Assembly (NCBI GenBank): GCA_963205185.1
Contig: CAUJHZ010000044.1
Location: forward strand, 87,640-151,639
Length of the DNA stretch: 64,000 nt
Origin: Planctomycetota bacterium
Lineage (GTDB): Bacteria > Planctomycetota > Phycisphaerae > Phycisphaerales > UBA5793
Reading direction: 5' to 3'
Shown: in pieces, positions 1 to 64,000 of the stretch
Position numbering within the stretch: position 1 is the first letter of the stretch
Layout of the letters: each line of letters begins with the position of its first letter
The notes under the pieces: model-generated
What the model was told of the DNA's origin: nothing
The model's input: only the letters and a program-made list of their open reading frames with translations
The model's database searches: none
Translations under genes and position numbers: made by a program

Positions 1-1689
1 TGGGCGTGGTACACGGCGGGGCTGTACCTCTCAAGCAACCGGCAGTACGACTTTGCCGCCGAAATCCTCGGCGAGGCGATCGAGCGCCAGCCGAACTGGC
101 CGGCGCCGCAGGTCGAACTCGGATTGATGTATCTTCAGTCCGGCAATGACGAGGGAGCGCTGAGCACGCTGCGGCAGGCCTGCTCGCTTGATCCGTTCAA
201 CGTCCGCGCCGCGTTCAGCCTGCATCTCATCGAGAGCCTGCAGCAGTACGAGACGGTTGCGTCGGAGCATTTCGAGATTCGCTTCGATCCCACTTCGTCG
301 GACCGGGCCCTGGCGCTGGAGATGCTCGAGCCTCTCGAGGCGATGCACCGCGAGATCACGACGGCGCTGCACCACGCGCCGGATCGGCCGACGCGCATCG
401 AACTGATGCCCAACCACAGCCGTTTTGCCGTGCGCATTACCGGCATGCCGCAGATCCACACGATCGCGGCATGCACGGGGCCGGTGATTGCGATGGAAGC
501 GCCGCGCGAGGGGCCGGATCACTTTGGCACCTACAACTGGCTGCGCGTGCTGCGCCACGAATACGTGCACACGGTGACGCTGAGCCAGACGAAGAACCGC
601 ATCCCGCACTGGCTCACCGAGGCTGCGGCCGTGTGGCTGGAAGATGCGCCGCGCGACTTCAATACCTGCCAGATGCTCGCCAGGGCGAGCCTCGACGACG
701 ACCTGTTCACGCTCGATGAAATCAACTGGGCCTTCGTGCGCCCCAAACGCCCCAACGACCGCTCGCTCGCCTACGCCCAGGGCCACTGGATGGTGGAGTT
801 CATGATCGAGCGCTTCGGCCACGCGGCATTGCTCGAATTGCTCGATCAGTATGCGGAGGGTTTCCGCGAGGACATCGCCATTCCCAGCGCGCTGGGTGTC
901 GGCCGCATGCAGTTCTACGACGACTTTCTGGTATGGGCGCGAGCGCAGGTGAAGCAGTGGGGCATGGCGCCAGAGCCGCCGCTCGAAGACATCATCCGTG
1001 AGCACCTTGGCGACGATCCGGAGTACGCGGCGCAGCGGAAAGAGTCCCAGCGTGAATACGGCAGCCTGCTCGCCCGCGCGATCCGGACCGCGACAAAGCA
1101 CGCAACCGATCCGGTGGATCTGGTCCGCCGCGCCATGGCTTCGCTTCCCGATCCGCGCCTGCCGCGGCCGACGGTCACGGACGGCATGCTCGGTCGGTGG
1201 CTGGAGCTGTATCCTGATCATCCGGATCTGCTGCGCATGCACATCACGCGATGGCGCGGCAGCCGGCCGCTGGGGCCGGACATGATCCCGCTGCTGGACC
1301 GCTATGCCGCGGCGCGGCCGGTCGATCCGCTGCCGCAGCAGATGCTGGCGGCGATCCACCTCGAATCGAATCAGCCGGAGAGGGCGATTCCGTATCTCGA
1401 GTCGATCAACCGGCTGCAGAAGTACGATGACACCTACGCCGTCGAACTGGCGCGGCTCTATCAGCAGCAGTCTCGCTTTGACGTGGCGCTGGACCGGATC
1501 GACACGGCCGTGCACATCGCGCCCTATGACGCCCGCCTGCGCGAGCAGGCGGCGGCGATCGCCATCCAGGCGCGCGATCTCGATGATGCCCGGCGGCACC
1601 TCGTCGCGCTCACGCTGCTCGAACCCGATCGTGAGCAGCACACCAGGCGACTCGAAGCGCTGGAGCGGATGATGGAGCCCCAACAGTAG
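1..1689 (+). CDS. TPR-containing peptidase MA-like zinc metalloprotease (5' partial)
   Basis: The reading frame is open from the first base, so the gene begins upstream of the window; 562 residues are visible. The left part and the last ~150 residues have the alternating Ala/Tyr/Leu pattern of tetratricopeptide repeats. The centre carries HEYVH (codons at 556-570), the HExxH zinc site of gluzincins, followed by HWLTEAAAVWLE, where a downstream Glu would be the third ligand; this is the arrangement of the peptidase-MA-like family. Substrate is unknown; TPRs on both sides suggest a protein-protein scaffold around the protease. Family assignment is by motif; exact boundaries of the TPRs were not determined. 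Confidence 0.8.
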   Translation, partial: WAWYTAGLYLSSNRQYDFAAEILGEAIERQPNWPAPQVELGLMYLQSGNDEGALSTLRQACSLDPFNVRAAFSLHLIESLQQYETVASEHFEIRFDPTSSDRALALEMLEPLEAMHREITTALHHAPDRPTRIELMPNHSRFAVRITGMPQIHTIAACTGPVIAMEAPREGPDHFGTYNWLRVLRHEYVHTVTLSQTKNRIPHWLTEAAAVWLEDAPRDFNTCQMLARASLDDDLFTLDEINWAFVRPKRPNDRSLAYAQGHWMVEFMIERFGHAALLELLDQYAEGFREDIAIPSALGVGRMQFYDDFLVWARAQVKQWGMAPEPPLEDIIREHLGDDPEYAAQRKESQREYGSLLARAIRTATKHATDPVDLVRRAMASLPDPRLPRPTVTDGMLGRWLELYPDHPDLLRMHITRWRGSRPLGPDMIPLLDRYAAARPVDPLPQQMLAAIHLESNQPERAIPYLESINRLQKYDDTYAVELARLYQQQSRFDVALDRIDTAVHIAPYDARLREQAAAIAIQARDLDDARRHLVALTLLEPDREQHTRRLEALERMMEPQQ

Positions 1690-1692
1690 CGA

Positions 1693-3102
1693 TCACTCGC
1701 CTTCATCCAGGTCAACGAGTCGCTTGACCTCGATCACGTCGATGCGCAGACCGGGATCGTGCACGACGTCGCCGATCACGCCGACGTTGAGGTTCAGGCG
1801 GCGCTCGACGTCCAGACGAGCTTCGGGCTCGACGCTGAGATACGCGATGGTGCGGCCGGTCAGTTCATCCTGAATCCGGTAGAGCAGCGGCAGGCGCCTT
1901 CCGTCGAATACATTCGATGACGCGAGACGTCCCTGGGCGTTGAAGACCGGCCGGCCGGACTCGTCGCGCCAGATCTCGACCTTCTCAATGACGACGGGTT
2001 CCGAGGCGACCTGCGCGGCGTGCTTGAGTTTGCGCATCGCGTTCTGCTGGTCGAGGCGAATCTTCAGCAGGTCGATGCGGATCTCGGCGATGCGCTTCTC
2101 GCCCTTCTTTTCGGTCCTGGCGGCGAACGCTTCGTAGGAGCGCAGCAGCGGTTCGATCTCCGCGTCGAGGATCCGAACCTTGGTCATCTCAGCGTACAAC
2201 TGCTCGAGGTTCGCCAGCGTGACTTCGATCTTTTCTTCCTCAGGTGCGGCGGGCTGCTCCTGGGGTTGTTCGCTGGGGCCGGGTTCGGCTGGCGCTGCTT
2301 CGACTTCCGGCTGCGGCGCCGGTTGCTCGGCGGGCTGCTCGGCCTCGGGTTGAGGTTGCGGCTGGGCAGGCTCAGGCTGGGCCTGCTCGGGTTGCGAAGG
2401 CGGCTGAATCGGCTCGGCCTCCGCCTGAGGCTCCGTCTGCGGCTGCGCGGGCTGGACTTCGGGCTGGGCCTGCGGCTGGTTCTGCGGGGTGGTCGGTTCG
2501 GCGGGCTCGGGTTGCGCCTGCTCCGATTCCTCCTGCAGCTTCTTCTTCCACGCGGCGATCTCCTCATCCGTCGCCTTGCGAAGGAACTGGGCGAGCACAT
2601 AGACATCCACCTGCTCGGGCATATCAACCTTGAGGAAGACAGCGCCTTCTGCCGTGGGCACTTCTCCCCGTACGTGCAGGATCGTGTCCGGCTCGATGCG
2701 CGACTTGCGGAAGCACTGGGCCGGGTCTTCGCTGATGGGATACAGCACGGGCACGCGGCCGATTGCGCGGACGGTGCCGGGCTTCTCGCCGTCGGCCACA
2801 TTCTGGCGGGCGACGAAGCCGGTCAGGCCGCGCGGCGGCGCGATGGCCGCCCAGCCGAACGTGTTGACGCTCTTGACGAGCACGACATCGCCCTTCTTGA
2901 GCGTGCCGATCTTCTCGAACTGCTCAGCCCGGCCGCTGTGGATGTTGAGGCGATCAGTATCGACCACCGCGTGCCACGCATCGGACCCGGCCGGGTTCTG
3001 CGCGCGCGCCGAGTGCTGAATCGGGCCGATCGCGGCAAGGATCGCCAAGGCGACCGCCACGACCGTGCTCCACCGCTGACCTACAGTACGCCATCGACCC
3101 AT
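1693..3102 (-). CDS. Exported SH3-like protein with Pro/Gln/Glu-rich linker
   Basis: 469 residues. I chose the ATG at 3102 rather than an upstream one because GGGAGG sits 7 bases before it and it gives a clean signal peptide ending near residue 34 (HSARAQ). Residues ~42-105 look like a bacterial SH3 domain (RLNIHSGRAEQFEKIG, then GDVV and GLTGFV). Residues ~187-290 are a low-complexity run built of PQ, EQP and QAQPE units. The C-terminal ~180 residues are charged and probably helical, with no recognised domain. It ends three bases after the convergent upstream protease gene and is divergent from the TolC gene. A periplasmic, envelope-binding role is inference. Confidence 0.7.
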   Translation of the reverse strand: MGRWRTVGQRWSTVVAVALAILAAIGPIQHSARAQNPAGSDAWHAVVDTDRLNIHSGRAEQFEKIGTLKKGDVVLVKSVNTFGWAAIAPPRGLTGFVARQNVADGEKPGTVRAIGRVPVLYPISEDPAQCFRKSRIEPDTILHVRGEVPTAEGAVFLKVDMPEQVDVYVLAQFLRKATDEEIAAWKKKLQEESEQAQPEPAEPTTPQNQPQAQPEVQPAQPQTEPQAEAEPIQPPSQPEQAQPEPAQPQPQPEAEQPAEQPAPQPEVEAAPAEPGPSEQPQEQPAAPEEEKIEVTLANLEQLYAEMTKVRILDAEIEPLLRSYEAFAARTEKKGEKRIAEIRIDLLKIRLDQQNAMRKLKHAAQVASEPVVIEKVEIWRDESGRPVFNAQGRLASSNVFDGRRLPLLYRIQDELTGRTIAYLSVEPEARLDVERRLNLNVGVIGDVVHDPGLRIDVIEVKRLVDLDEGE

Positions 3103-3282
3103 GATGAGGCCTCCCGGAAACTGGGTGTCGTTCATCATGGACATCGTAGACGCGATCGCCGGCTTCCTCACCTTGCAGTTTCAGGAGAGGGCCCCTCGGC
3201 CGACGAACGCTCCGGCCGCGGCCGTCTGCCGGCGACCCGGTCGCGGAAAGCCACAACCCGATGGACAGGATGACGCCAGCCC

Positions 3283-5088
3283 ATGCACGATTCTCGACCT
3301 AGCGTGACTGCCATGCCCACTCGTTCCGTCATCCCGGCTGCGGTACTCCTTGCGTGCATCGCGGCGATCACGGCCTCGCTGCAGGGTTGCAAGAGTCCGC
3401 TCAAGACGGCCTCGGAAGCCGAACTGCGCCGGTCGCTGCAGTCCGTCGTGCACGACCAGGTCGGAGAGCGCCTCCCGCGCGACTTGACGCTGACGCCCGA
3501 ACCAAGCGGCCTCGAAGGAGAGTTCATTCCCCAGAGCCGCATCGGTGAACTGGAGCGCATGGCCGGGCCGGTTGCCAACGCGGCGATGCCGGTCATCGAA
3601 TTCGGCGCGAATCTGCAGGGCGAGGAGACGCGAACCGTCCCGGTGAGCCTGCGCGAGGCGATTCTGTCGGCGGTGGAGAACAACCTTTCGGTGCAGATCG
3701 GCGCGATCACGCCGGCGATTCGCGAATCGGACATCACGCGGGCCGAGGCCCGCTTCGATGCGGTGTTCTTCTCGTCGCTCATCTTCACCAAACTCGATGA
3801 GCCGGCGCCGACGGCTCTGATCCGCGGCACGCCCATCGGACTGGGCATCCTGCAGCGCGATGAACGCCAACTCAGCACGGGCATCCGCAAGAATCTCATC
3901 ACCGGCGGCAACGTGAGCCTGACCACGTCGATCACGCGCACGGAGGATGAATCGCCCGGCCGCGAGACCACGCCCGATCCCGCCTATGCATCGACGGTCG
4001 AACTCGTGCTTGAGCAGCCGCTGCTCCGGGGCTTCGGATCGGAAGAAAACCTCTCGGAGATTCGCCTGAATCGCAATGCGCACCGGCGGGCGATCGAGGA
4101 GTACCGATCGACGCTGCTGCAGACGGTGAGCGACACCGAGGCGGCCTATTGGAACCTGGTGGCGGCGCGGCAGTCATTGCTCGTGCGCCAGCGCCTGCTG
4201 GACCGCGGCTTAGACACCAAGAAAGTGCTCGTGGAGCGCGGCAAATACGACACCGAGCAGGCGCAGATTTCAGACGCGATCGCACGCGTGCAGAATCGGC
4301 AGGTCGATCTCCGCCGTTCGCGCGATGAGGTGCTCCGCGCTTCGGATCGTCTCAAGCAACTGATGAACGCGCCGGGGCTGCCGGTGGGCGGCGAGATGCT
4401 CGTCGAGCCGGTGGATGTGGCGGTTTCCGAAGGCATCACCTTCAACTACGCCGACATCATCTCGACGGCGCTTCAGAACCGGCCCGAACTCCGCCAGGCG
4501 CTGCTGGCCATCGACGATGCGTCGATTCGGCAGATGCTTGCCGAGAATCTTCGCCTGCCTGCTCTGAACCTCTCGACGACGGTGCGCTGGAACGGGTTGG
4601 ACAACTCGTTCGAAGACAGTTACAACCGGCTCGGCGAACAGGACTTCATCGACTACATCCTCCAGCTCCGATTCGAACACCCGATCGGCAATCGCGAGGC
4701 CCAGGCGAATTACCGCTCGGCGCGCCTGATGCGCGTCCAGTCCGTGCTGGGCTACCGCCAGGCCGTGCAGAACGTGACGCTGGATGTGAAGACAGCATTG
4801 CACGATGTGAATCTCAACTTCGATCTGCTCGGGCCGACGCGCGATGCGCGACTCGCCGCGGCCGAAAACCTGCGCACGATCGAGGTGAAGGAGGAGTTCA
4901 CCCAGGCGCGGACTCCGGAGTTCCTGAATCTGAAACTGCAGCGGCAGGAGCTGCTCGCCGCGGCCGAACTCGAGGAGATCCGGGCGGTGGTCAACTACCA
5001 GATCGCCGTGGCCAATCTCTACAACGCGATGGGCATCGGCCTCGAGCGGAACCAGATCAAGTTCGCCGTCCCCGACCCTGGGCAGTAG
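3283..5088 (+). CDS. TolC-family outer-membrane efflux lipoprotein
   Basis: 601 residues with an N-terminal hydrophobic segment ending in SLQGC, a lipobox, so it is probably a lipid-anchored outer-membrane channel subunit. The body has two repeated halves of long helices rich in Arg/Gln/Glu/Ala (for example LREAILSAVENNLSVQIG and YRSARLMRVQSVLGYRQAV), typical of the OEP repeat of TolC proteins that form the trimeric exit duct of type I secretion or RND/ABC efflux. No inner-membrane pump or membrane-fusion gene is adjacent, so the partner is elsewhere. An ATG at 3313 is an alternative start; neither has a strong ribosome site. Confidence 0.85.
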   Translation: MHDSRPSVTAMPTRSVIPAAVLLACIAAITASLQGCKSPLKTASEAELRRSLQSVVHDQVGERLPRDLTLTPEPSGLEGEFIPQSRIGELERMAGPVANAAMPVIEFGANLQGEETRTVPVSLREAILSAVENNLSVQIGAITPAIRESDITRAEARFDAVFFSSLIFTKLDEPAPTALIRGTPIGLGILQRDERQLSTGIRKNLITGGNVSLTTSITRTEDESPGRETTPDPAYASTVELVLEQPLLRGFGSEENLSEIRLNRNAHRRAIEEYRSTLLQTVSDTEAAYWNLVAARQSLLVRQRLLDRGLDTKKVLVERGKYDTEQAQISDAIARVQNRQVDLRRSRDEVLRASDRLKQLMNAPGLPVGGEMLVEPVDVAVSEGITFNYADIISTALQNRPELRQALLAIDDASIRQMLAENLRLPALNLSTTVRWNGLDNSFEDSYNRLGEQDFIDYILQLRFEHPIGNREAQANYRSARLMRVQSVLGYRQAVQNVTLDVKTALHDVNLNFDLLGPTRDARLAAAENLRTIEVKEEFTQARTPEFLNLKLQRQELLAAAELEEIRAVVNYQIAVANLYNAMGIGLERNQIKFAVPDPGQ

Positions 5089-5126
5089 GGGACGACGAAC
5101 AGGAAGAAGGAGAGAGCGGATTGAAA

Positions 5127-5159
5127 CGGGCTCGGCTTCCTTTCGGAAGCGAGAGCCCG
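5127..5159 (+). terminator. Strong hairpin after the TolC gene
   Basis: CGGGCTC...GCTTCC pairs with GGAAGC...GAGCCCG across a TTTC loop, 38 bases after the TolC stop. There is no T run behind it, so it may be a terminator of the kind common in GC-rich genomes or the first helix of the structured stretch that follows. Confidence 0.5.
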
Positions 5160-6894
<1,735 letters not shown>

Positions 6895-6919
6895 GGCGGG
6901 CTTTCTCGACCGATTCATC

Positions 6920-6951
6920 AGGGCCTGCGACGTCGGTCGCGGGCCCTGTTC
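6920..6951 (+). terminator. Rho-independent-like terminator of atpD
   Basis: A 12-bp stem, AGGGCCTGCGAC with GTCGCGGGCCCT (one G-T pair), 4-base loop, followed by the short T-rich GTTCATT. It lies 25 bases after the atpD stop. Confidence 0.7.
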
Positions 6952-7032
6952 ATTGGCGATTTCCTCCGCACGGTGCCATGCGGGCGCTTCATCGCGACAT
7001 CTGCCTGCAGCGCCGCGGCGCGGGAGGTTGTC

Positions 7033-7593
7033 GTGCAGACACGCCACTTGGTTTTCGCCCTTTCGGTTCTGTGCTCGATCGTCGCTGGAGTGCTGCTGGC
7101 CGCCGCGGGGCCGCGTCCGGCCGCGCAGGAGTCGCGACCGATGACGCCGTATGTCACCTGGTCCGGCGCGTTCAGCGCGGTCCGCCAGTCGACGATCGAG
7201 CGGGCGGTGAACCGTGAGCAGTGGGCAGTGCTGTGGCGGCGCCATGCTGGCCGCAAAGGCGAGCGGAACGCGACCAACGTGCAGGTGATTCCCGAGATCG
7301 ATTTCGACTCGTGCATGGTGGTGGCGGTCTTCTGCGGCGAAATGACGCAGTGCAACGGCGCCCGCATCGCCCGGATCGACGAAATCGAGGGCGGCCTGCT
7401 GCTGCGCTACGAGCGGCTGGATTTTGAAGTCTCGGTTCGCAGCGGCGAAGACGCTCGCCTCGTGGAAGTGACACCCTATGGAATCTTCGTGCTGCCCCGT
7501 TCCCATAATCGGCTCATCATTGAGGAGGCCGTTCCCGGGCAGTTCGGCCGGCCCGCGGATGCCCGCCGTGTGGGAGAAATTCCGGCCCTCTGA
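7033..7593 (+). CDS. Exported PrcB-like domain protein
   Basis: 186 residues from a GTG at 7033, chosen because GGGAGG is 5 bases upstream and the first ~32 residues then form a signal peptide. The rest resembles the C-terminal domain of the Treponema protease-complex subunit PrcB: PEIDFDSCMVVAVFCGE, then strands ending in TPYGIFVLPRS. In that family the domain usually carries TGGY where this protein has CNGA. It is alone between two terminators or gaps, so no partner protease is implied by context. Function is not known. Confidence 0.65.
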   Translation: MQTRHLVFALSVLCSIVAGVLLAAAGPRPAAQESRPMTPYVTWSGAFSAVRQSTIERAVNREQWAVLWRRHAGRKGERNATNVQVIPEIDFDSCMVVAVFCGEMTQCNGARIARIDEIEGGLLLRYERLDFEVSVRSGEDARLVEVTPYGIFVLPRSHNRLIIEEAVPGQFGRPADARRVGEIPAL

Positions 7594-7848
7594 GCCACTG
7601 GAAGGGAATGAAACGGTCGGGGACGCTTCTTTGGTGCCGGGAGCGGCCGTCTGGGGCGTCTCGTAGTCGGGGCTGGCCCGGCGGGCTGGCGCTGTCGCCA
7701 CGAGGCGATCTGTCCGATGGTGACAGGCTGAACGAGCATGTCCGGCCGGGGGCCGGCGCTATGATTGCGACCCATAAGGCGGAACCATTCCGGACGGCAC
7801 AGCGGCCCGGTCCGCACTGAGCACACGACCACATTCCAGGAGGCTGAG

Positions 7849-8889
7849 ATGTCCCTTCTTTCCATTGAACATGCTTCGAGCCGCAAGGGTATCAAGCGCG
7901 GCTGGGCCTGCGGCCTGATCCTGTCGGCTGCTGTCGCCACTGTGGCCTGCGGACAGAATCAGCCGACGCCGCCGCCCGCCACCGCCGCGGCCAGCGGGAC
8001 CGCAGCCAACAGTGACGTCTACTTCGGGCCCAAGTTCAAGAAGGACCACGTCGTTGTCTACGAGTTCCGCGCTGAGAACATGAGCGTGCAGACGCAGAAC
8101 GAACTGAACATGATCGACTCCAACTTCGTCAATTCAGTCATGCGTTTCACGGTCAATGACGTCAAGGAAGACGGTTCGGCCGACCTGACCATGACCTACG
8201 ACCGCATCTTCACCTCGGGCGAGGCGTACTTCGGCGGCAGTTACGTCTTCGACTCGACGCAGGAGGCGCAGGATCCCGACACCGACGCCAAGATCATCGA
8301 AGCGCTGCGCATGCTGGCGAACTCGACCGTCAAGTTCCACGCCGACGCACAGGGCAATGTCGATCCGGCGAGCGTGACGGGCACCGAAGCCGCCTGCGCC
8401 GCCATGGATGAAATCGTGGCGCTCAAAGGACGCGTCGGCGAGTTCAATTCCAACGGCCTGGCCGAACTGTTCGAAAGCACCTGGCGCGTGGGCAACGAAA
8501 CCTACTCGCGCAACGTCACCGAGCCCTGGCAGGACGTGCAGAAGACGCCCGTGGAGGGCCTCGGCATGTGGACGTTCACCAGCGACTACCAGCTGCTCGA
8601 CCAGACGCCCGAGGAAATCATCCTGGGCATGAAGATGGTCATGGATCTCGAGTTCCAGCCGCCCGATGTGCAGATCGAGGGGATGCTCAAGGTGCTCGAA
8701 ACCAAGTTCGACATGCTCCGCGGCGACTTCCGCTACCGCTGGGACCCCGTGAACAACGAACTGATCGAGCGCATCGGTGAACTTGAATTCCGCTGGCTCA
8801 TCGTGCAGGAAGGCATCTTCGAGGGCGAAACCGTCCGCACCGACCAGCACCAGCACGTGAAGTCTTCCATGACGCGCATCGAAGGCTGA
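7849..8889 (+). CDS. Putative lipoprotein of the DUF6263 type
   Basis: 346 residues from the ATG at 7849, which is preceded by AGGAGG at 5-base spacing. The leader runs to TVACGQ, a plausible but weak lipobox (Thr at -3). The mature part begins with a Pro/Ala-rich linker and then a long beta-rich domain with VVYEFRAENMSVQTQN, SVMRFTVNDVKEDGSADLTMTYDRI and a C-terminal RIGELEFRW, the pattern I associate with DUF6263 proteins. Role unknown; location probably periplasmic face of a membrane. A TATGAT box at 7760-7765 could be its promoter. Confidence 0.6.
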   Translation: MSLLSIEHASSRKGIKRGWACGLILSAAVATVACGQNQPTPPPATAAASGTAANSDVYFGPKFKKDHVVVYEFRAENMSVQTQNELNMIDSNFVNSVMRFTVNDVKEDGSADLTMTYDRIFTSGEAYFGGSYVFDSTQEAQDPDTDAKIIEALRMLANSTVKFHADAQGNVDPASVTGTEAACAAMDEIVALKGRVGEFNSNGLAELFESTWRVGNETYSRNVTEPWQDVQKTPVEGLGMWTFTSDYQLLDQTPEEIILGMKMVMDLEFQPPDVQIEGMLKVLETKFDMLRGDFRYRWDPVNNELIERIGELEFRWLIVQEGIFEGETVRTDQHQHVKSSMTRIEG

Positions 8890-8920
8890 TCCGCCACGCG
8901 GCGCGACCAACCGAACATCG

Positions 8921-8953
8921 AAATACCCCCGGGTCGTATACTCGGGGGTGTTT
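8921..8953 (+). terminator. Hairpin with T run; also contains a TATACT box
   Basis: ACCCCCG (8925-8931) pairs with CGGGGGT (8943-8949), then GTTT: a short intrinsic terminator for the lipoprotein gene. The loop holds TATACT (8937-8942), a good -10 hexamer 46 bases before the next start, so the same bases may serve as promoter for that gene. Confidence 0.55.
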
Positions 8954-8982
8954 GCATTGACCGGCGGCCGACTTCCAGTTGA

Positions 8983-10320
8983 ATGACGACGCGTTCGCTT
9001 CCCATCCTGATGCCGCGCACGAGCGAGCAGCGGTATTCGTGCCACGGTTGCGCCGGCTGCTGCCGCGATTTTACGGTGCAGTTGCGGCCGGATGATCTCG
9101 CGCGACTTGAAGCGCAGAACTGGACGCAGCGGCTGGGTCAGTCGCCGGTGGTCGAGTTTCGCGGCCGCCAGTGGCTGCGCCAGCGCGAAGACGGTGCGTG
9201 CGTGTTTCTCGCGGCGGACGGCCGCTGCAGCATCCACGCCGAGTTCGGCCTCGAAGCCAAGCCGCTGGCGTGCCAGATGTTCCCATTCATGCTCGCGCCG
9301 GGCGAGAAGGGGGTGCGCATCGGGTTGAGCTTTGCGTGCCCTTCGATGATTCACAATCGCGGAGCCGAGATCGCCTCTCACGCTGATGACGTGCGGCGCA
9401 TGGTGCGGCTCATTCCTGAGATCGCGCAGGGCCAGGTGCGCCCCGTGCAACTCAACGCGAGCCTGCAGGCCGCCGGCGGCGAAGAAGAGCAGATCGTCCG
9501 CACGTTCGAGCGCGTGCTGGGCCGGGTCGATCTGCCGATGAGCACGCGCCTCGACGGCGCCGCGTGGCTGACGGAGATGCTCGCGCAGGCGAAACTGGAA
9601 AACGTGCGCGGCAGCCGGCTGGGCGATCTGCTCGATCTGCTTGGCGATTCGTTTGAAGAGGAGATCGAAGCCGCACCGCCGGAGCCGCCGACGAAGAGGC
9701 AGATGAAGGTGTTGCGGCAGATCGTCTTCGCGCACGTCGAAGATGTGAAGATCGGCGCCGCACACCGGCGCGGCATCGGCGGGCTGGCGATCGGACAGTT
9801 GTGGCGGCATCGCACGTTCGGCCGCGGCAGTGGCGCCGTGCCGCCCATTGCGCGCGGCTGGCCCGAACGACTCACGTTCGACATGGTCGATCGAGCCGGC
9901 CCCGCGACGGCTGACGAGCAGATCGGCGCCATTGACGCCATCATGCTGCGCTACCTGCGCTCGCGCATCATCACCGGCCGGGCGTGGGGGCCGGGGTACT
10001 ACGGCTGGCCGATTGTCGAAGGCCTCGAGGCGCTGTGGATGATGGTCGCGGTAACGGGATGGCTGGCGCGACTGCACGCGGGAGCGCACGGGCGAAGCGA
10101 AGTTACCGCGGCGGACCTGGAAGCGGCGCTGCTCCGCACCGACCGCGCCGCCGGCCGGGCGCCGTGGCTGGGCTCCAGGGGCGAGCGGCTGCGCCTCGCC
10201 TGGCTCACGCAGGGTGGCGGCCTGCGGCGGCTGGTGCACGCCATGCGCTTCACCGACGAGAGCCTGGAGCAAGACAACCTGGCGGATGCAGGTGATTCTC
10301 CGGAAGTGATCGCCTGCTGA
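8983..10320 (+). CDS. YkgJ/FliB-type cysteine-cluster protein
   Basis: 445 residues. The N-terminal quarter has the zinc or iron-binding cysteine cluster of the YkgJ family (flagellin N-methylase-like): CHGCAGCCRDF, then CVFLAADGRCSIH and LACQMFPF. The remaining ~300 residues are helical, Arg/Leu-rich and not recognised; the family is normally 100-250 residues, so the protein has a long C-terminal addition. Metal binding is well supported; the reaction is not known. It is downstream of a terminator and 90 bases upstream of sucC. Confidence 0.75.
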   Translation: MTTRSLPILMPRTSEQRYSCHGCAGCCRDFTVQLRPDDLARLEAQNWTQRLGQSPVVEFRGRQWLRQREDGACVFLAADGRCSIHAEFGLEAKPLACQMFPFMLAPGEKGVRIGLSFACPSMIHNRGAEIASHADDVRRMVRLIPEIAQGQVRPVQLNASLQAAGGEEEQIVRTFERVLGRVDLPMSTRLDGAAWLTEMLAQAKLENVRGSRLGDLLDLLGDSFEEEIEAAPPEPPTKRQMKVLRQIVFAHVEDVKIGAAHRRGIGGLAIGQLWRHRTFGRGSGAVPPIARGWPERLTFDMVDRAGPATADEQIGAIDAIMLRYLRSRIITGRAWGPGYYGWPIVEGLEALWMMVAVTGWLARLHAGAHGRSEVTAADLEAALLRTDRAAGRAPWLGSRGERLRLAWLTQGGGLRRLVHAMRFTDESLEQDNLADAGDSPEVIAC

Positions 10321-10341
10321 TGACGCCTGCGGGGGCGGGGC

Positions 10342-10347
10342 TACACT
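10342..10347 (+). promoter_or_regulatory. Candidate -10 box for sucC
   Basis: TACACT 64 bases before the sucC start. No convincing -35 hexamer is seen. Confidence 0.3.
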
Positions 10348-10410
10348 TTCCGCTTCCGCGATGCGGATCGCGGTTCATGCTCAATTCTCAGGCTGAAAGG
10401 GCGCCTGCCC

Positions 10411-11610
10411 ATGAAGGTTCACGAGTACCAGGCCCGTCAACTTCTTGCCGATGCCGGCATTCCCGTTCCGCCCGGCGTGGTCTGCACCGACGCGACGCGC
10501 GCTGCTGAAATCTACAAGCAGGTCTGTCGCGACGCGGGCACGCAACTGGCCGTGGTCAAGGCGCAGGTGCACGCGGGCGGGCGCGGCAAGGCGGGCTTTG
10601 TCAAACTCGTGCGCTCGGCGCAGGAAGCCGAAGACGCCGCCAAGTACATGCTCAGCCACCGCATGATCAGCCCGCAGACGGGAGCCGAAGGGCTCGAAGT
10701 CAAGAAACTGCTCATCGCGGCGGGCGTGGACATCGCCCGCGAGTTTTACCTCGCCATCACCACCGACCGCTCGCGCAACACCAATACGCTGATCGCCTCA
10801 GCCGAGGGCGGCGTGGAGATCGAGAAGATCGCCGCCGAGCGGCCCCAGGCGATCATCAAGATGCCGCTGCATCCTCTGGTGGGTCTGCAGGCGCACCAGG
10901 CACGCGAGGTGGCGTTCCGCCTTGGCTTCACCGGTGCGCAGGTCGGTCAGGCGGTGAAGATCATGCTCAACCTCGCGAAGCTGTTCATGGCCAAGGACTG
11001 TTCGCTGGCGGAGATCAACCCGCTCATCGTCACGCCGCCGACCGAATCGCAGCCCGACGGCGTGGTCATGGCCATCGACGCGAAGTTCAACTTCGATGAC
11101 AACGCGCTCTTCCGCCACAGCGACATCAACGAACTGTTCGACCCGACGGAAGAAGACCCGGCGGAGCTGCGGGCGTCCAAGTTCGGTCTGTCGTTCATCA
11201 GCCTCGACGGCAACATCGGCTGCCTCGTGAACGGCGCGGGGCTGGCGATGGCGACGATGGACATCATCAAGCTGCACGGCGGCGAGCCGGCCAACTTCCT
11301 CGATGTGGGCGGCAGCGCGACCGAAGAAGCCGTGACCGAGGCGTTCCGCATCATCCTCGCCGACAGCAAGGTGCAGGGTGTACTCGTGAACATCTTCGGC
11401 GGGATCATGCAGTGCGACCGCATCGCGCGGGCGATTGTCAACGCCGCCAAGGAAGTGGGCTTCACCGTGCCGCTGGTCGTGCGGCTCGAAGGCAGCAACG
11501 TCATCGAGGCGCGTCAGATTCTCGACACAGCGCGCAAGGAGATCCCGACGATGTGCACGGCGGGCGATCTCACCGACGCGGCCAAACAGGTGTGCGCGGC
11601 AGTCGCGTAA
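10411..11610 (+). CDS. sucC: Succinyl-CoA ligase (ADP-forming) subunit beta
   Basis: 399 residues, the usual length. The subunit binds nucleotide and succinate in the TCA-cycle step succinyl-CoA + ADP + Pi to succinate + ATP + CoA. It opens with [20 protein letters not shown], has [16 protein letters not shown] in the ATP-grasp domain, [15 protein letters not shown] and ANFLDVGG, and ends in the GGIMQCD/VRLEG ligase domain. GAAAGGG lies upstream of the ATG. The alpha-subunit gene, normally next to it, is not here: the next gene is on the other strand and ends at the adjacent base. Confidence 0.95.
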
Positions 11611-12423
11611 TCAGCGCGGGTTGTTGATCCAGCCGAACGGTGTGGTCCAGTTGCCCATGTTGTACTTGCGGCCTTTGACGGCGAAGAGGAAGTCCCACGC
11701 GTCAAGATCGCCCGGCTCGCGCCAGTCCCAGCGCCCGCCTTCAGCAGCGCGGATGCCCCACACCGAGCCGTCGATGAAGCCGATGTTGCCGACGCCCGTA
11801 TGGCGATCGGTGATCTGGTCTTCGTTGGCCCAGGCGCCGTCGTCGATGTCCTGGTTCCACCAGTACTCATCCTCTTCGACGAGCGACGGCGGTGGAATCT
11901 GGTTGAGCGGCGAGTTGGCGCCTTCCTCGGGGCGCTCACGGTAGAAGAACGGCCACTGAAGTTCCAGCTTGGCGCCGCCCATGTTGTGCGGCATTGTGTA
12001 ACTGAACAGTTGATTCGCCAGGCGCTTTTCAGTCGGGCACTCGAAGATCAACTCCACTTCCTGCACGTACTTCCACAACAGGCCGTTGTAGGGCGGCAGA
12101 TTGTGAGGGAAGATGTAGCCAGGACGCGGCGGGTTGTTCTTGCCGCACCAGTCGAGACCCCGCGTATGTGTGGCGGTGCCGGGCAGGATGTTCTTTGGAT
12201 CATCCTGCGCATAGAAGTGCTGAGCCAGCAGAATCTGCCGCATGTTGCTCTTGCACTTGGCGTTCCGCGCCGCTTCGCGCGCTGCCGAGAGGGCCGGCAG
12301 GAGCAGGGAGATGAGCAGGGCGATAATGGAGATGACCACGAGCAGTTCGATGAGGGTAAAGCCACGCTCGGGGCCGGCGCCGACGGGACGCGGCGCTGGC
12401 CTTGCCGGAGATGCATGCTCCAT
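11611..12423 (-). CDS. Prepilin-like (type II pseudopilin) exported protein
   Basis: 270 residues. A 20-residue basic leader precedes [23 protein letters not shown], the prepilin peptidase site and hydrophobic helix; cleavage would be after the Gly. The rest, with [18 protein letters not shown], a Trp/Asn-rich body and FIDGSVWG near the end, is the layout of the very large DUF1559-like pseudopilin family of planctomycetes. GAAGGAGA precedes the ATG. It would sit in the envelope; individual functions in this family are unknown. The stop abuts that of the convergent sucC gene. Confidence 0.85.
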
Positions 12424-12444
12424 GAATCTCTCCTTCGAACGAAA

Positions 12445-13098
12445 TCAGAAGCGCAGGCGGACAGACAGGCCACACGATGAGTTGAAGCGGATGTACGAGC
12501 CGCCGTAGTACGAATGCGAGCCCCGATATCCGCCGTGATGCCAACCCCCATGCCCGCCGTAGTAGCGCGAGCCGCATGAATACGAGGGGCGATAGCAGAA
12601 GGCGTAATTCGAGAACGACGGCCACCAGTAGTAGTAGAAACCGGGGTAGTACTCGTAGCCGTACCACGCGCCATAGCCATAGCCGCGGTGTGACCGGCGG
12701 GCGTAGTACATGTTCTCGTAGTACGAGTAGTTCAGGTAGCGGCGGTGCGCGTAGGGGTCGAGCCGCAGATCGACCGCGCCCGTCGGCTGGCCGCCGGTGA
12801 TGATCTCCGTCTGCACGTAGCCGGGCTGGATGTACGCGGCCGTCTGAACCGGCGTCACCGTGGAAGCGCTGCTCACGACGCCCTGTCGTGTGATCAGCCG
12901 CGCCCGGTTGGGCTGAGAATAGACCTGGCTGTAGGTGCGTTGGATGGGGTGGGCCTGGATGGTGACGCCCTGGTCCCGGCCGTCCACGACGACTTGCGCC
13001 GATACGCTTGGGGTCAGCCAGGCCACGAGGCAGACCGCAGCGAGGCCAAGCCTCGCGGTTGAGAAAACGCGACGACGCGATGTGATGTTCGGTGACAT
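12445..13098 (-). CDS. Secreted Tyr/Gly/His-rich protein
   Basis: 217 residues from the ATG at 13098 (GGACGGAG upstream). The signal peptide ends around VSAQ. The middle is soluble and polar; the last ~90 residues are dominated by Tyr, Gly, His and Ser (for example YYENMYYARRSHRGYGYG), with two pairs of Cys. No family is recognised. Such composition is seen in structural or cell-surface proteins, but that is inference. It is 21 bases upstream of the pseudopilin gene on the same strand and may be co-transcribed. Confidence 0.6.
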   Translation of the reverse strand: MSPNITSRRRVFSTARLGLAAVCLVAWLTPSVSAQVVVDGRDQGVTIQAHPIQRTYSQVYSQPNRARLITRQGVVSSASTVTPVQTAAYIQPGYVQTEIITGGQPTGAVDLRLDPYAHRRYLNYSYYENMYYARRSHRGYGYGAWYGYEYYPGFYYYWWPSFSNYAFCYRPSYSCGSRYYGGHGGWHHGGYRGSHSYYGGSYIRFNSSCGLSVRLRF

Positions 13099-13216
13099 AT
13101 GCTGACTCCGTCCTGCGCCCGCCCGCGGGGCCCCATGCCGCCTACTCGATAGCATACCTGATTCCGCCAGTTCGTGCACGTCAAATCCGAGGTTTTTGGC
13201 CGATATCCGCGTTTCC

Positions 13217-14218
13217 ATGCAACTCTACCCCCTTCGTTTCAAGCCCATGTTCGTTCCCAAGCCGTGGGGAGGCCGCCGCATCGCGAGCCTCGGCCGCGAT
13301 CTGCCTGCATCCGGCGAGCCGATCGGCGAGTCGTGGGAGCTGGTCGATCTGCCGGGCCGCTCGAGCGTGATCAGCAGCGGCCCGCTCGCCGGCCGCACGC
13401 TCCACGACGTGCTCGAAGCCGACCCGCGGGCCCTGCTGGGGGATGTGCGGCCCACAAGCGAGGGCGGCTTTCCACTGCTCGTCAAGTATCTGGATGCGCA
13501 GGAGAATCTGTCCGTGCAGGTTCATCCGGATGCGGCCCATGCTGACGCGGATCAGGGAATTCGCAGTAAGACCGAGGCGCTCTACATCCTGCACGCCGAA
13601 CCGGGCGCGGTGGTGTATCGGGGAATCACGCCGGGCGTCTCGCCGCAGCAGTTTCGCGAAGACCTGCAGGCCGGCCGGGTCGTCGAAGATCTCATCCAGA
13701 CGCCCGTAAAGCAGGGGCAGTGCCTGTACCTTCCCGGCGGCACCTGCCACGCGTACGGGGCGGGAATCCTCGGCGTCGAAATCCAGACGCCCGGCGATAC
13801 GACCTATCGCCTGTATGACTGGGGCCGCACCGATCGCGAACTGCACATCGACGAGGCGATGGCGTGCATTGATTTCGGCGCCAGGGATTTCGCGCGTGCC
13901 GAGCGGCGCACCCACGTCGCAGGCGTGTTCACCACGATGAGCAAACTTTGCTCGTGCGATGCATTCACCATCGAAAAGGTGCGGATGGTCGAGGCGTACG
14001 GCCAGGAGATCCCGTACGACCGGCCGGCGGTGTGGGTGGTGCTCGAAGGGTCGGGCGTGATCACCGGCAGCCCCGCGGGCGTGGATGTCGAATTCGGCTC
14101 GGGAGATGTACTGCTCCTTCCCGCCTGCCTGCACGACGCGGCGCTCAGAATCCACCGAAACACCGTCTGGCTGGATATCCAGTTCCCCCGTACAGGGACC
14201 GATATCCTTCTGGCGTAG
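13217..14218 (+). CDS. manA: Mannose-6-phosphate isomerase, type I
   Basis: 333 residues. It interconverts mannose 6-phosphate and fructose 6-phosphate, feeding GDP-mannose synthesis. The zinc site of the family is visible: QVHPDAAHA (Gln and His), KTEALYIL (Glu) and GGTCHAYGAG (His), and the N-terminus reads FVPKPWGGRR as in many short bacterial PMIs. I use the ATG at 13217; an in-frame TTG at 13196 has GAGG close upstream and is a possible earlier start. It lies 60 bases before the ECF sigma gene. Confidence 0.9.
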   Translation: MQLYPLRFKPMFVPKPWGGRRIASLGRDLPASGEPIGESWELVDLPGRSSVISSGPLAGRTLHDVLEADPRALLGDVRPTSEGGFPLLVKYLDAQENLSVQVHPDAAHADADQGIRSKTEALYILHAEPGAVVYRGITPGVSPQQFREDLQAGRVVEDLIQTPVKQGQCLYLPGGTCHAYGAGILGVEIQTPGDTTYRLYDWGRTDRELHIDEAMACIDFGARDFARAERRTHVAGVFTTMSKLCSCDAFTIEKVRMVEAYGQEIPYDRPAVWVVLEGSGVITGSPAGVDVEFGSGDVLLLPACLHDAALRIHRNTVWLDIQFPRTGTDILLA

Positions 14219-14278
14219 CCGGTTTCGTGCCTCCCTGGACTGGAATACGACGCCGCCCTGTGCGTCTGATCTACTGAC

Positions 14279-14839
14279 ATGCCGCTCGCCCTGACCGAAC
14301 ACGATCTCGGACGGCTGATGAAGGACCTCGGCCCTCGGCTGCTGGCCCTGGCTCGAGGGATCTGCCGGGACTCGGCGGTGGCCGAGGACGTGGTGCAGGA
14401 GGCGTTTGTCAAGTTGTGGAACAAGCCGCCGGACGGGCCCGAGCAGGTCGTGCCGAGCTGGCTCAAGCGGGTGGTGGTGAATCTTTCGATCAACCACCTC
14501 CGCCGCCGGCGCAATACGGAGGCGCTGCCCGAGTTCAGCGACGATCGAAATCTGCGGCACGAGCAGCGGCCCGAGAAGGCCGTGGACCTGGCCGACAACA
14601 TGGCGCGAATGCAGCGGGCGCTGGGGCGCCTGCCCGATGACAAGCGCGCGATCCTGGTGATGAAGGTGTACGAGGAGATGAGTTACGACGAGATCGCTGC
14701 GGCTCTGGAAGTGCCCATCGGCACGGTCATGAGCCGGCTCAATCGTGCGCGGGCGGCGCTGCGCGATGAGATGGAGGCGGAACTGAACCACGCGGAAGCG
14801 GAGCCGCTGATCTTCCCGCTTCGACGCAAGCAGGGGTGA
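14279..14839 (+). CDS. RNA polymerase ECF sigma factor (first of two)
   Basis: 186 residues. Region 2 shows AEDVVQEAFVKLWNKPP, and region 4 the helix-turn-helix YDEIAAALEVPIGTVMSRLNRARAALRDEM. Ends with a short basic tail. It directs core polymerase to a small regulon in response to a signal held by the anti-sigma factor encoded next; the two genes overlap by four bases (GTGA), which suggests coupled translation. Probably autoregulated, as most ECF genes are, but no promoter motif was identified. Confidence 0.9.
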   Translation: MPLALTEHDLGRLMKDLGPRLLALARGICRDSAVAEDVVQEAFVKLWNKPPDGPEQVVPSWLKRVVVNLSINHLRRRRNTEALPEFSDDRNLRHEQRPEKAVDLADNMARMQRALGRLPDDKRAILVMKVYEEMSYDEIAAALEVPIGTVMSRLNRARAALRDEMEAELNHAEAEPLIFPLRRKQG

Positions 14840-15981
14840 AGACGACCGAGGTGATGACCATGCAGCGCTACGAATGTCAGGATGTGCAGGCCGTGCTTTC
14901 AGGGCTCCTCGACGGCGAACTCGATGCGACGACTTCGCATCTCGCCGAGGCGCACCTGTCGCAGTGCGCACCGTGTCGGACGCTGCTGCAGCACGCGGAA
15001 GAGTCGGACGACCTGCTCCGCGCCACGGTCGGATCGTACGAGGCCTGGCCGGCTGACCTTGACCGCCGCATTCGCACGGAAGTGTTCGGGCAGGCTGAGG
15101 ACGCAGCGCACGTGCGCGGCCGCCGGCGGCTGCTTTTTGCCGCGTGGAGCGGCTGGTCGATCGCCGCGGTCGTGATGCTCGGCTTCGGTCTGGCGCTGTC
15201 GCAGGGCTGGCTGGGTGGATCAGCGCAGCCGGACGGAGCCGTGGCGGTCAGCGAGGCGGCCGCGCGTTCGCCGCAGCAGTGGGTCCCGCCGGTGGGCAGC
15301 GAGATGGTCAGTACGAGCCTGTTTGATCGCCAGCAGCGCGAAACACCGGTCGTCGGCGAAATTGCCGCAGCACCGAAGTCGCCGGAGACAGGCGGCGTAG
15401 CCGAAGCGCAGCTTGGCGGCGAGTCGTTGGCTGCGGCGAACGTGGCCGAGACTGAGCCGGTCGAAGCGCCAGTGCTGCGCCCCGAGACGCCGACTTTCAG
15501 CAAGGCGGCTCTCGCGGGTGTTGAAGCGGAGATGGAAGCGGCCAACTGGCTGCAGGCCCTCGCGGCGAATCTTCCTTCGCGTCCGGCGGAAGAGCCCGAG
15601 CCGACGCCGATCGCGCCCGAGCAGCCGGAGGAAACGCTGGCGCTCGCGAGCGAGCCGGCCGGGAATCCCGGTACGGGCGAAGTGCTCCACCAGGCGTCGA
15701 TTCTGCTGACGGTGCTGGAGCAGGCGGGCGATGAGTCGTTCAGCGACGTGCGCCTCGTGCAGCAGGCGCTGAGCAGCGATGATGTGCTCGAACGGCTGGC
15801 GGTGGCGCGCAATGATCTGCAGTCGCCCGATTCCGTTGACCTCGTGAACCGGGCGTGGTCGATGCTGGAGTGGACCAACGGCAGCGTCGATCAGGAAGAA
15901 CTGGAGCGCGTGAAACGCTCCATTGCCATGCAGGATCTTCCGAGGCGTCTGGAGCGGCTCAGTGACGAGTATTGGAACTGA
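14836..15981 (+). CDS. Membrane anti-sigma factor with zinc-finger domain
   Basis: 381 residues, GTG start overlapping the sigma gene. The N-terminal ASD-type domain carries HLAEAHLSQCAPC, the HxxxCxxC zinc motif that binds ECF sigma factors; a transmembrane helix follows (about residues 105-125, SIAAVVMLGFGLALSQGW), then a long Ala/Glu/Pro-rich periplasmic part of ~250 residues that is probably the sensor. It would hold the sigma factor at the membrane until cleaved or released. The GTG could be replaced by ATGs at 14854 or 14860. Confidence 0.85.
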   Translation: MKTTEVMTMQRYECQDVQAVLSGLLDGELDATTSHLAEAHLSQCAPCRTLLQHAEESDDLLRATVGSYEAWPADLDRRIRTEVFGQAEDAAHVRGRRRLLFAAWSGWSIAAVVMLGFGLALSQGWLGGSAQPDGAVAVSEAAARSPQQWVPPVGSEMVSTSLFDRQQRETPVVGEIAAAPKSPETGGVAEAQLGGESLAAANVAETEPVEAPVLRPETPTFSKAALAGVEAEMEAANWLQALAANLPSRPAEEPEPTPIAPEQPEETLALASEPAGNPGTGEVLHQASILLTVLEQAGDESFSDVRLVQQALSSDDVLERLAVARNDLQSPDSVDLVNRAWSMLEWTNGSVDQEELERVKRSIAMQDLPRRLERLSDEYWN

Positions 15982-16501
15982 TTCGAGGCGAAGTGGCCCG
16001 GCAATCTGGACAGGAACTGCGGCGATCGCACTGGGCTTCCTGCTCCTGCTTTCAGCGAGCGGGTGCAACACCACGCTTGCGGACTATTCAAAACGCCCGC
16101 CGGTGACCGGCTTGACCTCGCAGACCAACCCTGCGGCTGGCGCCGCCGTGGCGCCCGGCGAGCCCGCCTCGCGCGTGATCCAGATCGAACCCGACCCTGA
16201 GCGTGATTCCCAACTGGATGCTCTGGTGAAGGATTCGCTCGATCACCTGCGCTCGGGCGAAATCCAGGAGGCTCTGGATGTGCTGACTCAGGCCCAGACC
16301 ATCGAAGGCTGGATGCACAGCGAACACGCCCCGGCGGTGCTCTTCTGGACGGGCCACTGCTACGACCAGCTGGGCGAGCGGAATGCGGCCATGGCGTCGT
16401 TCCGGCGCATCACCATCCAGTATCCTCGCTCGGCGTTCGCCGAACGCGCTGCGCGGCGGCTGCGTGAGCTGCGGACGCGGCAGGGGCAGAATCGCCCGTA
16501 A
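15962..16501 (+). CDS. TPR-like lipoprotein, third gene of the ECF operon
   Basis: 179 residues from a GTG at 15962 inside the end of the anti-sigma gene (20-base overlap, GGAG seven bases upstream). The leader ends LLLSASGCN, a good lipobox. The C-terminal half, with AVLFWTGHCYDQLGERNAAMASFRRI and YPRSAFAERAARRLREL, is one to two TPR units of the YbgF/CpoB kind. Its place in the operon suggests that it works with the membrane anti-sigma factor at the envelope; this is inference. Confidence 0.7.
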   Translation: MTSIGTDSRRSGPAIWTGTAAIALGFLLLLSASGCNTTLADYSKRPPVTGLTSQTNPAAGAAVAPGEPASRVIQIEPDPERDSQLDALVKDSLDHLRSGEIQEALDVLTQAQTIEGWMHSEHAPAVLFWTGHCYDQLGERNAAMASFRRITIQYPRSAFAERAARRLRELRTRQGQNRP

Positions 16502-16565
16502 TTCTGGCGGGTCCACGGCCTCTGTGGGCGGCGTCGGCGGCGGTGGGCTCCTATATTTCTGGTCC

Positions 16566-16832
16566 ATGGCCAAGAAGCTCCCCAAGTCGCTGGCAATCCT
16601 CGATGAAGACCTCTGCACAGGCTGCGAGGCATGCGTCTCGGTGTGCCCGGTGGACTGCATCGACACCTTGCCGGGTCCGCAGTTCCAGTCGGTCATGCAG
16701 GCGTGCCACATCGACCTGCCGCGCTGCATCGGCTGCACGCTGTGCGCCCAGGTCTGCCCGTGGGATGTGATCACCATGGTGCCGACCGATCAGGTCGTGC
16801 AGGTCGAGAAGTACGCAGCGCAGTTGTCTTGA
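16566..16832 (+). CDS. 2[4Fe-4S] ferredoxin
   Basis: 88 residues with two cluster motifs: C17-C20-C23-C27 (CTGCEACVSVCPVDC) and C54-C57-C60-C64 (CIGCTLCAQVCPWDV). A small soluble electron carrier; the extra Cys at 31 and 47 are not part of the canonical sets. The start at 16566 is the first ATG giving a normal-length ferredoxin. A TATATT box lies ~15 bases upstream, which would leave a very short leader. No redox partner is adjacent. Confidence 0.9.
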   Translation: MAKKLPKSLAILDEDLCTGCEACVSVCPVDCIDTLPGPQFQSVMQACHIDLPRCIGCTLCAQVCPWDVITMVPTDQVVQVEKYAAQLS

Positions 16833-16981
16833 TGCGGGCGCTCCGATACCGTTGGCGGGTCTGCGCCGCGATCAGATCGTCCTAGAAAACCAGGCCGCAC
16901 GGCGCGGCGATGGAATGTAACGATCAAATCGCGCGAATCGGCTGAACCAATCGCAACGACCCTGCCGATAGGTATTGCACC
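16833..16981. other. Short gene-free stretch between ferredoxin and amidase
   Basis: 149 bases with no coding signal. GATAGGTATTGCACC just before the amidase GTG may hold its promoter or leader; nothing definite was seen. Confidence 0.3.
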
Positions 16982-17695
16982 GTGAATCCAGAGTCGACAC
17001 GTCGGATGTTCCTGCTCGCGGGACTTGGCTTCCTTGCAGGTTGCGCCACCACGCGGAGATCAACTTCGCTGCCCGACGTGCCGTGGTCCTACGGCCGGGC
17101 GCCGGGCTCGGGTCTGCCTCCCCGCAACGACTATCCCGTGCTCGAACCGACGGCGCCGGGTCCGGTCCAGTCGCCGCCTTCGCAGACTTTCGGCGGCCTC
17201 ATCCCGCGCAGCGGCTGGGCGACGGGCTCGCCGATTCCCACGCGGATGGACCCGCTCACGGGCGTGCATCGCATCACGCTGCATCACGACGGCATGACGC
17301 CGTTCAGTTCAACGAGCCAGGGCGACGCCGCGGCTCGCATCGATTCCATTCGCCGGGCGCATCAGGCGCAGGGTTGGGGCGACGTGGGCTACCACTTCAT
17401 CGTCGATCCCGCCGGCCGGGTGTGGGAAGGCCGCTTGCTGCAGTTCCAGGGCGCACACGTCAAGGACAAGAACCCGGGCAACATCGGCATCGTGTGCCTG
17501 GGCAACTTCGAGCGCCAGAGCCCGACTTCGGCTCAGATCGATGCGCTGCGCGAGTTCGTCTGCCGCGTCCAGTCGGCATACCGCATTCCCAACTCCCGGG
17601 TGCAGACGCATCGCGAACTGGCGCCGACGCTGTGCCCCGGTGGGGCGATGCAGGCGCGGATCGCGCAATTGCGCCAGGTCGGCGCGTTCGCCTGA
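16982..17695 (+). CDS. N-acetylmuramoyl-L-alanine amidase, PGRP-type lipoprotein
   Basis: 237 residues, GTG start. The leader MFLLAGLGFLAGC ends in a lipobox. After a Pro-rich linker comes a type 2 amidase domain: ITLHHDGM supplies the first zinc His, GYHFIVDPAGRVWEGR is the core signature, GNIGIVCLGNF follows, and THRELAPTLCPG supplies the last His and Cys. It would cut the bond between muramic acid and the stem peptide in cell-wall recycling or remodelling. Single gene, convergent with the LON-domain gene. Confidence 0.85.
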   Translation: MNPESTRRMFLLAGLGFLAGCATTRRSTSLPDVPWSYGRAPGSGLPPRNDYPVLEPTAPGPVQSPPSQTFGGLIPRSGWATGSPIPTRMDPLTGVHRITLHHDGMTPFSSTSQGDAAARIDSIRRAHQAQGWGDVGYHFIVDPAGRVWEGRLLQFQGAHVKDKNPGNIGIVCLGNFERQSPTSAQIDALREFVCRVQSAYRIPNSRVQTHRELAPTLCPGGAMQARIAQLRQVGAFA

Positions 17696-17728
17696 TCTTG
17701 CTGCCGGCTGTTCAAATCACCAGTTGAT

Positions 17729-18439
17729 TCAGTTCCAGCTGCAGCCCTTGGGCCAGTCGGTGGTCTGATGCTGCACGTCGGCCAGCAGCCGCTCGAGCCC
17801 GCGCAGTTGCGATTCGGTGTACTCCGCCCGCTCGATGGTGTCCGGCTCGGCCAGCAGGCGGTAGCGCCGTTCGGCGTCTTCGGCGGTGGTCATGAGCAGA
17901 TGGCCGACGATCTCGATGAGCACGTGCGAGGGAATGTCGTCGCGTTCGAACCACTTGAGCACATCGGCGCCCAGACGCATGCTGGACAGGGGGTCGCCCT
18001 GGAGCAGTTCGCGCACGCGATGGCGCCAGCCGACCAGTTCGGCCTCGTGATCTTCGGGATTGGCGTCGAGCGGCGCGAGGCGGGCGATCCGGTACGGCCG
18101 GCCTTCGTCGGGCATCTCTTCCTGCACGACCGTGGCGCGGCAGATGCCCTGCAGCATGATGTTGTAACGCCCCATCGGAAGCCGCTCGTACTTCTCGATC
18201 TGGCCGAGGCACACGACGGGCCGGATGGGGGGGTTGCCGTGGTATTCCTGCTGCCAGCGGTTGCCCTGGAACGTGGCCATCGCAATCTGGCTCGAGCCGT
18301 CGAGCGCTTCGCTGACCATCTGGATGTAGCGCGGCTCGAAAATATGCAGCGGAATGGTCGCGTGCGGCAGCAGGCAGATGCCCGCAAGCGGGAAGAGCGG
18401 AAAGCGACGGCTGAAGTTGATCTGGATCATCTCCGGCAT
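17729..18439 (-). CDS. LON substrate-binding domain protein
   Basis: 236 residues from the ATG at 18439. The opening FPLFPLAGICLLPHATIPLHIFEPRY is the hallmark of the N-terminal domain of Lon protease; no ATPase or protease domain follows, so this is a stand-alone LON-domain protein, a known bacterial class of unknown precise function. The rest (GRATV/LVGWRHRVREL...) is helical as expected. It lies 125 bases downstream of the PDZ/ECF operon on the same strand and may be a separate transcript. Confidence 0.8.
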   Translation of the reverse strand: MPEMIQINFSRRFPLFPLAGICLLPHATIPLHIFEPRYIQMVSEALDGSSQIAMATFQGNRWQQEYHGNPPIRPVVCLGQIEKYERLPMGRYNIMLQGICRATVVQEEMPDEGRPYRIARLAPLDANPEDHEAELVGWRHRVRELLQGDPLSSMRLGADVLKWFERDDIPSHVLIEIVGHLLMTTAEDAERRYRLLAEPDTIERAEYTESQLRGLERLLADVQHQTTDWPKGCSWN

Positions 18440-18564
18440 CGCCCGATTGTACGCCGCTGTCCGGCCGCCCTGACAGCGATCGGACGCCGGAAAAAGCCAC
18501 GATGCCCGACGAGGCAATGCGCCGCCGGACATCGTGGGCGAAGGAATGAAAGGAGGCTGATTGA

Positions 18565-19650
18565 TCAGGCGTCGGGCTGGGGCGACTCCTGCACCTGCTT
18601 GCGGATTTCGGTCTGCTGCTGCTGGAGCTGCTCGAGCATCTCGCGCATGCGCTGCATCTGCTCATCCATCTGCCGCATCATCTCTTCCATGTCGGGCGCA
18701 GCCTGGCGGAGCATCTTTTCCGTGTCCAGCTGGAAGCGGCGAATCTGCGGCTCAGTAAGCTGGAACGAGCGGATCTGCGGCAGTGATTCGATCTCGATCT
18801 GCCTGTTGATCGTCTCAGGCGTCAGAAGCTGCAGCATGTGGTCGCCGCCGGTGGTCAGGCCGAACTGATCCGCCTTCCACTCGGCAAGTGCTGCCTTGAT
18901 CTTCTTCTTGTCACCGCGGCGCATGATCGTCATCGAAACGTTGGTCTCGGGCTCCGCGGCAGCGATTGCCTTGCGGAGTTCGTCGGCCGAGACGGTATCG
19001 AAGGATGCGTCGCCGACGGTCGCGCTGACGATGATGTCCCCGTCCTGGAGGCCCGCCTTGGCGGCCGGTGAGTCTTCGATGACGCTCTCGACGCGCACGC
19101 CGGCGTCGCCTTCGAGGCCGAGGTAGTCGCGCAAGTCGCGGCTGATCGGCGCGAGGTGGACGCCGAGCATGGACTTGGGTTGCGTCCAGAGGCCGAAGTT
19201 GCCGCCTGCGAACGCATCTCCCAGGTTCTTGAGCTGCTCGGCATCAACCTGCAAGTTCGTCGCCCCCTGGCCGTCAACTTTGAACAGTTGCATGCGGCCG
19301 GGTTCAAAGTCATCCGCGTCGAAGACCTGGATATCGAGGTCTTTGAGCGCTTCGCGCAGTTCATCCATGTCATCGACTTCGATCTGCTGGCCGTTGACCC
19401 AGAGTTGAATCTGGTCTTCGCCATCCACGACCTTTCGCTCGATGCGGACGTCCTGCTTCTCGCCGTCGGGCGGCGCATTGGTCGTCACGACGCGGGTCAC
19501 TTTGCTGGTGGAGGGTCGAACGATGACCGTTTCCGTCGAGTCGCCTCTCTGCACCGCGACCTGGGCCCGGGCGGAGGAGCCGGCGAACAAAAGCGACGCA
19601 CTTGCACAAAAAAGGGCGGCAACACGGGGACTGGCTTGCATGGGATCCAT
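18565..19650 (-). CDS. Exported PDZ-domain protein, distal gene of second ECF operon
   Basis: 361 residues with a signal peptide ending SSARAQ. Residues ~159-253 form a PDZ domain (MLGVHLAPISRDLRDYLG, SPAAKAGLQDGDIIV). The N-terminal part has an acidic beta region, and the last ~60 residues are a Gln/Met-rich coiled coil (MRQMDEQMQRMREMLEQLQQQQ). No protease domain. PDZ domains bind protein C-termini; together with the neighbouring PDZ gene and the anti-sigma gene this hints at regulated proteolysis or envelope sensing, which is inference. Confidence 0.8.
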   Translation of the reverse strand: MDPMQASPRVAALFCASASLLFAGSSARAQVAVQRGDSTETVIVRPSTSKVTRVVTTNAPPDGEKQDVRIERKVVDGEDQIQLWVNGQQIEVDDMDELREALKDLDIQVFDADDFEPGRMQLFKVDGQGATNLQVDAEQLKNLGDAFAGGNFGLWTQPKSMLGVHLAPISRDLRDYLGLEGDAGVRVESVIEDSPAAKAGLQDGDIIVSATVGDASFDTVSADELRKAIAAAEPETNVSMTIMRRGDKKKIKAALAEWKADQFGLTTGGDHMLQLLTPETINRQIEIESLPQIRSFQLTEPQIRRFQLDTEKMLRQAAPDMEEMMRQMDEQMQRMREMLEQLQQQQTEIRKQVQESPQPDA

Positions 19651-19677
19651 CCTTTCAACTGCGAAGGAACCGACCGA

Positions 19678-20625
19678 TCAGCCGCCGACCGACTTGCCGG
19701 CGGCGTCCTGGCGCTGCTGCTCGAGGAGCAGAAGGTCCGTCAGCACCTCTTCGATACGACGCAGTTGAGCCTTGATTCCGTCCAGTTCTTCGCGCAGGGC
19801 TCGCGAATTCGCATCGGGAAAGACCGGCTCCCGCTGCGGCATCACCATCTCGATCTGGGGGTCGTTCTTCGGGACGGCGATCGTCTGTGGTCCCTTGGCG
19901 GTTTCAATCAGATCCCGGAGCACCTGCGCGTTATCCGACGTCTTGAGCGATGCCCGCGGAGGGCGGACCTCGGCCATCGCCGCGGGGTCGTAGCGGTCGA
20001 GGCGTACGGCCAGTTCGGACTCCCGGCCGCGGCGAACGAGCACGACGTTGACGAGATCGCCCGGCACCGCCGTGGCCATGATCTGCGAGAACTGGGCCAT
20101 GGTCATGGGCCGCTTGCCGTTGCACGCGACGATGACGTCGTAGACCTCAAGGCCGGCTCGGGCGGCGGGCAGGTTGGGCTGAACTTCGGTGACGGTCAGC
20201 GCTTCGCCCGGCTTGACGTTGAGTTGAGCCGCCAGAGCGCCCGACACGGGTTCGAGCAGCACGCCGAACATCGCGCGCGGCGAGACGTGGAGCACATCGC
20301 CGGCGGGGTTGACGAAGGTGATCGTCCGATCGGGCAGCAATTCCATGGCCCGCTTTTCGATCTGAACCCAGTCGGTGGTGCGGAAGGTGTCGTTGCCGAT
20401 GCGCAGCTCGTAGGCGCCGTCGGCGGACTGCCGCACCTCCACGCGGGCGCTGGTGTTGATTGAATCGGGCGGCAGCGCTGCCGGGCCGGTTCCCGGGTTC
20501 ACGTTTTGCCCATAGGCGGCCGGAGCGGCCAGCAGCGTCACGATGAGCAGCCCGGTTCGCAGCAATCTGTTTCGGCGTGTCATGCGGTTGAAGTACGTTT
20601 CGGTTTCCATGTGCGTCATCCCCAC
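19678..20625 (-). CDS. Exported PDZ-domain protein with C-terminal coiled coil
   Basis: 315 residues. Signal peptide ends AAPAAYGQ. A PDZ domain spans roughly residues 117-205 (MFGVLLEPVSGALAAQLNV, ARAGLEVYDVIVACNGK). The end is a coiled coil (ALREELDGIKAQLRRIEEVL). It shares its layout (signal, beta region, PDZ, coiled coil) with the next gene 27 bases downstream, so the two are probably ancient duplicates. It begins 15 bases after the anti-sigma stop, which argues for one transcript. Confidence 0.8.
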   Translation of the reverse strand: MGMTHMETETYFNRMTRRNRLLRTGLLIVTLLAAPAAYGQNVNPGTGPAALPPDSINTSARVEVRQSADGAYELRIGNDTFRTTDWVQIEKRAMELLPDRTITFVNPAGDVLHVSPRAMFGVLLEPVSGALAAQLNVKPGEALTVTEVQPNLPAARAGLEVYDVIVACNGKRPMTMAQFSQIMATAVPGDLVNVVLVRRGRESELAVRLDRYDPAAMAEVRPPRASLKTSDNAQVLRDLIETAKGPQTIAVPKNDPQIEMVMPQREPVFPDANSRALREELDGIKAQLRRIEEVLTDLLLLEQQRQDAAGKSVGG

Positions 20626-20640
20626 GTCAAAGGCTTCAAT

Positions 20641-21237
20641 TCAATACCGGCTCGCGAGCAGCACCGGCTGCTCGACGGCCTCGCGCAGCACGGGGTTGGA
20701 ATTCTCATCCAACTGAATGTTGTACAGGTCCACGCTGCGGCGCTCGACGATCGGCCGAATGTACGTCACGACTTCGCCTGACTCCGTCCGGGCCACATCG
20801 CGAATCTCGATGGGAAGTTCGCCGACCACGTGCGACTGCGCCATGTATTGCGCGAGCAGAGTGTCCTGCGCGGGCGAGGCCGTCGGAGCCTGCGGCAGCA
20901 GTGTCGAGCCGACCCAGATCACGCCCATGACCAGCGCCGCCGCCCAACCCAGAGCCGGCCGCCACGACGCGATTGACCAGCCGCGCGATTGCTCCGCGCG
21001 CTGCGGCGCCGGCAGTTCCACGGCCATGGCAGCGCGCACCTGGGCGTCGAAGCCCTTCTGGAGCGTCGCCATCAGGCGCTGTTCCTCGGCCAGACGCCGC
21101 CAGGGCTCGGTGCTCTGTCCGGCCAGGGCGCGGAACTCATCCCAGTGCTCGTTCTCGGCCGTGCCGTCAACGATGGCGTCGATGAGTTCTTCGAGGCGGG
21201 ATGCAGTATCGGACTTGTTGTGCTTGAAGTCGGTCAT
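20641..21237 (-). CDS. Single-pass membrane protein, probable anti-sigma factor
   Basis: 198 residues from the ATG at 21237 (AAGGAA at 7 bases). An N-terminal soluble domain (EELIDAIVDGTAENEHWDEFRAL, WRRLAEEQRLM) precedes one transmembrane helix (about 100-118, ALGWAAALVMGVIWVGSTLL) and a ~75-residue outer part. There is no HxxxCxxC motif, but the helical domain with conserved Trp, the topology and the position two bases after an ECF sigma gene all fit the anti-sigma role. The binding itself is inferred. Confidence 0.65.
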   Translation of the reverse strand: MTDFKHNKSDTASRLEELIDAIVDGTAENEHWDEFRALAGQSTEPWRRLAEEQRLMATLQKGFDAQVRAAMAVELPAPQRAEQSRGWSIASWRPALGWAAALVMGVIWVGSTLLPQAPTASPAQDTLLAQYMAQSHVVGELPIEIRDVARTESGEVVTYIRPIVERRSVDLYNIQLDENSNPVLREAVEQPVLLASRY

Positions 21238-21239
21238 GA

Positions 21240-21851
21240 TCAGGTTCCTTGCGTGCCGGGACTGCACGTCTGCGTGTGTTCATCGGGAGTCGGCTCGCCC
21301 GTGCGGCCGAGCCATTCTTCGCGGAGCATTTTTCGAGCCCGGCTCAACCGGGTTTCCACGGTGGTGCGCGGCAGGTCGAGCAGTTCAGCAATCTGGGTCG
21401 AAGAGAGGCCGCGAACGCACCGCAGCAGCAGCGGTTCGCGGAATTCGACGGGCAGGGTCTTGGCGTGCTCGAGCAGGCTGGCTGCTTCGTCGAGCGTCTG
21501 TCGCGCTTCGCTGGGCGCTTTGAACCGGTCCTGCACGTAGACGTCTTCCTCGATGGAGTGATTGCCGCGCCCCTTGAACGATCGGGCGGCCTCGCGGGCG
21601 ATGTTGATGGCGATGCGCCGCAGCCAGGGGCGGAACGACTCGGCGTCGCGAAGGGTGTGCAACTTGGACACGAACTTGACGGCCACGTCCTGCATGAGGT
21701 CCTCGATGTCCAGTTCCCGCGGCTTGTGAGAAAGGAGAACGGCCGCGAGCCAGGGGCGATGCGCCCGCCAGAGATCGCTTTGTGCCCGGTGGTCACCCTG
21801 CATGGCCAGGACCACCATGTGATCCGGTGCTTCCGTTCCCTGGTCGGGCAT
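21240..21851 (-). CDS. RNA polymerase ECF sigma factor (second of two)
   Basis: 203 residues from the ATG at 21851 (GGAGG four bases upstream). Region 2: DIEDLMQDVAVKFVSKLHTL and FRPWLRRIAINIAREA; region 4: LSSTQIAELLDLPRTTVETRLSRARKMLREEW. First gene of a four-gene operon: sigma, probable anti-sigma, two PDZ proteins, with gaps of 2, 15 and 27 bases. Divergent from tatC; the shared 151-base gap should carry both promoters. Confidence 0.9.
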   Translation of the reverse strand: MPDQGTEAPDHMVVLAMQGDHRAQSDLWRAHRPWLAAVLLSHKPRELDIEDLMQDVAVKFVSKLHTLRDAESFRPWLRRIAINIAREAARSFKGRGNHSIEEDVYVQDRFKAPSEARQTLDEAASLLEHAKTLPVEFREPLLLRCVRGLSSTQIAELLDLPRTTVETRLSRARKMLREEWLGRTGEPTPDEHTQTCSPGTQGT

Positions 21852-22002
21852 CACTCCTCCAGATGCGCGCCGCGGCGCCGCTGGGCAGAAAACCGCCTCC
21901 TCGCCGCCCCGCACAACAGTAGCGGCCGGCTGCAACGCCTGATTCGGCTGCACCGGCAGGTCCGGATGCAGAAAAACGCGCGAAATCGGAGCTGTAGCGG
22001 CG

Positions 22003-22983
22003 ATGAGTATGATTCCCGCCATGACCCGCCGCCCCGATGACTTCCGCATGCCCCTCGGAGAGCACCTCGAGGAACTCCGCACCCGGGTCATTATCTGCCT
22101 CATCGCCCCGCTCGTGCTCGCCGTGCCGGCTCTGTACTTCGGCAAGCAGATTCTCGAATGGCTGCTCGATCCGATCCGCGACGCCATGATCCGGGCCGGC
22201 CTGCCCGGCCGCATCCAGTTGCTCTCGCCGACTGAGCCGATGGTCTCGTATTTCAAGATCGCCCTGCTCGCGGCGGTGCTGGCGGCGGCGCCGGTCATCC
22301 TCTGGCAGCTGTGGAAGTTCATCGAGCCCGGCCTGTACGAGCGCGAGAAGAAGGTCGCCTACCTTCTCCTGCCCGGCAGCACGCTGCTGCTCATTCTGGG
22401 CGTGGCGTTTAATTACTACGTCGTCTTTCCCATGACGCTGCGCGTGCTCGTCGCGTTCGCGCAGGGCATGCAGCCGACGGTCTCGGTCGCGCCCCCGGCC
22501 GAGGAGACGACGCCGCCCGAGGTGCTCGACAGTCTGATCCAGGTGCCGCACTACGCGTACGACCCGCCTGAACTCAAGATCGGCCAGATGTACTACAACA
22601 CCTCTCTGCACCAGTTGCGCATGCGCGGCGAGGACGGGCAGATGTACGGCGCCGATATGCAGAGCGATACCGGCTTTGCGCAGCAGTACGAGATCAAGGC
22701 GTACCTGAACATGATGCTCGGCATGACGCTGGCGTTTGCCATCGCCTTCCAGTTGCCGCTGGTGCTGCTGCTGCTGGGCTGGGTGGGGGTTGTGGACATC
22801 AAGTCGCTCAAGTACTACCGCCGGCACGCGCTGCTGGGCTGCGCCATTGCGGCGGCGGTGATCACGCCGCCGGATGTGACCTCGATGATCGCGCTGCTCA
22901 TCCCGCTCTACCTGCTTTATGAACTGAGCATTATCCTGCTGCGGTTCGTGCCTGCCGGGCGGCTCTCGCCTCCTGAGCAGTGA
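22003..22983 (+). CDS. tatC: Sec-independent translocase subunit TatC with large loop insertion
   Basis: 326 residues versus about 240-260 in most bacteria. TatC binds twin-arginine signal peptides in the inner membrane. Recognisable parts: MPLGEHLEELRTRV at the N-terminus, the conserved EPGLYEREKK cytoplasmic loop, YYVVFPMTLRVL in helix 3, and the end ITPPDVTSMIALLIPLYLLYELSI. Residues ~158-226 are an extra acidic/Tyr-rich segment between helices 3 and 4, on the outer side. Start taken at 22003; an ATG at 22021 is also possible. No tatA/B gene nearby. Confidence 0.9.
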   Translation: MSMIPAMTRRPDDFRMPLGEHLEELRTRVIICLIAPLVLAVPALYFGKQILEWLLDPIRDAMIRAGLPGRIQLLSPTEPMVSYFKIALLAAVLAAAPVILWQLWKFIEPGLYEREKKVAYLLLPGSTLLLILGVAFNYYVVFPMTLRVLVAFAQGMQPTVSVAPPAEETTPPEVLDSLIQVPHYAYDPPELKIGQMYYNTSLHQLRMRGEDGQMYGADMQSDTGFAQQYEIKAYLNMMLGMTLAFAIAFQLPLVLLLLGWVGVVDIKSLKYYRRHALLGCAIAAAVITPPDVTSMIALLIPLYLLYELSIILLRFVPAGRLSPPEQ

Positions 22984-23072
22984 GCGATAACTCGCGCCGC
23001 GAGCCCGGATAAACTCGATGAATTGCCGATTTCTCGCATTGTGCGGCCGCCGACGTATATCCCGGGAAGGAC

Positions 23073-23750
23073 GTGGGATCATCCACCGATGATGGCATGA
23101 CTGAGAACCAGCCGCAATCCGGTTTCGCTTCGGGGGGTGACCTTCGAACCGGCGCGCCGGGCTGGTTTCGGCGGTGGGTGAAGCGCTTGACGATTCTTCG
23201 ATCGACACCACGAGGCCCGGGCCAGGCGCCCAGCCGCGCCACCGAGCGCGACATCCGCATGATGCGCCGCGCCATTGAACTGGCCCGCAAATCCGCCGCC
23301 GCCGATGAGGTGCCCGTGGGTGCGGTCATCTACCGCGGCGATGAAGTCATCGCCGAAGCGCACAACCTTCGCGAGGCCGTGCACGACCCCACCGGTCACG
23401 CCGAACTCATGGCGATCCGCAAGGCGGCCGAGAAGCTCAAGACCTGGCGTCTGAGCGACTGCTCGCTGGCCGTCACGCTCGAACCGTGCCCCATGTGCGC
23501 GGGGGCGATCGTTCAGGCGCGCGTGGGGCGGCTGGTGTATGCGGCTACGGACCCCAAGGCCGGGGCGGTGCACTCGCTCTACAACCTGTGCACGGACAAG
23601 CGGCTGAACCACAGCGTCGAAATCGTGCACGGGGTGCTGGCGCAAGAGGCGGGCGAACTGCTCAAGGCGTTTTTTCGCCGCCGCCGCGCCGAAAAGAAGG
23701 CGGATCGCGACGGCGGCTCGGGCTCGGGCCAACGCCGCCGAATTGGCTGA
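23073..23750 (+). CDS. tadA: tRNA-specific adenosine deaminase
   Basis: 225 residues, GTG start after GGGAAGG. TadA converts A34 to inosine in tRNA-Arg(ACG). The zinc/catalytic residues are in HAELM (His and Glu, ~108-110) and EPCPMCAGAIV (two Cys, ~140), with ADEVPVGAVI at the start of the fold and the family C-terminal helix ending FFRRRRAEKK. About 55 extra basic residues precede the catalytic domain and ~15 Gly/Ser/Arg residues follow; the ATG at 23097 would trim eight of the extra N-terminal residues. Confidence 0.9.
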   Translation: MGSSTDDGMTENQPQSGFASGGDLRTGAPGWFRRWVKRLTILRSTPRGPGQAPSRATERDIRMMRRAIELARKSAAADEVPVGAVIYRGDEVIAEAHNLREAVHDPTGHAELMAIRKAAEKLKTWRLSDCSLAVTLEPCPMCAGAIVQARVGRLVYAATDPKAGAVHSLYNLCTDKRLNHSVEIVHGVLAQEAGELLKAFFRRRRAEKKADRDGGSGSGQRRRIG

Positions 23751-23820
23751 ACCGCCTTTGCACGCTGCATTTACGCGATGCGAATTCCTCGCGATGCCCC
23801 AAACCAGCAGCGGAGGCGGG

Positions 23821-23826
23821 TATACT
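23821..23826 (+). promoter_or_regulatory. Candidate -10 box for the HNH gene
   Basis: TATACT, 45 bases before the start and preceded by GGG; no clear -35. Confidence 0.35.
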
Positions 23827-23870
23827 CATTGGCCGCAGATTCGGCGATCGGCCTGAGGAGGGCCCGGGAA

Positions 23871-24500
23871 ATGCAGGCGCGCAGCGTCGCTCTGGACAGC
23901 AAGGTGCTCGTACTCAACCGCCTCTACATGGCGGTGCGCGTCATCTCCGCGCGCCGGGCCTTCCGCCTGCTCGTCAAGAATCTCGCCGAAGTCATCAGCG
24001 TCGAGGACGGCCGCTACTGCAACTACGACTTCCAGACGTGGACGGACCTGGCGCAGCTCCAGCAGCAATTCGAGCGCGACCGGCACGACTGGGTGCGCAC
24101 CGTGCGCTTCGACATCGCCGTGCCGCGCATCATCCGCCTGCTCGGCTACGACCGGCTGCCCCAGCAGCAGGTCAAGTTGAACCGCAAGAACATCTTCGCC
24201 CGCGATCGCAACCAGTGCCAGTACTGCGGCCGCGCGTACGCGACGAGCGAGCTGAGCATCGACCACGTCATCCCCAAGAGCCAGAAGGGCGGCGACACGT
24301 GGGAGAATCTGGTCTGCGCCTGCACCGGGTGCAATGCGCGCAAGGGCGGCCGCACGCCCGACCAGGCGAGCATGACCCTGGTGCGCCGGCCGATCCGGCC
24401 CAAGCGCAATCCGATGATCACCCTTCGCCTGGGCGATGATCGCTACGCCTGCTGGCAGACGTTCCTCGACAACGCCTACTGGTCTGTGGAACTGCGCTGA
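23871..24500 (+). CDS. HNH endonuclease-family protein
   Basis: 209 residues from the ATG at 23871 (GAGGAGG, 8-base spacing). Residues ~115-165 hold the HNH nuclease fold with its zinc-binding Cys pairs: CQYCGRAY, LSIDHVIPKSQKGGDTWENLV, CTGCNARKGG. The first ~110 residues (MQARSVALDSKVLVLNRLYMAVRV) are the usual N-terminal part of this common, monocistronic bacterial HNH family, whose target is not established. Nothing around it suggests restriction, homing or phage packaging. Confidence 0.85.
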   Translation: MQARSVALDSKVLVLNRLYMAVRVISARRAFRLLVKNLAEVISVEDGRYCNYDFQTWTDLAQLQQQFERDRHDWVRTVRFDIAVPRIIRLLGYDRLPQQQVKLNRKNIFARDRNQCQYCGRAYATSELSIDHVIPKSQKGGDTWENLVCACTGCNARKGGRTPDQASMTLVRRPIRPKRNPMITLRLGDDRYACWQTFLDNAYWSVELR

Positions 24501-24509
24501 TCGCGAGCT

Positions 24510-25211
24510 TCACTTGTTGGTGTGTGCCGGCGCTGCGTTGCGCAGCGCATCGATCGCGTCGCGGTAGTTCGCCTTCTTGAAAATGCTCGATGCAGCCGCG
24601 ATCACATCGCAACCGGCCGCGAGGCAATCGACCGCCTCGCGCGGCCCGATGCCGCCGTCCATCTCGAGGCGCTGATCGTCGCGCAGACGGGCGGAGATCG
24701 CGCGCGTCTTGTCGAGCACCGGCGCGATGAACGACTGACCCGAGTAGCCCGGATTGACGCTCATAACGAGGATGAGATCGAACTGCTCGACCAGCGGCAG
24801 GATGCGCTGCACGTCGGTGGGGGGGTTGATGGCGATGCCGGCCGATCCGCCGCGAGCGTGAATGTCTTCGACGATCTGCCGCGCCGCGGCCGGTTCGCCG
24901 ACGGCTTCGACGTGGAACGTGAGATTGTCCGCGCCGGCCTTCATGAACGGCTCAACGAACGCAGCCGGGTCGGTGATCATGAGGTGCACGTCGATGAAAA
25001 CATTTGGGAAGTGGCGACGGACGGCGGCGCACATGTCCGGGCCCATCGTGAGATTGGGGACGAAGTGGCCATCCATGACGTCGAGATGCAGCAGATCGGC
25101 CCCCGCGTCGAGCGCCGCCCGGCATTCCTCGGCGATGCGGCCGAAATCGGCCGAGAGGATCGACGGCGCAATGAGCGGCAGGCGAGGCGGGCGGCTAAGC
25201 AGGTCGTTCAT
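24510..25211 (-). CDS. rpe: Ribulose-phosphate 3-epimerase
   Basis: 233 residues, full length. Interconverts ribulose 5-phosphate and xylulose 5-phosphate in the pentose phosphate pathway. Signature segments: IAPSILSADFGRIAEE, HLDVMDGHFVPNLTMGP (catalytic Asp and metal His), DVHLMI, VMSVNPGYSGQSFI, EMDGGIG (second catalytic Asp). A TIM barrel without extra parts. Convergent with the HNH gene, nine bases apart. Confidence 0.95.
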   Translation of the reverse strand: MNDLLSRPPRLPLIAPSILSADFGRIAEECRAALDAGADLLHLDVMDGHFVPNLTMGPDMCAAVRRHFPNVFIDVHLMITDPAAFVEPFMKAGADNLTFHVEAVGEPAAARQIVEDIHARGGSAGIAINPPTDVQRILPLVEQFDLILVMSVNPGYSGQSFIAPVLDKTRAISARLRDDQRLEMDGGIGPREAVDCLAAGCDVIAAASSIFKKANYRDAIDALRNAAPAHTNK

Positions 25212-25352
25212 GCCTCATCTTAGCGGTGGCTCGGCGGCCGCAACCGGCGCGGGGCACTGGGCGCGAGCCGGCAGCGCCGGCGCGGCGGTCGACGCCGAGG
25301 CCGGAGATTGCTATCCTTGCCTTCGCGTCGCGGGGCCCCGGGCTCCGCGAAA

Positions 25353-25426
25353 CGGGGTGTAGCTCAGTTTGGTAGAGCGCTGTGTTCGGGACGCAGAGGC
25401 CGCAGGTTCAAATCCTGTCACCCCGA
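25353..25426 (+). tRNA. tRNA-Pro, anticodon CGG
   Basis: Cloverleaf folds by eye: acceptor CGGGGTG/CACCCCG, D arm GCTC/GAGC, anticodon stem CTGTG/CGCAG with loop TTCGGGA (CGG at positions 34-36), T arm GCAGG/CCTGT with loop TTCAAAT, discriminator A. 74 bases, CCA not encoded. A small TTCGCC-TAC-GGCGAA hairpin follows at once (25427-25441). Confidence 0.95.
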
Positions 25427-25877
25427 TTCGCCTACGGCGAAAAGACCAGATGAGAATTGAAGCACGGGAGCAGGCGAAAGAGCCGGCCCCGCTTTTGCTG
25501 CGCTTGAGGCTCGCACCGCACCTGCAGTCAATTGATTACCTGGTCCTGCGCTCTCGCACGCTGGCCTGTTCGCTCCCCCCCCCGGGATCGATCAGGCCGA
25601 CCAGGCGCCGCTGACGGCATGCCCCACGCGCGGCTGTTTTACCCTCCGATTCGTCGAATGAAATCCTCGCGGAACGTTCTGCTTCCTGTGCAGGGGCCGA
25701 TGATGTCGTGTTGCAGGATGCACGAGAGGAAGGCCGGAGTGGTGTGCCGCTTGCGACCCGTGATCCTGGATGCCGACACGGCGAGCGGCGACCGGTATCC
25801 TGCGCGGTGTTGCGTTGGCAGCAGGCGTTGGCAGGCTGCCTTGGGATCGCGGCAGGCGCGATTGGTCTTGAGCGCAT
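25427..25877. other. Gene-free stretch downstream of the tRNA
   Basis: About 450 bases without a convincing gene on either strand; the open frames present lack ribosome sites and recognisable protein. Holds the tRNA-proximal hairpin (25427-25441) and a run of nine C residues near 25576. Composition is less even than in the flanking genes, consistent with decayed sequence. Confidence 0.4.
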
Positions 25878-26306
25878 CTACTTGCTCATGGCATCCAGCC
25901 CGTATCGAATCGCCGCTTCAAGTGTGTCGATGTTGATGTCTTTGAGCGATTTGAACTTGATGCAGTAGCCCGTCACGCTCGCCTTTCCAAGTGTCTTGCC
26001 GTACGTCTTGGACAGGTACGTCTTGTCTCTGACGCCCATGAGATAGACGGAAATGCCGGTGGTGTTTGCACTCAGACCAACCTGAAACCACTCCTTGGTT
26101 GATCCATTCGCATAGGTGATGGTTTGAGAGCCGTATCCGATCGTGGGGTTGCTGACGACTTTGCCCTTTTCGTCCCTGCCATCGTGGAACCAGAGTTTGC
26201 ATTTTGGCGATACTTGAAGTATGCGCCGGTGCAACTCCTGCAGGTCGCTTCGCTTTGGCTCGTCCTGGCCGGCAATGTACGCTTTGATTTGTTCTTTGAC
26301 GTTCAT
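25878..26306 (-). CDS. DUF1801-family protein
   Basis: 142 residues from the ATG at 26306. The fold of the DUF1801 (YdhG-like) family is recognisable: an N-terminal helix MNVKEQIKAYIAGQDEPKRSDLQELHRRIL, the KLWFHDGRDEKGKVVSNPTIGYG stretch that replaces the usual W-YGMPAY, an oligomeric beta core (STKEWFQVGLSANTTGISVYLMG) and a C-terminal helix. The family's function is unknown. Less GC-rich and with different codon choice from most genes here, suggesting recent arrival. First of several DUF1801 genes in the next 9 kb. Confidence 0.75.
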   Translation of the reverse strand: MNVKEQIKAYIAGQDEPKRSDLQELHRRILQVSPKCKLWFHDGRDEKGKVVSNPTIGYGSQTITYANGSTKEWFQVGLSANTTGISVYLMGVRDKTYLSKTYGKTLGKASVTGYCIKFKSLKDINIDTLEAAIRYGLDAMSK

Positions 26307-26600
26307 GGTGTGTGTCCGTGTGAATGATGCTTGTTCCGGGGGTTCACTTTGCCATCTCATGCCGCGTCGCGACCGGGGCGCAGGCGATCTCCAGACCCTT
26401 GGGCGGCACGACAATCCGGGCCGGATCGAGTTCGGTGAGTCAGCCAACCCGCGGCGGCGCAAGATAGTCGCGGAGGATGCCGATGTCCTCGATCTCGCTG
26501 GCAAAGTTGTGGGTGGGCTCGGTTTCTTCATCTGGGCTCGATGACGTGTAGCTGCCGTCGACATTATTGTCGTTGAAGTTCGAGTCTCAGTTGCCGGGCA

Positions 26601-26675
26601 TGTCCAGTGCCCATCGACGGGAAGATCGTGGAAGAGTGGAACACCTGGGAAGAGCTTCAAACTCCTCAAGCCTGA
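26601..26675 (+). pseudogene. C-terminal fragment of a SnoaL-like cyclase
   Basis: 24 in-frame codons reading ...DGKIVEEWNTWEELQTPQA then TGA. The DGKIVEEWxxWEEL ending is typical of SnoaL/ester-cyclase proteins. No upstream frame continues it, so it is the relic of a lost gene. Interesting next to the intact SnoaL-like gene that begins 240 bases later. Confidence 0.5.
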
Positions 26676-26851
26676 ACGCGGGTCACCCCGGTTCCCCTCG
26701 AATCACTTCCCTCCGGCAAGCGGGACGAAAGGTTCATCTTGTCCGCGCGGCGTGAATGGTGGCCTGGCGTTGGGACCGATCCAGCCAGGGAGTGATCAGG
26801 CCGCGCACGCGCTTCTGCGGCGAGGGGCGGGGCGGCCCGCCGCGACTCTGC

Positions 26852-26857
26852 TATACT
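26852..26857 (+). promoter_or_regulatory. Candidate -10 box for the SnoaL-like gene
   Basis: TATACT 56 bases before the start codon; no -35 seen. Confidence 0.3.
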
Positions 26858-26912
26858 GGGCTCGTGGTGGGCTCTCGCCGGTGCGTTTGCGTTCCACCCT
26901 GGAGCGCAAACT

Positions 26913-27494
26913 ATGCATCATCGGATCTTCTGGTTCGCCGTCGTCGCCATGCTTGGGCCCGTGCTCTCGGCGCCAGCGCAGACCACATCTGCCGAAACGC
27001 TCGAAGAGAACAAGCGCCTGGCGCGAGAGTTCTACGAGAACCTCTGGTTCACCAACAACACCGGCACGTACGCAGACTACGTCGCCGACACCTACGTGGT
27101 CCACGACACCGGCGACCGCAAGGGTCTGTCCGAGCCGGCGATCGAGCAGAAGCACATCGCGGACTTCTTCTGGGCCAACGGCGAGTTGTCAGGAGAGATC
27201 GACTACCAGATCGCCGAGGGCGATTATGTTGCCACACGCTGGCGGGCACGCATGGAGCCGAAGACCCTGCTGGGCCGCATCCTGATGAACGATGACGACC
27301 TGCCGATCATCAACGTGTTCCGCTTCGAGAACGGCAAGATCGTCGAGATCTGGAACCACCGTCACGACATCGACACAGGACAGACACTCGTATTCAAGGC
27401 ACAGGGCTTCGCCGCAGGCCTCGTGCCAGGGGTCCTGGTGCTCGCGTACGCGTGGACGCTGCGCCGGCGATTGAAGCGGGTGCGTCCGGCGTAG
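26913..27494 (+). CDS. Exported or membrane-anchored SnoaL-like (NTF2 fold) protein
   Basis: 193 residues. A signal peptide (to ~APAQ) precedes a SnoaL-like domain: LAREFYENLWFTNNTGTYADYVADTYVVHD, the ATRWRARM strand, and FRFENGKIVEIWNHRHD. A C-terminal helix GLVPGVLVLAYAWTL with a basic tail RRRLKRVRPA would anchor the domain outside the membrane. SnoaL domains bind small hydrophobic ligands or act as cyclases or isomerases; the activity here is unknown. Export plus a tail anchor is unusual for the fold. Confidence 0.7.
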   Translation: MHHRIFWFAVVAMLGPVLSAPAQTTSAETLEENKRLAREFYENLWFTNNTGTYADYVADTYVVHDTGDRKGLSEPAIEQKHIADFFWANGELSGEIDYQIAEGDYVATRWRARMEPKTLLGRILMNDDDLPIINVFRFENGKIVEIWNHRHDIDTGQTLVFKAQGFAAGLVPGVLVLAYAWTLRRRLKRVRPA

Positions 27495-27550
27495 CAACCG
27501 TCTCACTCGCCGTGGACGCGACAGTCGCACCAATTGCGTAGCATGTGGAC

Positions 27551-28060
27551 ATGAGCCACCGCGACTCGTACGACACGATCGGCACGATCCTCGATATCCA
27601 TGCGATGATCAACGGTTTTCTCATCGAGGCCGTCCAAGACGTTCCGCAAAGTCGCATGACCGAGCAGCCGGGCGCCGCAGTCAACCACCCCGCGTGGACG
27701 TTGTCGCATCTCAACGCGTACGCAGGCGTGCTTCTTTCGGTGCTCGACGACCCGAGCGTGCCGACGGCCGACGCCGAGTTGGAGCGGTTCGGATATGGCA
27801 CCACGCCCACGGCCGACCTCGCTGCCTACGCGACAAAGCGCGAACTGCTTGATGACTTCCGAGACCGGAACGCGCGACTTGCTGCAGTCGTCGCCGAGAA
27901 ACATCAGGACTACTTTCCGCGACGCGCGCCGGAAAAGTTTCAACCTTACTCACCGACCATCGGGCACATCACCATCACGCTGCTTGTGGCGCACCCGCCG
28001 CATCACCTGTCGCAATTGAGGCAATGGCGCCGCGCCGCCGGCATGACGACGGTGGCGTAA
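27551..28060 (+). CDS. DinB-like superfamily protein
   Basis: 169 residues from the ATG at 27551 (a GTG two codons earlier is possible). The four-helix DinB/YfiT fold is shown by the spaced metal histidines: NHPAWTLSHLNAYA in helix 2 and LVAHPPHHLSQLRQWR at the end. The family includes metal-dependent thiol transferases (mycothiol, bacillithiol); which thiol this one would use is not known. Ends 104 bases before the ArsR gene. Confidence 0.75.
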   Translation: MSHRDSYDTIGTILDIHAMINGFLIEAVQDVPQSRMTEQPGAAVNHPAWTLSHLNAYAGVLLSVLDDPSVPTADAELERFGYGTTPTADLAAYATKRELLDDFRDRNARLAAVVAEKHQDYFPRRAPEKFQPYSPTIGHITITLLVAHPPHHLSQLRQWRRAAGMTTVA

Positions 28061-28119
28061 CCAGGGCCGGTGAGCGAGTCCGGGCTGAGGGTACGGGGGG
28101 CGGTGCAGAAAAAATCTGA

Positions 28120-28131
28120 AACCACATGGTT
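28120..28131. promoter_or_regulatory. Upstream ArsR operator candidate
   Basis: AACCACATGGTT, a near-palindrome overlapping the start of the -35 box. It matches the downstream site at 11 of 12 bases. Confidence 0.6.
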
Positions 28132-28157
28132 GACAATCAATCTGCGGCCGATATACT
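28130..28157 (+). promoter_or_regulatory. Near-consensus sigma-70 promoter of the ArsR operon
   Basis: TTGACA (28130-28135), 16-base spacer, TATACT (28152-28157). Transcription would start about 28164, at or next to the ATG at 28165, so the message is probably leaderless. Confidence 0.8.
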
Positions 28158-28158
28158 A

Positions 28159-28170
28159 AACCATATGGTT
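28159..28170. promoter_or_regulatory. Downstream ArsR operator candidate
   Basis: AACCATATGGTT, a perfect 12-base palindrome that covers the predicted transcription start and the start codon. A repressor bound here and at 28120-28131 would bracket the promoter; centres are 39 bases apart. Confidence 0.65.
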
Positions 28171-28545
28171 TTAGATCGATCGCCGAAACTGGACCGCGTC
28201 TTCCACGCGCTCGCGCATCCGGCGCGGCGGGCGATCCTGCGTTCTCTGGCGGACCGGGAGGCGAATCTGAGCGAGCTGGCGGCGCCGCTGAAAATGTCGT
28301 TTCCCGCCGCGTCCAAGCACGTGAAGGTGCTGGAGCGTGCGCGACTTGTACACCGGCGGATCGTTGGCCGCAGCCACTTGTGCCGAGTCGAGGGAAAGGC
28401 ACTCGAGGAGGCAAGCCAGTGGCTTGAGTCGTACCGGCGGCATTGGGAGCGGAATTTCCTGCGCCTGGATGCGCTGCTCGATCAAATGAAGGCCCAAGAA
28501 CGAGACACACCCCAAACCCCCCTGAAAAGTGAAGGAGATTCATGA
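28165..28545 (+). CDS. ArsR-family transcriptional regulator
   Basis: 126 residues from the ATG at 28165; an upstream ATG at 28126 lies within the promoter and is unlikely. Winged helix-turn-helix: VFHALAHPARRAILRSLADREANLSELA, then FPAASKHVKVLERARLV and a wing RRIVGRSHLCRVEG. No metal-binding Cys pair of classical ArsR, so it belongs to the metal-free group that commonly sits before SRPBCC genes. It probably represses its own operon through the AACCATATGGTT sites. The next gene overlaps it by four bases (ATGA). Confidence 0.9.
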   Translation: MVLDRSPKLDRVFHALAHPARRAILRSLADREANLSELAAPLKMSFPAASKHVKVLERARLVHRRIVGRSHLCRVEGKALEEASQWLESYRRHWERNFLRLDALLDQMKAQERDTPQTPLKSEGDS

Positions 28546-29078
28546 TGCAGAAGCTGAGCACGCTTCAGGTCGCCGTTCCCACCGACACCACGATCGTGAT
28601 GACGCGCACCTTCGATGCGCCGCGTCGGTTGGTCTGGGACGCGATGACGCAGCCGGCACTTGTGCGGCGATGGATGTTCTGTCCGCCGGGTTGGTCGTGG
28701 GCGAAGTGCGAGATGGACGTTCGCGTCGGCGGCGCTTACTGCTGGGAATGGAACGGACCCGACGGCCAGCTCGCCCTGACCATCCGAGGCGAGCACCGGG
28801 AGGTGGTCCCGCCGCACCGGATCGTGCACACGGAACTTATGGAAATGGCCCCCGGTGCTGGGCCGTGCGCCTCGGATGGTGGTTCGCCCGAGCCGTGGGA
28901 ACTTGTCGCCACACTCGAACTGACAGAAGAAAACGGCGTCACATCGATGACGATGACGCTTTCGTTCAACACCAGGCAGGCTCGTGACATGGCGCTCGCC
29001 TCCGGCATGGAGCACGGGATGGAGGCGGGGTACAAGAACCTGGATGCTTTCCTGGCCGATCCGCATCGGCAGATCTGA
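28542..29078 (+). CDS. SRPBCC/AHSA1-family protein
   Basis: 178 residues; AAGGAG four bases before the ATG. The START-like fold is shown by TRTFDAPRRLVWDAMTQPALVRRWMFCP, DVRVGGAYCWEW, PPHRIVHTELM and a C-terminal helix MEHGMEAGYKNLDAFLA. Such AHSA1 proteins bind hydrophobic ligands in a deep pocket; ligand unknown. Translationally coupled to the ArsR regulator, which makes it that regulator's main target. Confidence 0.85.
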   Translation: MMQKLSTLQVAVPTDTTIVMTRTFDAPRRLVWDAMTQPALVRRWMFCPPGWSWAKCEMDVRVGGAYCWEWNGPDGQLALTIRGEHREVVPPHRIVHTELMEMAPGAGPCASDGGSPEPWELVATLELTEENGVTSMTMTLSFNTRQARDMALASGMEHGMEAGYKNLDAFLADPHRQI

Positions 29079-29092
29079 AACCGGAGCGCAAC

Positions 29093-29491
29093 ATGAAGAA
29101 TGCAACGCCCTCGATCGCACAATACGACGCCGCCCAATCAGGCGCTGAGGCGGCGGTGTGCAGACGACTCCGCGCCGAGATCAACCGCGCGATGCCCGAA
29201 GCCACTTCCAAGGTCTGGCATGGCGCGCCGGTCTGGTTCGTCGGAGGTACGCCTGTGGTTGGCTACTCCGTGCCGGCGCGTGGTGGAGTGTCACTGCTCT
29301 TCTGGAACGGCCGTGCGTTCGGAGATCAGGCGCTCAAGCCGGTCGGCAAGTTCAGCGCGGCACAGGTTGAGTACGGATCCACCTCCGACATCAGGGTGAC
29401 CGCCCTGCGCCGCTGGCTCCGGAAGGCGGCTACGGATCTCTGGGATGTACGCTCGATTCGAAAACGTGCGGCGCGATCGAGCCCATCATGA
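29093..29491 (+). CDS. DUF1801-family protein
   Basis: 132 residues, CGGAGC before the ATG, 14 bases after the SRPBCC stop, so in the same operon. Family features: RLRAEINRAMPEATSKVWHGAPVWFVGGTPVVGYS, then a beta strand SLLFWNGRAFG and VTALRRWLRKA. The W-GxP-W segment is the family signature. No activity is known for DUF1801 proteins. Confidence 0.75.
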   Translation: MKNATPSIAQYDAAQSGAEAAVCRRLRAEINRAMPEATSKVWHGAPVWFVGGTPVVGYSVPARGGVSLLFWNGRAFGDQALKPVGKFSAAQVEYGSTSDIRVTALRRWLRKAATDLWDVRSIRKRAARSSPS

Positions 29492-29556
29492 TGTGCCGGC
29501 CGATCCGACGTGCATCGGTACGAGACGGGGCAGGTATTCAACGTGTGAAGGAGTGA

Positions 29557-30009
29557 ATGAAGATGGCGCGAAAGAATGCAGGCAGTTTCACCGCGGAAGA
29601 ACGCGCTGCGATGAAGGAGCGGGCCGAAGAACTCAAGGCGGAGGGGCGCGCAAAGAAGTCAAAGAAGGGCAAGGCAGACGGCGAGAGTGAGGTGCTTGCG
29701 AAGATCGCCGAGATGCCGGAACCGGATCGCACCCTGGGCAAACGGCTCCACGCGATCGTCCGATCCGCCGCCCCGGACCTTCAATCCAAACTCTGGTACG
29801 GAATGCCCGCGTATGCCAATGCCGAGGGAAAGGTCGTGTGCTTCTTTCAGAGTGCGGCGAAATTCAAGACGCGCTACTCATCGTTCTCGTTCTGCGACGC
29901 CGCGAAACTCGATGACGGAGCCATGTGGCCCGTCGGCTTTGCGCTGAAGCAGCTGGCTGCGACCGATGAGGCGAAGATCGCGACACTCGTCCGCAGAGCG
30001 ATCGGTTGA
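29557..30009 (+). CDS. DUF1801-family protein with basic N-terminus
   Basis: 150 residues; AAGGAG five bases upstream. A Lys/Glu-rich N-terminal ~45 residues ([26 protein letters not shown]) precedes the DUF1801 fold: [36 protein letters not shown] and [17 protein letters not shown], here with the canonical W-YGMPAY motif. Last gene of the ArsR operon. Confidence 0.8.
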
Positions 30010-30130
30010 TCCCCGATCGGGCGGCACGTGTTGCGCGATACACTGGCAATCGCGTCGCAGAGGCGCCGCCCCATGTCGCCGCCGGTCAAGCGCCCTTGAC
30101 CGAGTCACTTCGAACAGCAGCCCCGCTGTA

Positions 30131-30159
30131 TTGACCCGGCGCGTTCGATTATGTACTCT
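30131..30159 (+). promoter_or_regulatory. Possible promoter of the DUF4261 lipoprotein gene
   Basis: TTGACC (30131-30136), 17 bases, TACTCT (30154-30159). Moderate match; the start site would fall just before the hairpin at 30175. Confidence 0.45.
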
Positions 30160-30174
30160 TCCGATATCGGTGCA

Positions 30175-30229
30175 GCGGTCGCGAATGAATACCTGCTTCC
30201 GCATTAAGTAGTCGGAGCAGAGCGACCGC
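30175..30229 (+). other. Long two-tier hairpin in the leader of the DUF4261 gene
   Basis: GCGGTCGC (30175-30182) pairs with GCGACCGC (30222-30229); inside, CTGCTTCCG (30193-30201) pairs with CGGAGCAG (30213-30220) with one bulged T. Both arms are perfect or nearly so. It lies in the presumed 5' untranslated region, 51 bases before the start. Confidence 0.55.
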
Positions 30230-30280
30230 AAAACAGGCAGATCGAACAACCGCCGTCTGGGACGGCAGCGGGGAGGCTCG

Positions 30281-31549
30281 ATGATACCCGTGGGCTGCTA
30301 TGCCAATTGGCAATGCGTCATGACGCGACTGCTCGTTCCAGCAGTGCTGCTTTCGATCGCGGCAGCATGCAATCGGATCGACCAGGGCCCGTCCAGCACT
30401 GGAACGGCCGGCGAGGATGTGTCGCCCGCTGCGGCGCCGCCCGTCTATTCACCAGAGACTTTTCGGGCGGACATCGAACAACTCATAGCGAATCGCGATT
30501 ATGAACGTGCTGCGGCGCTCCTTCAGGCTGCCGATGTGAACGGGCAGGTCAACCACGACGCAGCCGGCTACCTGGCGGTGGCGCAGTACACGATCTTCCT
30601 CCCTGGCGTGCAGGATGAGATCGAGTTCGATCGCGAGCGCGACTGGGTCTTTCCGGGCACCTCGGATGTCACCGAGAACATGGCCTGGCAGAACGCGGCG
30701 ACGGAGTTTGCGGCCCGGTACAACACGATGCGGGCAAGCGAGGCGCGCATGACTGAAGAACCTGCCGCCGAGGACGTCGAGTGGAAAGTGAATCTCGCGT
30801 TCATCCTTCTCTCCAAGCCAGAGGTACCCGAGGCTGACGCCGTGGCGCAGGCCTTCCGCGCGTTTGCAGCACCGGATGAAACGATCCGGGTGCAGGCGGA
30901 GGGTTCGGCGGACGATCCGCTCGACCGGGGACTGTCACTTGAGCTTGGGACGGGAGAGAAGTCGGTCATAGCGCTTATACCGATGCAGGTGCCGGGAGGT
31001 GAGGCGGAGCAGGGGGCGCAGTTCAGTGTGTCGGCTTTGGCAGATGGCTGGGAGGTTCCGCCGTATCAGGCGCACCTGGTCGTGACGTTCAGCGCTTCGG
31101 CTGAGACGCCGCCGGTCGAGCGCGTGATGCGGTTTACCTCAATACTGGCCGCGGTGACGCAGGCGTCTCCGGCTGTGGCCGTGTACTGGGGAGGCGCCGG
31201 AGCCACGCACGATTCCGAGTTCTTCACGACAGTCGCCGCCGATCGCAACATGGGGATGCTGCTCTGGTCCGGATTGAGCGTGGCGCGGCACGCGGACGGC
31301 CGGCTCAGTCTGCTGAGCACCGGAATGGAGCAGCTTGAACTGCCGAACATGCTGCTGCTTGTGGGGGAATCCTCAGAAGGCGAGGCACTGGCGTTCATGT
31401 ACGACGTGCTGGGCTACGTGGCTCAGCGCGGCGAGGCGCTGCCGGACGGTGACACGGTCGGCTGGACGGATGACCAGCGTCTGCCGGTCCGCTACGTCGA
31501 ATCTCCGGTCGATCCGGAGAAGAAGGTGTTCTGTATCGAACTTCCTTAG
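30281..31549 (+). CDS. Lipoprotein with C-terminal DUF4261-like domain
   Basis: 422 residues; GGGGAGG four bases before the ATG fixes the start. The leader MTRLLVPAVLLSIAAAC ends in a lipobox. Residues ~65-100 look TPR-like (ANRDYERAAALLQAADV). The C-terminal two thirds has the DUF4261 pattern: LAAVTQASPAVAVYWGGAGATHDSEFF, GMLLWSGLSV, and MEQLELPNMLLLVGESSEGEALAFMYDVLGYV. DUF4261 is usually found in cytoplasmic immunity-type proteins, so a lipoprotein version is unusual. Function unknown. Confidence 0.6.
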   Translation: MIPVGCYANWQCVMTRLLVPAVLLSIAAACNRIDQGPSSTGTAGEDVSPAAAPPVYSPETFRADIEQLIANRDYERAAALLQAADVNGQVNHDAAGYLAVAQYTIFLPGVQDEIEFDRERDWVFPGTSDVTENMAWQNAATEFAARYNTMRASEARMTEEPAAEDVEWKVNLAFILLSKPEVPEADAVAQAFRAFAAPDETIRVQAEGSADDPLDRGLSLELGTGEKSVIALIPMQVPGGEAEQGAQFSVSALADGWEVPPYQAHLVVTFSASAETPPVERVMRFTSILAAVTQASPAVAVYWGGAGATHDSEFFTTVAADRNMGMLLWSGLSVARHADGRLSLLSTGMEQLELPNMLLLVGESSEGEALAFMYDVLGYVAQRGEALPDGDTVGWTDDQRLPVRYVESPVDPEKKVFCIELP

Positions 31550-31619
31550 TCGTGCGTCAGACGGTTGGCTGTTCCCAGGCGGCATTCCCCTCCGGGCCGC
31601 AGAGAAGTCCGGAGGCGCG

Positions 31620-32099
31620 TCACTGTCGCTCGTCGGCCGGTTTGACAATGAACTCGCCGAAGTCTTCACCAGTCAGCAGGTTCTCCAGCCGAACCACTTC
31701 GAGCTGCATCGCCGGCTGCACGTTTTCCAGCGTGATTGTTTGACCCGCTTTGACTGAGACCGGGCCCATGACAACGCGCTCGGTGCTGTCGGTGATGCTG
31801 ATGAGCACCTGCCTGCTCGTGATGTCATCGAGGTGCAGTCTGAACTTGCCTCCCGGCAGCCAGGCGCTGGAGCGCTGCTTGATCGTGAGCGGCACGCCTT
31901 CGTCAGTCAGCGCGATCGCGGCGGACTCCTCCGGCCCGGGCCCAGGCGCGCCGGGCTGACCCAGGGCTTTGGTCGCGGTCTCCACACCCCATTGCACCGT
32001 GCCGGTGATCGCGAAGATCGCCCAGACGAGGCTCGCGCAGAGAGCGAGAACCGCGATGCCGACAATCCACTTGAGAGGAGATGGCTTTGCGTTCGTCAT
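31620..32099 (-). CDS. Small membrane-anchored protein, unrecognised
   Basis: 159 residues from the ATG at 32099 (GAGGT four bases upstream). One N-terminal transmembrane helix (IVGIAVLALCASLVWAIFAI), a Gly/Pro hinge (GQPGAPGPGPEES), then a beta-rich domain of ~100 residues (GGKFRLHLDDITSRQVLISI, AGQTITLENVQPAMQLEVVRLE). I do not recognise the family. It is convergent with the DUF4261 gene and is served by a TATAAT on its own strand. Confidence 0.6.
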   Translation of the reverse strand: MTNAKPSPLKWIVGIAVLALCASLVWAIFAITGTVQWGVETATKALGQPGAPGPGPEESAAIALTDEGVPLTIKQRSSAWLPGGKFRLHLDDITSRQVLISITDSTERVVMGPVSVKAGQTITLENVQPAMQLEVVRLENLLTGEDFGEFIVKPADERQ

Positions 32100-32150
32100 C
32101 GGACCTCGCGGGGCCGGCTGCCGGCTTCCATGGCGCTTGACTCCGTTATG

Positions 32151-32156
32151 ATTATA
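32151..32156 (-). promoter_or_regulatory. TATAAT -10 box for the small membrane protein gene
   Basis: Perfect TATAAT on the minus strand, about 52 bases before the start codon at 32099. No clear -35. Confidence 0.5.
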
Positions 32157-32180
32157 ACGTCGGACTGACGCGGCGCAGGG

Positions 32181-32318
32181 ATGGTCTCGCCGCCGCCGCT
32201 CGGCTCCAAACAGCCAGATGTGCGCTACGTGCACATTCACGAGGGCGAGGATCTGAACGAATCGGAATTGGCGCGATGGGTGAAGCAGGCGAGCAGGTTG
32301 CCGGGGTCGGCACCATAG
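32181..32318 (+). pseudogene. Fragment of a DUF1801-type gene
   Basis: An ATG-to-TAG frame of 45 codons reading VRYVHIHEGEDLNESELARWVKQASRLPG, which resembles the C-terminal extension of many DUF1801/YdeI proteins (acidic stretch, then SRLPG at the very end). The conserved core is missing. Either a relic or a tiny free-standing domain; a relic is more likely given similar debris nearby. Confidence 0.45.
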
Positions 32319-32360
32319 CGACGGCGGGTCACTCCATTCGAACTGCCGGACAGCCGAAGA

Positions 32361-32366
32361 TACACT
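32361..32366 (+). promoter_or_regulatory. Candidate -10 box for a leaderless gene
   Basis: TACACT only six bases before the ATG at 32373; if it is the -10, the transcript starts at the start codon. Confidence 0.35.
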
Positions 32367-32372
32367 GCGCTC

Positions 32373-32954
32373 ATGGTGCTCCCGGCGGAACCAGGCTCCC
32401 TGACCGTTCATTTCGAGGTGACGCGCGCCGATCTGGAGGCGTGTGCCGCCCGGCAACTTGGCGCTGTCGGCGGAGTGGGCCCGTGGCGACAGGCGATGAT
32501 CATGGTGCTGGCGGTGGCGGTCATGGTTGGCGTGATCGTCTTCAGTACCGTACCAGCGGGGCCGGCTCGATGGGTGGCGATGGTCGCTTACTCCATTGCT
32601 GCATGCTGGATACTCTGGAAAGGATTGTTCCGCGGGCGAAGCGCCGTTGCCCGTGTGGTCGACCGGACGATCGCAAATGGAGGCGGCGAGGCGATCTTCG
32701 CCCCTGAGCACATCAGCATCTCGGAGAGTGGCCTACGTGCCGAACACGGCCATACGACCATCATCCAACGATGGGCCGGCGTGAGGTCGATCGAGTTGGA
32801 GGACGATGCCATCTACATCATGACCGGCGCGATGACATTCCACAGGATCCCCCGACGCGCTTTTGCTGGCGATGCGGAGATGCGTGCGTTCGGCGAGCAG
32901 GCGAAGGTATGGCATCGCGCGACGGGGCCGCCGCTGGCGCCTGAGCAAGTGTGA
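32373..32954 (+). CDS. YcxB-like membrane protein
   Basis: 193 residues. MTVHFEVTRADL-type opening (here LTVHFEVTRADLEACAARQ), two transmembrane helices (about 42-60 and 66-84), and the C-terminal YcxB-like domain ISESGLRAEHGHTTIIQRWAGVRSIELEDDAIYIMT with FHRIPRRAF. This matches the general YcxB layout. No ribosome site is visible, consistent with a leaderless message. Function unknown. Confidence 0.7.
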   Translation: MVLPAEPGSLTVHFEVTRADLEACAARQLGAVGGVGPWRQAMIMVLAVAVMVGVIVFSTVPAGPARWVAMVAYSIAACWILWKGLFRGRSAVARVVDRTIANGGGEAIFAPEHISISESGLRAEHGHTTIIQRWAGVRSIELEDDAIYIMTGAMTFHRIPRRAFAGDAEMRAFGEQAKVWHRATGPPLAPEQV

Positions 32955-33002
32955 GCGCAGCGCTAGCGGGTTTGCCGCGCTGCGCGCAGCCGCCGTGGTT
33001 CG

Positions 33003-33008
33003 TATACT
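33003..33008 (+). promoter_or_regulatory. Candidate -10 box for the SRPBCC gene
   Basis: TATACT 53 bases before the start codon at 33062. Confidence 0.35.
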
Positions 33009-33061
33009 CCCTTCGGCTCGTGCGAATTGACTGCGCACAGACTGCACAGGAGGAGACACCC

Positions 33062-33505
33062 ATGCCCGGCACCGTTCGACTGCATCGTGTTCTGTCGGCC
33101 AAGCCTGAGAAGGTCTATCGCGCGTTCGTCGAGGCGGATGCGCTCGCGAAGTGGCTGCCGCCCAATGGCTTTACTTGCAGTGTGCATCAGCTCGATGCCA
33201 AAGTCGGCGGCACGTATCGAATGTCGTTTCGCAACTTCACCACCGGAGCCGGCCACTCGTTCGGCGGCACGTACGTCGAACTCGTGCCGGGCGAGCGACT
33301 GCGATACACCGACCAGTTCGACGATCCGAACCTGCCGGGCGAGATACAGGTGACCATCGAACTTCGGCGGGTGTCGGTCGGCACCGAATTGAGCATCGTG
33401 CAGGAGGGCATTCCGGATGTCATTCCAGTCGAGGCATGCTATCTCGGCTGGCAGGATTCACTGCGGAATCTCGCGAGCCTCGTCGAGCCGGAGGTCTGTG
33501 AATAG
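33062..33505 (+). CDS. SRPBCC/AHSA1-family protein
   Basis: 147 residues; AGGAGG eight bases before the ATG. VRLHRVLSAKPEKVYRAFVEADALAKWLPP, KVGGTYRMSFRNF, GGTYVELVPGERLRYTDQF and a C-terminal GWQDSLRNLASLVE helix define the AHSA1 fold. Followed 51 bases later by a DUF1801 gene, repeating the SRPBCC-DUF1801 order seen at 28.5-30 kb. Ligand unknown. Confidence 0.85.
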   Translation: MPGTVRLHRVLSAKPEKVYRAFVEADALAKWLPPNGFTCSVHQLDAKVGGTYRMSFRNFTTGAGHSFGGTYVELVPGERLRYTDQFDDPNLPGEIQVTIELRRVSVGTELSIVQEGIPDVIPVEACYLGWQDSLRNLASLVEPEVCE

Positions 33506-33556
33506 CACGGCCGACGCCGCGCGGAGCGCGGCGGTGCGCGGCAGGAACGTGAAACG

Positions 33557-34024
33557 ATGAAGAAGCGCGAAAGCGATGCCGGGCCGAGAGCGGGAGGAGA
33601 GGCTCCATCGGGGCTCATCGATGCTCGCATCGCCCAACTCGGCGACTGGCGCGGCGAGACGCTGGCGCGCGTGCGCGAACTCGTCCGTCAGGCGCATCCG
33701 CAGGTGATCGAGGAAGTAAAGTGGCGCAAGCCGTCGAATCCGTCAGGGGTGCCGGTCTGGTCGCACGCCGGCATCATCTGCACCGGCGAAGTGTATAAAG
33801 ACAAAGTCAAACTCAGCTTCGCCCAAGGCGCCGCTCTTGAGGATCCGGCGGGGCTGTTCAATGCGAGCCTGGAGGGCAACACCCGCCGGGCCATCGACAT
33901 CTGCGAAGGTGAACGGATCGATCCGCGGGCTTTCAAGGCGCTGATTCGTGCGGCGGTCGCGATGAACACCGCCGCATTCTCGTCGGCGGACAACCGTCCC
34001 AGAAAAGGGACCCGGCGATCGTGA
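33557..34024 (+). CDS. DUF1801-family protein
   Basis: 155 residues. IDARIAQLGDWRGETLARVRELVRQAHPQVIEEVKWRKPS is the N-terminal helical part with the signature Trp; then PVWSHAGIICTGEVYKDKVKLSFAQGA, a beta core, and ALIRAAVAMNTA at the end. Several family members of this subtype are annotated only as DUF1801. Probably co-transcribed with the preceding SRPBCC gene. Confidence 0.8.
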   Translation: MKKRESDAGPRAGGEAPSGLIDARIAQLGDWRGETLARVRELVRQAHPQVIEEVKWRKPSNPSGVPVWSHAGIICTGEVYKDKVKLSFAQGAALEDPAGLFNASLEGNTRRAIDICEGERIDPRAFKALIRAAVAMNTAAFSSADNRPRKGTRRS

Positions 34025-34048
34025 GGGGATGCCGCACGCATCCAGTTT

Positions 34049-34390
34049 TCACCGCTCAGTCTCACGCATCTTTATGAGTCGCTTCGGCGCCGTGTTGCGC
34101 CAGGCATCGCGCATGGCGCGGCGGAGCACCTTCGCCTTCGCGTCCGCGAGGATGACTTTCGTGCAGCCGCGCAAGCCCCACGTGCCGTTCACCGGCTCGA
34201 ACATCTCCGGGTGAGTGTCGATGTATTCATCCTGCTGCTCGGGCGTGAGTTTTACCATGCCGTGCGCATCATCGTTCCACAGGCTGGCGAACACCTTTCC
34301 GCCGACGCGAAAGTCCGGGTGCCCGCCGTGCGCGCGCTCTTCGCTCTCGGGCATGCTCAGGGCGATTGCTCGGAATGCGTCAGGTGACAT
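34049..34390 (-). CDS. MmcQ/YjbR-family protein
   Basis: 113 residues from the ATG at 34390, which gives the usual family start (MSPDAFRAIALSMPESEE); ATGs at 34444 and 34450 would add 18-20 residues. Core signature: HGGHPDFRVGGKVFASLW, KLTPEQQDEYI, FEPVNGTWGLRGCTKVIL. The fold is a CyaY-like double-wing DNA-binding shape; function unknown. Convergent with the DUF1801 gene. Confidence 0.8.
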   Translation of the reverse strand: MSPDAFRAIALSMPESEERAHGGHPDFRVGGKVFASLWNDDAHGMVKLTPEQQDEYIDTHPEMFEPVNGTWGLRGCTKVILADAKAKVLRRAMRDAWRNTAPKRLIKMRETER

Positions 34391-34656
34391 CGCGGTTCTC
34401 GCAATCTGCCGGAGGCGCAGGACGGCGGTCGATCGATCAGTCATCGGCACGACCGATCACGCAGGTGCAGATTCAGGTGGTCACAGTTCACGGCCACTGG
34501 GCGTTCCGCAGGGGACGCTCCTGCCGCACTTTGGAACACCAGCGGAATGGTTCACGCGCGGATAAGCGCAATCTCACCCCATCTTCATCCCGCGTTCAGA
34601 CGCGGCGCGCACTATTGCTGACCGCCCAAAAGCGTACGGGCGAGCAAGGAGCATCA

Positions 34657-35196
34657 ATGAAACTGTCGAATCTGCACGACGTCCTGGTGGATGAACTTCG
34701 TGACCTGTACAACGCGGAGAAGCAGATTCTCAAGGCCCTGCCCCGCATGAGCAAGGCGGCGTCATCGGCTGAACTGCAGAATGCTCTGCAGGAGCACCTG
34801 TCGCAGACCGAAGATCAGGTGGAGCGTCTCGAGAAGATCTTCGAGGAACTCGACATGGCGGCCCGCGGCAAGACCTGCCACGGCATGCAGGGCATCATCG
34901 AGGAAGGCAAGGAAGTGCTCGAGGAGCGCAAGGGCAGCGACCCCGCCGCCATCGACGCCGCCCTCCTCGCCGCCGCCCAGAAGGTGGAGCACTACGAAAT
35001 CTGCGCCTACGGCTCATCGCGCGCCCACGCCGAGTTGCTCGGGCTGTCCCGCGTGGCCGAACTGCTCCAGGAAACCCTCGACGAAGAGAGCGAAGCCAAC
35101 GAAAAGCTGGATGCCATCGCCCGCGACGGCGTTAATGCCGCGGCGGCCAACGGCAGCGCGGCGCGGGGCGAGGAGGATGAAGACGAGGGCGACTGA
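34657..35196 (+). CDS. Ferritin-like DUF892 (YciE/YciF) protein
   Basis: 179 residues; AAGGAG five bases before the ATG. MKLSNLHDVLVDELRDLYNAEKQILKALPRM is the standard opening, with ETLDEESEANEKL near the end. A four-helix bundle with Glu/His metal ligands (DELxDLYxAE, EHYEICAYG, EE). Members are induced by osmotic or oxidative stress in enterobacteria; iron binding is likely here, the role is not shown. An acidic tail (GEEDEDEGD) is added. Followed by an SRPBCC gene 20 bases later. Confidence 0.85.
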   Translation: MKLSNLHDVLVDELRDLYNAEKQILKALPRMSKAASSAELQNALQEHLSQTEDQVERLEKIFEELDMAARGKTCHGMQGIIEEGKEVLEERKGSDPAAIDAALLAAAQKVEHYEICAYGSSRAHAELLGLSRVAELLQETLDEESEANEKLDAIARDGVNAAAANGSAARGEEDEDEGD

Positions 35197-35216
35197 CGCC
35201 GCACGGAGGATGTGCC

Positions 35217-35681
35217 ATGGTCACCGCAGAGACCGATCGCATTGAAAAGGCGGTGGAACTGAACGCCTCGGTTGAAAGCGTCTGGCACGCGCTCACCGAC
35301 CCCGGGGCGTTCCGCCAATGGTTCGGCGCCAGCCTCGATGCGCGCTTCGCGCCCGGGCGCCGCGTAAGCGCGCGGCTGGTCGGCCGCGCCTTTGAACGAA
35401 CCAGGGTCGAGATGGAAGTGCAGCGCATGGAGCCGCAGCGGCTGCTCTCGTTCCGCTGGCATCCTGACGCGACCGACCCGCAGGCGGACTACTCCGACGA
35501 GGAGCCGACGCTGGTCGAGTTCCGCCTGCGCCGCACGCCTGCCGGGACGCTGCTTCGACTGACCGAGTCGGGCTTTGACGCCATTCCATCCTCGCGGCGC
35601 GAGCAAGCTTACCACGCCAACTTCGAAGGCTGGACAGAGCAGCTCAAAAACATCGAGGACCACGTCGCCCGGCACGCGTAG
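35217..35681 (+). CDS. SRPBCC/AHSA1-family protein
   Basis: 154 residues; CGGAGG seven bases upstream. IEKAVELNASVESVWHALTDPGAFRQWFGASL, RVEMEVQRMEPQRLLSFRWHP and NFEGWTEQLKNIEDHVA define the fold, close to the AHSA1 regulators of the YndB type. Probably in one transcript with the DUF892 gene. Confidence 0.85.
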   Translation: MVTAETDRIEKAVELNASVESVWHALTDPGAFRQWFGASLDARFAPGRRVSARLVGRAFERTRVEMEVQRMEPQRLLSFRWHPDATDPQADYSDEEPTLVEFRLRRTPAGTLLRLTESGFDAIPSSRREQAYHANFEGWTEQLKNIEDHVARHA

Positions 35682-36006
35682 AAGACCTGGCAAGTAACGT
35701 TGGCGTGTGTACCGCCCGCCCCCGCGCACTGAAGCCGGGAGTGCGGGCGCCCGGGCATGCGCCTGCCTGCCTGTATCGGCAGGCGCCGCGCACTGAACAC
35801 CATCCACATTCGACGGCGAGCGAGTTTCGGCCCAGGCCCCTCGCGACGGCGGCGCCAGTTCAGGCGGCTGCTTCGCGGGGCACGACCGGCTACACTCCCG
35901 GCCCGATTCGCAGCGGTTCGGTCGAGCCGACTGGATCTGGCAGCGTTGCGCTCCCGTCTTTGGTGTCTCTTTGTCAGGATTCAACCTCTTACAGGGCTGC
36001 ACTTAC
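35682..36006. other. Gene-free stretch with terminator-like hairpin
   Basis: 325 bases without a supported gene. GCGCCTGCC (35759-35767) pairs with GGCAGGCGC (35778-35786), flanked by two copies of GCGCACTGAA; no T run. TACACT at 35891-35896 could be a promoter for the membrane protein gene that follows. Confidence 0.4.
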
Positions 36007-36789
36007 ATGACTCAGTCCCAGGTCATCACCCCCGACCGGCCGCCAGCGGCGCGCCGCTCCGCATCGGCCGCCGTGCGCTACTTCTACACCGGCGCCGCCG
36101 CGGTGATGGTGGTGCTCGCGTTTCTGGGCTTCAGCAAGTTTTACCTGCACGGGCAGGCGTACCCCGGCCGCGAGATTGCCCCGCCGATCCGCACGCTGGT
36201 CATTGCGCACGGCGTGGCGATGAGCGCGTGGCTCATCCTGCTGCTGATTCAGCCGGCATTGATCGCGCTGCGCAAGCACCGGGTGCACATGGCCCTGGGC
36301 CGTGTCGGCGCAGCGCTGGCGGCCGCCATCCTGGTGCTGGGCATCTGGGTGGGCATTCAGTCCGCGCGGTTTACGCCGCCGGAAGCGGTCATCTGGGGGC
36401 TGTCACCGAAGCGCTTCATGGCCATTCCGCTGATCGGGGTGAGCGTGTTTGCCGTGTTCGTGGCGCTCGGTGTGGTGTACCGGCGCAAGCCGCGCATTCA
36501 CCGCGCGATGATGATCACCGCGACGCTGTCCGCCATGGCCGCGGCAGTGAGCCGCATCGATGCACTGAGCAACCTCTACGTCGGCACGGTGTGGGAGCAG
36601 TATTTCGGCCCGTTCCTGATGACCATGGTCTTCGCCGTGGCATTGTGGCTGCTGCGCTGCGCCGTGACGCGATCCATCGACCGGGCCCTGGGCATCGGCG
36701 TGGCCTGCCTGCTTGCCATCTCGCTGCTCACCATGCAATTGGCGCGCACCGCGGCGTGGGAGTCGTTTGCCTCGATGCTGATCGGGTGA
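36007..36789 (+). CDS. Multi-pass membrane protein, DUF2306-like
   Basis: 260 residues from the ATG at 36007. Seven hydrophobic helices. Histidines near helix ends (IAHGVAMSAW, HRVHMALGRVG, RIHRAMM) and the order HG...IQPALIALR..HMALGR recall DUF2306 predicted membrane proteins, some of which may bind haem. That link is a resemblance only. Monocistronic; promoter uncertain. Confidence 0.55.
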   Translation: MTQSQVITPDRPPAARRSASAAVRYFYTGAAAVMVVLAFLGFSKFYLHGQAYPGREIAPPIRTLVIAHGVAMSAWLILLLIQPALIALRKHRVHMALGRVGAALAAAILVLGIWVGIQSARFTPPEAVIWGLSPKRFMAIPLIGVSVFAVFVALGVVYRRKPRIHRAMMITATLSAMAAAVSRIDALSNLYVGTVWEQYFGPFLMTMVFAVALWLLRCAVTRSIDRALGIGVACLLAISLLTMQLARTAAWESFASMLIG

Positions 36790-36812
36790 GGCTTCTCACC
36801 TCCAGTCGCTGA

Positions 36813-36818
36813 TACAAT
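36813..36818 (+). promoter_or_regulatory. Candidate -10 box for the aldo/keto reductase gene
   Basis: TACAAT 61 bases before the start codon. Confidence 0.3.
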
Positions 36819-36878
36819 GCCGGCAGAGGCGCCCGTCAGGCGCTGCGCACACCCGGCGATCAGTGCAGGAGAGAGGTC

Positions 36879-37907
36879 ATGCAATACCGACGACTCGGAG
36901 CAAGCTGCGGCGTGCGCATCAGCCCGCTGTGCCTGGGCACGATGAACTTCGGCGCCATCACGAGCGAGAAGGACTCGTGGGCCATCATGGACCGCGCTCT
37001 GGCCGAAGGCATCAACTTCTTCGACACGGCCAACGTCTATGGCCGGGCGTTCTGGAGCGCCGAGCACAAGGGCCAGGTCGGCCTGACCGAGACGGTCATC
37101 GGCAACTGGTTTGCGCAGGGCGGCGGCCGGCGGGAGCGCACCGTGCTGGCCACCAAGGTCTACGGCCAGATGCAACTGGCCGACGGCTTCGATCCCGACC
37201 GCGAAGGCGGGCTGAGCGCGCGGCGGATCATTCTCGATTGCGAAGCATCGCTGCGCCGCCTGCAGACCGACTACATCGATCTTTACCAGATGCACCACAT
37301 CGATCGCGCCTGCCCGGTAGAAGAAGTCTTCGAAGCGTTCGATGCGCTCAAGAAGAAGGGCAAGGTGCTCTACATGGGTTCGAGCAACTTCGCCGGCTGG
37401 GACATCGCTCGCTACAACGAGGCCGCCCGGCGACTGGGCACACCCGGGCTCGTGAGCGAGCAGAGCATCTACAGCCTGCGCGTGCGCGCGATCGAAGCCG
37501 AGGTCGTGCCCGCGTGCCGGGAGTATGGCGTGGGCATCATTCCCTGGAGCCCGCTGGGCGGCGGGCTGCTTGGGGGCGTGCTGGGCAAGGATGCAAGCCG
37601 CGATGCCAGCCAGGGCTCGCGCCGCACCGGGCCGCGCATCAACGAAGCGCTGGACAAGTGCCGAGCCCAGGTTGAGCAGTACGAAGCGCTGTGCCGCGAA
37701 CTGGGCGAGTCGCCGGCGAACGTCGCGCTCGCCTGGCTGCTGCACAACCCGGTGGTGACGGCGCCGATCATCGGCCCGCGCACCATGGATCAGTTCACCG
37801 GCTGCCTCCGCGCGATCGAACTCAAACTCGATGAGGCGACACTGCAGCGCCTCGACGGAATCTGGCCCGGCCCCGGCGGCGAAGCGCCAAAGCATTACGC
37901 GTGGTGA
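36879..37907 (+). CDS. Aldo/keto reductase
   Basis: 342 residues; AGGAGAG upstream. NADPH-dependent carbonyl reductase of the TIM-barrel AKR superfamily. Catalytic tetrad positions are visible: FFDTANVYG (Asp and Tyr), LATKVYG (Lys), LYQMHHID (His). Also LCLGTMNFG at the start and IIGPRTMDQ near the end for cofactor binding. It looks like the YghZ/PdxI-type group by length. Substrate unknown; monocistronic. Confidence 0.9.
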   Translation: MQYRRLGASCGVRISPLCLGTMNFGAITSEKDSWAIMDRALAEGINFFDTANVYGRAFWSAEHKGQVGLTETVIGNWFAQGGGRRERTVLATKVYGQMQLADGFDPDREGGLSARRIILDCEASLRRLQTDYIDLYQMHHIDRACPVEEVFEAFDALKKKGKVLYMGSSNFAGWDIARYNEAARRLGTPGLVSEQSIYSLRVRAIEAEVVPACREYGVGIIPWSPLGGGLLGGVLGKDASRDASQGSRRTGPRINEALDKCRAQVEQYEALCRELGESPANVALAWLLHNPVVTAPIIGPRTMDQFTGCLRAIELKLDEATLQRLDGIWPGPGGEAPKHYAW

Positions 37908-37966
37908 CGGGCGCGGCGCGCTGAGAGCAGCGCACGCAGCCGAACGCGGCGTGATTGGATCGGACG

Positions 37967-38464
37967 ATGCGTAAGCGTCTGCGAAACACGATCAAGTGGG
38001 GCGGGACGGCGCTGACTGTGCTGCTGCTGGTCGTGTGGGTGGGGAGTCGGTGGTGGTGGGCGGGCGTTGAGTTCTTGCCGACGGGTGAGTTGTTTGTAAC
38101 CGGCGGCCGGTTTGCGATTGGCTGGCAAGAGCCTTGGTCTATCGTCCCTGAAAATTACTCATGCTGGATGTCGCGCCTGTGGTCGACGCGCTTCGAGTGG
38201 TGGTTCGACGCATGGCCGCAACCCGGGGCAATGGGCCGAACCTTGTTCACGGTAGTCAGCCCTATCTGGGTGATATTCCTGCTCGCGGCTGCTCCCACGC
38301 TCTGGCTCTGGTGGCGCGATCGACGCCGCGCGCCCGGGATGTGTACTCACTGCGGCTACGACCTGCGCGGCGTCGCGCATGAAGTCTGTCCGGAGTGCGG
38401 GGCGCCCCCACCCCAGCCCTCCCCCGCAAAGCCGGAGGAGGGAGTCGATAGTACCGCGCTGTAG
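37967..38464 (+). CDS. Small membrane protein with C-terminal DLRG zinc ribbon (family Z)
   Basis: 165 residues from the ATG at 37967. Layout: basic start MRKRLRNTIKWG, one transmembrane helix, a Trp-rich outer part with IGWQEPWSI, a second helix (VIFLLAAAPTLWLWW), then the ribbon CTHCGYDLRG-(7)-CPECG. The same architecture recurs at 49302-49751 and 50430-50891 in this window. The ribbon should bind zinc on the cytoplasmic side. Function unknown; the family is common in Phycisphaerae-like genomes. Confidence 0.75.
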   Translation: MRKRLRNTIKWGGTALTVLLLVVWVGSRWWWAGVEFLPTGELFVTGGRFAIGWQEPWSIVPENYSCWMSRLWSTRFEWWFDAWPQPGAMGRTLFTVVSPIWVIFLLAAAPTLWLWWRDRRRAPGMCTHCGYDLRGVAHEVCPECGAPPPQPSPAKPEEGVDSTAL

Positions 38465-38473
38465 GATCACCCG

Positions 38474-38653
38474 ATGCGCAACCGTCTGCAAAGCACCATC
38501 AAGTGGGGCGTGCTGCTGCAGATTCGTATGACTAGCGCGCCGCCGGCTCAGCGCTGCAGATTGACAATCTCGCCCTGGGTGGCGACGGACAGGCCGGCAT
38601 CGCGCAGGAGTTGGTTCGCGTCGCTGTCGGAGCGAAGCAGCGCATTCGTGTGA
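38474..38653 (+). pseudogene. Truncated copy of a family Z gene
   Basis: Begins MRNRLQSTIKWGVLLQ, matching the first 12 residues of the gene just upstream, then loses all similarity and runs into the end of the convergent MBL gene. It is the start of a lost tandem duplicate. The frame itself stays open for 59 codons but is not expected to be a functional gene. Confidence 0.6.
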
Positions 38654-39567
38654 TTCAGGTGGATGAACCTGATCTTTGCCCGTTCCGCGGCCGGCAGTGC
38701 GGCGAAGCGCTGCATGCTTTCGAGCACGAACGGGTGTGGAATCTCAGACATGTCCCGGCCGCCGAGTTCTTCACCATCGAAGAACGTGCCGTCGAGAAAG
38801 GCGACATCCACGCGCGCAATCTCATCTTCGATGCGACGATCCCATCGCTCCCACTTGTCGATGTCGGGAATGTAGAGAATCGATCGCGCCGGTCCATCGA
38901 TGCGGAAACCGACGGTTTCCGAGAATTCATCGCGGTGGGGGACGGTGATCGGCGTCACCTTCAGACGGGCGTTGAGGGCGACGGGTTGATCGGCCTGCAG
39001 CGGCCGCAATTCGATGTTGCCCAGCGAGACGAGCTGGCTCCACGGCCCGTTGCGCGTGAGAAACTCCGTCATGCGCGGCATGGCATAGACCGGCATGCCG
39101 CTGCTGCCGCACACTTCGCGGCCGAGATCCTGGAGGCCCGTGTAGTGCCCGATGTGCGCGTGCGTGAGCAGAATGCCATCGAGCAGAGGCTGCGAAGCCT
39201 TCGCCCGCGCATCACTCGATTGCGGCGGCGCGAGGGCATCGAGCATGGCCAGTTGCTCGCCGAAGTCGGGCGTGCAGTCGATGAGCCAGCGCTGGCCGGC
39301 GGACGGATCGACGATGGCCAGACAGGCGACGTAGCGCCGCAACGCCGGTTCCAGCCGCGCCGCCTCGCAGCACGTTCGCCGGCAGGCCGTCTGCGGATAG
39401 CCCGCGTCCTGTGCGACGCCGAGGACCACTACATACGGGGCGTCCGGCGGGCGCTGGGCGCGCGCCCAGGGCAGATGTGCTGAATTGCAGCCAAAGCCGA
39501 GTGCAACACTCACGGCCAGCAGAAGCAGTGCCAGCAGACGCGAATTCATCGGGCATGATATCGGCAT
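38548..39567 (-). CDS. PqqB-like metallo-beta-lactamase-fold lipoprotein
   Basis: 339 residues. The leader ends ALGFGC, a lipobox. The body is a PqqB-type MBL protein: VVLGVAQDAGYPQ, a Cys cluster CRRTCCEAA, LIDCTPDFGEQL, ILLTHAHIGHYTG (metal-binding His), VPHRDEFSETVGF, FIHLNHTNALL. PqqB is cytoplasmic and acts in PQQ synthesis; a lipoprotein homologue without other pqq genes is likely a separate hydrolase. The ATG overlaps the stop of the upstream DUF1697 gene (TAATG), so translation is coupled. An ATG at 39549 is also possible. Confidence 0.75.
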   Translation of the reverse strand: MPISCPMNSRLLALLLLAVSVALGFGCNSAHLPWARAQRPPDAPYVVVLGVAQDAGYPQTACRRTCCEAARLEPALRRYVACLAIVDPSAGQRWLIDCTPDFGEQLAMLDALAPPQSSDARAKASQPLLDGILLTHAHIGHYTGLQDLGREVCGSSGMPVYAMPRMTEFLTRNGPWSQLVSLGNIELRPLQADQPVALNARLKVTPITVPHRDEFSETVGFRIDGPARSILYIPDIDKWERWDRRIEDEIARVDVAFLDGTFFDGEELGGRDMSEIPHPFVLESMQRFAALPAAERAKIRFIHLNHTNALLRSDSDANQLLRDAGLSVATQGEIVNLQR

Positions 39568-40133
39568 TACAGCCCCAGCAGTGCGCCGAGCTTTGTCACC
39601 GTGTTCCAGTTGCGCACGGTGCAGGTGGTGCCCAGCGTCGCGTCGAGATAGGCGCTGGTGAGTCGGGTGCGCGCGATGCCGTTTGGCGTGTGCAGGTAGA
39701 TCTCGCAGCCGCGCACCGAGAACGAATCGCCCGGCGAGCGGTCGGCGTCAAGGCTCGCCACCTGGCCGGCGGTCGGGCGCTCGGCGAGGAAACCCACGTG
39801 CAGCGTCGCCGCGTTCACGCCCGGCCTCGCAAACGGATTGACCTTGATCACTTCGGCCATCTCCTTGCGCGAGCGGATGACGACCACGGGCTCAAAGCCG
39901 AAGTCGCGGCCGATGCACTGCGGAAGTTCCTTCGCCAGCGAGCGCGCCAGATCGGCGCGGGCCGCGAAGAGCACGTTGCCGCTCTGGATGTAGGTCTGCA
40001 CTGCGGCGCAGCCGGCTGCTTCGAAGATCGCCGCCAGCGCCTTCATGGGCACGATGCGTTTGCCGCCGACGTTGATGCCGCGCAGCAGGGCGACGTGTGT
40101 CAACGCTTCGGCGCTCGGGCGGTCGGCGGGCAT
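39567..40133 (-). CDS. DUF1697-family protein
   Basis: 188 residues. THVALLRGINVGGKRIVPMKALAAIFEAAG, TYIQSGNVLF and YLHTPNGIARTRLTSAYLDATLGTTCTVRNWNTVTKL are the standard signature segments of DUF1697, a small soluble family of unknown function. Complete. Coupled by a one-base overlap to the PqqB-like lipoprotein gene. Confidence 0.85.
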   Translation of the reverse strand: MPADRPSAEALTHVALLRGINVGGKRIVPMKALAAIFEAAGCAAVQTYIQSGNVLFAARADLARSLAKELPQCIGRDFGFEPVVVIRSRKEMAEVIKVNPFARPGVNAATLHVGFLAERPTAGQVASLDADRSPGDSFSVRGCEIYLHTPNGIARTRLTSAYLDATLGTTCTVRNWNTVTKLGALLGL

Positions 40134-40326
40134 CGGGCATTCCTGGCAGATCGGAAGTCGAAAAACATAGGCTCCGCGCCGGCGCCAAATCCTCCATCAC
40201 GAGCCGCCACCTCGCCCCGGGCAAATTCCTTGACGACGAAAAGCGTTAAACTGGCAAAGGTGCTCGCGCTGCCTCGCTCGATCCGGCTATGCTCAATCAG
40301 CCGCCCTTCCTTACCTCAGGAATCGA

Positions 40327-40656
40327 ATGAGTACCTATCGAACCGTGGCCGAGCCCTCGGGCCGTTATTCTATTGCGCTCACCGACGAAGAGGGGCGCAT
40401 TCTGCTCAAGAGCGATGGCTATCCGAGTCGCGAGTCTGCGATCCTGGCCATTCACCGCTGCCGCGCCAACGGCCAGTCCCGGGCCAACTACCGCTGCACC
40501 TCCTGCGACGGCAAGTTCTCGTTCTGCCTCATTGACGGCCACGGCCACCGCGTCGCCGACGGCCCGGACCACTTCACCGAGCAGGACCGCGACGCCTGCA
40601 TCGCCCATTGCATCCTCTGCGCTGCCTCCGGAGTTGAAGTGCGTGATGGGGTGTAA
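40327..40656 (+). CDS. YegP/DUF1508-like small protein (family A, copy 1)
   Basis: 109 residues. Two weak repeats of the DUF1508 type: GRYSIALTDEEGRILLKSDGYPSRESAILAIHRCRANG and GKFSFCLIDGHGHRVADGPDHFTEQDRDACIAHC, as in YegP where each repeat is a three-strand-plus-helix unit. It carries six Cys, four more than expected. Paralogues are at 41701 and 44909. Start at ATG 40327 without a strong ribosome site; TATGCT about 50 bases upstream could be its -10. Confidence 0.7.
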   Translation: MSTYRTVAEPSGRYSIALTDEEGRILLKSDGYPSRESAILAIHRCRANGQSRANYRCTSCDGKFSFCLIDGHGHRVADGPDHFTEQDRDACIAHCILCAASGVEVRDGV

Positions 40657-40735
40657 GTGAATCCCTCAGGCCGGCTTTCGCCGCGTCGGCCCTACCATCA
40701 AGTCGGCTGTCCGGATCGGTGAGTCAGGAGGCCCC

Positions 40736-41011
40736 GTGCCCGATGTTGCGATTCACGAGGAGTTTCCGGGTGGCTCGCTGTGCACGGCTCTCGCGGTGAA
40801 GAGCGCCGCCGCTCTTCGCGCGCTGCTGGTCGATCGCGGTCTGCGCGAAGTTCATCTCCACTGCCGCAAGGGCAAGGTCTCGACCATCGTTCGCTCATCG
40901 ACCGTCGCCAATCTCTCCGACGCCGATTTTGCCTGGCTGACAAGCGCCATTGATGGCGATTACCGCTATCTCTGCTGCCGCATGCCTGGCGCTCAGGGCG
41001 GCAGGGCCTGA
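40736..41011 (+). CDS. Unrecognised small protein (family B, copy 1)
   Basis: 91 residues from a GTG with CAGGAG five bases upstream. Opens MPDVAIHEEFPGG; contains LRALLVDRGL, VRSSTVANLSDADFAWLTSAIDGDYRYLCC. The segment LSDADFAWL...GDYRY is shared with the proteins at 41249 and 45614, defining a family I do not recognise. No signal peptide or membrane helix. Follows the family A gene by 79 bases. Confidence 0.65.
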   Translation: MPDVAIHEEFPGGSLCTALAVKSAAALRALLVDRGLREVHLHCRKGKVSTIVRSSTVANLSDADFAWLTSAIDGDYRYLCCRMPGAQGGRA

Positions 41012-41042
41012 GCTGCCCCGGCCAATCCGCCAACTGCTCACG

Positions 41043-41066
41043 GGCGCAGCGGCGGATTGCTGCGCC
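41043..41066 (+). terminator. Hairpin after family B copy 1
   Basis: GGCGCAGC/GCTGCGCC, 8-base loop, 31 bases after the stop. No T run. Confidence 0.4.
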
Positions 41067-41248
41067 GCCACCCGATTCCAGCGCGCCATAATCATTTCGC
41101 GGTCGCCAAGGCGAGCCAGCAACCTTCGTGCGCCCTCTGCGTCTTGAGGATTCGGCCCCGTTCGCCTGCGGCTGGCAGACCTCTGGCCGTCGCAGCCGCG
41201 GGCGCCTTTGGCGCGGGCGCTGCTCGCCCCAGCAGAGGAAGTTCCGTC

Positions 41249-41554
41249 ATGCCCGATGTGCACATCTATGAAGTGTTCGACGGCTCTACGGTCAGTGCGA
41301 ACATCAACGTCGCCAATCTCGAGGAGCTGCGCGTCCACCTTCGCCGGCGCATCAGCGATGACCTCCTCTTCGCGCTCGAAGAGTCCAGCCGTGGCGAGTC
41401 GCGGTTGGAGCGCAAATCCACCACGGCCTCGCTGACAAACGCGGACTTCCACTGGCTGACGACCGCAGCCGAGGGCGCCCGCCGGTGCATCCGCATCGAA
41501 ACCGGAGTGATACCGGCCCCGGCCGCCGAGCCGCCGCCTCAGGCCAGCGGCTGA
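41249..41554 (+). CDS. Unrecognised small protein (family B, copy 2)
   Basis: 101 residues from the ATG at 41249 (AGAGGAA upstream). MPDVHIYEVFDGS, ELRVHLRRRI, RKSTTASLTNADFHWLTTAAEGARRCIRI align with copy 1 along the whole length. A Pro/Ala-rich tail follows. The conserved core has the look of a compact alpha/beta domain; function unknown. Confidence 0.65.
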   Translation: MPDVHIYEVFDGSTVSANINVANLEELRVHLRRRISDDLLFALEESSRGESRLERKSTTASLTNADFHWLTTAAEGARRCIRIETGVIPAPAAEPPPQASG

Positions 41555-41700
41555 GCGGCCGCACATCCACCGCTCGCATCAGGTCGGCATCGCGCCGCAC
41601 TGCCCGGCCGCGCGCGGCTCTCCTTGACGGCATTGCCTCGCCGGTTCTACCATTGCTGCCCGCGGGGCGGTGGTGTCCCCGCCATGGAGGGACTGAGGCT

Positions 41701-42051
41701 GTGGCCGTTTTCCATTTGCGCCGCTCGAGCGACAACCGGTTCTATTTCGTGGCGTATGCGAAGTGGGGTCCGCGGCTGATCCAGAGCGGGCCGTACCCGA
41801 CGCGCGATGCGGCTCAGCGCGCGGTGGAGGCCTGCCGCTCTGTGGCGGCCGATGAGGCGCACTACCACCGGCACGATCCCGGACCCGACAAGCACTACTT
41901 TGACATGACCGACGCCGGCAAAGCCTATCTCGCCACGAGCGACACGTTCAGCGCCGTGCACCGGCGCGATGAAACCATCTCGTACTGCCGCGAGCGCCTG
42001 CCCAAGGCCGGTTTCACCGATGACACGCTGACGCCGGCGCCCGCAGGGTGA
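41701..42051 (+). CDS. YegP/DUF1508-like small protein (family A, copy 2)
   Basis: 116 residues from a GTG at 41701 (GGAGG upstream at 10 bases, GAGG closer). NRFYFVAYAKWGPRLIQSGPYPTRDAAQRAVEACRS is repeat 1; KHYFDMTDAGKAYLATSDTFSAVHRRDETISYCRERL is repeat 2. The repeats are clearer than in copy 1 and support the DUF1508 assignment. Ends 84 bases before a convergent terminator. Confidence 0.65.
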   Translation: MAVFHLRRSSDNRFYFVAYAKWGPRLIQSGPYPTRDAAQRAVEACRSVAADEAHYHRHDPGPDKHYFDMTDAGKAYLATSDTFSAVHRRDETISYCRERLPKAGFTDDTLTPAPAG

Positions 42052-42134
42052 AGCCGGTGCTCGCGCTCCGCACTCTCTGCTCGCCGCGGCCGCGGAGGGC
42101 ATGCGACGGCGGCGGTGGGACGGATACGCCGGAG

Positions 42135-42173
42135 ACAAAAACAGCAGCCCCATCTCTTGCGAGGTGAGGCTGC
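42135..42173 (-). terminator. Intrinsic terminator of the first exported-protein gene
   Basis: Read on the minus strand: GCAGCC-rich stem (42144-42173) followed by TGTTTTTG (42136-42143). Stem is GCAGCCTCACCTC against a partly mismatched arm. Lies 50 bases after the stop of the gene at 42224-43189. Confidence 0.7.
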
Positions 42174-42534
42174 CTGGAATGGATTGAACCCGTCGCTTCA
42201 GAGCGACGTGGAGTGATGAGTGATTACGGAACCTGGACGACGTTGCTGGTCTCGCAGGGGCTGCCTGAGACGACGACCATCTGGACGTATCGGCCGCACG
42301 CGCCGGTGCCGACGCTGCTGCCGACCTGTCCAGCGCCGCTGCCGGTATTGCCCTGGTAGTTGACCTGCAGTCCGCTGCTGCTCAGACCGAGCGTGGTGCC
42401 CGCGCAGGGGCCGCCGGGAATGACGTAGCCTCCGGCGCTGGCGGCCGAGACGATGGCCATGGGTTTGTTGGCGGTGGCGTTGGACCACGCGACGACGACG
42501 CGGCCGGGGCAGTCGCCGCTGATGCTGATGCGCG
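42159..42534 (-). repeat. Duplicated 3' gene end and downstream hairpin, copy 1
   Basis: About 375 bases nearly identical to 43407-43781, covering the last ~100 codons of the exported-protein gene, the stop, the 3' untranslated region and one hairpin arm. Confidence 0.8.
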
Positions 42535-43189
42535 CCCCGCTGCCGCAGCCGGGATCGCCGTAGAGTTTCAGGCAGATCGGCGGCGCTGCGTAACGCGTAT
42601 TGAAGTTGCCGCCGACGATCGAGAACGACTGCATGAGGTTCGCACCGTTCTCGACGTCGCGGTAGATGGCGCTCCAGTGGTCGCCGGTCGCGCGGGCGCC
42701 GAAGTAGTACAGCGTGTTCGCCTCGAGGCAGATCGGATCGACCGACATCTGCACGAAGTGCGGCTGTCCTGAATTGAGCAGGTGGAAGTCCGCGCCCGCG
42801 AGTTCGTTGTTGATATCCGGCGTGCCGGCGTTGTCAGGGAAGATCGAACCGCGGAACGTGTCGGGAGTTCCCGTCACATACCAGCCGTCGGTCGCGATGG
42901 CGCAGAGGGTGTAATCCTCCCTGAGCATGAAGGGCTGATAGACCTCCCAGCCCGACGACGTGCCGACAGTGCGGCCCGTGTTGAAAACGAACGCGTTACC
43001 TGAGTCATAGAACGTGGTGTCGCAGCCCTGAGGCTGCGCATCAGGCGGGAGCGCGAACTGCGCCTGGCGACCGTTGTCGATCGCAATTGTCTCGTCGCCG
43101 GCGAGTTCGGCCGGTGGGGCCGCCAACGCCGCCGCACCCGCAGCCAGCGTTGCACCTGCGGCCAATGCAAAGAATGCCTTCCTTTTCAT
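42224..43189 (-). CDS. Exported protein with duplicated C-terminal domain (copy 1)
   Basis: 321 residues from the ATG at 43189 (AAGGAG, 8-base spacing). Signal peptide MKRKAFFALAAGATLAAG...LAAP. The middle (~residues 40-215) is a beta-rich domain of the choice-of-anchor kind (FMLREDYTLCAIATDGWYVTG, LEANTLYYFGARATGD). The last ~105 residues (ISISGDCPGRVVVAWSN to the end SNVVQVP) are almost the same as in the next gene and have the Cys/Gly-rich pattern seen at the ends of many planctomycete secreted proteins. Function unknown. Confidence 0.75.
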   Translation of the reverse strand: MKRKAFFALAAGATLAAGAAALAAPPAELAGDETIAIDNGRQAQFALPPDAQPQGCDTTFYDSGNAFVFNTGRTVGTSSGWEVYQPFMLREDYTLCAIATDGWYVTGTPDTFRGSIFPDNAGTPDINNELAGADFHLLNSGQPHFVQMSVDPICLEANTLYYFGARATGDHWSAIYRDVENGANLMQSFSIVGGNFNTRYAAPPICLKLYGDPGCGSGARISISGDCPGRVVVAWSNATANKPMAIVSAASAGGYVIPGGPCAGTTLGLSSSGLQVNYQGNTGSGAGQVGSSVGTGACGRYVQMVVVSGSPCETSNVVQVP

Positions 43190-43391
43190 CGCTTCTTCTC
43201 CTTCTGCCATTCTTATGGCAAAACCCCAAGTTGCACCGCGAAACCACGCGCAGCGCGCCCGCAGACTGCTCACGCGAATGCGTGTCGGCAGGCGGCGGAA
43301 CAAGGCCCATCATACCGGAAATCGGGGCTGTTCCGCAAGGGACTTCCGTGTAGTTCTTAGAAAATGCCCGCTCCTTGCCCCCAGAACGTCA

Positions 43392-43421
43392 GCAGCCTCA
43401 CCTCCTGCGAGGTGAGGCTGC
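43392..43421 (-). terminator. Perfect 13-bp hairpin after the second exported-protein gene
   Basis: GCAGCCTCACCTC (43392-43404), CTGC loop, GAGGTGAGGCTGC (43409-43421). Homologous to the terminator at 42144-42173 but without the T run on its exit side. Confidence 0.65.
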
Positions 43422-43781
43422 CTGGAATGGATTGAACCCGTCGCATCAGAGCGACGTGGAGTGATGAGTGATTACGGAACCTGGACGACGTTGCTGGTCT
43501 CGCAGGGGCTGCCTGAGACGACGACCATCTGGACGTATCGGCCGCACGCGCCGGTGCCGACGCTGCTGCCGACCTGTCCGGCGCCGCTGCCGGTATTGCC
43601 CTGATAGTTGACCTGCAGTCCGCTGCTGCTCAGACCCAGCGTGGTTCCCGCGCAGGGGCCGCCGGGGACGACGTATGCGCCGGTGCTGGATGCAGAAGCA
43701 ATGGCCATGGGTTTGTTGGCGGTGGCGTTGGACCACGCGACGACGACGCGGCCGGGGCAGTCGCCGCTGATGCTGATGCGC
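43407..43781 (-). repeat. Duplicated 3' gene end and downstream hairpin, copy 2
   Basis: Partner of 42159-42534; similarity stops abruptly inside the coding region at the start of the shared C-terminal domain. Confidence 0.8.
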
Positions 43782-44449
43782 GGGCCTGCGCCGCCCTGTT
43801 CGCCGGTGACGCGCCAGGCGCCGGCGTTGAGCGTGCCGCGGAACTCCCAGTTGGTGCACTTCCAGGTAGCATTGGGGCGCTCGTTGCCCGGCAGCGTGCT
43901 TTGACGGAGCACGCCCCAGGAGTTGCTCGCGCCGCCGGAGGCGACGATGGAGAGCCAGTAGCTCGCGCCGTTATCGAGGGAGATGCCGGTGGCATCGCAC
44001 TCGAGAAGAGGTGTCGGGCCGGCCTGATTCGGCGGGATGTTCGTGAAGTCCCACGTGCCCAGCGCCGTGCCGGGCTCGCTGCCGCCGGCATCATCCGCGT
44101 GCAGACGGACTTGATACTGATTGACGCCCGTCACGTGCGTGGCGGATACGAGAACCTGGCACAGGGCGTAGTCGCCGTCTGAGGTGAACTTGTGGGCCGG
44201 GCCCCAGCAACCGATCTGCGGCCAGTCGGAGATCGTCCAACCCGTGCCGTAGTTCGGCGGGAAGCTGTCATTGAACGTCTCGTAAATGGCGGGACAGCCC
44301 TGCGGGTACACGGTTTGATCGACACCGCCGACGATGCCCGGAGTCAACGTGCGGCCGTCGTTGGTGGGGACGGGGTCATTGGCAAGTACTGCGGTTCCGG
44401 CCAGCAGCGTCGCGCCGGCAGCCAAAGCCAACATTTCCTTCGCTTTCAT
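43472..44449 (-). CDS. Exported protein with duplicated C-terminal domain (copy 2)
   Basis: 325 residues; AAGGAG seven bases before the ATG. Signal peptide MKAKEMLALAAGATLLAG. The middle domain (GWTISDWPQIGCWGPAHKF, YQVRLHADDAGGSEPGTALG, ASYWLSIVASGGASNSWGV) is a beta-sandwich of the exported planctomycete type, unlike that of the neighbouring gene, while the final ~105 residues are almost identical to it. So the two genes share a tail but differ in their heads. Confidence 0.75.
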   Translation of the reverse strand: MKAKEMLALAAGATLLAGTAVLANDPVPTNDGRTLTPGIVGGVDQTVYPQGCPAIYETFNDSFPPNYGTGWTISDWPQIGCWGPAHKFTSDGDYALCQVLVSATHVTGVNQYQVRLHADDAGGSEPGTALGTWDFTNIPPNQAGPTPLLECDATGISLDNGASYWLSIVASGGASNSWGVLRQSTLPGNERPNATWKCTNWEFRGTLNAGAWRVTGEQGGAGPRISISGDCPGRVVVAWSNATANKPMAIASASSTGAYVVPGGPCAGTTLGLSSSGLQVNYQGNTGSGAGQVGSSVGTGACGRYVQMVVVSGSPCETSNVVQVP

Positions 44450-44908
44450 GTCTCTTCTCCTTCTGCCTGATCAGGCACAGATGTACAGCAGCGCCGTGTA
44501 CCACCACGGCGCTCTCCGCGAGGTCGTTGCGCATCGAATGACGCCCCCTCCCGGAGTAGCCCTCATTTTAACCTACGACAGGCTCGACGGTTGAAAGAAT
44601 TCTCGATTCCGGCAAATTCTCTCCACCATTCGCTCGCTTCGAAGCGCCGGATGGCTCGTCGGGCCGCTTATTGCAGGGAGATGGCTGGGCCGACTTGCCA
44701 TCTGTCCACATTCCCCGTGCCGCGGTCCGCAGGCGCCGCGGCAGACCCCAAGTCCCGCCGGGGAGGTTGAGCGGGCGGGGGTTTTCCACAATTCCGAGTG
44801 AGGATGGGCTTTTTCGGCCGGATGGGGCAAACAGGATGTACAATACAGCCAATTCCTTATGGTGGGATAGGGGACCGTCGGCCACCCACGTCGGCGGGGC
44901 TGCACGAC
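44450..44908. other. Divergent intergenic region
   Basis: About 460 bases, no gene seen. A TACAAT box (44839-44844) is the likely -10 of the family A gene that follows. GCCGCGG...CCGCGGC-type inverted repeats occur near 44720-44740. Confidence 0.4.
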
Positions 44909-45322
44909 ATGGCACAATACGTCATCACGCGCTCGCTGGGCGGCGTCTTTCGGTTCCTGCTGTTCGATGGAGCGGGCGAGTTGCTGCTCGTCGGCGAGCC
45001 TTGCATGGCGCTGGAGGAGGCGCAGCACTGCGTGGCTCTGTGCCGGGCCAACGCGCAGATCTCCTGCCAGTACAGCCGCGAATGCAGTTCGCCGCGGTGC
45101 TGGTACTTCGCCCTTCGCAGCCGCACGCGCGGGTTGCTGGCCACGAGCAGCGCCTACGCGCTGGAGCCGGATCGCGACGTGGCGATGCTGCGCTGCCGGC
45201 AACTGGCGCCGACGGCGCCGGCGCTGCCTCGCGCGCTGGTGGCCGCCGCCGGAGAGCCGAACGGGGCGGTGCAGGTCGAGCCCGGGCTGATGGCGGAGCT
45301 GCAGCCGGCGCTGGCGCGCTGA
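44909..45322 (+). CDS. YegP/DUF1508-like small protein (family A, copy 3)
   Basis: 137 residues from the ATG at 44909. GVFRFLLFDGAGELLLVGEPCMALEEAQHCVALCRAN is repeat 1 and CWYFALRSRTRGLLATSSAYALEPDRDVAMLRCRQL is repeat 2; a C-terminal Ala/Pro-rich extension of ~45 residues is added. Seven Cys. Shares the order A then B with the pair at 40.3-41.0 kb. Confidence 0.65.
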   Translation: MAQYVITRSLGGVFRFLLFDGAGELLLVGEPCMALEEAQHCVALCRANAQISCQYSRECSSPRCWYFALRSRTRGLLATSSAYALEPDRDVAMLRCRQLAPTAPALPRALVAAAGEPNGAVQVEPGLMAELQPALAR

Positions 45323-45456
45323 GTCGGGCGCAATGAACATTCGCGAGCACGATGAGCATTTTGCCGATGCGGCGCCTCCCGGGGGTCGCCAATGATGATT
45401 TCGCGCGGAGGAGAGAACAGAGCGCACCCAACGAGGAGACTCATCCTCGGATCCTT

Positions 45457-45490
45457 ACCGGCTTCGACCCGCACCCCGGTCGAAGCCGGT
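45457..45490 (+). terminator. Perfect 13-bp hairpin between family A and B genes
   Basis: ACCGGCTTCGACC (45457-45469) with GGTCGAAGCCGGT (45478-45490), 8-base loop, followed by GACGCTTTCTGG. Either the terminator of copy A3 or part of the leader of copy B3. Confidence 0.5.
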
Positions 45491-45613
45491 GACGCTTTCT
45501 GGCCGGTCGGCACGGAGATTCGAGAAGTGGGATCGACCGTTAAGTGAATTGCCTATCGCCTTTAACTGCCGCCGCCGGTATGACTTGGCAACCCGTGGCG
45601 GAGGTTGCTTGCG

Positions 45614-45937
45614 ATGGCTCAGATCGAGATCCACGATGTCAGCCCGGCCGGCGCCAGCGCGCTGGCGCTGGAAGTCTTCAGCGCCGGGGAATTGCGCATT
45701 CTGCTGCGCAAGCGCGGCTGGACGAATGTGCAACTCGTCCGTCACCACGCCGGAACGCTCGTGCACAAGGCGTGTCGCGCGGAGGAGTTGACGGACGATG
45801 ACTTTGAGTGGCTCGCCGCCGCCGAGGCGGGCGACTACCGGTGGATCGACTGCGCCGATCCGCCGGGCGACCGGTGGTCATCGAGCGAGCGTTCAACTCA
45901 GAATTCGCTGGGGCGCCCGTCTTTCAGAGGCCGCTAG
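45614..45937 (+). CDS. Unrecognised small protein (family B, copy 3)
   Basis: 107 residues from the ATG at 45614 (GGAGG nine bases upstream). MAQIEIHDVSPAG, ELRILLRKRGWTNVQLV, and KACRAEELTDDDFEWLAAAEAGDYRWIDC align with the proteins at 40736 and 41249; the L(T/S)(D/N)(A/D)DFxWL and GDYR segments are the most conserved. The last ~25 residues are unrelated and probably unstructured. Confidence 0.65.
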   Translation: MAQIEIHDVSPAGASALALEVFSAGELRILLRKRGWTNVQLVRHHAGTLVHKACRAEELTDDDFEWLAAAEAGDYRWIDCADPPGDRWSSSERSTQNSLGRPSFRGR

Positions 45938-46051
45938 CGCCGCACCGACGCCGGGCGCGTATCGGCGCCTGGCCCTGCGCGTGCGTTGAGATGTTGCTTG
46001 CGGGCTGTCCAGCGTCGCATTTCCGCGAGGCGTTTGTGCGTACCATGCCGC

Positions 46052-46744
46052 ATGAGCCAGCAGATGTGGGATGCGGTGGATGCGTACGTCGTCGAGCGCC
46101 TCGTGGGGAGCGATGGGGCACTGGAGGCGGCGCTGGACGCGAGCCGCAAGGCGGGACTGCCCGAGATCCAGGTGTCGCCGTGCTTCGGCAAGGCGCTGCA
46201 CCTCATGGCGCGCGCGATGGGCGCCAGCCGCATCCTCGAAATCGGTACGCTGGGCGGCTACAGCACGATCTGGCTCGGGCGGGCTCTGCACCGCGGCGGG
46301 CGGCTCATCACGCTCGAAGCCGAGCCGCGCCACGCTCAAGTCGCGCAGGCCACCATCGAGCGCGCGGGGCTGGGGCGGTGCGTCGAGATCCGCGTGGGCA
46401 AGGCGATGGATTCGCTGCCGGCGCTGGCGGCCGAGAGGGTCGGCGCGTTCGACTTGTTCTTCATCGACGCCGACAAAGAGCAGATCACCGAGTACTACGA
46501 GTGGGCGGTGCGCCTCGGCCGGCCGGGCAGTTTGATCATCGTCGATAACGTGGTGCGCGAAGGCGCGGTGCTCGACGGCGAGAGCCGCGACACGGCGGTG
46601 CGCGGCGTGCGGCGCTTCATCGAACACGTGGCGCGCGACCCGCGCGTGAGCGCCACGGTGATGCAGACCGTCGGGTGCAAGAAGTACGACGGCTTCGCGA
46701 TGGCGGTCATCGCCGATGAAACAGCCGCGGGCGCGGCGGTCTGA
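46052..46744 (+). CDS. Class I SAM-dependent O-methyltransferase
   Basis: 230 residues from the ATG at 46052. Belongs to the catechol/caffeoyl-CoA O-methyltransferase family: QVSPCFGKALHLMARAMGASRILEIGTLGGYSTIWLGRAL (SAM site), TLEAEPRHAQVAQATIERAG, FDLFFIDADKEQITEYYEWA (metal-binding Asp), IIVDNVVREGAV (second metal Asp/Asn). It methylates small phenols or similar hydroxyls in a metal-dependent way; the substrate is unknown. Monocistronic. Confidence 0.9.
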   Translation: MSQQMWDAVDAYVVERLVGSDGALEAALDASRKAGLPEIQVSPCFGKALHLMARAMGASRILEIGTLGGYSTIWLGRALHRGGRLITLEAEPRHAQVAQATIERAGLGRCVEIRVGKAMDSLPALAAERVGAFDLFFIDADKEQITEYYEWAVRLGRPGSLIIVDNVVREGAVLDGESRDTAVRGVRRFIEHVARDPRVSATVMQTVGCKKYDGFAMAVIADETAAGAAV

Positions 46745-46780
46745 GTGCGCGCGAATGGCGCGAGTGGAGGGAGACCGAGC

Positions 46781-46969
46781 ATGAGGCTGATCGAGTGGTG
46801 GGGGCGGGCAAAGCGCGTGATTGCGTTACGGCGTGGCGCTGCTGCTGCTGGCGATCTCGACAGGATTGTGGTTCGCCGGGCGGTTCTGGCCGTGGGGATG
46901 GGGCCGGGCCTGGTGCTGCTGCTCTTCGCGGGGCCGTCAGATTCGGAGAAGAAGGGATATCACTTCTGA
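46781..46969 (+). pseudogene. Small membrane protein gene with two compensating frame changes
   Basis: GGAGGGAG precedes the ATG. In the start frame the protein begins MRLIEWWGRAKRVI and ends GLVLLLFAGPSDSEKKGYHF, a sensible membrane tail, but the centre is hydrophilic nonsense; in the next frame the centre reads LRYGVALLLLAISTGLWFAGRFWPWGWG, a fine hydrophobic segment. Joining the three pieces gives a plausible ~62-residue two-helix protein. So the copy has acquired a frame change near 46822 and a second one near 46905 that restores the frame, unless these are sequencing errors. Confidence 0.55.
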
Positions 46970-47069
46970 GGTGAAGTGCGGCGTGATGGCGAATGAGTGC
47001 ATGGCATGATCTGGCGCATCGGCGGGGTTTCCGGAACTGACGCAACTGGACGCCGCCGAGCGGCGCGCG

Positions 47070-47870
47070 GTGCTGGCGCGGCTGCGCTGGTGGGTGTATC
47101 CATACATTGTCAGTCGTGCGATTGTCATCGGCGCTCTCGCCGGCGGGTTGCTGCTGGGCGTGACGGCCTGGATGTTCACCTCTCTCGGCGGGTGGTTCAT
47201 GGCCACGGTCTATCCGATTCTGGGCGCCGGCGCGGCTGCGGCGATGTACCTGCACCAGCTCGGCGCGATCCGCAACGACATGCGCCGAGAGTTGCGCTCC
47301 TCGGCACTGCAGGGGCAGCGCACGTTCTGCCTGGTGTGCGGCTACGACCTGCGCGGCACCGAAGAGTCGCGCTGCCCGGAGTGCGGAGCGGCGATTGCCC
47401 AGCCGATCCGGCGCGCCGCTGGAGAGGGCCTTAGCCACATGGCCGCGATTCATCACGACTTTCCGATCAGCGCGCCGCCGAAGGACGTCTTCGACGCCGT
47501 CTCCACGCCGGCCGGACTCGATGCGTGGTGGACGCAGCGATGCGCCGGCGAGCCGCGCGAAGGAAGCGAGTATGTGCTGGACTTCGGCCCCGGCTACGTG
47601 TGGCGCGCGGCGGTCTCGGCGTGCGAGGTCGGGCGCCTGTTCGAACTGAGTATGGTGCACGCCGACGAAGACTGGACCGGCTCGCGCGTGCGCTTTGAAC
47701 TGTCGCCCATCGAAGGCGGCACGCAGGTGCGCTTCAGCCACGACGGCTGGCCCGAGCTGAACGACCACTTCCGCACATCGTCTTTCTGCTGGGCGATGTA
47801 CCTGCGCCTGCTCAAGCGCTACGTGGAGCAGGGCGAGATCGTGCCGTATGAAAGGCGGCTGGAAGCGTAG
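47070..47870 (+). CDS. Fusion of membrane DLRG zinc ribbon and SRPBCC domain
   Basis: 266 residues from a GTG. Two transmembrane helices (~14-35 and 42-62), then the ribbon CLVCGYDLRG-(7)-CPECG (~87-106), then from ~125 an AHSA1-type SRPBCC domain: HHDFPISAPPKDVFDAVSTPAGLDAWWTQRC, GYVWRAAVSACEVGRLFEL, GTQVRFSHDGWPEL. The in-frame sequence before the GTG still reads like protein (PELTQLDAAERRA) but has no start, so the 5' end may be truncated or frame-shifted. Function unknown. Confidence 0.65.
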   Translation: MLARLRWWVYPYIVSRAIVIGALAGGLLLGVTAWMFTSLGGWFMATVYPILGAGAAAAMYLHQLGAIRNDMRRELRSSALQGQRTFCLVCGYDLRGTEESRCPECGAAIAQPIRRAAGEGLSHMAAIHHDFPISAPPKDVFDAVSTPAGLDAWWTQRCAGEPREGSEYVLDFGPGYVWRAAVSACEVGRLFELSMVHADEDWTGSRVRFELSPIEGGTQVRFSHDGWPELNDHFRTSSFCWAMYLRLLKRYVEQGEIVPYERRLEA

Positions 47871-47917
47871 CTGGTCGCAAACCTACGCTACCGCACGTTT
47901 ACACGCGGAGTCACGCC

Positions 47918-49018
47918 ATGCCAACCGTTCGCGCCGCCGTCATGCCCGGCGGCGGCAAGCCGATCGAAGTCCGTGAGTTTCCCGAGCCGGCGCTCGAGGC
48001 CGACAGCGGCGTGCTCGATGTCCACCTGAGCGAGGTGTGCGGCACGGATGTGCATCTGCGCGACAGCCGCCTCTCGGGCGTGCCGTATCCGATCATCCCC
48101 GGGCACGTCTCGGCCGGCGTGCTGAGCAAGGTGCGCGGCACACTGCTCGACGTCAACGGCCGGCCGCTGCGCGAGGGCGATCGGATCACCTTTCTCGATG
48201 TGCACGGCACGTGCAACGCCTGCTGGCACTGCCTCGTCGCCAAGGCCTCGACGCGCTGCCCGAAGCGCAAGGTGTATGGCATCACGTTTGGCGTGCGCGA
48301 CGGGCTCACCGGCGGCTGGGCGCAGCAGCTTTATCTCAAGCCGGGCACGCGCTGCATCCGGCTCGATGACCTGCCGTATGAAACGTATATGGCCGCGGGT
48401 TGTTCGCTGCCGACGGCGCTGCACGCGGTGGATCGCGCTCGGGTGGCGCTGGGCGAGACGGTGCTCGTGCTGGGCAGCGGGCCGGTCGGGCTGTCGGCGG
48501 TGGTGTTTGCGCGCATGGCCGGGGCGCTGAGCGTGCTGTGCATCGGCAACCCCGCAGCGCGGCTCGACGCGGCGCGGCAGGCCGGCGCCGGCGCAACGCT
48601 CGATTTCATGGAATGCGATGAGCCGGCCCGGCATGAGTGGGTGCGCCAGCACACGCAGGGGCGCGGCGCGGATGTAACGATCGAAGCCACCGGCGCGCCG
48701 GCCGCGGTCGTGCAGGCGATGCGCTTCACGCGCGATGCGGGGCGCGTCGTGGTGGTCGGGCAGTACACCGACCACGGCGACGTGCCGTTCAATCCGCATG
48801 GCGATCTCAACCGCAAGCATCTCGATGTGCGCGGCTGCTGGGGCTCGGACTTCTCGCATTTCTACCGCGGCGTGGAGATTCTCAAGGATGCTCAGCGCGC
48901 CCAGCCGTGGGCCGCCATGCGCATGCAGCGCTTCGGGCTCGATCAGACGAACGAAGCGCTGGCGGCGGTCGAATCGCGCGCTGTGGTCAAAGCGCTGATT
49001 GATCCGAGGATGGGGTGA
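47918..49018 (+). CDS. Zinc-dependent alcohol dehydrogenase-family protein
   Basis: 366 residues. Medium-chain dehydrogenase: EVCGTDVHLRD (catalytic-zinc Cys), IIPGHVSAGVL (His), structural-zinc Cys set CNACWHCLVAKASTRCPKR, AAGCSLPTALHAV (third ligand Cys), and the NAD site VLVLGSGPVGLSAVVFARMAGA. The usual GHE reads GHV, so the conserved Glu next to the catalytic-zinc His is missing. Probably an alcohol or polyol oxidoreductase; substrate unknown. 47 bases after the fusion gene. Confidence 0.85.
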   Translation: MPTVRAAVMPGGGKPIEVREFPEPALEADSGVLDVHLSEVCGTDVHLRDSRLSGVPYPIIPGHVSAGVLSKVRGTLLDVNGRPLREGDRITFLDVHGTCNACWHCLVAKASTRCPKRKVYGITFGVRDGLTGGWAQQLYLKPGTRCIRLDDLPYETYMAAGCSLPTALHAVDRARVALGETVLVLGSGPVGLSAVVFARMAGALSVLCIGNPAARLDAARQAGAGATLDFMECDEPARHEWVRQHTQGRGADVTIEATGAPAAVVQAMRFTRDAGRVVVVGQYTDHGDVPFNPHGDLNRKHLDVRGCWGSDFSHFYRGVEILKDAQRAQPWAAMRMQRFGLDQTNEALAAVESRAVVKALIDPRMG

Positions 49019-49039
49019 ACGATTGCACGTGGACCGCTC

Positions 49040-49260
49040 AGTCAGGAACCGAGTCCCACGCGTGACGGGCCTGCGCGGCGCTGTGATCGGAACCGAGCCC
49101 CACGCGTAAGCACGGGGTTTGGAGCTGCGGTGCGCAAAAGCCGGTGACGGCGAGGACCGGTGCTCGGCGAAGACCAGTGATCGGCGAAGACCCTCCCTTA
49201 CGGTCGGGGCTCGGATCTGCGCGGCGCCGCGATTGGAACCGAGGCTTGAACGCGCGACGT
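49040..49260. repeat. Palindromic repeat block 1
   Basis: Two arms recur: R2, CCGAGCCCCACGCGTAAG (49093-49110, and a decayed copy at 49050-49067), and R1, CTTACGGTCGGGGCTCGG (49197-49214). R1 and R2 are nearly reverse complements of each other. Between them lie repeated phrases such as GCGCAAAAGCCGGTGACGG and TCGGCGAAGACC. No gene supported. Confidence 0.8.
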
Positions 49261-49301
49261 CAGTCGAACTTCCGGGCCGCGCTCAGAGCAGCGGTCCCGA
49301 C

Positions 49302-49751
49302 CTACGCCCGATTTGGCGCTTCGCCGCCGCACTCGGGACACATTTCATGAGCCGCGCCGCGTAGGTCGTAGCCGCAGTTGGCGCACAGGTCAGGTTGCCT
49401 GCGCCGATCTTGGTCCCAGAGCCAACTGGTGGGAGTTGCGAAGAGCACAACCAGCGCCCAGATCGGAATCACGAAATAGCCGCCGCCCAGCAACGTATCT
49501 CGCTCTCCATGGAACCACCACTCGAGAGGCCACGAATGTCGATCGGGAGTCATCCAACCGCTATCGACCGGGACGATTGACCAAGGCTCGTACCAACCAA
49601 TGCACACCCCACCGGCAGACACATCTATACTGCCGGTAGGCAGTAGCTTGATGCCGGCGTACCACCACGCGCTCCACACCCACAACACCAATAGCAGCAC
49701 GGTGAGCAGCGTGCAACTCCACTTGATCGCGCTTCGAAGTCTGCTCCGCAT
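49302..49751 (-). CDS. Small membrane protein with DLRG zinc ribbon (family Z)
   Basis: 149 residues. MRSRLRSAIKWS start, helix 1 (TLLTVLLLVLWVWSAWW), outer part with IGWYEPWSIVP, helix 2 (VIPIWALVVLFATPTSWLW), then CANCGYDLRG-(7)-CPECGGEAPNRA. Aligns end to end with the genes at 37967 and 50430; its 5' end and upstream DNA are almost identical to those of 50430-50891. The ribbon end (about 80 bases) is also repeated in the gene at 50068. Confidence 0.75.
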   Translation of the reverse strand: MRSRLRSAIKWSCTLLTVLLLVLWVWSAWWYAGIKLLPTGSIDVSAGGVCIGWYEPWSIVPVDSGWMTPDRHSWPLEWWFHGERDTLLGGGYFVIPIWALVVLFATPTSWLWDQDRRRQPDLCANCGYDLRGAAHEMCPECGGEAPNRA

Positions 49752-49799
49752 CAGGAGATCCTATGGCTCTGTCTGGTTCGGAATCGGTGCTCCGAGCAG

Positions 49800-50030
49800 T
49801 GGGAAGGCCGGTGATTGGCGAAGACCCTGCCTTACGGTCGGGGCTCGGATCACTACGGCGCTGCGATCGGAACCGAGCCCCACGCGTAAGCACGGGTGTT
49901 GGAGCTGCGACAGCGCGAAAATTGGCGCGCTGCGAATGCCGGTGATCGGCGAAGACCCTTCCTTACGGTCGGGGCTCGGATCACTACAGCGCGGCGATCG
50001 GAACCGAGCCCCGAACCTCGCGACGTCAGT
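49800..50030. repeat. Palindromic repeat block 2
   Basis: R1 at 49831-49848 and 49962-49979; R2 at 49873-49890 and a cut-off copy beginning near 50004. Each R1-R2 pair would fold as an 18-bp-class imperfect hairpin with a ~24-base loop (ATCACTACGGCGC...GATCGGAA). Confidence 0.8.
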
Positions 50031-50067
50031 CCAGCTGCCGGGCCGCGCTCAGAGCAGCGGTCCCGAC

Positions 50068-50433
50068 CTACGCCCGATTTGGCGCTTCGCCGCCGCACTC
50101 CGGACACACGCCGCTCACATTGCCGCGCAGGTCGTAGCCGCAGGTGCGGCAGACCAGGTCGTCGCGCTCCGGCATTCGTAATCTCACCGCCCGGTAGAAG
50201 CAGTAGACGGTCACGGCGATCGCGCCGAACAGGGTCGGAAATACGAAGCACGCATCGCTGGCGACGACGCGGAATTCTCCCGTCTTCATGATGGGAATCC
50301 ACAGAAGAAACAGGAGCATGCCGACGAAGATCAGTCCACCTGTGCCGGCCCGCGCGAACGATTGCGACTTCGCGAGATCCTCGGGGGATGGCCGGCGCTG
50401 CGGGTTGGGCTGGTTCTGCGGCTGATCGTTCAA
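50068..50433 (-). CDS. Small membrane protein with DLRG zinc ribbon, divergent N-terminus
   Basis: 121 residues from a TTG at 50433 that overlaps the upstream stop as TTGA, which argues for coupled translation. A polar Pro/Gln-rich start (NDQPQNQPNPQRRPSPED), two membrane helices (GLIFVGMLLFLLWIPI, ACFVFPTLFGAIAVTVYCFY), then CRTCGYDLRG-(7)-CPECGGEAPNRA. Only the ribbon and tail are shared with its neighbours, so the ribbon has been combined with a different membrane part. Confidence 0.65.
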   Translation of the reverse strand: MNDQPQNQPNPQRRPSPEDLAKSQSFARAGTGGLIFVGMLLFLLWIPIMKTGEFRVVASDACFVFPTLFGAIAVTVYCFYRAVRLRMPERDDLVCRTCGYDLRGNVSGVCPECGGEAPNRA

Positions 50434-50891
50434 CTCGTCACCGTCAACTTCCTCGGAGCAGCGCCGCATTCGGGGCAAACGTGATGAGCCGCTCCGCGCA
50501 GGTCGTAGCCGCAGGTGCGGCACCGGGTCGGCGCGCTGCGGCGATTGTGCCACCAGATCCAGATCGTCGGCGTGGCAGCCAGCACGACAAACGGCCACAT
50601 CGGCATTAGAACAGTGCTGAACGTAGTGCCGCCCGATGCTACCTTCCGGCCCTCGAACCACCATTGAAATCGAAGGGATGATCGGACGAACACCCAATCT
50701 CCCGTCATGAAAGTGATTGACCAAGGCTCCCGCCATCCAATACCAATTCGACCGGCGCTCGCTCCTACGTAACTCGCAGGTGCACGGTCGACGCCGACCC
50801 AGCACCATGCACTCCCTACCCACACGACCAACAGCAGCACGGTTAGCAGCGTGCAACTCCACTTGATCGCGCTTCGAAGTCTGCTCCGCAT
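50430..50891 (-). CDS. Small membrane protein with DLRG zinc ribbon (family Z)
   Basis: 153 residues. MRSRLRSAIKWS start, TLLTVLLLVVWVGSAW helix, IGWREPWSITF, second helix (PMWPFVVLAATPTIWIWW), CRTCGYDLRG-(7)-CPECGAAP. A close relative of the gene at 49302; both begin in a duplicated segment that extends ~100 bases upstream of the start into a palindromic repeat. Same layout as 37967. Confidence 0.75.
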   Translation of the reverse strand: MRSRLRSAIKWSCTLLTVLLLVVWVGSAWCWVGVDRAPASYVGASAGRIGIGWREPWSITFMTGDWVFVRSSLRFQWWFEGRKVASGGTTFSTVLMPMWPFVVLAATPTIWIWWHNRRSAPTRCRTCGYDLRGAAHHVCPECGAAPRKLTVTS

Positions 50892-50939
50892 CAGGAGATC
50901 CTATGGCTCTGTCTGGTTCGGAATCGGTGCTCCGAGCAG

Positions 50940-51345
50940 TGGGAAGGCCGGTGATCGGCGAAGACCCTTCCTTACGGTCGGGGCTCGGATCTGCGCGGCG
51001 CTTGCGATCGGAACCGAGCCCCACGCGTAAGCACGGGGTTTGGAGCTGCGGGAGCGCAAAAGCCGGTGACGGCGAGGACCGGTGATCGGCGAAGACCCTT
51101 CCTTACGGTCGGGGCTCGGATCACTACGGCGCGGCGATCGGAACCGAGCCCCACGCGTAAGCACGGGTGTTGGACCTGCGGGAGCGCAAAAGCCGAAGAC
51201 CCTCCCTTACGGTCGGGGCTCGGATCTGCGCGGCGCGGTGTTCGGAACCGAGCCCCACGCGTAAGCACGGGTGTTGGAGCTGCGGGGGCGCAAAAGCCGG
51301 TGATCGGTGAAGACCCTCCCTTACGGTCGGGGCTCGGATCGAGCA
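50940..51345. repeat. Palindromic repeat block 3, densest part
   Basis: R1 at 50971-50988, 51102-51119, 51206-51223 and 51320-51337; R2 at 51014-51031, 51144-51161 and 51248-51265. The period is 104-131 bases. The last R1 runs into the coding end of the beta-propeller gene and contains its stop codon. Confidence 0.85.
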
Positions 51346-53132
51346 GGTTGTTCGCTGTCGCTGGGCAACCCCACCGCAAACACGTGATGCCGGGCGCGGA
51401 AGTAGATGATCCCATCGGAGATGGCTGGCGTAGCCATGCAGGTTTCGCCGAGGTCGCTGGCGGCGATCTTCTCCCATTCGCGGCCGGCGCGAACGACCTG
51501 CACGGCGCCCTGTTCGCTGGTGTAGTAGATCTTGCCATCGCCCGCGACGGCCGAGGCGGTGAATCCCGAGCGGCCATCGCCGACCCGTTCGCGAAAGATC
51601 ATTTCGCCGCTGATGGCGTCGAAGCACGAGACGATGCCGGCGTCGGTGCAGAGGTAGACGAGATCGCCGTACGCCAGCGGCGTCTGCATGTACGCGCCGC
51701 GGCGGGCATAGGCCCAAGCCATGTGCTGGTTGGCGGTGCCGTCTGGCGGCATCTTGAGTTCACCTTTCGCGGAGGCGCGGATGGCGTAGATCGGCGCCAT
51801 GCGGCCGTGCGCGTTGGTGATGTAGATCAGATCGTGCGCGACGACGGGCGTGGGCACGGGGATGTCGCCGCCGCCCACGAGCGACCAGAGTTGCTCGCCA
51901 GTGCTGATGTCGTAGCCGGCGATGACCTTCCAGCCGTTGCAGATCACCTGCGTGCGATCGGGCCCGACGTGCACGGTCGGCGTGGACCACGTGGGCACTT
52001 CATCGCGCGGCGTGCGCCAGAGTTCATCGCCGGTGTCAACATTGAGCGCCGCGAGGAATGACTCGCCCTGCACATCGCACTGAACGAGCACTTTATCTTC
52101 GAAGATGACCGGCGAACTCGCGAAACCCCACTGGGCATCGGGCACCATGTAATAACCCGAGTCGAGCGTGCCCAGGTTCTTCGACCAGAGCAGTTCGCCC
52201 TGCGGGTCGTAGCAGTAGAGCCCTTCGCTGCCAAAGAAGGCAACGACGTGCTTGGCATCCGCGGCGGGCGTCGAGGCGGCATGGCTGCCCTTGGGATGGC
52301 GCTTGATGGCGGGCACACCTTCCCACGCGGTGCGCTGCCATTCGATCTGGCCGGTTTTGCGATCGAGGCAGATCACTTTGAACTGAAACGTCGAATCATC
52401 CTGCACCGGCTGGATGTCGCCATACAGGCCGACGCGCAGTTCCTCTTCGCCCTCCTTGACGGCGGTGGTGAGATAGAGGCGATCGCCGACGATGACGGGG
52501 CTGGAGTGCGCGAGGCCGTCGATGGGCGTCTTCCAGAGGATGTTCTCGCCCGTCTCGACGTTGAACGAATCCGGCAGCGGTTTGCTGTCGTCGTAGCCGC
52601 GTGCGAACGCGCCACGGAAGGAGGGCCAGTCGCCGGCAGATTGTTCTTTCTCGGGCCGCTTGATCTGGCCGAACATCTGCCCGCCGTGGTCGCCGGCGCT
52701 CCACGTGCCGGCATATTCGCCGCGGTAGACGAGCACGCGCGCGGTGAACGTGCCCATGCCGGGAATGGCGAAGTCGGTCAGGGTGATGACGGGCGTGTCG
52801 CCGGCCCACTTGACCAGCAGCACGAGGGGAACGGTGACATCCTTCTGCCCGTACTGGATGCGGGCTTCAAAGCTCCACATGTCGCCGTCGATCTTTTTCA
52901 CTTCGCCCAGGGTGTACTTGTCTTTGCTCAGCGGCTGGTCGTCGGGCTGACCGGTGCGCGTGAAGTAGCCGACGAGTTGAGCGCCGGACATGGTTTGCGC
53001 GAATCTCGCTTCCAATTCCGCCTGGCGGGCTGTTTCGGCGCCGGCATCCGGTTCGGACTGGGCCAGCGTTGTCCGGCCGGCGAGGGCAAGAACGAGCGCG
53101 AAGCACGAGATCAGGCGCATGAAAGTGAGCAT
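51321..53132 (-). CDS. Exported PQQ-like beta-propeller protein
   Basis: 603 residues from the ATG at 53132 (GGAG six bases upstream). Signal peptide to ~TTLAQ. An extra N-terminal domain (~residues 25-150) is followed by WPSFRG, the usual opening of planctomycete PQQ-like propellers, and blade repeats such as CLDRKTGQIEWQR, CYDPQGELLWSKNLG, ALNVDTGDELWRTP, GYDISTGEQLWSL, CFDAISGEMIFRE. Enzymatic cofactor residues are not evident; many such proteins are structural or ligand-binding. The last residues SEPRP come from the palindromic repeat. Confidence 0.85.
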   Translation of the reverse strand: MLTFMRLISCFALVLALAGRTTLAQSEPDAGAETARQAELEARFAQTMSGAQLVGYFTRTGQPDDQPLSKDKYTLGEVKKIDGDMWSFEARIQYGQKDVTVPLVLLVKWAGDTPVITLTDFAIPGMGTFTARVLVYRGEYAGTWSAGDHGGQMFGQIKRPEKEQSAGDWPSFRGAFARGYDDSKPLPDSFNVETGENILWKTPIDGLAHSSPVIVGDRLYLTTAVKEGEEELRVGLYGDIQPVQDDSTFQFKVICLDRKTGQIEWQRTAWEGVPAIKRHPKGSHAASTPAADAKHVVAFFGSEGLYCYDPQGELLWSKNLGTLDSGYYMVPDAQWGFASSPVIFEDKVLVQCDVQGESFLAALNVDTGDELWRTPRDEVPTWSTPTVHVGPDRTQVICNGWKVIAGYDISTGEQLWSLVGGGDIPVPTPVVAHDLIYITNAHGRMAPIYAIRASAKGELKMPPDGTANQHMAWAYARRGAYMQTPLAYGDLVYLCTDAGIVSCFDAISGEMIFRERVGDGRSGFTASAVAGDGKIYYTSEQGAVQVVRAGREWEKIAASDLGETCMATPAISDGIIYFRARHHVFAVGLPSDSEQPARSEPRP

Positions 53133-53160
53133 GTGAATCTCCATCCGTTTGATCGGCGGC

Positions 53161-54465
53161 TCAAGGCTGCGCGTCGGTCTCAGCGCTCTGGCTGCCGATG
53201 CAGTAGAGCCGGTCGGCCGTGCGAATGAGCAGCTGATTGTTGTCGATGACGATGTTCGAGCGGCAGGGGTACGAGTCGAGTTCGCTGGTGGCGATGACCT
53301 TGTACGCATCGCCCGCTTCGAGTACGACGCAGAAGCCCTCGGCGTCGATGAGGTAGATCTTGTCATCGCCCGCCGTGGCCGAGGCGCGGATGAACGTGTG
53401 CGTGTCGAGTTCGCTTTCCCAGAGGCGCTCGCCGGTGGCGGGCTGGAGGCAGACCATCTTGCGGCGGCGCTTGCCGTCGCTCACATAGAGCCGGTCCTTG
53501 TAGAGCAGCGGCGTCATCACATCGGGCGTCGGCCGGTCGAGCGTCCACACCTCGGTCACTTCATCGCCCTTGACCAGCAGCGCGTGCAATGCGTTGTTCT
53601 GCGGCTCGGTTACATAGATGAAGCCATCGCTTCCCACCAATGTGTTGGTGATGGCGCGGTAGTTGCGCGCCTGGCGCGGATTGAGCCCCGACCAGCGCCA
53701 CAACTCTTTGCCGGTGGCGGGGTCGTGCGAAGTGAGGCAGTCAGCGCCCAGGATGAGAATCTCGCGGCGATCGCCGTTCACAAACGGCACGGGCGAGGTG
53801 TACGCCTGCTCGGATTCACTGCGCGCCTCGTCTTCGCGGATGTGGCGCCAGATCGTCTCGCCCGTCTTCGGTTCGACGGCGAGCACGTACGACTCGCCGG
53901 TGCGAATGACCTGCACGAACAGCCGGCCGCCCCAGAGCAGCGGGCTCGACGCGTAGCCCCAGTCCATTTTCAACTCGCCGAACTCGGCGGCGAGGTCGCG
54001 GGCCCACAACTCATTGCCGTCGAAGTCGTACCCGGCGAGGCGGCCGTTGCCGAACATGAAGCACGCGACGCCGAGGCCCGAATCGGCCGCGGGCGAGCAC
54101 TCGGCGAACATATTCTCGTAGCCGCGCTGGCGCGACTCGCGGCCGGGGCCGTTGGGCCGCTGCCAGAGCACCTTGCCGCTCTGGCGATCGACGGCGATGG
54201 CCAGGAGCATGGAGTCTTCGGCTGAGAATGCGGTGAGGAAGATGCGATCGCCCGCGACGCTGGGCGTGGCGGCGCCAGGCCCAGGCAGCGGCGTCGCCCA
54301 GACGACGTTTTCCGTGGTGCTCCACGAGGTCGGCAAGTTGGCGGCGTCCGCGGACCCGTTGAAGCAGGGGCCGCGCCACTGCGACCACTGCTCGAGCACC
54401 TGGGCGTGCAGCGGCGAAGTGCAAAGCGCGAGAACAACAGGCAGGAGCGCGGCGATGCGATTCAT
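53161..54465 (-). CDS. Exported PQQ-like beta-propeller protein
   Basis: 434 residues from the ATG at 54465 (TTGGAG upstream). Signal peptide to ~PLHAQ. QWRGPCFNGSADAANLPTSWS opens the propeller; blades include AVDRQSGKVLWQRP, GYDFDGNELWARDL, AVEPKTGETIWRH, SHDPATGKELWRWSG, CLQPATGERLWE. A shorter relative of the next gene, 28 bases downstream and likely co-transcribed; it lacks that gene's extra N-terminal domain. Role unknown. Confidence 0.85.
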   Translation of the reverse strand: MNRIAALLPVVLALCTSPLHAQVLEQWSQWRGPCFNGSADAANLPTSWSTTENVVWATPLPGPGAATPSVAGDRIFLTAFSAEDSMLLAIAVDRQSGKVLWQRPNGPGRESRQRGYENMFAECSPAADSGLGVACFMFGNGRLAGYDFDGNELWARDLAAEFGELKMDWGYASSPLLWGGRLFVQVIRTGESYVLAVEPKTGETIWRHIREDEARSESEQAYTSPVPFVNGDRREILILGADCLTSHDPATGKELWRWSGLNPRQARNYRAITNTLVGSDGFIYVTEPQNNALHALLVKGDEVTEVWTLDRPTPDVMTPLLYKDRLYVSDGKRRRKMVCLQPATGERLWESELDTHTFIRASATAGDDKIYLIDAEGFCVVLEAGDAYKVIATSELDSYPCRSNIVIDNNQLLIRTADRLYCIGSQSAETDAQP

Positions 54466-54555
54466 GTCTTGCTCCAAGGGTGTGCCGGCCGGGAACGATA
54501 GCACTCGTTCGTGTTTACCGGTTGTCCGATCACCGGTTCTGCGAGGCTCGAGCGA

Positions 54556-57500
54556 CTACTCGCGGCGGAGTGAGTCCATGAGCCGGCCGCACGTGGCCCA
54601 GTGAGTTGCCAGCACTACTGAAAGGGCGCCTGAGGCGGCGATGAGCACGACGATGGCCAGGGTGATGCCGATCGACGCCGACGAAGCGGATTGGGCCATC
54701 GCCGGCCACACCGCGGGCACGGCTGCAATCACCCCGACGCCCAGGCCCAGCGCCAGCAGCGCTGCGTGTTCGATGAGCAGCAGGCGACGCACATCGCGCG
54801 GCACGAAGCCGACGGCGGCCAGCAGCGCCAGTTCGCCGCGACGCTCGCTCACGTTTCGCACGAGCACCATGCCCAGCCCGGCGGTTCCGACAAGCACGCC
54901 CAGCCCGCCAAGCACTTGGAACACCGCCATGTAGGTGTTCTGCACGGCGCTGAACTCCGCCAGGCGCTGCGCCGTCGGCGTAACCTGAAGCCCGATGTCG
55001 GCGAAGGCCCGCATGAGCGCCTCGCTGACCGCGTCGGCCTTGTCCGCCGGGCAGTCGATGAGCAGCATGCGGTGACCGGCCTCAGAAGGGAATGCGCGTT
55101 CGAAGTCGGCTTCACTGATGACCAGGTTGCCTTGCAGGATCGAGTTGGCCAGCGAGGCGACGAGTTGCAGTTTGACCGTCTCACCCTGCGCGTTCTGGTA
55201 GGCGATCACATCGCCCAGCGAACGGTGCATGGCCCACATCATCGAAGCCTGATCGACGATTGCGGGGATGACACCCGGCTCGCTGACGCGCGCTGCGAGC
55301 AGAGACCACGGGCTTGGGTTCGGCGTATCGTGCAGCGTGGAAGCGAAGGCGAACGCATCGCGCTGCGCGAGAAGGTCGGGATTGACGCCGAGCACGCGCG
55401 GCTGCTGGGCGCGGTTGAGATTCAGGCAACTCGCCTCATCGCCGGCGCGGATGCGCAGCGGCACGAATGAGACATCGCCGAAGAGTTCGGCATCGAGGTT
55501 TGCCGCCTGCCGCGCTTCGGGCGTGTTCAGGTCCGCGAGCAGGGGGATGGAGGACTGACCCATGAGAGCGAAGCCGCCCGTGCCCGAGTGCCGCGACGTG
55601 GGATCGGGCATGGGCAGGCGGTTCAGGCCGACGGCGACGACGAGAAAGCAGCCGCACGCGAGAAGCGCGATGGCCGCGGTGGAGCGCCCCGGCCGCCGGG
55701 CGGCGCTGCGCAGCGCGAGCAGGCGGGTATTGAGGCGGGCGTCATCAGTTTGCGTGACGAGATGGGTCAGAATCCATCGGGATGCGAGAATGCCGGCGAT
55801 GAGCAGCAGCGTGCCGGAAGTGAAGAACGCGGCGATGGCGGCGCCCTGATCGCCAACCACTCCCCACCCAATGCAGCCGAGCCCTGCAATAAGACACGTC
55901 ATCGCTGCAGTGGGAAGGAGCCAGCGGCTGCGTGTCGCCATGGATGCAGCGCGCTCGGCCGCATCACCCGAAAGCAGCTGCACCGCATGCTGCTTGAGAA
56001 GTCGCCGGGCAGCGAGATGCATGGCGATCATCGCGGCGACGAACGAGATGACCGCGCCCATTGCGAGAGTCGTCCACGTGATGTGAAGTTCCAGTGTCGC
56101 GGAAGCCACAGCGCCGCTCCAGATTCCTTCCAGAGCCGCGAGCAGAGCGCGGCTGTAGGCGATGGCCAGCAGCGCACCGACAACGGAGCCGGTTGCGGCG
56201 ACGAGAACCGCCTCGCGCAGCAGCCAGCTGCGCACCATCCAGTCGCTCCATCCGACGGCGAGCAGCGTTCCCATCTGCCGGCGGCGCTGATCGACCGTGA
56301 ACGCAAAGAGCATTGCGGTGAGCAGCAGGGCCGAGGCGATCAGAAACAGACTCAGGCCGATGAAGAGCCCGCCGAAGTCGGTCGTGGGATTGGCCGCGGC
56401 GAGCGCGGCTTCGCGGATGGGATCGAACGTGAGGCCGAAATCCGCAGGACTCAACTGAGCGAGCAGCGCGGCCGCTTCGAGACCATCGGGCCCGGTCGCG
56501 GGAGTGCGGATCGCGGTGAGGCTGCCAAAGCGATTGCTCCACAGTGCGCGGGCCGCGGCAAGGCTGATGAACGCCTTGGGCGCGGAGCGATGCTCATCCC
56601 AGTACTGTTCGTCCTTGTCGCGGATGCGGTCCAGGTCGATCGGCACGCCGGGGTTCCAGTCGCGGCAGTCGGCGCTGTCGGTCAGGCCGGGGATGTCGGG
56701 CATGAGATCCGGGTCGGCCGCGGGGCCGGCTGGTTCGATGATGGCGCGCACCTTGAAACCTGCTGAGGCTTCGCGCAGAGTTCGCCCTGCGGTCAGTTCG
56801 AAATATCGCACCTCAAGTCGGTCGCCGACCGACGCAGCCAGATCATCCGCGAGCCACTGCGTGATGACGATCTCGTCGGCGGCGAGATCCGCGGGGATGA
56901 TGGGCTGCCAGGCCTCGGGCAGCGTGCCGCCTTCATTAAGCGGGCCGATCCCGGTGATCGTCGAGTAAGGTGTGGAGCGATCGTGGCGGCGGACTTCGTT
57001 CACAAAATACGTGAGCAGGCCGGTTGCCTGCGGTTCGAGGCGGGCGGCGGCGTGAACCACTTCTCCGTCGAGGAACACGCGGCTGGTGCGCCACTCGATG
57101 GAGCCGTCGGTTGGACTGGGACGCGGCGCGAGCGAGAGATCATCGATGCTCCAGTTGCCGGCCACGGCGGCGGCGAGTTGCTCGGCGGCGGGTTGCGGTT
57201 CGCCGCTGCGCTGCAACAGAAGATTCGCGCGCCCGCTTTGGCCCGCCTGTTCACCAAGCCAGGCCAGCGGTACGAATGCGTTGAGCGGCGGCGCCTGGTT
57301 GGCTGCGAGGCTGAAGCGGCCGAACTGATGGTCATTCACCACGCCCGCCACGTCGACGCGAAGCGCCAGCACGGCGTCGTCGGTCGTGGCAAAGGTCAGA
57401 TCGCGCGAGAGGGCGCTGGGTTTGTTCACGCGGAGGATGATGGCGTCGCCGGCGTCCGCGCTCAGTTGCGCCGCCAAAGGCACGTTGAGCCAGACCTGGC

Positions 57501-57891
57501 CCGGCTGGAGATCGATGGCCGCCGGGCTGGGCGCCATGTCAAAGAACCGCTCATCGACTCCCAGCACCGCGACGTCGAGCGCCCGCCGGCTGCGATCGGC
57601 CGTTGCGGCGACGCCCTGCAGCTGAAGCACGGGCGCGATCGAAGTCTGGGGCAGCGCAGCGGAGATGGCGTCGGCCAGATCGGCGCGGATGAGCCGATCG
57701 CCTGTGATCATCGCCCGATCCACCGACCCGATGCGAAGGTGCGCCTGCTGGCGCAGCGTGAAGCGCACCGAGTCGCCGATGATGAGCGAGCCGACGAGCG
57801 CCATCGCGGCCAATGCGGCTCCAAGCAGCGCTGCCAGCAGCGACCGGCGGTCGTAGACGATGCTGCGCCACACCAGTCGCCAGCGGGTCAT
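54556..57891 (-). CDS. ABC transporter permease, double FtsX type
   Basis: 1111 residues from the ATG at 57891, overlapping the ATPase stop (ATGA). N-terminal helix (SLLAALLGAALAAMALVGSLIIGDS), a ~480-residue periplasmic part, a first FtsX module of three helices (~from SLFLIASALLLTAMLFAF), two or three more helices, a second periplasmic part with Cys-containing CLNLNRAQQPR, and a last FtsX module (TYMAVFQVLGGLGVLVGTAGLGMVL to the end). One ten-helix chain, so it can pair with itself or act as a full exporter of the MacB/LolCE class. Substrate unknown. Confidence 0.85.
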   Translation of the reverse strand: MTRWRLVWRSIVYDRRSLLAALLGAALAAMALVGSLIIGDSVRFTLRQQAHLRIGSVDRAMITGDRLIRADLADAISAALPQTSIAPVLQLQGVAATADRSRRALDVAVLGVDERFFDMAPSPAAIDLQPGQVWLNVPLAAQLSADAGDAIILRVNKPSALSRDLTFATTDDAVLALRVDVAGVVNDHQFGRFSLAANQAPPLNAFVPLAWLGEQAGQSGRANLLLQRSGEPQPAAEQLAAAVAGNWSIDDLSLAPRPSPTDGSIEWRTSRVFLDGEVVHAAARLEPQATGLLTYFVNEVRRHDRSTPYSTITGIGPLNEGGTLPEAWQPIIPADLAADEIVITQWLADDLAASVGDRLEVRYFELTAGRTLREASAGFKVRAIIEPAGPAADPDLMPDIPGLTDSADCRDWNPGVPIDLDRIRDKDEQYWDEHRSAPKAFISLAAARALWSNRFGSLTAIRTPATGPDGLEAAALLAQLSPADFGLTFDPIREAALAAANPTTDFGGLFIGLSLFLIASALLLTAMLFAFTVDQRRRQMGTLLAVGWSDWMVRSWLLREAVLVAATGSVVGALLAIAYSRALLAALEGIWSGAVASATLELHITWTTLAMGAVISFVAAMIAMHLAARRLLKQHAVQLLSGDAAERAASMATRSRWLLPTAAMTCLIAGLGCIGWGVVGDQGAAIAAFFTSGTLLLIAGILASRWILTHLVTQTDDARLNTRLLALRSAARRPGRSTAAIALLACGCFLVVAVGLNRLPMPDPTSRHSGTGGFALMGQSSIPLLADLNTPEARQAANLDAELFGDVSFVPLRIRAGDEASCLNLNRAQQPRVLGVNPDLLAQRDAFAFASTLHDTPNPSPWSLLAARVSEPGVIPAIVDQASMMWAMHRSLGDVIAYQNAQGETVKLQLVASLANSILQGNLVISEADFERAFPSEAGHRMLLIDCPADKADAVSEALMRAFADIGLQVTPTAQRLAEFSAVQNTYMAVFQVLGGLGVLVGTAGLGMVLVRNVSERRGELALLAAVGFVPRDVRRLLLIEHAALLALGLGVGVIAAVPAVWPAMAQSASSASIGITLAIVVLIAASGALSVVLATHWATCGRLMDSLRRE

Positions 57892-58601
57892 GGCGCCGTC
57901 GCCCCGCGGTCCGCCAGGGCGCCCGAATGCAGTTCGAGCAGCCGATCGAGTTGTTCGGCGAGTGGGCGGGCGTGGGTCACCGCGACGAACGCGACCTGCC
58001 GCTGGCGACACATTCGAACCAGCATGGACCAGACGTCCTGCGCCGTGTCGCCATCGAGCGAACCCGTAGGTTCATCGGCAAGAACGACATCCGGTTCATT
58101 GATGAGCGCCCGCACGACGGCAATGCGCTGACACTCGCCGCCGGACAACTGGCCGGGCAGATGGTGCAGCCTCTCGCCGAGGCCGACGTCCGCGAGTAAC
58201 TGCTGCGCCCGCTGGTTGGCAGCGGAGTCCCGCGCCGCGTTGCCTCGGGCCAGCGTCGGGATGAGAACATTCTCGATTGCCGTGCACTGGGGAAGGAGAT
58301 GGTGCATCTGAAAGATGAAACCGAGCCGGTCGCGCCGGAATGCGGCGCTGTCGCGCGGCGAGAAATCGTCGATGCGCTGCCCGCCGCACCAGATCTCGCC
58401 GGAGGTGGGGGCGTCCAGGGCGCCGAGAATGTTGAGCAGTGTGCTCTTGCCGCAGCCGGAAGGGCCGACGACCGCGAGAGACTGCCCGCGATCGACCTGC
58501 AGCGAGACGTCGGCCAGCACGGTCAGCGGCTGGGCGCCTGCCGGCCCGGGGTATTGCTTGGTCACATGGATCGCCCGCAACAGCGGCTGGCTCTCATTCA
58601 C
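57888..58601 (-). CDS. ABC transporter ATP-binding protein, LolD/MacB type
   Basis: 237 residues. Walker A GPSGCGKST (46-54), Q-loop FIFQMHHLLPQCTAIENV, signature LSGGECQRIAVVRAL, Walker B VVLADEPTGSLDGD, switch His in VAVTHARPLAEQ. All catalytic residues are intact. Forms a mechanotransmission or export complex with the permease encoded next (four-base overlap). It begins 57 bases after the flavoprotein gene of the aromatic cluster, on the same strand, so it may export that product; this is inference. Confidence 0.9.
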   Translation of the reverse strand: MNESQPLLRAIHVTKQYPGPAGAQPLTVLADVSLQVDRGQSLAVVGPSGCGKSTLLNILGALDAPTSGEIWCGGQRIDDFSPRDSAAFRRDRLGFIFQMHHLLPQCTAIENVLIPTLARGNAARDSAANQRAQQLLADVGLGERLHHLPGQLSGGECQRIAVVRALINEPDVVLADEPTGSLDGDTAQDVWSMLVRMCRQRQVAFVAVTHARPLAEQLDRLLELHSGALADRGATAP

Positions 58602-58658
58602 AGTTCACGCTCACAGCACGAGCACGGGAAATTGCGGACGCCGGGCAAGCGTATCACC

Positions 58659-59951
58659 TCATGCCCGGCCCGCTCCACTGGCCTGCGCCGTCAGCGGTCG
58701 GCCGTGCGGCAGCGGCGCCGGGATGTCGGCGAATTCTGAGGCGGCGTCGAACAGCGGATTGAGGTCCTTTTCGACATTGCCGATGAGGCAATCCGTCAGA
58801 TCGCTGCGGAACTCTGGATGCGCCTTGAGGAATGCGCCGAAACTGAAGTCGGTGTCGTAGAAGGCGTAGACGAGCCGGCGCATGGCCTCGATGGCGCTGC
58901 GGAACTTTTCGCCGTACGCCGCGAAGCGGGCCGCGGAGACATCGCCCGCCGCGAGCGATTCGTGCACGGCATCGCCCGCGAGCACGCCGGTGTAAAGCGC
59001 GAGGAAGACGCCCGAAGAGAAGACCGGGTCGAGGAAGCCGAACGCATCGCCGGCCAGCAGCAGGCCGTCGGCAGCGCAGTACTTCGACCGATACGAGTAA
59101 TCGCCGGTGACGCGGTATTCGCCGACTTGGGTGGCGCCGGCCAGATGCTCGGCGATCCACGGCTGGATCTGTGCTTCGCGCTCGAACATCGCCTTGGGGT
59201 CGAGTGCCGGCTCGCGGTAGAGGTAGTCGCGCTCGCACACGATGCCGACGCTGACCTTGTCATCCGGCAGCGGAATATACCAGAACCAGCCCTTGTCGGG
59301 GAGGTACGCGACGGTTGTGGCGCCTTCGTCGATGCCTGCGTCGCGCTTGGCGCCCTTGTAATAGGTCCAGAGGGCGATCTTGCGCAGCTGGGGATCATCC
59401 ACGCGCCAGCCGCGCTCTCTGATGGCCAGGCAGTCGCGGCCGCTGGCGTCGATGGTCATGGGCGCGCGAAACTCGATGGTTTGCCCTCGTTCATCGACCG
59501 CCGCAACGCCGACGGTGCTCTCGCCGTCGCGTAGAAGTTGTCGTGCGCTGAACCCGAAGCGAATCTCGGCGCCTCTGGCCTTTGCGTTTTCCACGAGCAG
59601 CTGGTCGAAGGCGCTGCGCACGACTTGCCAGGTTCGCGCGCAATCGTGTTTGGTGTGGGAGGCGAAGTAGAAGGGAGTGGTCTGCTTGCCATCAAGGCCG
59701 ACGAACTGAACACTGTGCTTCTGGATCGTGCATGCCGCCGCGTCGATGCGCTCGATCATGCCGAGCCGATGGAGCGGGAACCAGCAGTAGGGGATGAGCG
59801 ACTCGCCGATCCGATAGCGCGGGAAGGGCTGTCGCTCGAGCATGATCACGCGTCGGCCATGCCCCGCGAGGATAGCCGCGGCCGAGGAGCCCGCGGGCCC
59901 CGCGCCGATGATGACGGCATCGCACTCCACTACCTGCGTCTGTGCGCTCAT
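58659..59951 (-). CDS. FAD-dependent oxidoreductase with halogenase-like WxWxIP motif
   Basis: 430 residues. FAD site GAGPAG (16-21), ERQPFPRYRIGESLIP, the second flavin motif LLLAGDAFGFLDPVFSSGVFLAL. WFWYIP (residues 222-227, bases 59271-59288) matches the WxWxIP signature of flavin-dependent halogenases and separates it from most monooxygenases. Such proteins also occur in aryl-polyene and flexirubin-type clusters, sometimes as oxidases without halogenation. The catalytic Lys of tryptophan halogenases cannot be placed with certainty by eye. Overlaps the upstream gene by four bases. Confidence 0.8.
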   Translation of the reverse strand: MSAQTQVVECDAVIIGAGPAGSSAAAILAGHGRRVIMLERQPFPRYRIGESLIPYCWFPLHRLGMIERIDAAACTIQKHSVQFVGLDGKQTTPFYFASHTKHDCARTWQVVRSAFDQLLVENAKARGAEIRFGFSARQLLRDGESTVGVAAVDERGQTIEFRAPMTIDASGRDCLAIRERGWRVDDPQLRKIALWTYYKGAKRDAGIDEGATTVAYLPDKGWFWYIPLPDDKVSVGIVCERDYLYREPALDPKAMFEREAQIQPWIAEHLAGATQVGEYRVTGDYSYRSKYCAADGLLLAGDAFGFLDPVFSSGVFLALYTGVLAGDAVHESLAAGDVSAARFAAYGEKFRSAIEAMRRLVYAFYDTDFSFGAFLKAHPEFRSDLTDCLIGNVEKDLNPLFDAASEFADIPAPLPHGRPLTAQASGAGRA

Positions 59952-60517
59952 TCCTGGTGAGCCTCACTGAGTGGAGGCAGAATTTCGACGACTTCCGCCA
60001 GCGTCTGATCGCTCTGATCGTGGATCAACGTGTGGCGGCCATAGAGCATGGTTGGTCCGACAAGTTGAAACGCAACTCGCGTGGCCGGGTCGCTGAGAAA
60101 CCGGAAGAACGCGGACGGGCGGCAGGAGTGATCCACGCCGCAGTCGTGCAGGATGCCGCCCAACGGCTGGCGGCAGTCCACGATGCGGTGCACGGCGTCG
60201 CGCTCGAAGCGGCCCAGGTTGATGCGGATCGCTCCGTACTCCACGGGGCGCTGGCTCGATGCGCCGACGAGCACGACTTGCCGCCGCAGCCACTGGCCAT
60301 CGCGCCGAACTTCGAGCAGTCGCAGCGCGACCGGCTCGCCGAAGTGGTCCTGGAGCGTGCTGGTCATGTCGCGGTCGTGCACGAGCAGATCGCGATAGGG
60401 CGGCGGGAGCTCGCCGGCGTTCATTGCTTCAACCTGGGGCAGGGCGTCGCCGCGGTCCGCGTAGAACTCTTCGAGCGGAAACATGAGATCGGCGATGCGG
60501 TGCACAAGTGGCGTCAT
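59948..60517 (-). CDS. Chorismate-lyase-like protein
   Basis: 189 residues. LLVHDRDMTSTLQDHFGEPVALRLLE, QVVLVGASSQRPVEYGAIRINLGRF and RQPLGGIL are the sequence blocks of the UbiC/chorismate-lyase fold, which splits chorismate into pyruvate and 4-hydroxybenzoate. Located between an acyl/aryl-CoA ligase gene and a flavoprotein gene it would supply the hydroxybenzoate starter. No ubiquinone genes are near. Catalytic Glu at the end of the fold was not located with confidence. Confidence 0.75.
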   Translation of the reverse strand: MTPLVHRIADLMFPLEEFYADRGDALPQVEAMNAGELPPPYRDLLVHDRDMTSTLQDHFGEPVALRLLEVRRDGQWLRRQVVLVGASSQRPVEYGAIRINLGRFERDAVHRIVDCRQPLGGILHDCGVDHSCRPSAFFRFLSDPATRVAFQLVGPTMLYGRHTLIHDQSDQTLAEVVEILPPLSEAHQE

Positions 60518-60640
60518 GAGCGCGGCGTCCTCTGCGGCCCCGCAAAAGGCGGTGGATGGTAGGAGACCGGGCGCGGTGCTGCTGCCGGCGATCCGGTCGA
60601 ACCGGTTCTATCGGCGGGCGGCCGCGCGGTTGCGATAGCG

Positions 60641-61942
60641 TCACTGCCCCAGGCGAACCCAGCGGCGCGCCTTGAGTTCGAAACGAGGCAACTCACCCGC
60701 GCCTGCCGCGCGTACGGGCACGCGCAGGTTCCATGCGTCGCGGATGGCCTGCTCGACGCGCCGGCAAAGCGCGGCGGAGTCGGCGACCTCGGCCGCCGGC
60801 TCGATGGTCAGAGTCAGTTCAGTCATTCCCGCACGCTGCCCGATTTCGGCGCGGTATTCGACCACTTCCGTAAACGGCCCGAGCAACGCATCGAGCGCGC
60901 TGGGGTAGAGATTGGTGCCGCGAACGACGACCATGTCATCCACGCGGCCGATGATGCCACCGATGAGGCGCATCGTGTGGCGACCGCAGGCGCACGCACC
61001 GCCCGTCTCGCACTGGACGATGTCGCCGGTGCGATAGCGCAGCACGGGAGAATCCTCGCGGCCGAGCGTGGTGATGACGAGTTCACCTGTGGCGCCGTCT
61101 TCTGCAGGAAGCGGCTCGCCCGTCGCCGGGTCGATGATTTCGCAGAGGTAGCGACCCTCATCCACGTGCAGCACGCATGGTCGGCGCGGGCACTCGAACG
61201 TGACCGGCCCGACTTCGGTCATCCCGTGGTGATCGAAGACGCGCGCGGTCGGCCAGAGTTGTTCGATGCGGCTGCGCACGGCCGGGACGCTGCCGCCGGG
61301 CTCGCCGGCGACGATGATCAGGCGGACCTTAGCGAGGCTGAGATCGACGCCCTGCTCCCGAGCCGATTCGCCCAGACGAATGGCGTACGTGGGCGTGCAG
61401 AGCAGGACCTTGACCTCGTTGGCGATGATGGCGCGCACGCGCGTGGCCGTGTTCATCGCCCCTCCCGAAATGCACCGGCACGCCATATCCAGCGCGGCGT
61501 CCCACGCCATCCAGAATCCGATGAACGGGCCGAACGAGAACGCGAAAAACAGGCAGTCGCCATCATCGACTCCCGCGACACCCAGCAGCGTATGCCAGCC
61601 GGCAACAAGCCAGTCCCAGTTGTCTTCGGTATCGAGCCAGCGCAGCGGATTGCCGGTGGTCGAACTCGTCTGGTGAACGCGCACGTAGTGATTGATTGAT
61701 GTCGAAAGATTGGTGCCGTAGGGAGGATGCGCTTCCTGGTCCACGGCCAGATCCGCCTTGGTCAGCAGCGGCAGCCGGGCCGCAAAGGCGTCGAGCGACT
61801 CGATGGTTTCATCGACCCCTGCGGCTCGCAGTCGCTGCCGCCAGAAGGGGTTGTCGTTTTTGACCTTCTCAATAAGGCCGCACAGCAAGTCCAGTTGCTG
61901 GTCGCGCAGTGACTCTCGACTGAAGAAGAGACGTTCACCCAT
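60641..61942 (-). CDS. PaaK-like CoA ligase (adenylate-forming)
   Basis: 433 residues, length of the phenylacetate-CoA ligase family. RVHQTSSTTGNPLRW is the P-loop-like AMP motif, YGTNLSTSI and FDHHGMTEVGPV follow, then RYRTGDIVQCETGGACACGRH (with the family's Cys pair) and GRVDDMVVVRGTNLYP. It would activate an aromatic acid as acyl-adenylate and hand it to CoA or to a carrier protein. Next to a chorismate-lyase-like gene the likely substrate is hydroxybenzoate (inference). 123 bases separate it from that gene, possibly an internal promoter. Confidence 0.85.
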   Translation of the reverse strand: MGERLFFSRESLRDQQLDLLCGLIEKVKNDNPFWRQRLRAAGVDETIESLDAFAARLPLLTKADLAVDQEAHPPYGTNLSTSINHYVRVHQTSSTTGNPLRWLDTEDNWDWLVAGWHTLLGVAGVDDGDCLFFAFSFGPFIGFWMAWDAALDMACRCISGGAMNTATRVRAIIANEVKVLLCTPTYAIRLGESAREQGVDLSLAKVRLIIVAGEPGGSVPAVRSRIEQLWPTARVFDHHGMTEVGPVTFECPRRPCVLHVDEGRYLCEIIDPATGEPLPAEDGATGELVITTLGREDSPVLRYRTGDIVQCETGGACACGRHTMRLIGGIIGRVDDMVVVRGTNLYPSALDALLGPFTEVVEYRAEIGQRAGMTELTLTIEPAAEVADSAALCRRVEQAIRDAWNLRVPVRAAGAGELPRFELKARRWVRLGQ

Positions 61943-61951
61943 GACTGAAAC

Positions 61952-62503
61952 TCAGTGGTCGGCTGACGGGGCTGGCGCGCTTGCCGGTGGAGGGTGCGAC
62001 ACGGCGCCCGGCGGGGGCTTGTAGAGCGTTACGAGCATGCCGCCCCCGGCCGCCATGAGTATGCCCAGAAAGAATGGCCAGCGGATGGCGCCGACGCCGC
62101 CGGCGGGTGGGTGCATCCAGATGGCGACGACCGCATTCACGATCGGCGCCCCGGCGAAGATGATCGACATGACCACTGCCGGATTCCCTTTGGCGCCGAA
62201 TGCCAGCAGCACGCAGAAGGCGCCCACGGCGCCGACGACGCCCGCGAGCAGTGACCACATGATCCCTTTGGCCGGCATGGACCAGCTCGAGCCTGCGGCG
62301 AGCAGCATCCCCGCAGGCGCGAGCACCGCGATGAGAAAGTACGCGATGCCAACCCACAGGAACGCCTTGTAGCGGCCGTTGGATGCGTCGGCCATGTTCA
62401 ACTGACCGCTGTGCAGGAAGATGCCGTACACGCCCCAGCACGCCACCGTCATCAGCGCAAAGGTGATCCACGCAGAGCCGGGCGAAGACGTCGTTTCGGG
62501 CAT
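61952..62503 (-). CDS. Small multi-pass transporter, EamA/DMT-like
   Basis: 183 residues with five hydrophobic helices (WITFALMTVACWGVYGIF, FLWVGIAYFLIAVLAPAGMLL, GIMWSLLAGVVGAVGAFCVLLAFG, VVMSIIFAGAPIVNAVVAIWM, FFLGILMAAGGGMLVTLY) and a Pro-rich tail. Looks like one half of a drug/metabolite transporter, which commonly has ten helices; it may dimerise. Sits nine bases upstream of the ligase gene and two bases after the thioesterase stop, so it belongs to the operon. Confidence 0.65.
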   Translation of the reverse strand: MPETTSSPGSAWITFALMTVACWGVYGIFLHSGQLNMADASNGRYKAFLWVGIAYFLIAVLAPAGMLLAAGSSWSMPAKGIMWSLLAGVVGAVGAFCVLLAFGAKGNPAVVMSIIFAGAPIVNAVVAIWMHPPAGGVGAIRWPFFLGILMAAGGGMLVTLYKPPPGAVSHPPPASAPAPSADH

Positions 62504-62505
62504 GT

Positions 62506-62976
62506 TCAGAATCCTTCCTGGCCGACGAGTTCGGCCGGCGCGGCGTCGATCAGGCGCACAAAGGCCTCGGGCATGCTGGCGGCGCGCATTCGGCCGTCGG
62601 GCGTGTGATTTGTCGCGTAGAGCGCGGTGACTACGCCGCGCGCGGTGACGGGCATGCCCTCGAGCGTGCCGTCCGTATTCACCTTGCGAAAGACAAAGCC
62701 GTAGGTGATCGCCTTGTCGGTCTTGCGCAGGACGAGCAGGTGCACTTCGACCGTGTCCTGAAAGCGAACGGGCGCGAAATAGCGGCAGGACACTTCGACG
62801 CGCGGCCAGCCGGCCATGCGGTGGCCATCCTGTTCGTGGACGGTTTCACCCAGCGAACGGATGAACGCGTGTTCGACCGCCTCCATGAAGCGGAAGTAGT
62901 TGGCGAAGTGCATGATGCCGGCAGTGTCGGTGTCTGCAAATTCGACCAGTCGCCGGGCTCGGAACTCGTAGTGCAT
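62506..62976 (-). CDS. Hotdog-fold acyl-CoA thioesterase (4HBT type)
   Basis: 156 residues from the ATG at 62976; a GTG at 62991 directly after the upstream stop is a possible earlier start. RRLVEFADTDTAGIMHFANYFRFMEAVEHAFIRSLG holds the catalytic Asp and the HxxY/F helix of the 4-hydroxybenzoyl-CoA thioesterase family; VSCRYFAPVRFQDTVEV follows. It releases acyl groups from CoA or carrier protein. Fits a pathway that makes aryl thioesters. Operon gene. Confidence 0.85.
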   Translation of the reverse strand: MHYEFRARRLVEFADTDTAGIMHFANYFRFMEAVEHAFIRSLGETVHEQDGHRMAGWPRVEVSCRYFAPVRFQDTVEVHLLVLRKTDKAITYGFVFRKVNTDGTLEGMPVTARGVVTALYATNHTPDGRMRAASMPEAFVRLIDAAPAELVGQEGF

Positions 62977-62991
62977 CGTCGTCGGTCCCAC

Positions 62992-64000
62992 TCAGGCGGG
63001 AAGAGGATCGGCAGCCGCTGCGGCCGGTGCTGAAGTGAGCATGATACACATCTGCTCGACCTCGCGGGCCATGCGGTCGGCAGTGAATCGGTCGCGGACG
63101 CTGGCGCAACCCGCGGCTCCCAGGGCGCGTGCACGGTCGGGATCACTCAGCAGCAGGGCGATCGCCTCTGCGAGGGACGGCGCATCGTCGGGTGCGCACA
63201 GCACGCCGCCTCCGGTCGCTTCGAGCAGTTCAGGAAAGGAAGCATGCTTCGGCTGCACGACGGGCACGCCGCATGCGAGTGCTTCGAGCACATACAGACC
63301 GAACGATTCGCCGTAAGTGGCGGGCACCGAGAGCACATCGAGGCTGCTGAGGAGATCGATCTTGGCCGGGCGCTCGATGTTGGGAAGGATCTCGACGTCG
63401 TCCAGCACGGCGGCGGCCCGCAGTTTCTGCCGCTGTTGCTGCACGAACGGCCGATCGCCCTTGAGCATGGCGCCCGCCACGCGGAGCCGCGCGCCGGCGA
63501 ACTCCGGCTGCTTCTTGAGCAGGATGAACGCATCGCACAGCGTGTGCAGGCCCTTATCTGCACAGAGGCGCGCGAGATAGCCGATGGTCGGCCGCCGATC
63601 GCGAGGGCTGGAGTCGGGCCGGGGTAGATCCTCGAGTTCGATGCCGTTGTGGATCACCTGCACGCGGTCGGGGCGCAGCGCGAGGCGATCGGTCATCAGA
63701 TCGCCGTAGTAGCGGCTCACGGCGATGAAGCGGCGCACGCCCTGCACCTGGTCGCGCACGAGCCGCCACGCCTGGGCTCGGTGGGAGAGGGGCAGTGAAT
63801 CGAGAAACGGCGCTTCGCCCTGCAAGGTGCAGACAATGGGGCAACGCACCTGCTCTGTCAGCGGCTCGACGAGTCCGCACAACATCGCATTGGACAGCAG
63901 GATGACATCGGGCTGCGGCTCGGCGCGGAGCCAGCTGATGAGATGATCGACTTCCGCGGCCTGGCGGCCGCGCCGGCCGCGCAGGGTGGAAAGGGTGAGA
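62992..64000 (-). CDS. Family 4-like glycosyltransferase (5' partial)
   Basis: The frame is open to the right edge, so the first part of the gene is outside; 335 codons are visible. CTLQGEAPFLDSL lies in the acceptor domain, then VSRYYGDLMTDRL, IGYLARLCADKGLHTLCDAF and the donor-binding YGESFGLYVLEALACGVPVVQPKHASFPEL with the E-x7-E motif of retaining GT-B enzymes. It would move a sugar from a nucleotide sugar to the pathway product or to a lipid. First visible gene of the operon. Confidence 0.85.
   Translation of the reverse strand, partial: LTLSTLRGRRGRQAAEVDHLISWLRAEPQPDVILLSNAMLCGLVEPLTEQVRCPIVCTLQGEAPFLDSLPLSHRAQAWRLVRDQVQGVRRFIAVSRYYGDLMTDRLALRPDRVQVIHNGIELEDLPRPDSSPRDRRPTIGYLARLCADKGLHTLCDAFILLKKQPEFAGARLRVAGAMLKGDRPFVQQQRQKLRAAAVLDDVEILPNIERPAKIDLLSSLDVLSVPATYGESFGLYVLEALACGVPVVQPKHASFPELLEATGGGVLCAPDDAPSLAEAIALLLSDPDRARALGAAGCASVRDRFTADRMAREVEQMCIMLTSAPAAAAADPLPA

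Follow-up and report, generated by a model that had tools for sequence, protein, structure and literature searches.

What do the closely packed genes at the right-hand edge of this DNA make, and do they belong to a pigment-like aromatic pathway? The window, which is the whole stretch of 64,000 nucleotides that was analysed, ends inside the gene run; reading of the open frames gave six closely packed genes, all on the minus strand, from 58659 to beyond 64000. The original prediction regarded them as the edge of a chorismate-derived aromatic cluster comparable to the aryl-polyene, flexirubin and xanthomonadin pathways. The edge position holds: the six genes form the downstream part of a planctomycete operon of ~27 kb that appears to be biosynthetic, and in it a protein of the chorismate lyase superfamily adjoins a halogenase-type flavoprotein. 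The predicted spacing and the predicted ABC exporter 57 bases downstream were both recovered, as listed below.

62992-64320 (passes the window end at 64000; L002:5632-6960), minus strand: GT4 glycosyltransferase, Glycos_transf_1 and Glyco_transf_4, kept in the relatives' block
62506-62991, minus strand, gap 0: hotdog (4HBT/YbgC-like) thioesterase, Pfam 4HBT and 4HBT_2, under equivalog cutoffs, kept in relatives
61952-62503, minus strand, gap 2: small hydrophobic membrane protein, relatives at 46-89% identity
60641-61942, minus strand, gap 9: PaaK-like AMP-dependent ligase, AMP-binding and AMP-binding_C_2, PaaK/FlxY-like, under equivalog cutoffs
59948-60517, minus strand, gap 123: putative chorismate-lyase-superfamily protein (CL), profile match to UbiC and a weaker one to 2nwi/DUF98
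58659-59951, minus strand, 4-base overlap with CL: halogenase-type FAD enzyme (HAL), Trp_halogenase, best PDB matches are halogenases
57888-58601, minus strand, gap 57 after HAL: LolD/MacB-type ABC ATPase, ABC_tran, LolD-like, under the equivalog cutoff
54556-57891 (57891 is the probable start), minus strand: FtsX-family permease, FtsX and MacB_PCD, comes after the ATPase gene in relatives
53161-54504, minus strand, downstream: PQQ-type beta-propeller protein, PQQ_2, comparable gene at the same place in two relatives (G001 and G004)

The GT4 frame is complete when the contig is read beyond 64000. Because the permease probably starts at 57891, its gene would overlap the ABC ATPase gene by 4 bases; it is uncertain whether the PQQ-propeller gene is part of the operon. 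Pfam and NCBIfam scans bore out the family calls for GT4, 4HBT, AMP-binding/PaaK, Trp_halogenase, ABC and FtsX, but gave no family match for the small membrane protein, which had been called a small transporter. The PaaK-like ligase is a candidate for the activation of an aromatic acid or derivative.

Beyond 64000, the contig encodes a HemN-like radical SAM enzyme, a PQQ-propeller protein, an iron-type alcohol dehydrogenase, an AMP ligase and aldehyde dehydrogenase (ALDH) pair, a sodium/solute symporter and a TonB receptor; the ALDH gene overlaps or directly follows the ligase gene, which is of EhpF type. Housekeeping genes in this region had been named as the outcome that would count against the prediction; instead, it holds what appears to be an aromatic-carboxylate-reducing gene set, in the same order as in relatives. 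A small ORF between the symporter and PQQ genes was considered as a carrier protein and dropped, as by inspection its product is a small membrane protein similar to symporter partners of the DUF3311 type.

The pigment comparison itself did not survive. An aryl-polyene, flexirubin or xanthomonadin-like cluster would have enzyme types in common with this operon, namely a PaaK/FlxY-like ligase (134 bits to FlxY, under the cutoff), a thioesterase, a halogenase-like flavoprotein and a glycosyltransferase. However, neither the remaining 28 kb of the contig nor the conserved block of the relatives contains a ketosynthase, ketoreductase, dehydratase or carrier protein, and without a ketosynthase or carrier protein in the operon the comparison fails. 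Those ketosynthase genes that were read elsewhere in the genome (on C46 and C27) have no aryl-polyene-like neighbours; two of them, adjacent on C46, are FabF-like and surrounded by unrelated genes. We therefore consider a pigment of this type highly improbable.

Relatives whose proteins are 35-97% identical have their genes in the same order, which places the arrangement far beyond chance; it is kept across Phycisphaerales families, and related gene sets were found across Planctomycetota. Each of four further families (ligase, ALDH, HAL and radical SAM) occurs in 55 of 55 CL-positive genomes, including those in which the genes lie scattered. The 22 CL-negative genomes, which all come from one order, so that the co-occurrence is not independent of phylogeny, contained one strong homologue of those families in total. 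CL, ligase, ALDH, HAL and the radical SAM enzyme thus nearly always occur together, and their retention as a set despite scattering argues for a conserved function, not for a sporadic secondary metabolite. A contig search with CL returned one true relative and one spurious Lachnospiraceae match over an unrelated long ORF.

EhpF was the sole PDB match of the ligase profile (211 bits, E 3e-61), and the ligase belongs to the EhpF family. It shares 33-34% identity, together with the YGNT and C-terminal GVY motifs, with plasmid homologues annotated as arylcarboxylate reductase or phenazine biosynthesis protein, several of which adjoin an ALDH gene. As in EhpF/GriC-type reductases, the adjacent ALDH has a catalytic cysteine (C346), which is invariant; compared to EhpG-type partners, the ALDH shows just 24-27% identity, and in this low similarity, which counts against the route proposed below, it differs from them. 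The pair resembles in sequence the two-component arylcarboxylate reductases EhpF/EhpG and GriC/GriD, whose known substrates are aromatic acids; reduction of 3-amino-4-hydroxybenzoate by GriC/GriD provides the precedent (PMC10179220).

The LuxC/LuxE fatty acid reductase also combines a ligase and an ALDH-type reductase to yield an aldehyde. We dropped a long-chain aldehyde reading of this kind. The acyl-protein synthetase LuxE has an acyl-accepting cysteine, whereas the alignment of the planctomycete ligase family has no invariant cysteine for an acyl-enzyme and the ligase matches EhpF strongly instead; it gave no LuxE or LuxC Pfam match.

CL had been called chorismate-lyase-like from its letters. 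As a single sequence it has no Pfam match, but the call is supported at the profile level: comparison with UbiC gave an hhalign probability of 85.3% (P 6e-6, 118 columns), against at best 15.6% (P 0.0017) in 20 shuffled controls, and the 2nwi (DUF98) profile matched weakly (E 0.0046). By profile similarity, CL is thus a predicted member of the chorismate lyase superfamily (UbiC/DUF98), with which it shares an MT-x-x-x-E segment, a PLG motif and a C-terminal Glu. M51, R79, P118-L119-G120 and E178 are invariant among 14 aligned family members. The active-site residues of UbiC are R76, R91 and E155; in the alignment with UbiC, R79 and E178 are invariant and the R91 position is Ala or Ile, and the hhalign block does not reach the last segment of UbiC. 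Different from UbiC, CL does not retain Arg at the R91 position, so that it may act on another substrate, and its neighbours are not ubiquinone genes. An AlphaFold2 model of CL, built from two sequences only, had a pLDDT of 37.

In an alternative reading, CL would act on aminodeoxychorismate or a related compound, the aromatic would be an aminobenzoate and the product would be joined to a cofactor of pterin or folate-like type. In Azospirillum, SDR, pabB and aminotransferase-IV genes lie next to homologues of CL, the ligase-ALDH pair of Streptomyces goshikiensis lies near pabB, and the GriC/GriD substrate is an amino-hydroxybenzoate. However, no pabB or aminotransferase gene was seen in the planctomycete clusters, and a pterin is not suggested by halogenase-type and glycosyltransferase genes; we consider the aminobenzoate route improbable.

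FADH2-dependent halogenases are defined by the motifs GxGxxG, WxWxIP and FxxPxxSxG and a catalytic lysine. The putative halogenase HAL has this whole set, GxGxxG included, in 20 of 20 homologues (Lys78, W-F-W-[YF]-IP and FxDPxxSSG), although an enzyme with these motifs may still not halogenate. It resembles CmlS/CndH/PltA-type enzymes in overall sequence, the lysine and the WxWxIP and FxxPxxSxG motifs. Different from these enzymes, it falls far under the CmlS equivalog cutoff (199 bits, cutoff 900), it is encoded in an operon without a carrier protein, and its activity is predicted from sequence. Some of the closest solved halogenases need carrier-bound substrates, and the lack of a carrier gene speaks against the route proposed below. 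The radical SAM enzyme has an invariant CX3CX2C motif (C85, C89, C92) and matches HemN (1olt) over positions 32-434 with 195 bits; its motif and HemN-like length suggest a HemN-type (class C) enzyme. HemN proper, the coproporphyrinogen III dehydrogenase, was rejected, as the score against TIGR00538 is 191 bits and the cutoff 325.

HAL also matches geranylgeranyl reductase and MenJ models, which bears on another explanation: the product could be a redox cofactor or quinone-like molecule. HAL would then hydroxylate or reduce, and the product would be used by PQQ-propeller proteins or by the respiratory chain. The CL gene is present in 97 of 101 genomes of one family (f32), in which the genes can be scattered, and this near-universality suggests a core function. 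In one genome (G351), ThiF, UbiA and an MqnC/CofH-type radical SAM gene come after the genes for PQQ propeller, radical SAM enzyme, CL and HAL; in G412 and G403 the set is interspersed with polyprenyl synthetase and squalene-cyclase-like genes. Such prenylation-gene neighbours occur in few genomes, however, none of them in Phycisphaerales, and HAL keeps all halogenase motifs including the lysine, with halogenases as its best solved relatives. We regard a cofactor or quinone as rather unlikely. It would be unusual for a halogenated secondary metabolite to be near-universal in a large family; a core function accounts for this distribution at least as well.

From what was observed, namely which genes are present, their order, conservation and co-occurrence, their family assignments and the retained motifs, we infer a product and the chemical steps towards it. 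At a probability of about 0.5, the operon makes a small chorismate-derived aromatic metabolite by reduction of an acid to the aldehyde or alcohol, followed by modification and export. CL would convert chorismate to hydroxybenzoate, to which its UbiC match and the pabB and aminotransferase-IV neighbours of its Azospirillum homologues lend support. The EhpF/GriC-type ligase would adenylate the carboxylate and the adjoining EhpG/GriD-type ALDH would reduce it to hydroxybenzaldehyde, the pair acting as a two-component carboxylic acid reductase; the iron-type alcohol dehydrogenase would then give hydroxybenzyl alcohol. HAL may halogenate the ring, hydroxylation being less likely, and the HemN-like enzyme may alter the molecule further, C-methylation or decarboxylation being the likeliest reactions. 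Activation, glycosylation and export of the product would fall to the PaaK-type ligase, hotdog thioesterase, GT4 and LolD/FtsX-type ABC system in Phycisphaerae and certain other families; the route does not assign PaaK, the thioesterase or GT4 to a unique step, which counts against it.

The same transport and oxidoreductase genes could also serve to take up and degrade an aromatic alcohol: the symporter, TonB receptor and PQQ propellers would import it, and the iron-type alcohol dehydrogenase and ALDH would oxidise the alcohol to an acid, from which PaaK would make the CoA ester. A sodium:solute symporter gene likewise precedes the ligase-ALDH pair in Halalkalicoccus. However, CL points to synthesis starting at chorismate, the EhpF-type ligase and ALDH have reductive precedents, ring-cleavage and CoA-pathway genes are absent, and the TonB receptor is limited to G000, G001, G003 and G032 among the compared clusters. 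We consider breakdown distinctly improbable.

Extending the synthetic, reductive reading, we suggest tentatively that the five enzymes may form a core pathway that has so far gone unrecognised in Planctomycetota and is nearly universal in one large family or more. It would make a new class of reduced, halogenated, radical-SAM-modified hydroxybenzyl compounds (or a cofactor) from chorismate via a two-component carboxylic acid reductase.

The original prediction held the gene combination to be undescribed. In the limited literature that we searched, we likewise found no description of it, no pathway explaining the five enzymes and no planctomycete cluster of such kind. Few planctomycete natural products are known, and five enzymes that occur together are now defined as a compact set; the arylcarboxylate reductase pair and a CL-HAL fusion, the two lying within one open frame in G068, provide assayable candidates. 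A 2025 review counts five planctomycete compounds or classes, all from class Planctomycetia and including halogenated phenolic compounds (PMC12078418). Alichondrichlorin is derived from 4-hydroxybenzoate, and its genes are reported as unknown (PMC12078418). These products, a halogenated phenolic acid or 4-hydroxybenzoate with a chlorinated fatty chain (PMC12078418), resemble the proposed product of the operon in compound type.

Compared to GriC/GriD (grixazone, Streptomyces griseus) and EhpF/EhpG (D-alanylgriseoluteic acid, Pantoea/Enterobacter agglomerans), the planctomycete operon likewise has an EhpF-family AMP ligase beside an ALDH-family reductase. Different from both, its pair is accompanied by CL, the iron-type alcohol dehydrogenase, the HemN-like radical SAM enzyme and HAL, and not by phenazine or 3,4-AHBA genes. 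Bmp5/Bmp6 is likewise a pair in which a chorismate lyase adjoins a flavin halogenase, as the putative lyase CL adjoins HAL here.

The six genes that the original prediction placed at the edge of a chorismate-derived aromatic cluster, and compared with aryl-polyene, flexirubin and xanthomonadin pathways, were borne out: they lie on the minus strand, one pair overlapping by 4 bases and the others spaced by 0, 2, 9 and 123 bases. The families are GT4, 4HBT thioesterase, an unassigned membrane protein, a PaaK-like ligase, a chorismate-lyase-like protein (CL) and a halogenase-type FAD enzyme (HAL). The gene of a LolD/MacB-type ABC ATPase follows 57 bases downstream, and then that of an FtsX permease. 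The window (C44:87640-151639) belongs to a 4.55 Mb genome. Contig C44, which is identical to the window base for base in the overlap, runs 28.5 kb past 64000 and carries the rest of the operon.

Genes beyond the window (window coordinates continued past 64000)
64320, minus: start of the GT4 gene
from 64335, minus: HemN-like radical SAM enzyme (rSAM)
from 65689, minus: PQQ-propeller protein, lipoprotein-like signal
66910 to ~68064, minus: iron-containing alcohol dehydrogenase (Fe-ADH)
68084 to ~69.5 kb, minus: aldehyde dehydrogenase (ALDH)
69505-70584, minus: AMP-binding ligase
from 70581, minus: sodium:solute symporter (SSS)
upstream of SSS, minus: small DUF3311-like gene (by inspection)
72481-76336, minus: PQQ propellers
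76383-78650, minus: TonB receptor (by inspection)
up to 82478, minus: further PQQ propellers

The expected polyketide-type genes did not appear: the 28.5 kb of contig past 64000 encode neither a ketosynthase or carrier protein nor a ketoreductase or dehydratase. A PF00109 search of the whole genome gave six places. Those read were the two on C46, which are FabF-like and sit among unrelated genes, and the region on C27, which is unrelated too. PQQ-type β-propeller genes are numerous around and inside the operon (window 51321-54504; 65689-82478 on the continued scale; L002, L003), and three kinds of them (PQQb, PQQc and PQQd) hold their order in relatives.

CL is carried by 13 of 60 relatives; an extra short match in G047 looks spurious. 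Ten of the 13 preserve most of the block PQQd-PQQc-SSS-ligase-ALDH-FeADH-PQQb-rSAM-CL-HAL-GT4-4HBT-membrane protein-PaaK-ABC-FtsX. The rearrangements among them are minor, CL-HAL standing either behind PaaK (window type) or directly behind rSAM. A shorter stretch is retained in G002 and G029, and just CL-HAL-ABC-FtsX is left at the corresponding place in G004. Other families have similar clusters; G163 has the compact form ligase-ALDH-FeADH-rSAM-CL-HAL plus symporter. On one strand of G351 (L102 = G351:C1:737000-756999, 4504-13255), PQQb-rSAM-CL-HAL is followed by genes of ThiF, UbiA-family and MqnC/CofH-type radical SAM proteins, which may point to a connection with quinone synthesis. In G412 (L087 = G412:C1:1457000-1476999, 11220-18971), the interval from rSAM to CL contains genes of GcvH-like, ferredoxin-like, radical SAM, squalene-cyclase-like and DUF116-polyprenyl synthetase proteins; the arrangement in L089 is similar.

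Gene set, gene order and co-occurrence are direct observations. CL occurs in 65 of 392 genomes of the phylum sample, and the ligase, HAL, rSAM and ALDH families were each present in 55/55 CL-positive genomes tested. Among 22 CL-negative genomes of the same order, we found one strong rSAM (G035:C79:2534-3835, 642 bits, in a genome without the other four families), one weak ligase (G026, 148 bits), one weak HAL (G034, 215 bits) and no ALDH; as all these negatives belong to a single order, phylogeny may contribute to the contrast. Family f32, which carries CL in 97/101 genomes (82/83 of high quality), speaks against mere linkage, since several of its genomes (G083, G161, G337) have the genes scattered at wide distances along the chromosome. 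In G068 (C3:350933-353020), a single uninterrupted open frame spans the CL and HAL domains, likely a natural fusion.

CL aligned to the UbiC profile with a probability of 85.3% (P 6e-6), compared with at best 15.6% and 0.0017 in 20 column-shuffled controls; its LLxHxxxMTxTxE motif aligned with LLLEDSMTKRFE of UbiC. At the position of UbiC R91, CL has Ala or Ile, so it may act on a different substrate. Independent of this match, CL homologues on Azospirillum plasmids (34-37% identity) adjoin SDR, pabB and aminotransferase-IV genes (L133:13980-17546; equivalents in L134 and L135), a chorismate-using neighbourhood in which an aminobenzoate would also fit. The homologue is annotated as a hypothetical protein. 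Most of the top PDB matches of HAL are deposited halogenases, and Lys78, WFW[YF]IP and FxDPxxSSG are kept in 20/20 aligned homologues, f32 members among them. The rSAM protein has the CX3CX2C motif and a HemN-like length, but its score falls well short of the cutoff for HemN.

The most economical reading, based on homology, is that chorismate would be converted to a hydroxybenzoate, then to the aldehyde and the alcohol, accompanied by ring modification, with glycosylation and export as the putative last steps in Phycisphaerae. No published description of the cluster was found in the literature covered, which took in few subscription journals. The known planctomycete halo-aromatics 3,5-dibromo-p-anisic acid and alichondrichlorin, the latter with its genes reported as unknown (PMC12078418), serve only as leads.

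For the reducing steps, EhpF is the sole PDB match of the ligase profile (211 bits), and plasmid relatives are named arylcarboxylate reductase and phenazine biosynthesis protein, among others. A LuxE-type acyl-enzyme is unlikely, because no cysteine is invariant across the ligase family. ALDH and ligase genes adjoin in Halalkalicoccus, Streptomyces goshikiensis, Burkholderia ubonensis and Halomarina (unannotated); on the plasmid of Halalkalicoccus, a haloarchaeon, the genes of a sodium:solute symporter, EhpF-like ligase and ALDH stand in a row (L126:7511-11569), as in the window operon. The enzymes of the ehp operon lead from phenazine-1,6-dicarboxylate in the direction of griseoluteic acid, a phenazine with a 6-hydroxymethyl group (PMC3175449), and the gene of EhpG, an ALDH-family protein, lies beside that of EhpF (PMC11278526). 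By description rather than sequence, the pair also resembles GriC and GriD, which adenylate 3-amino-4-hydroxybenzoate and reduce it to the aldehyde, respectively (PMC10179220).
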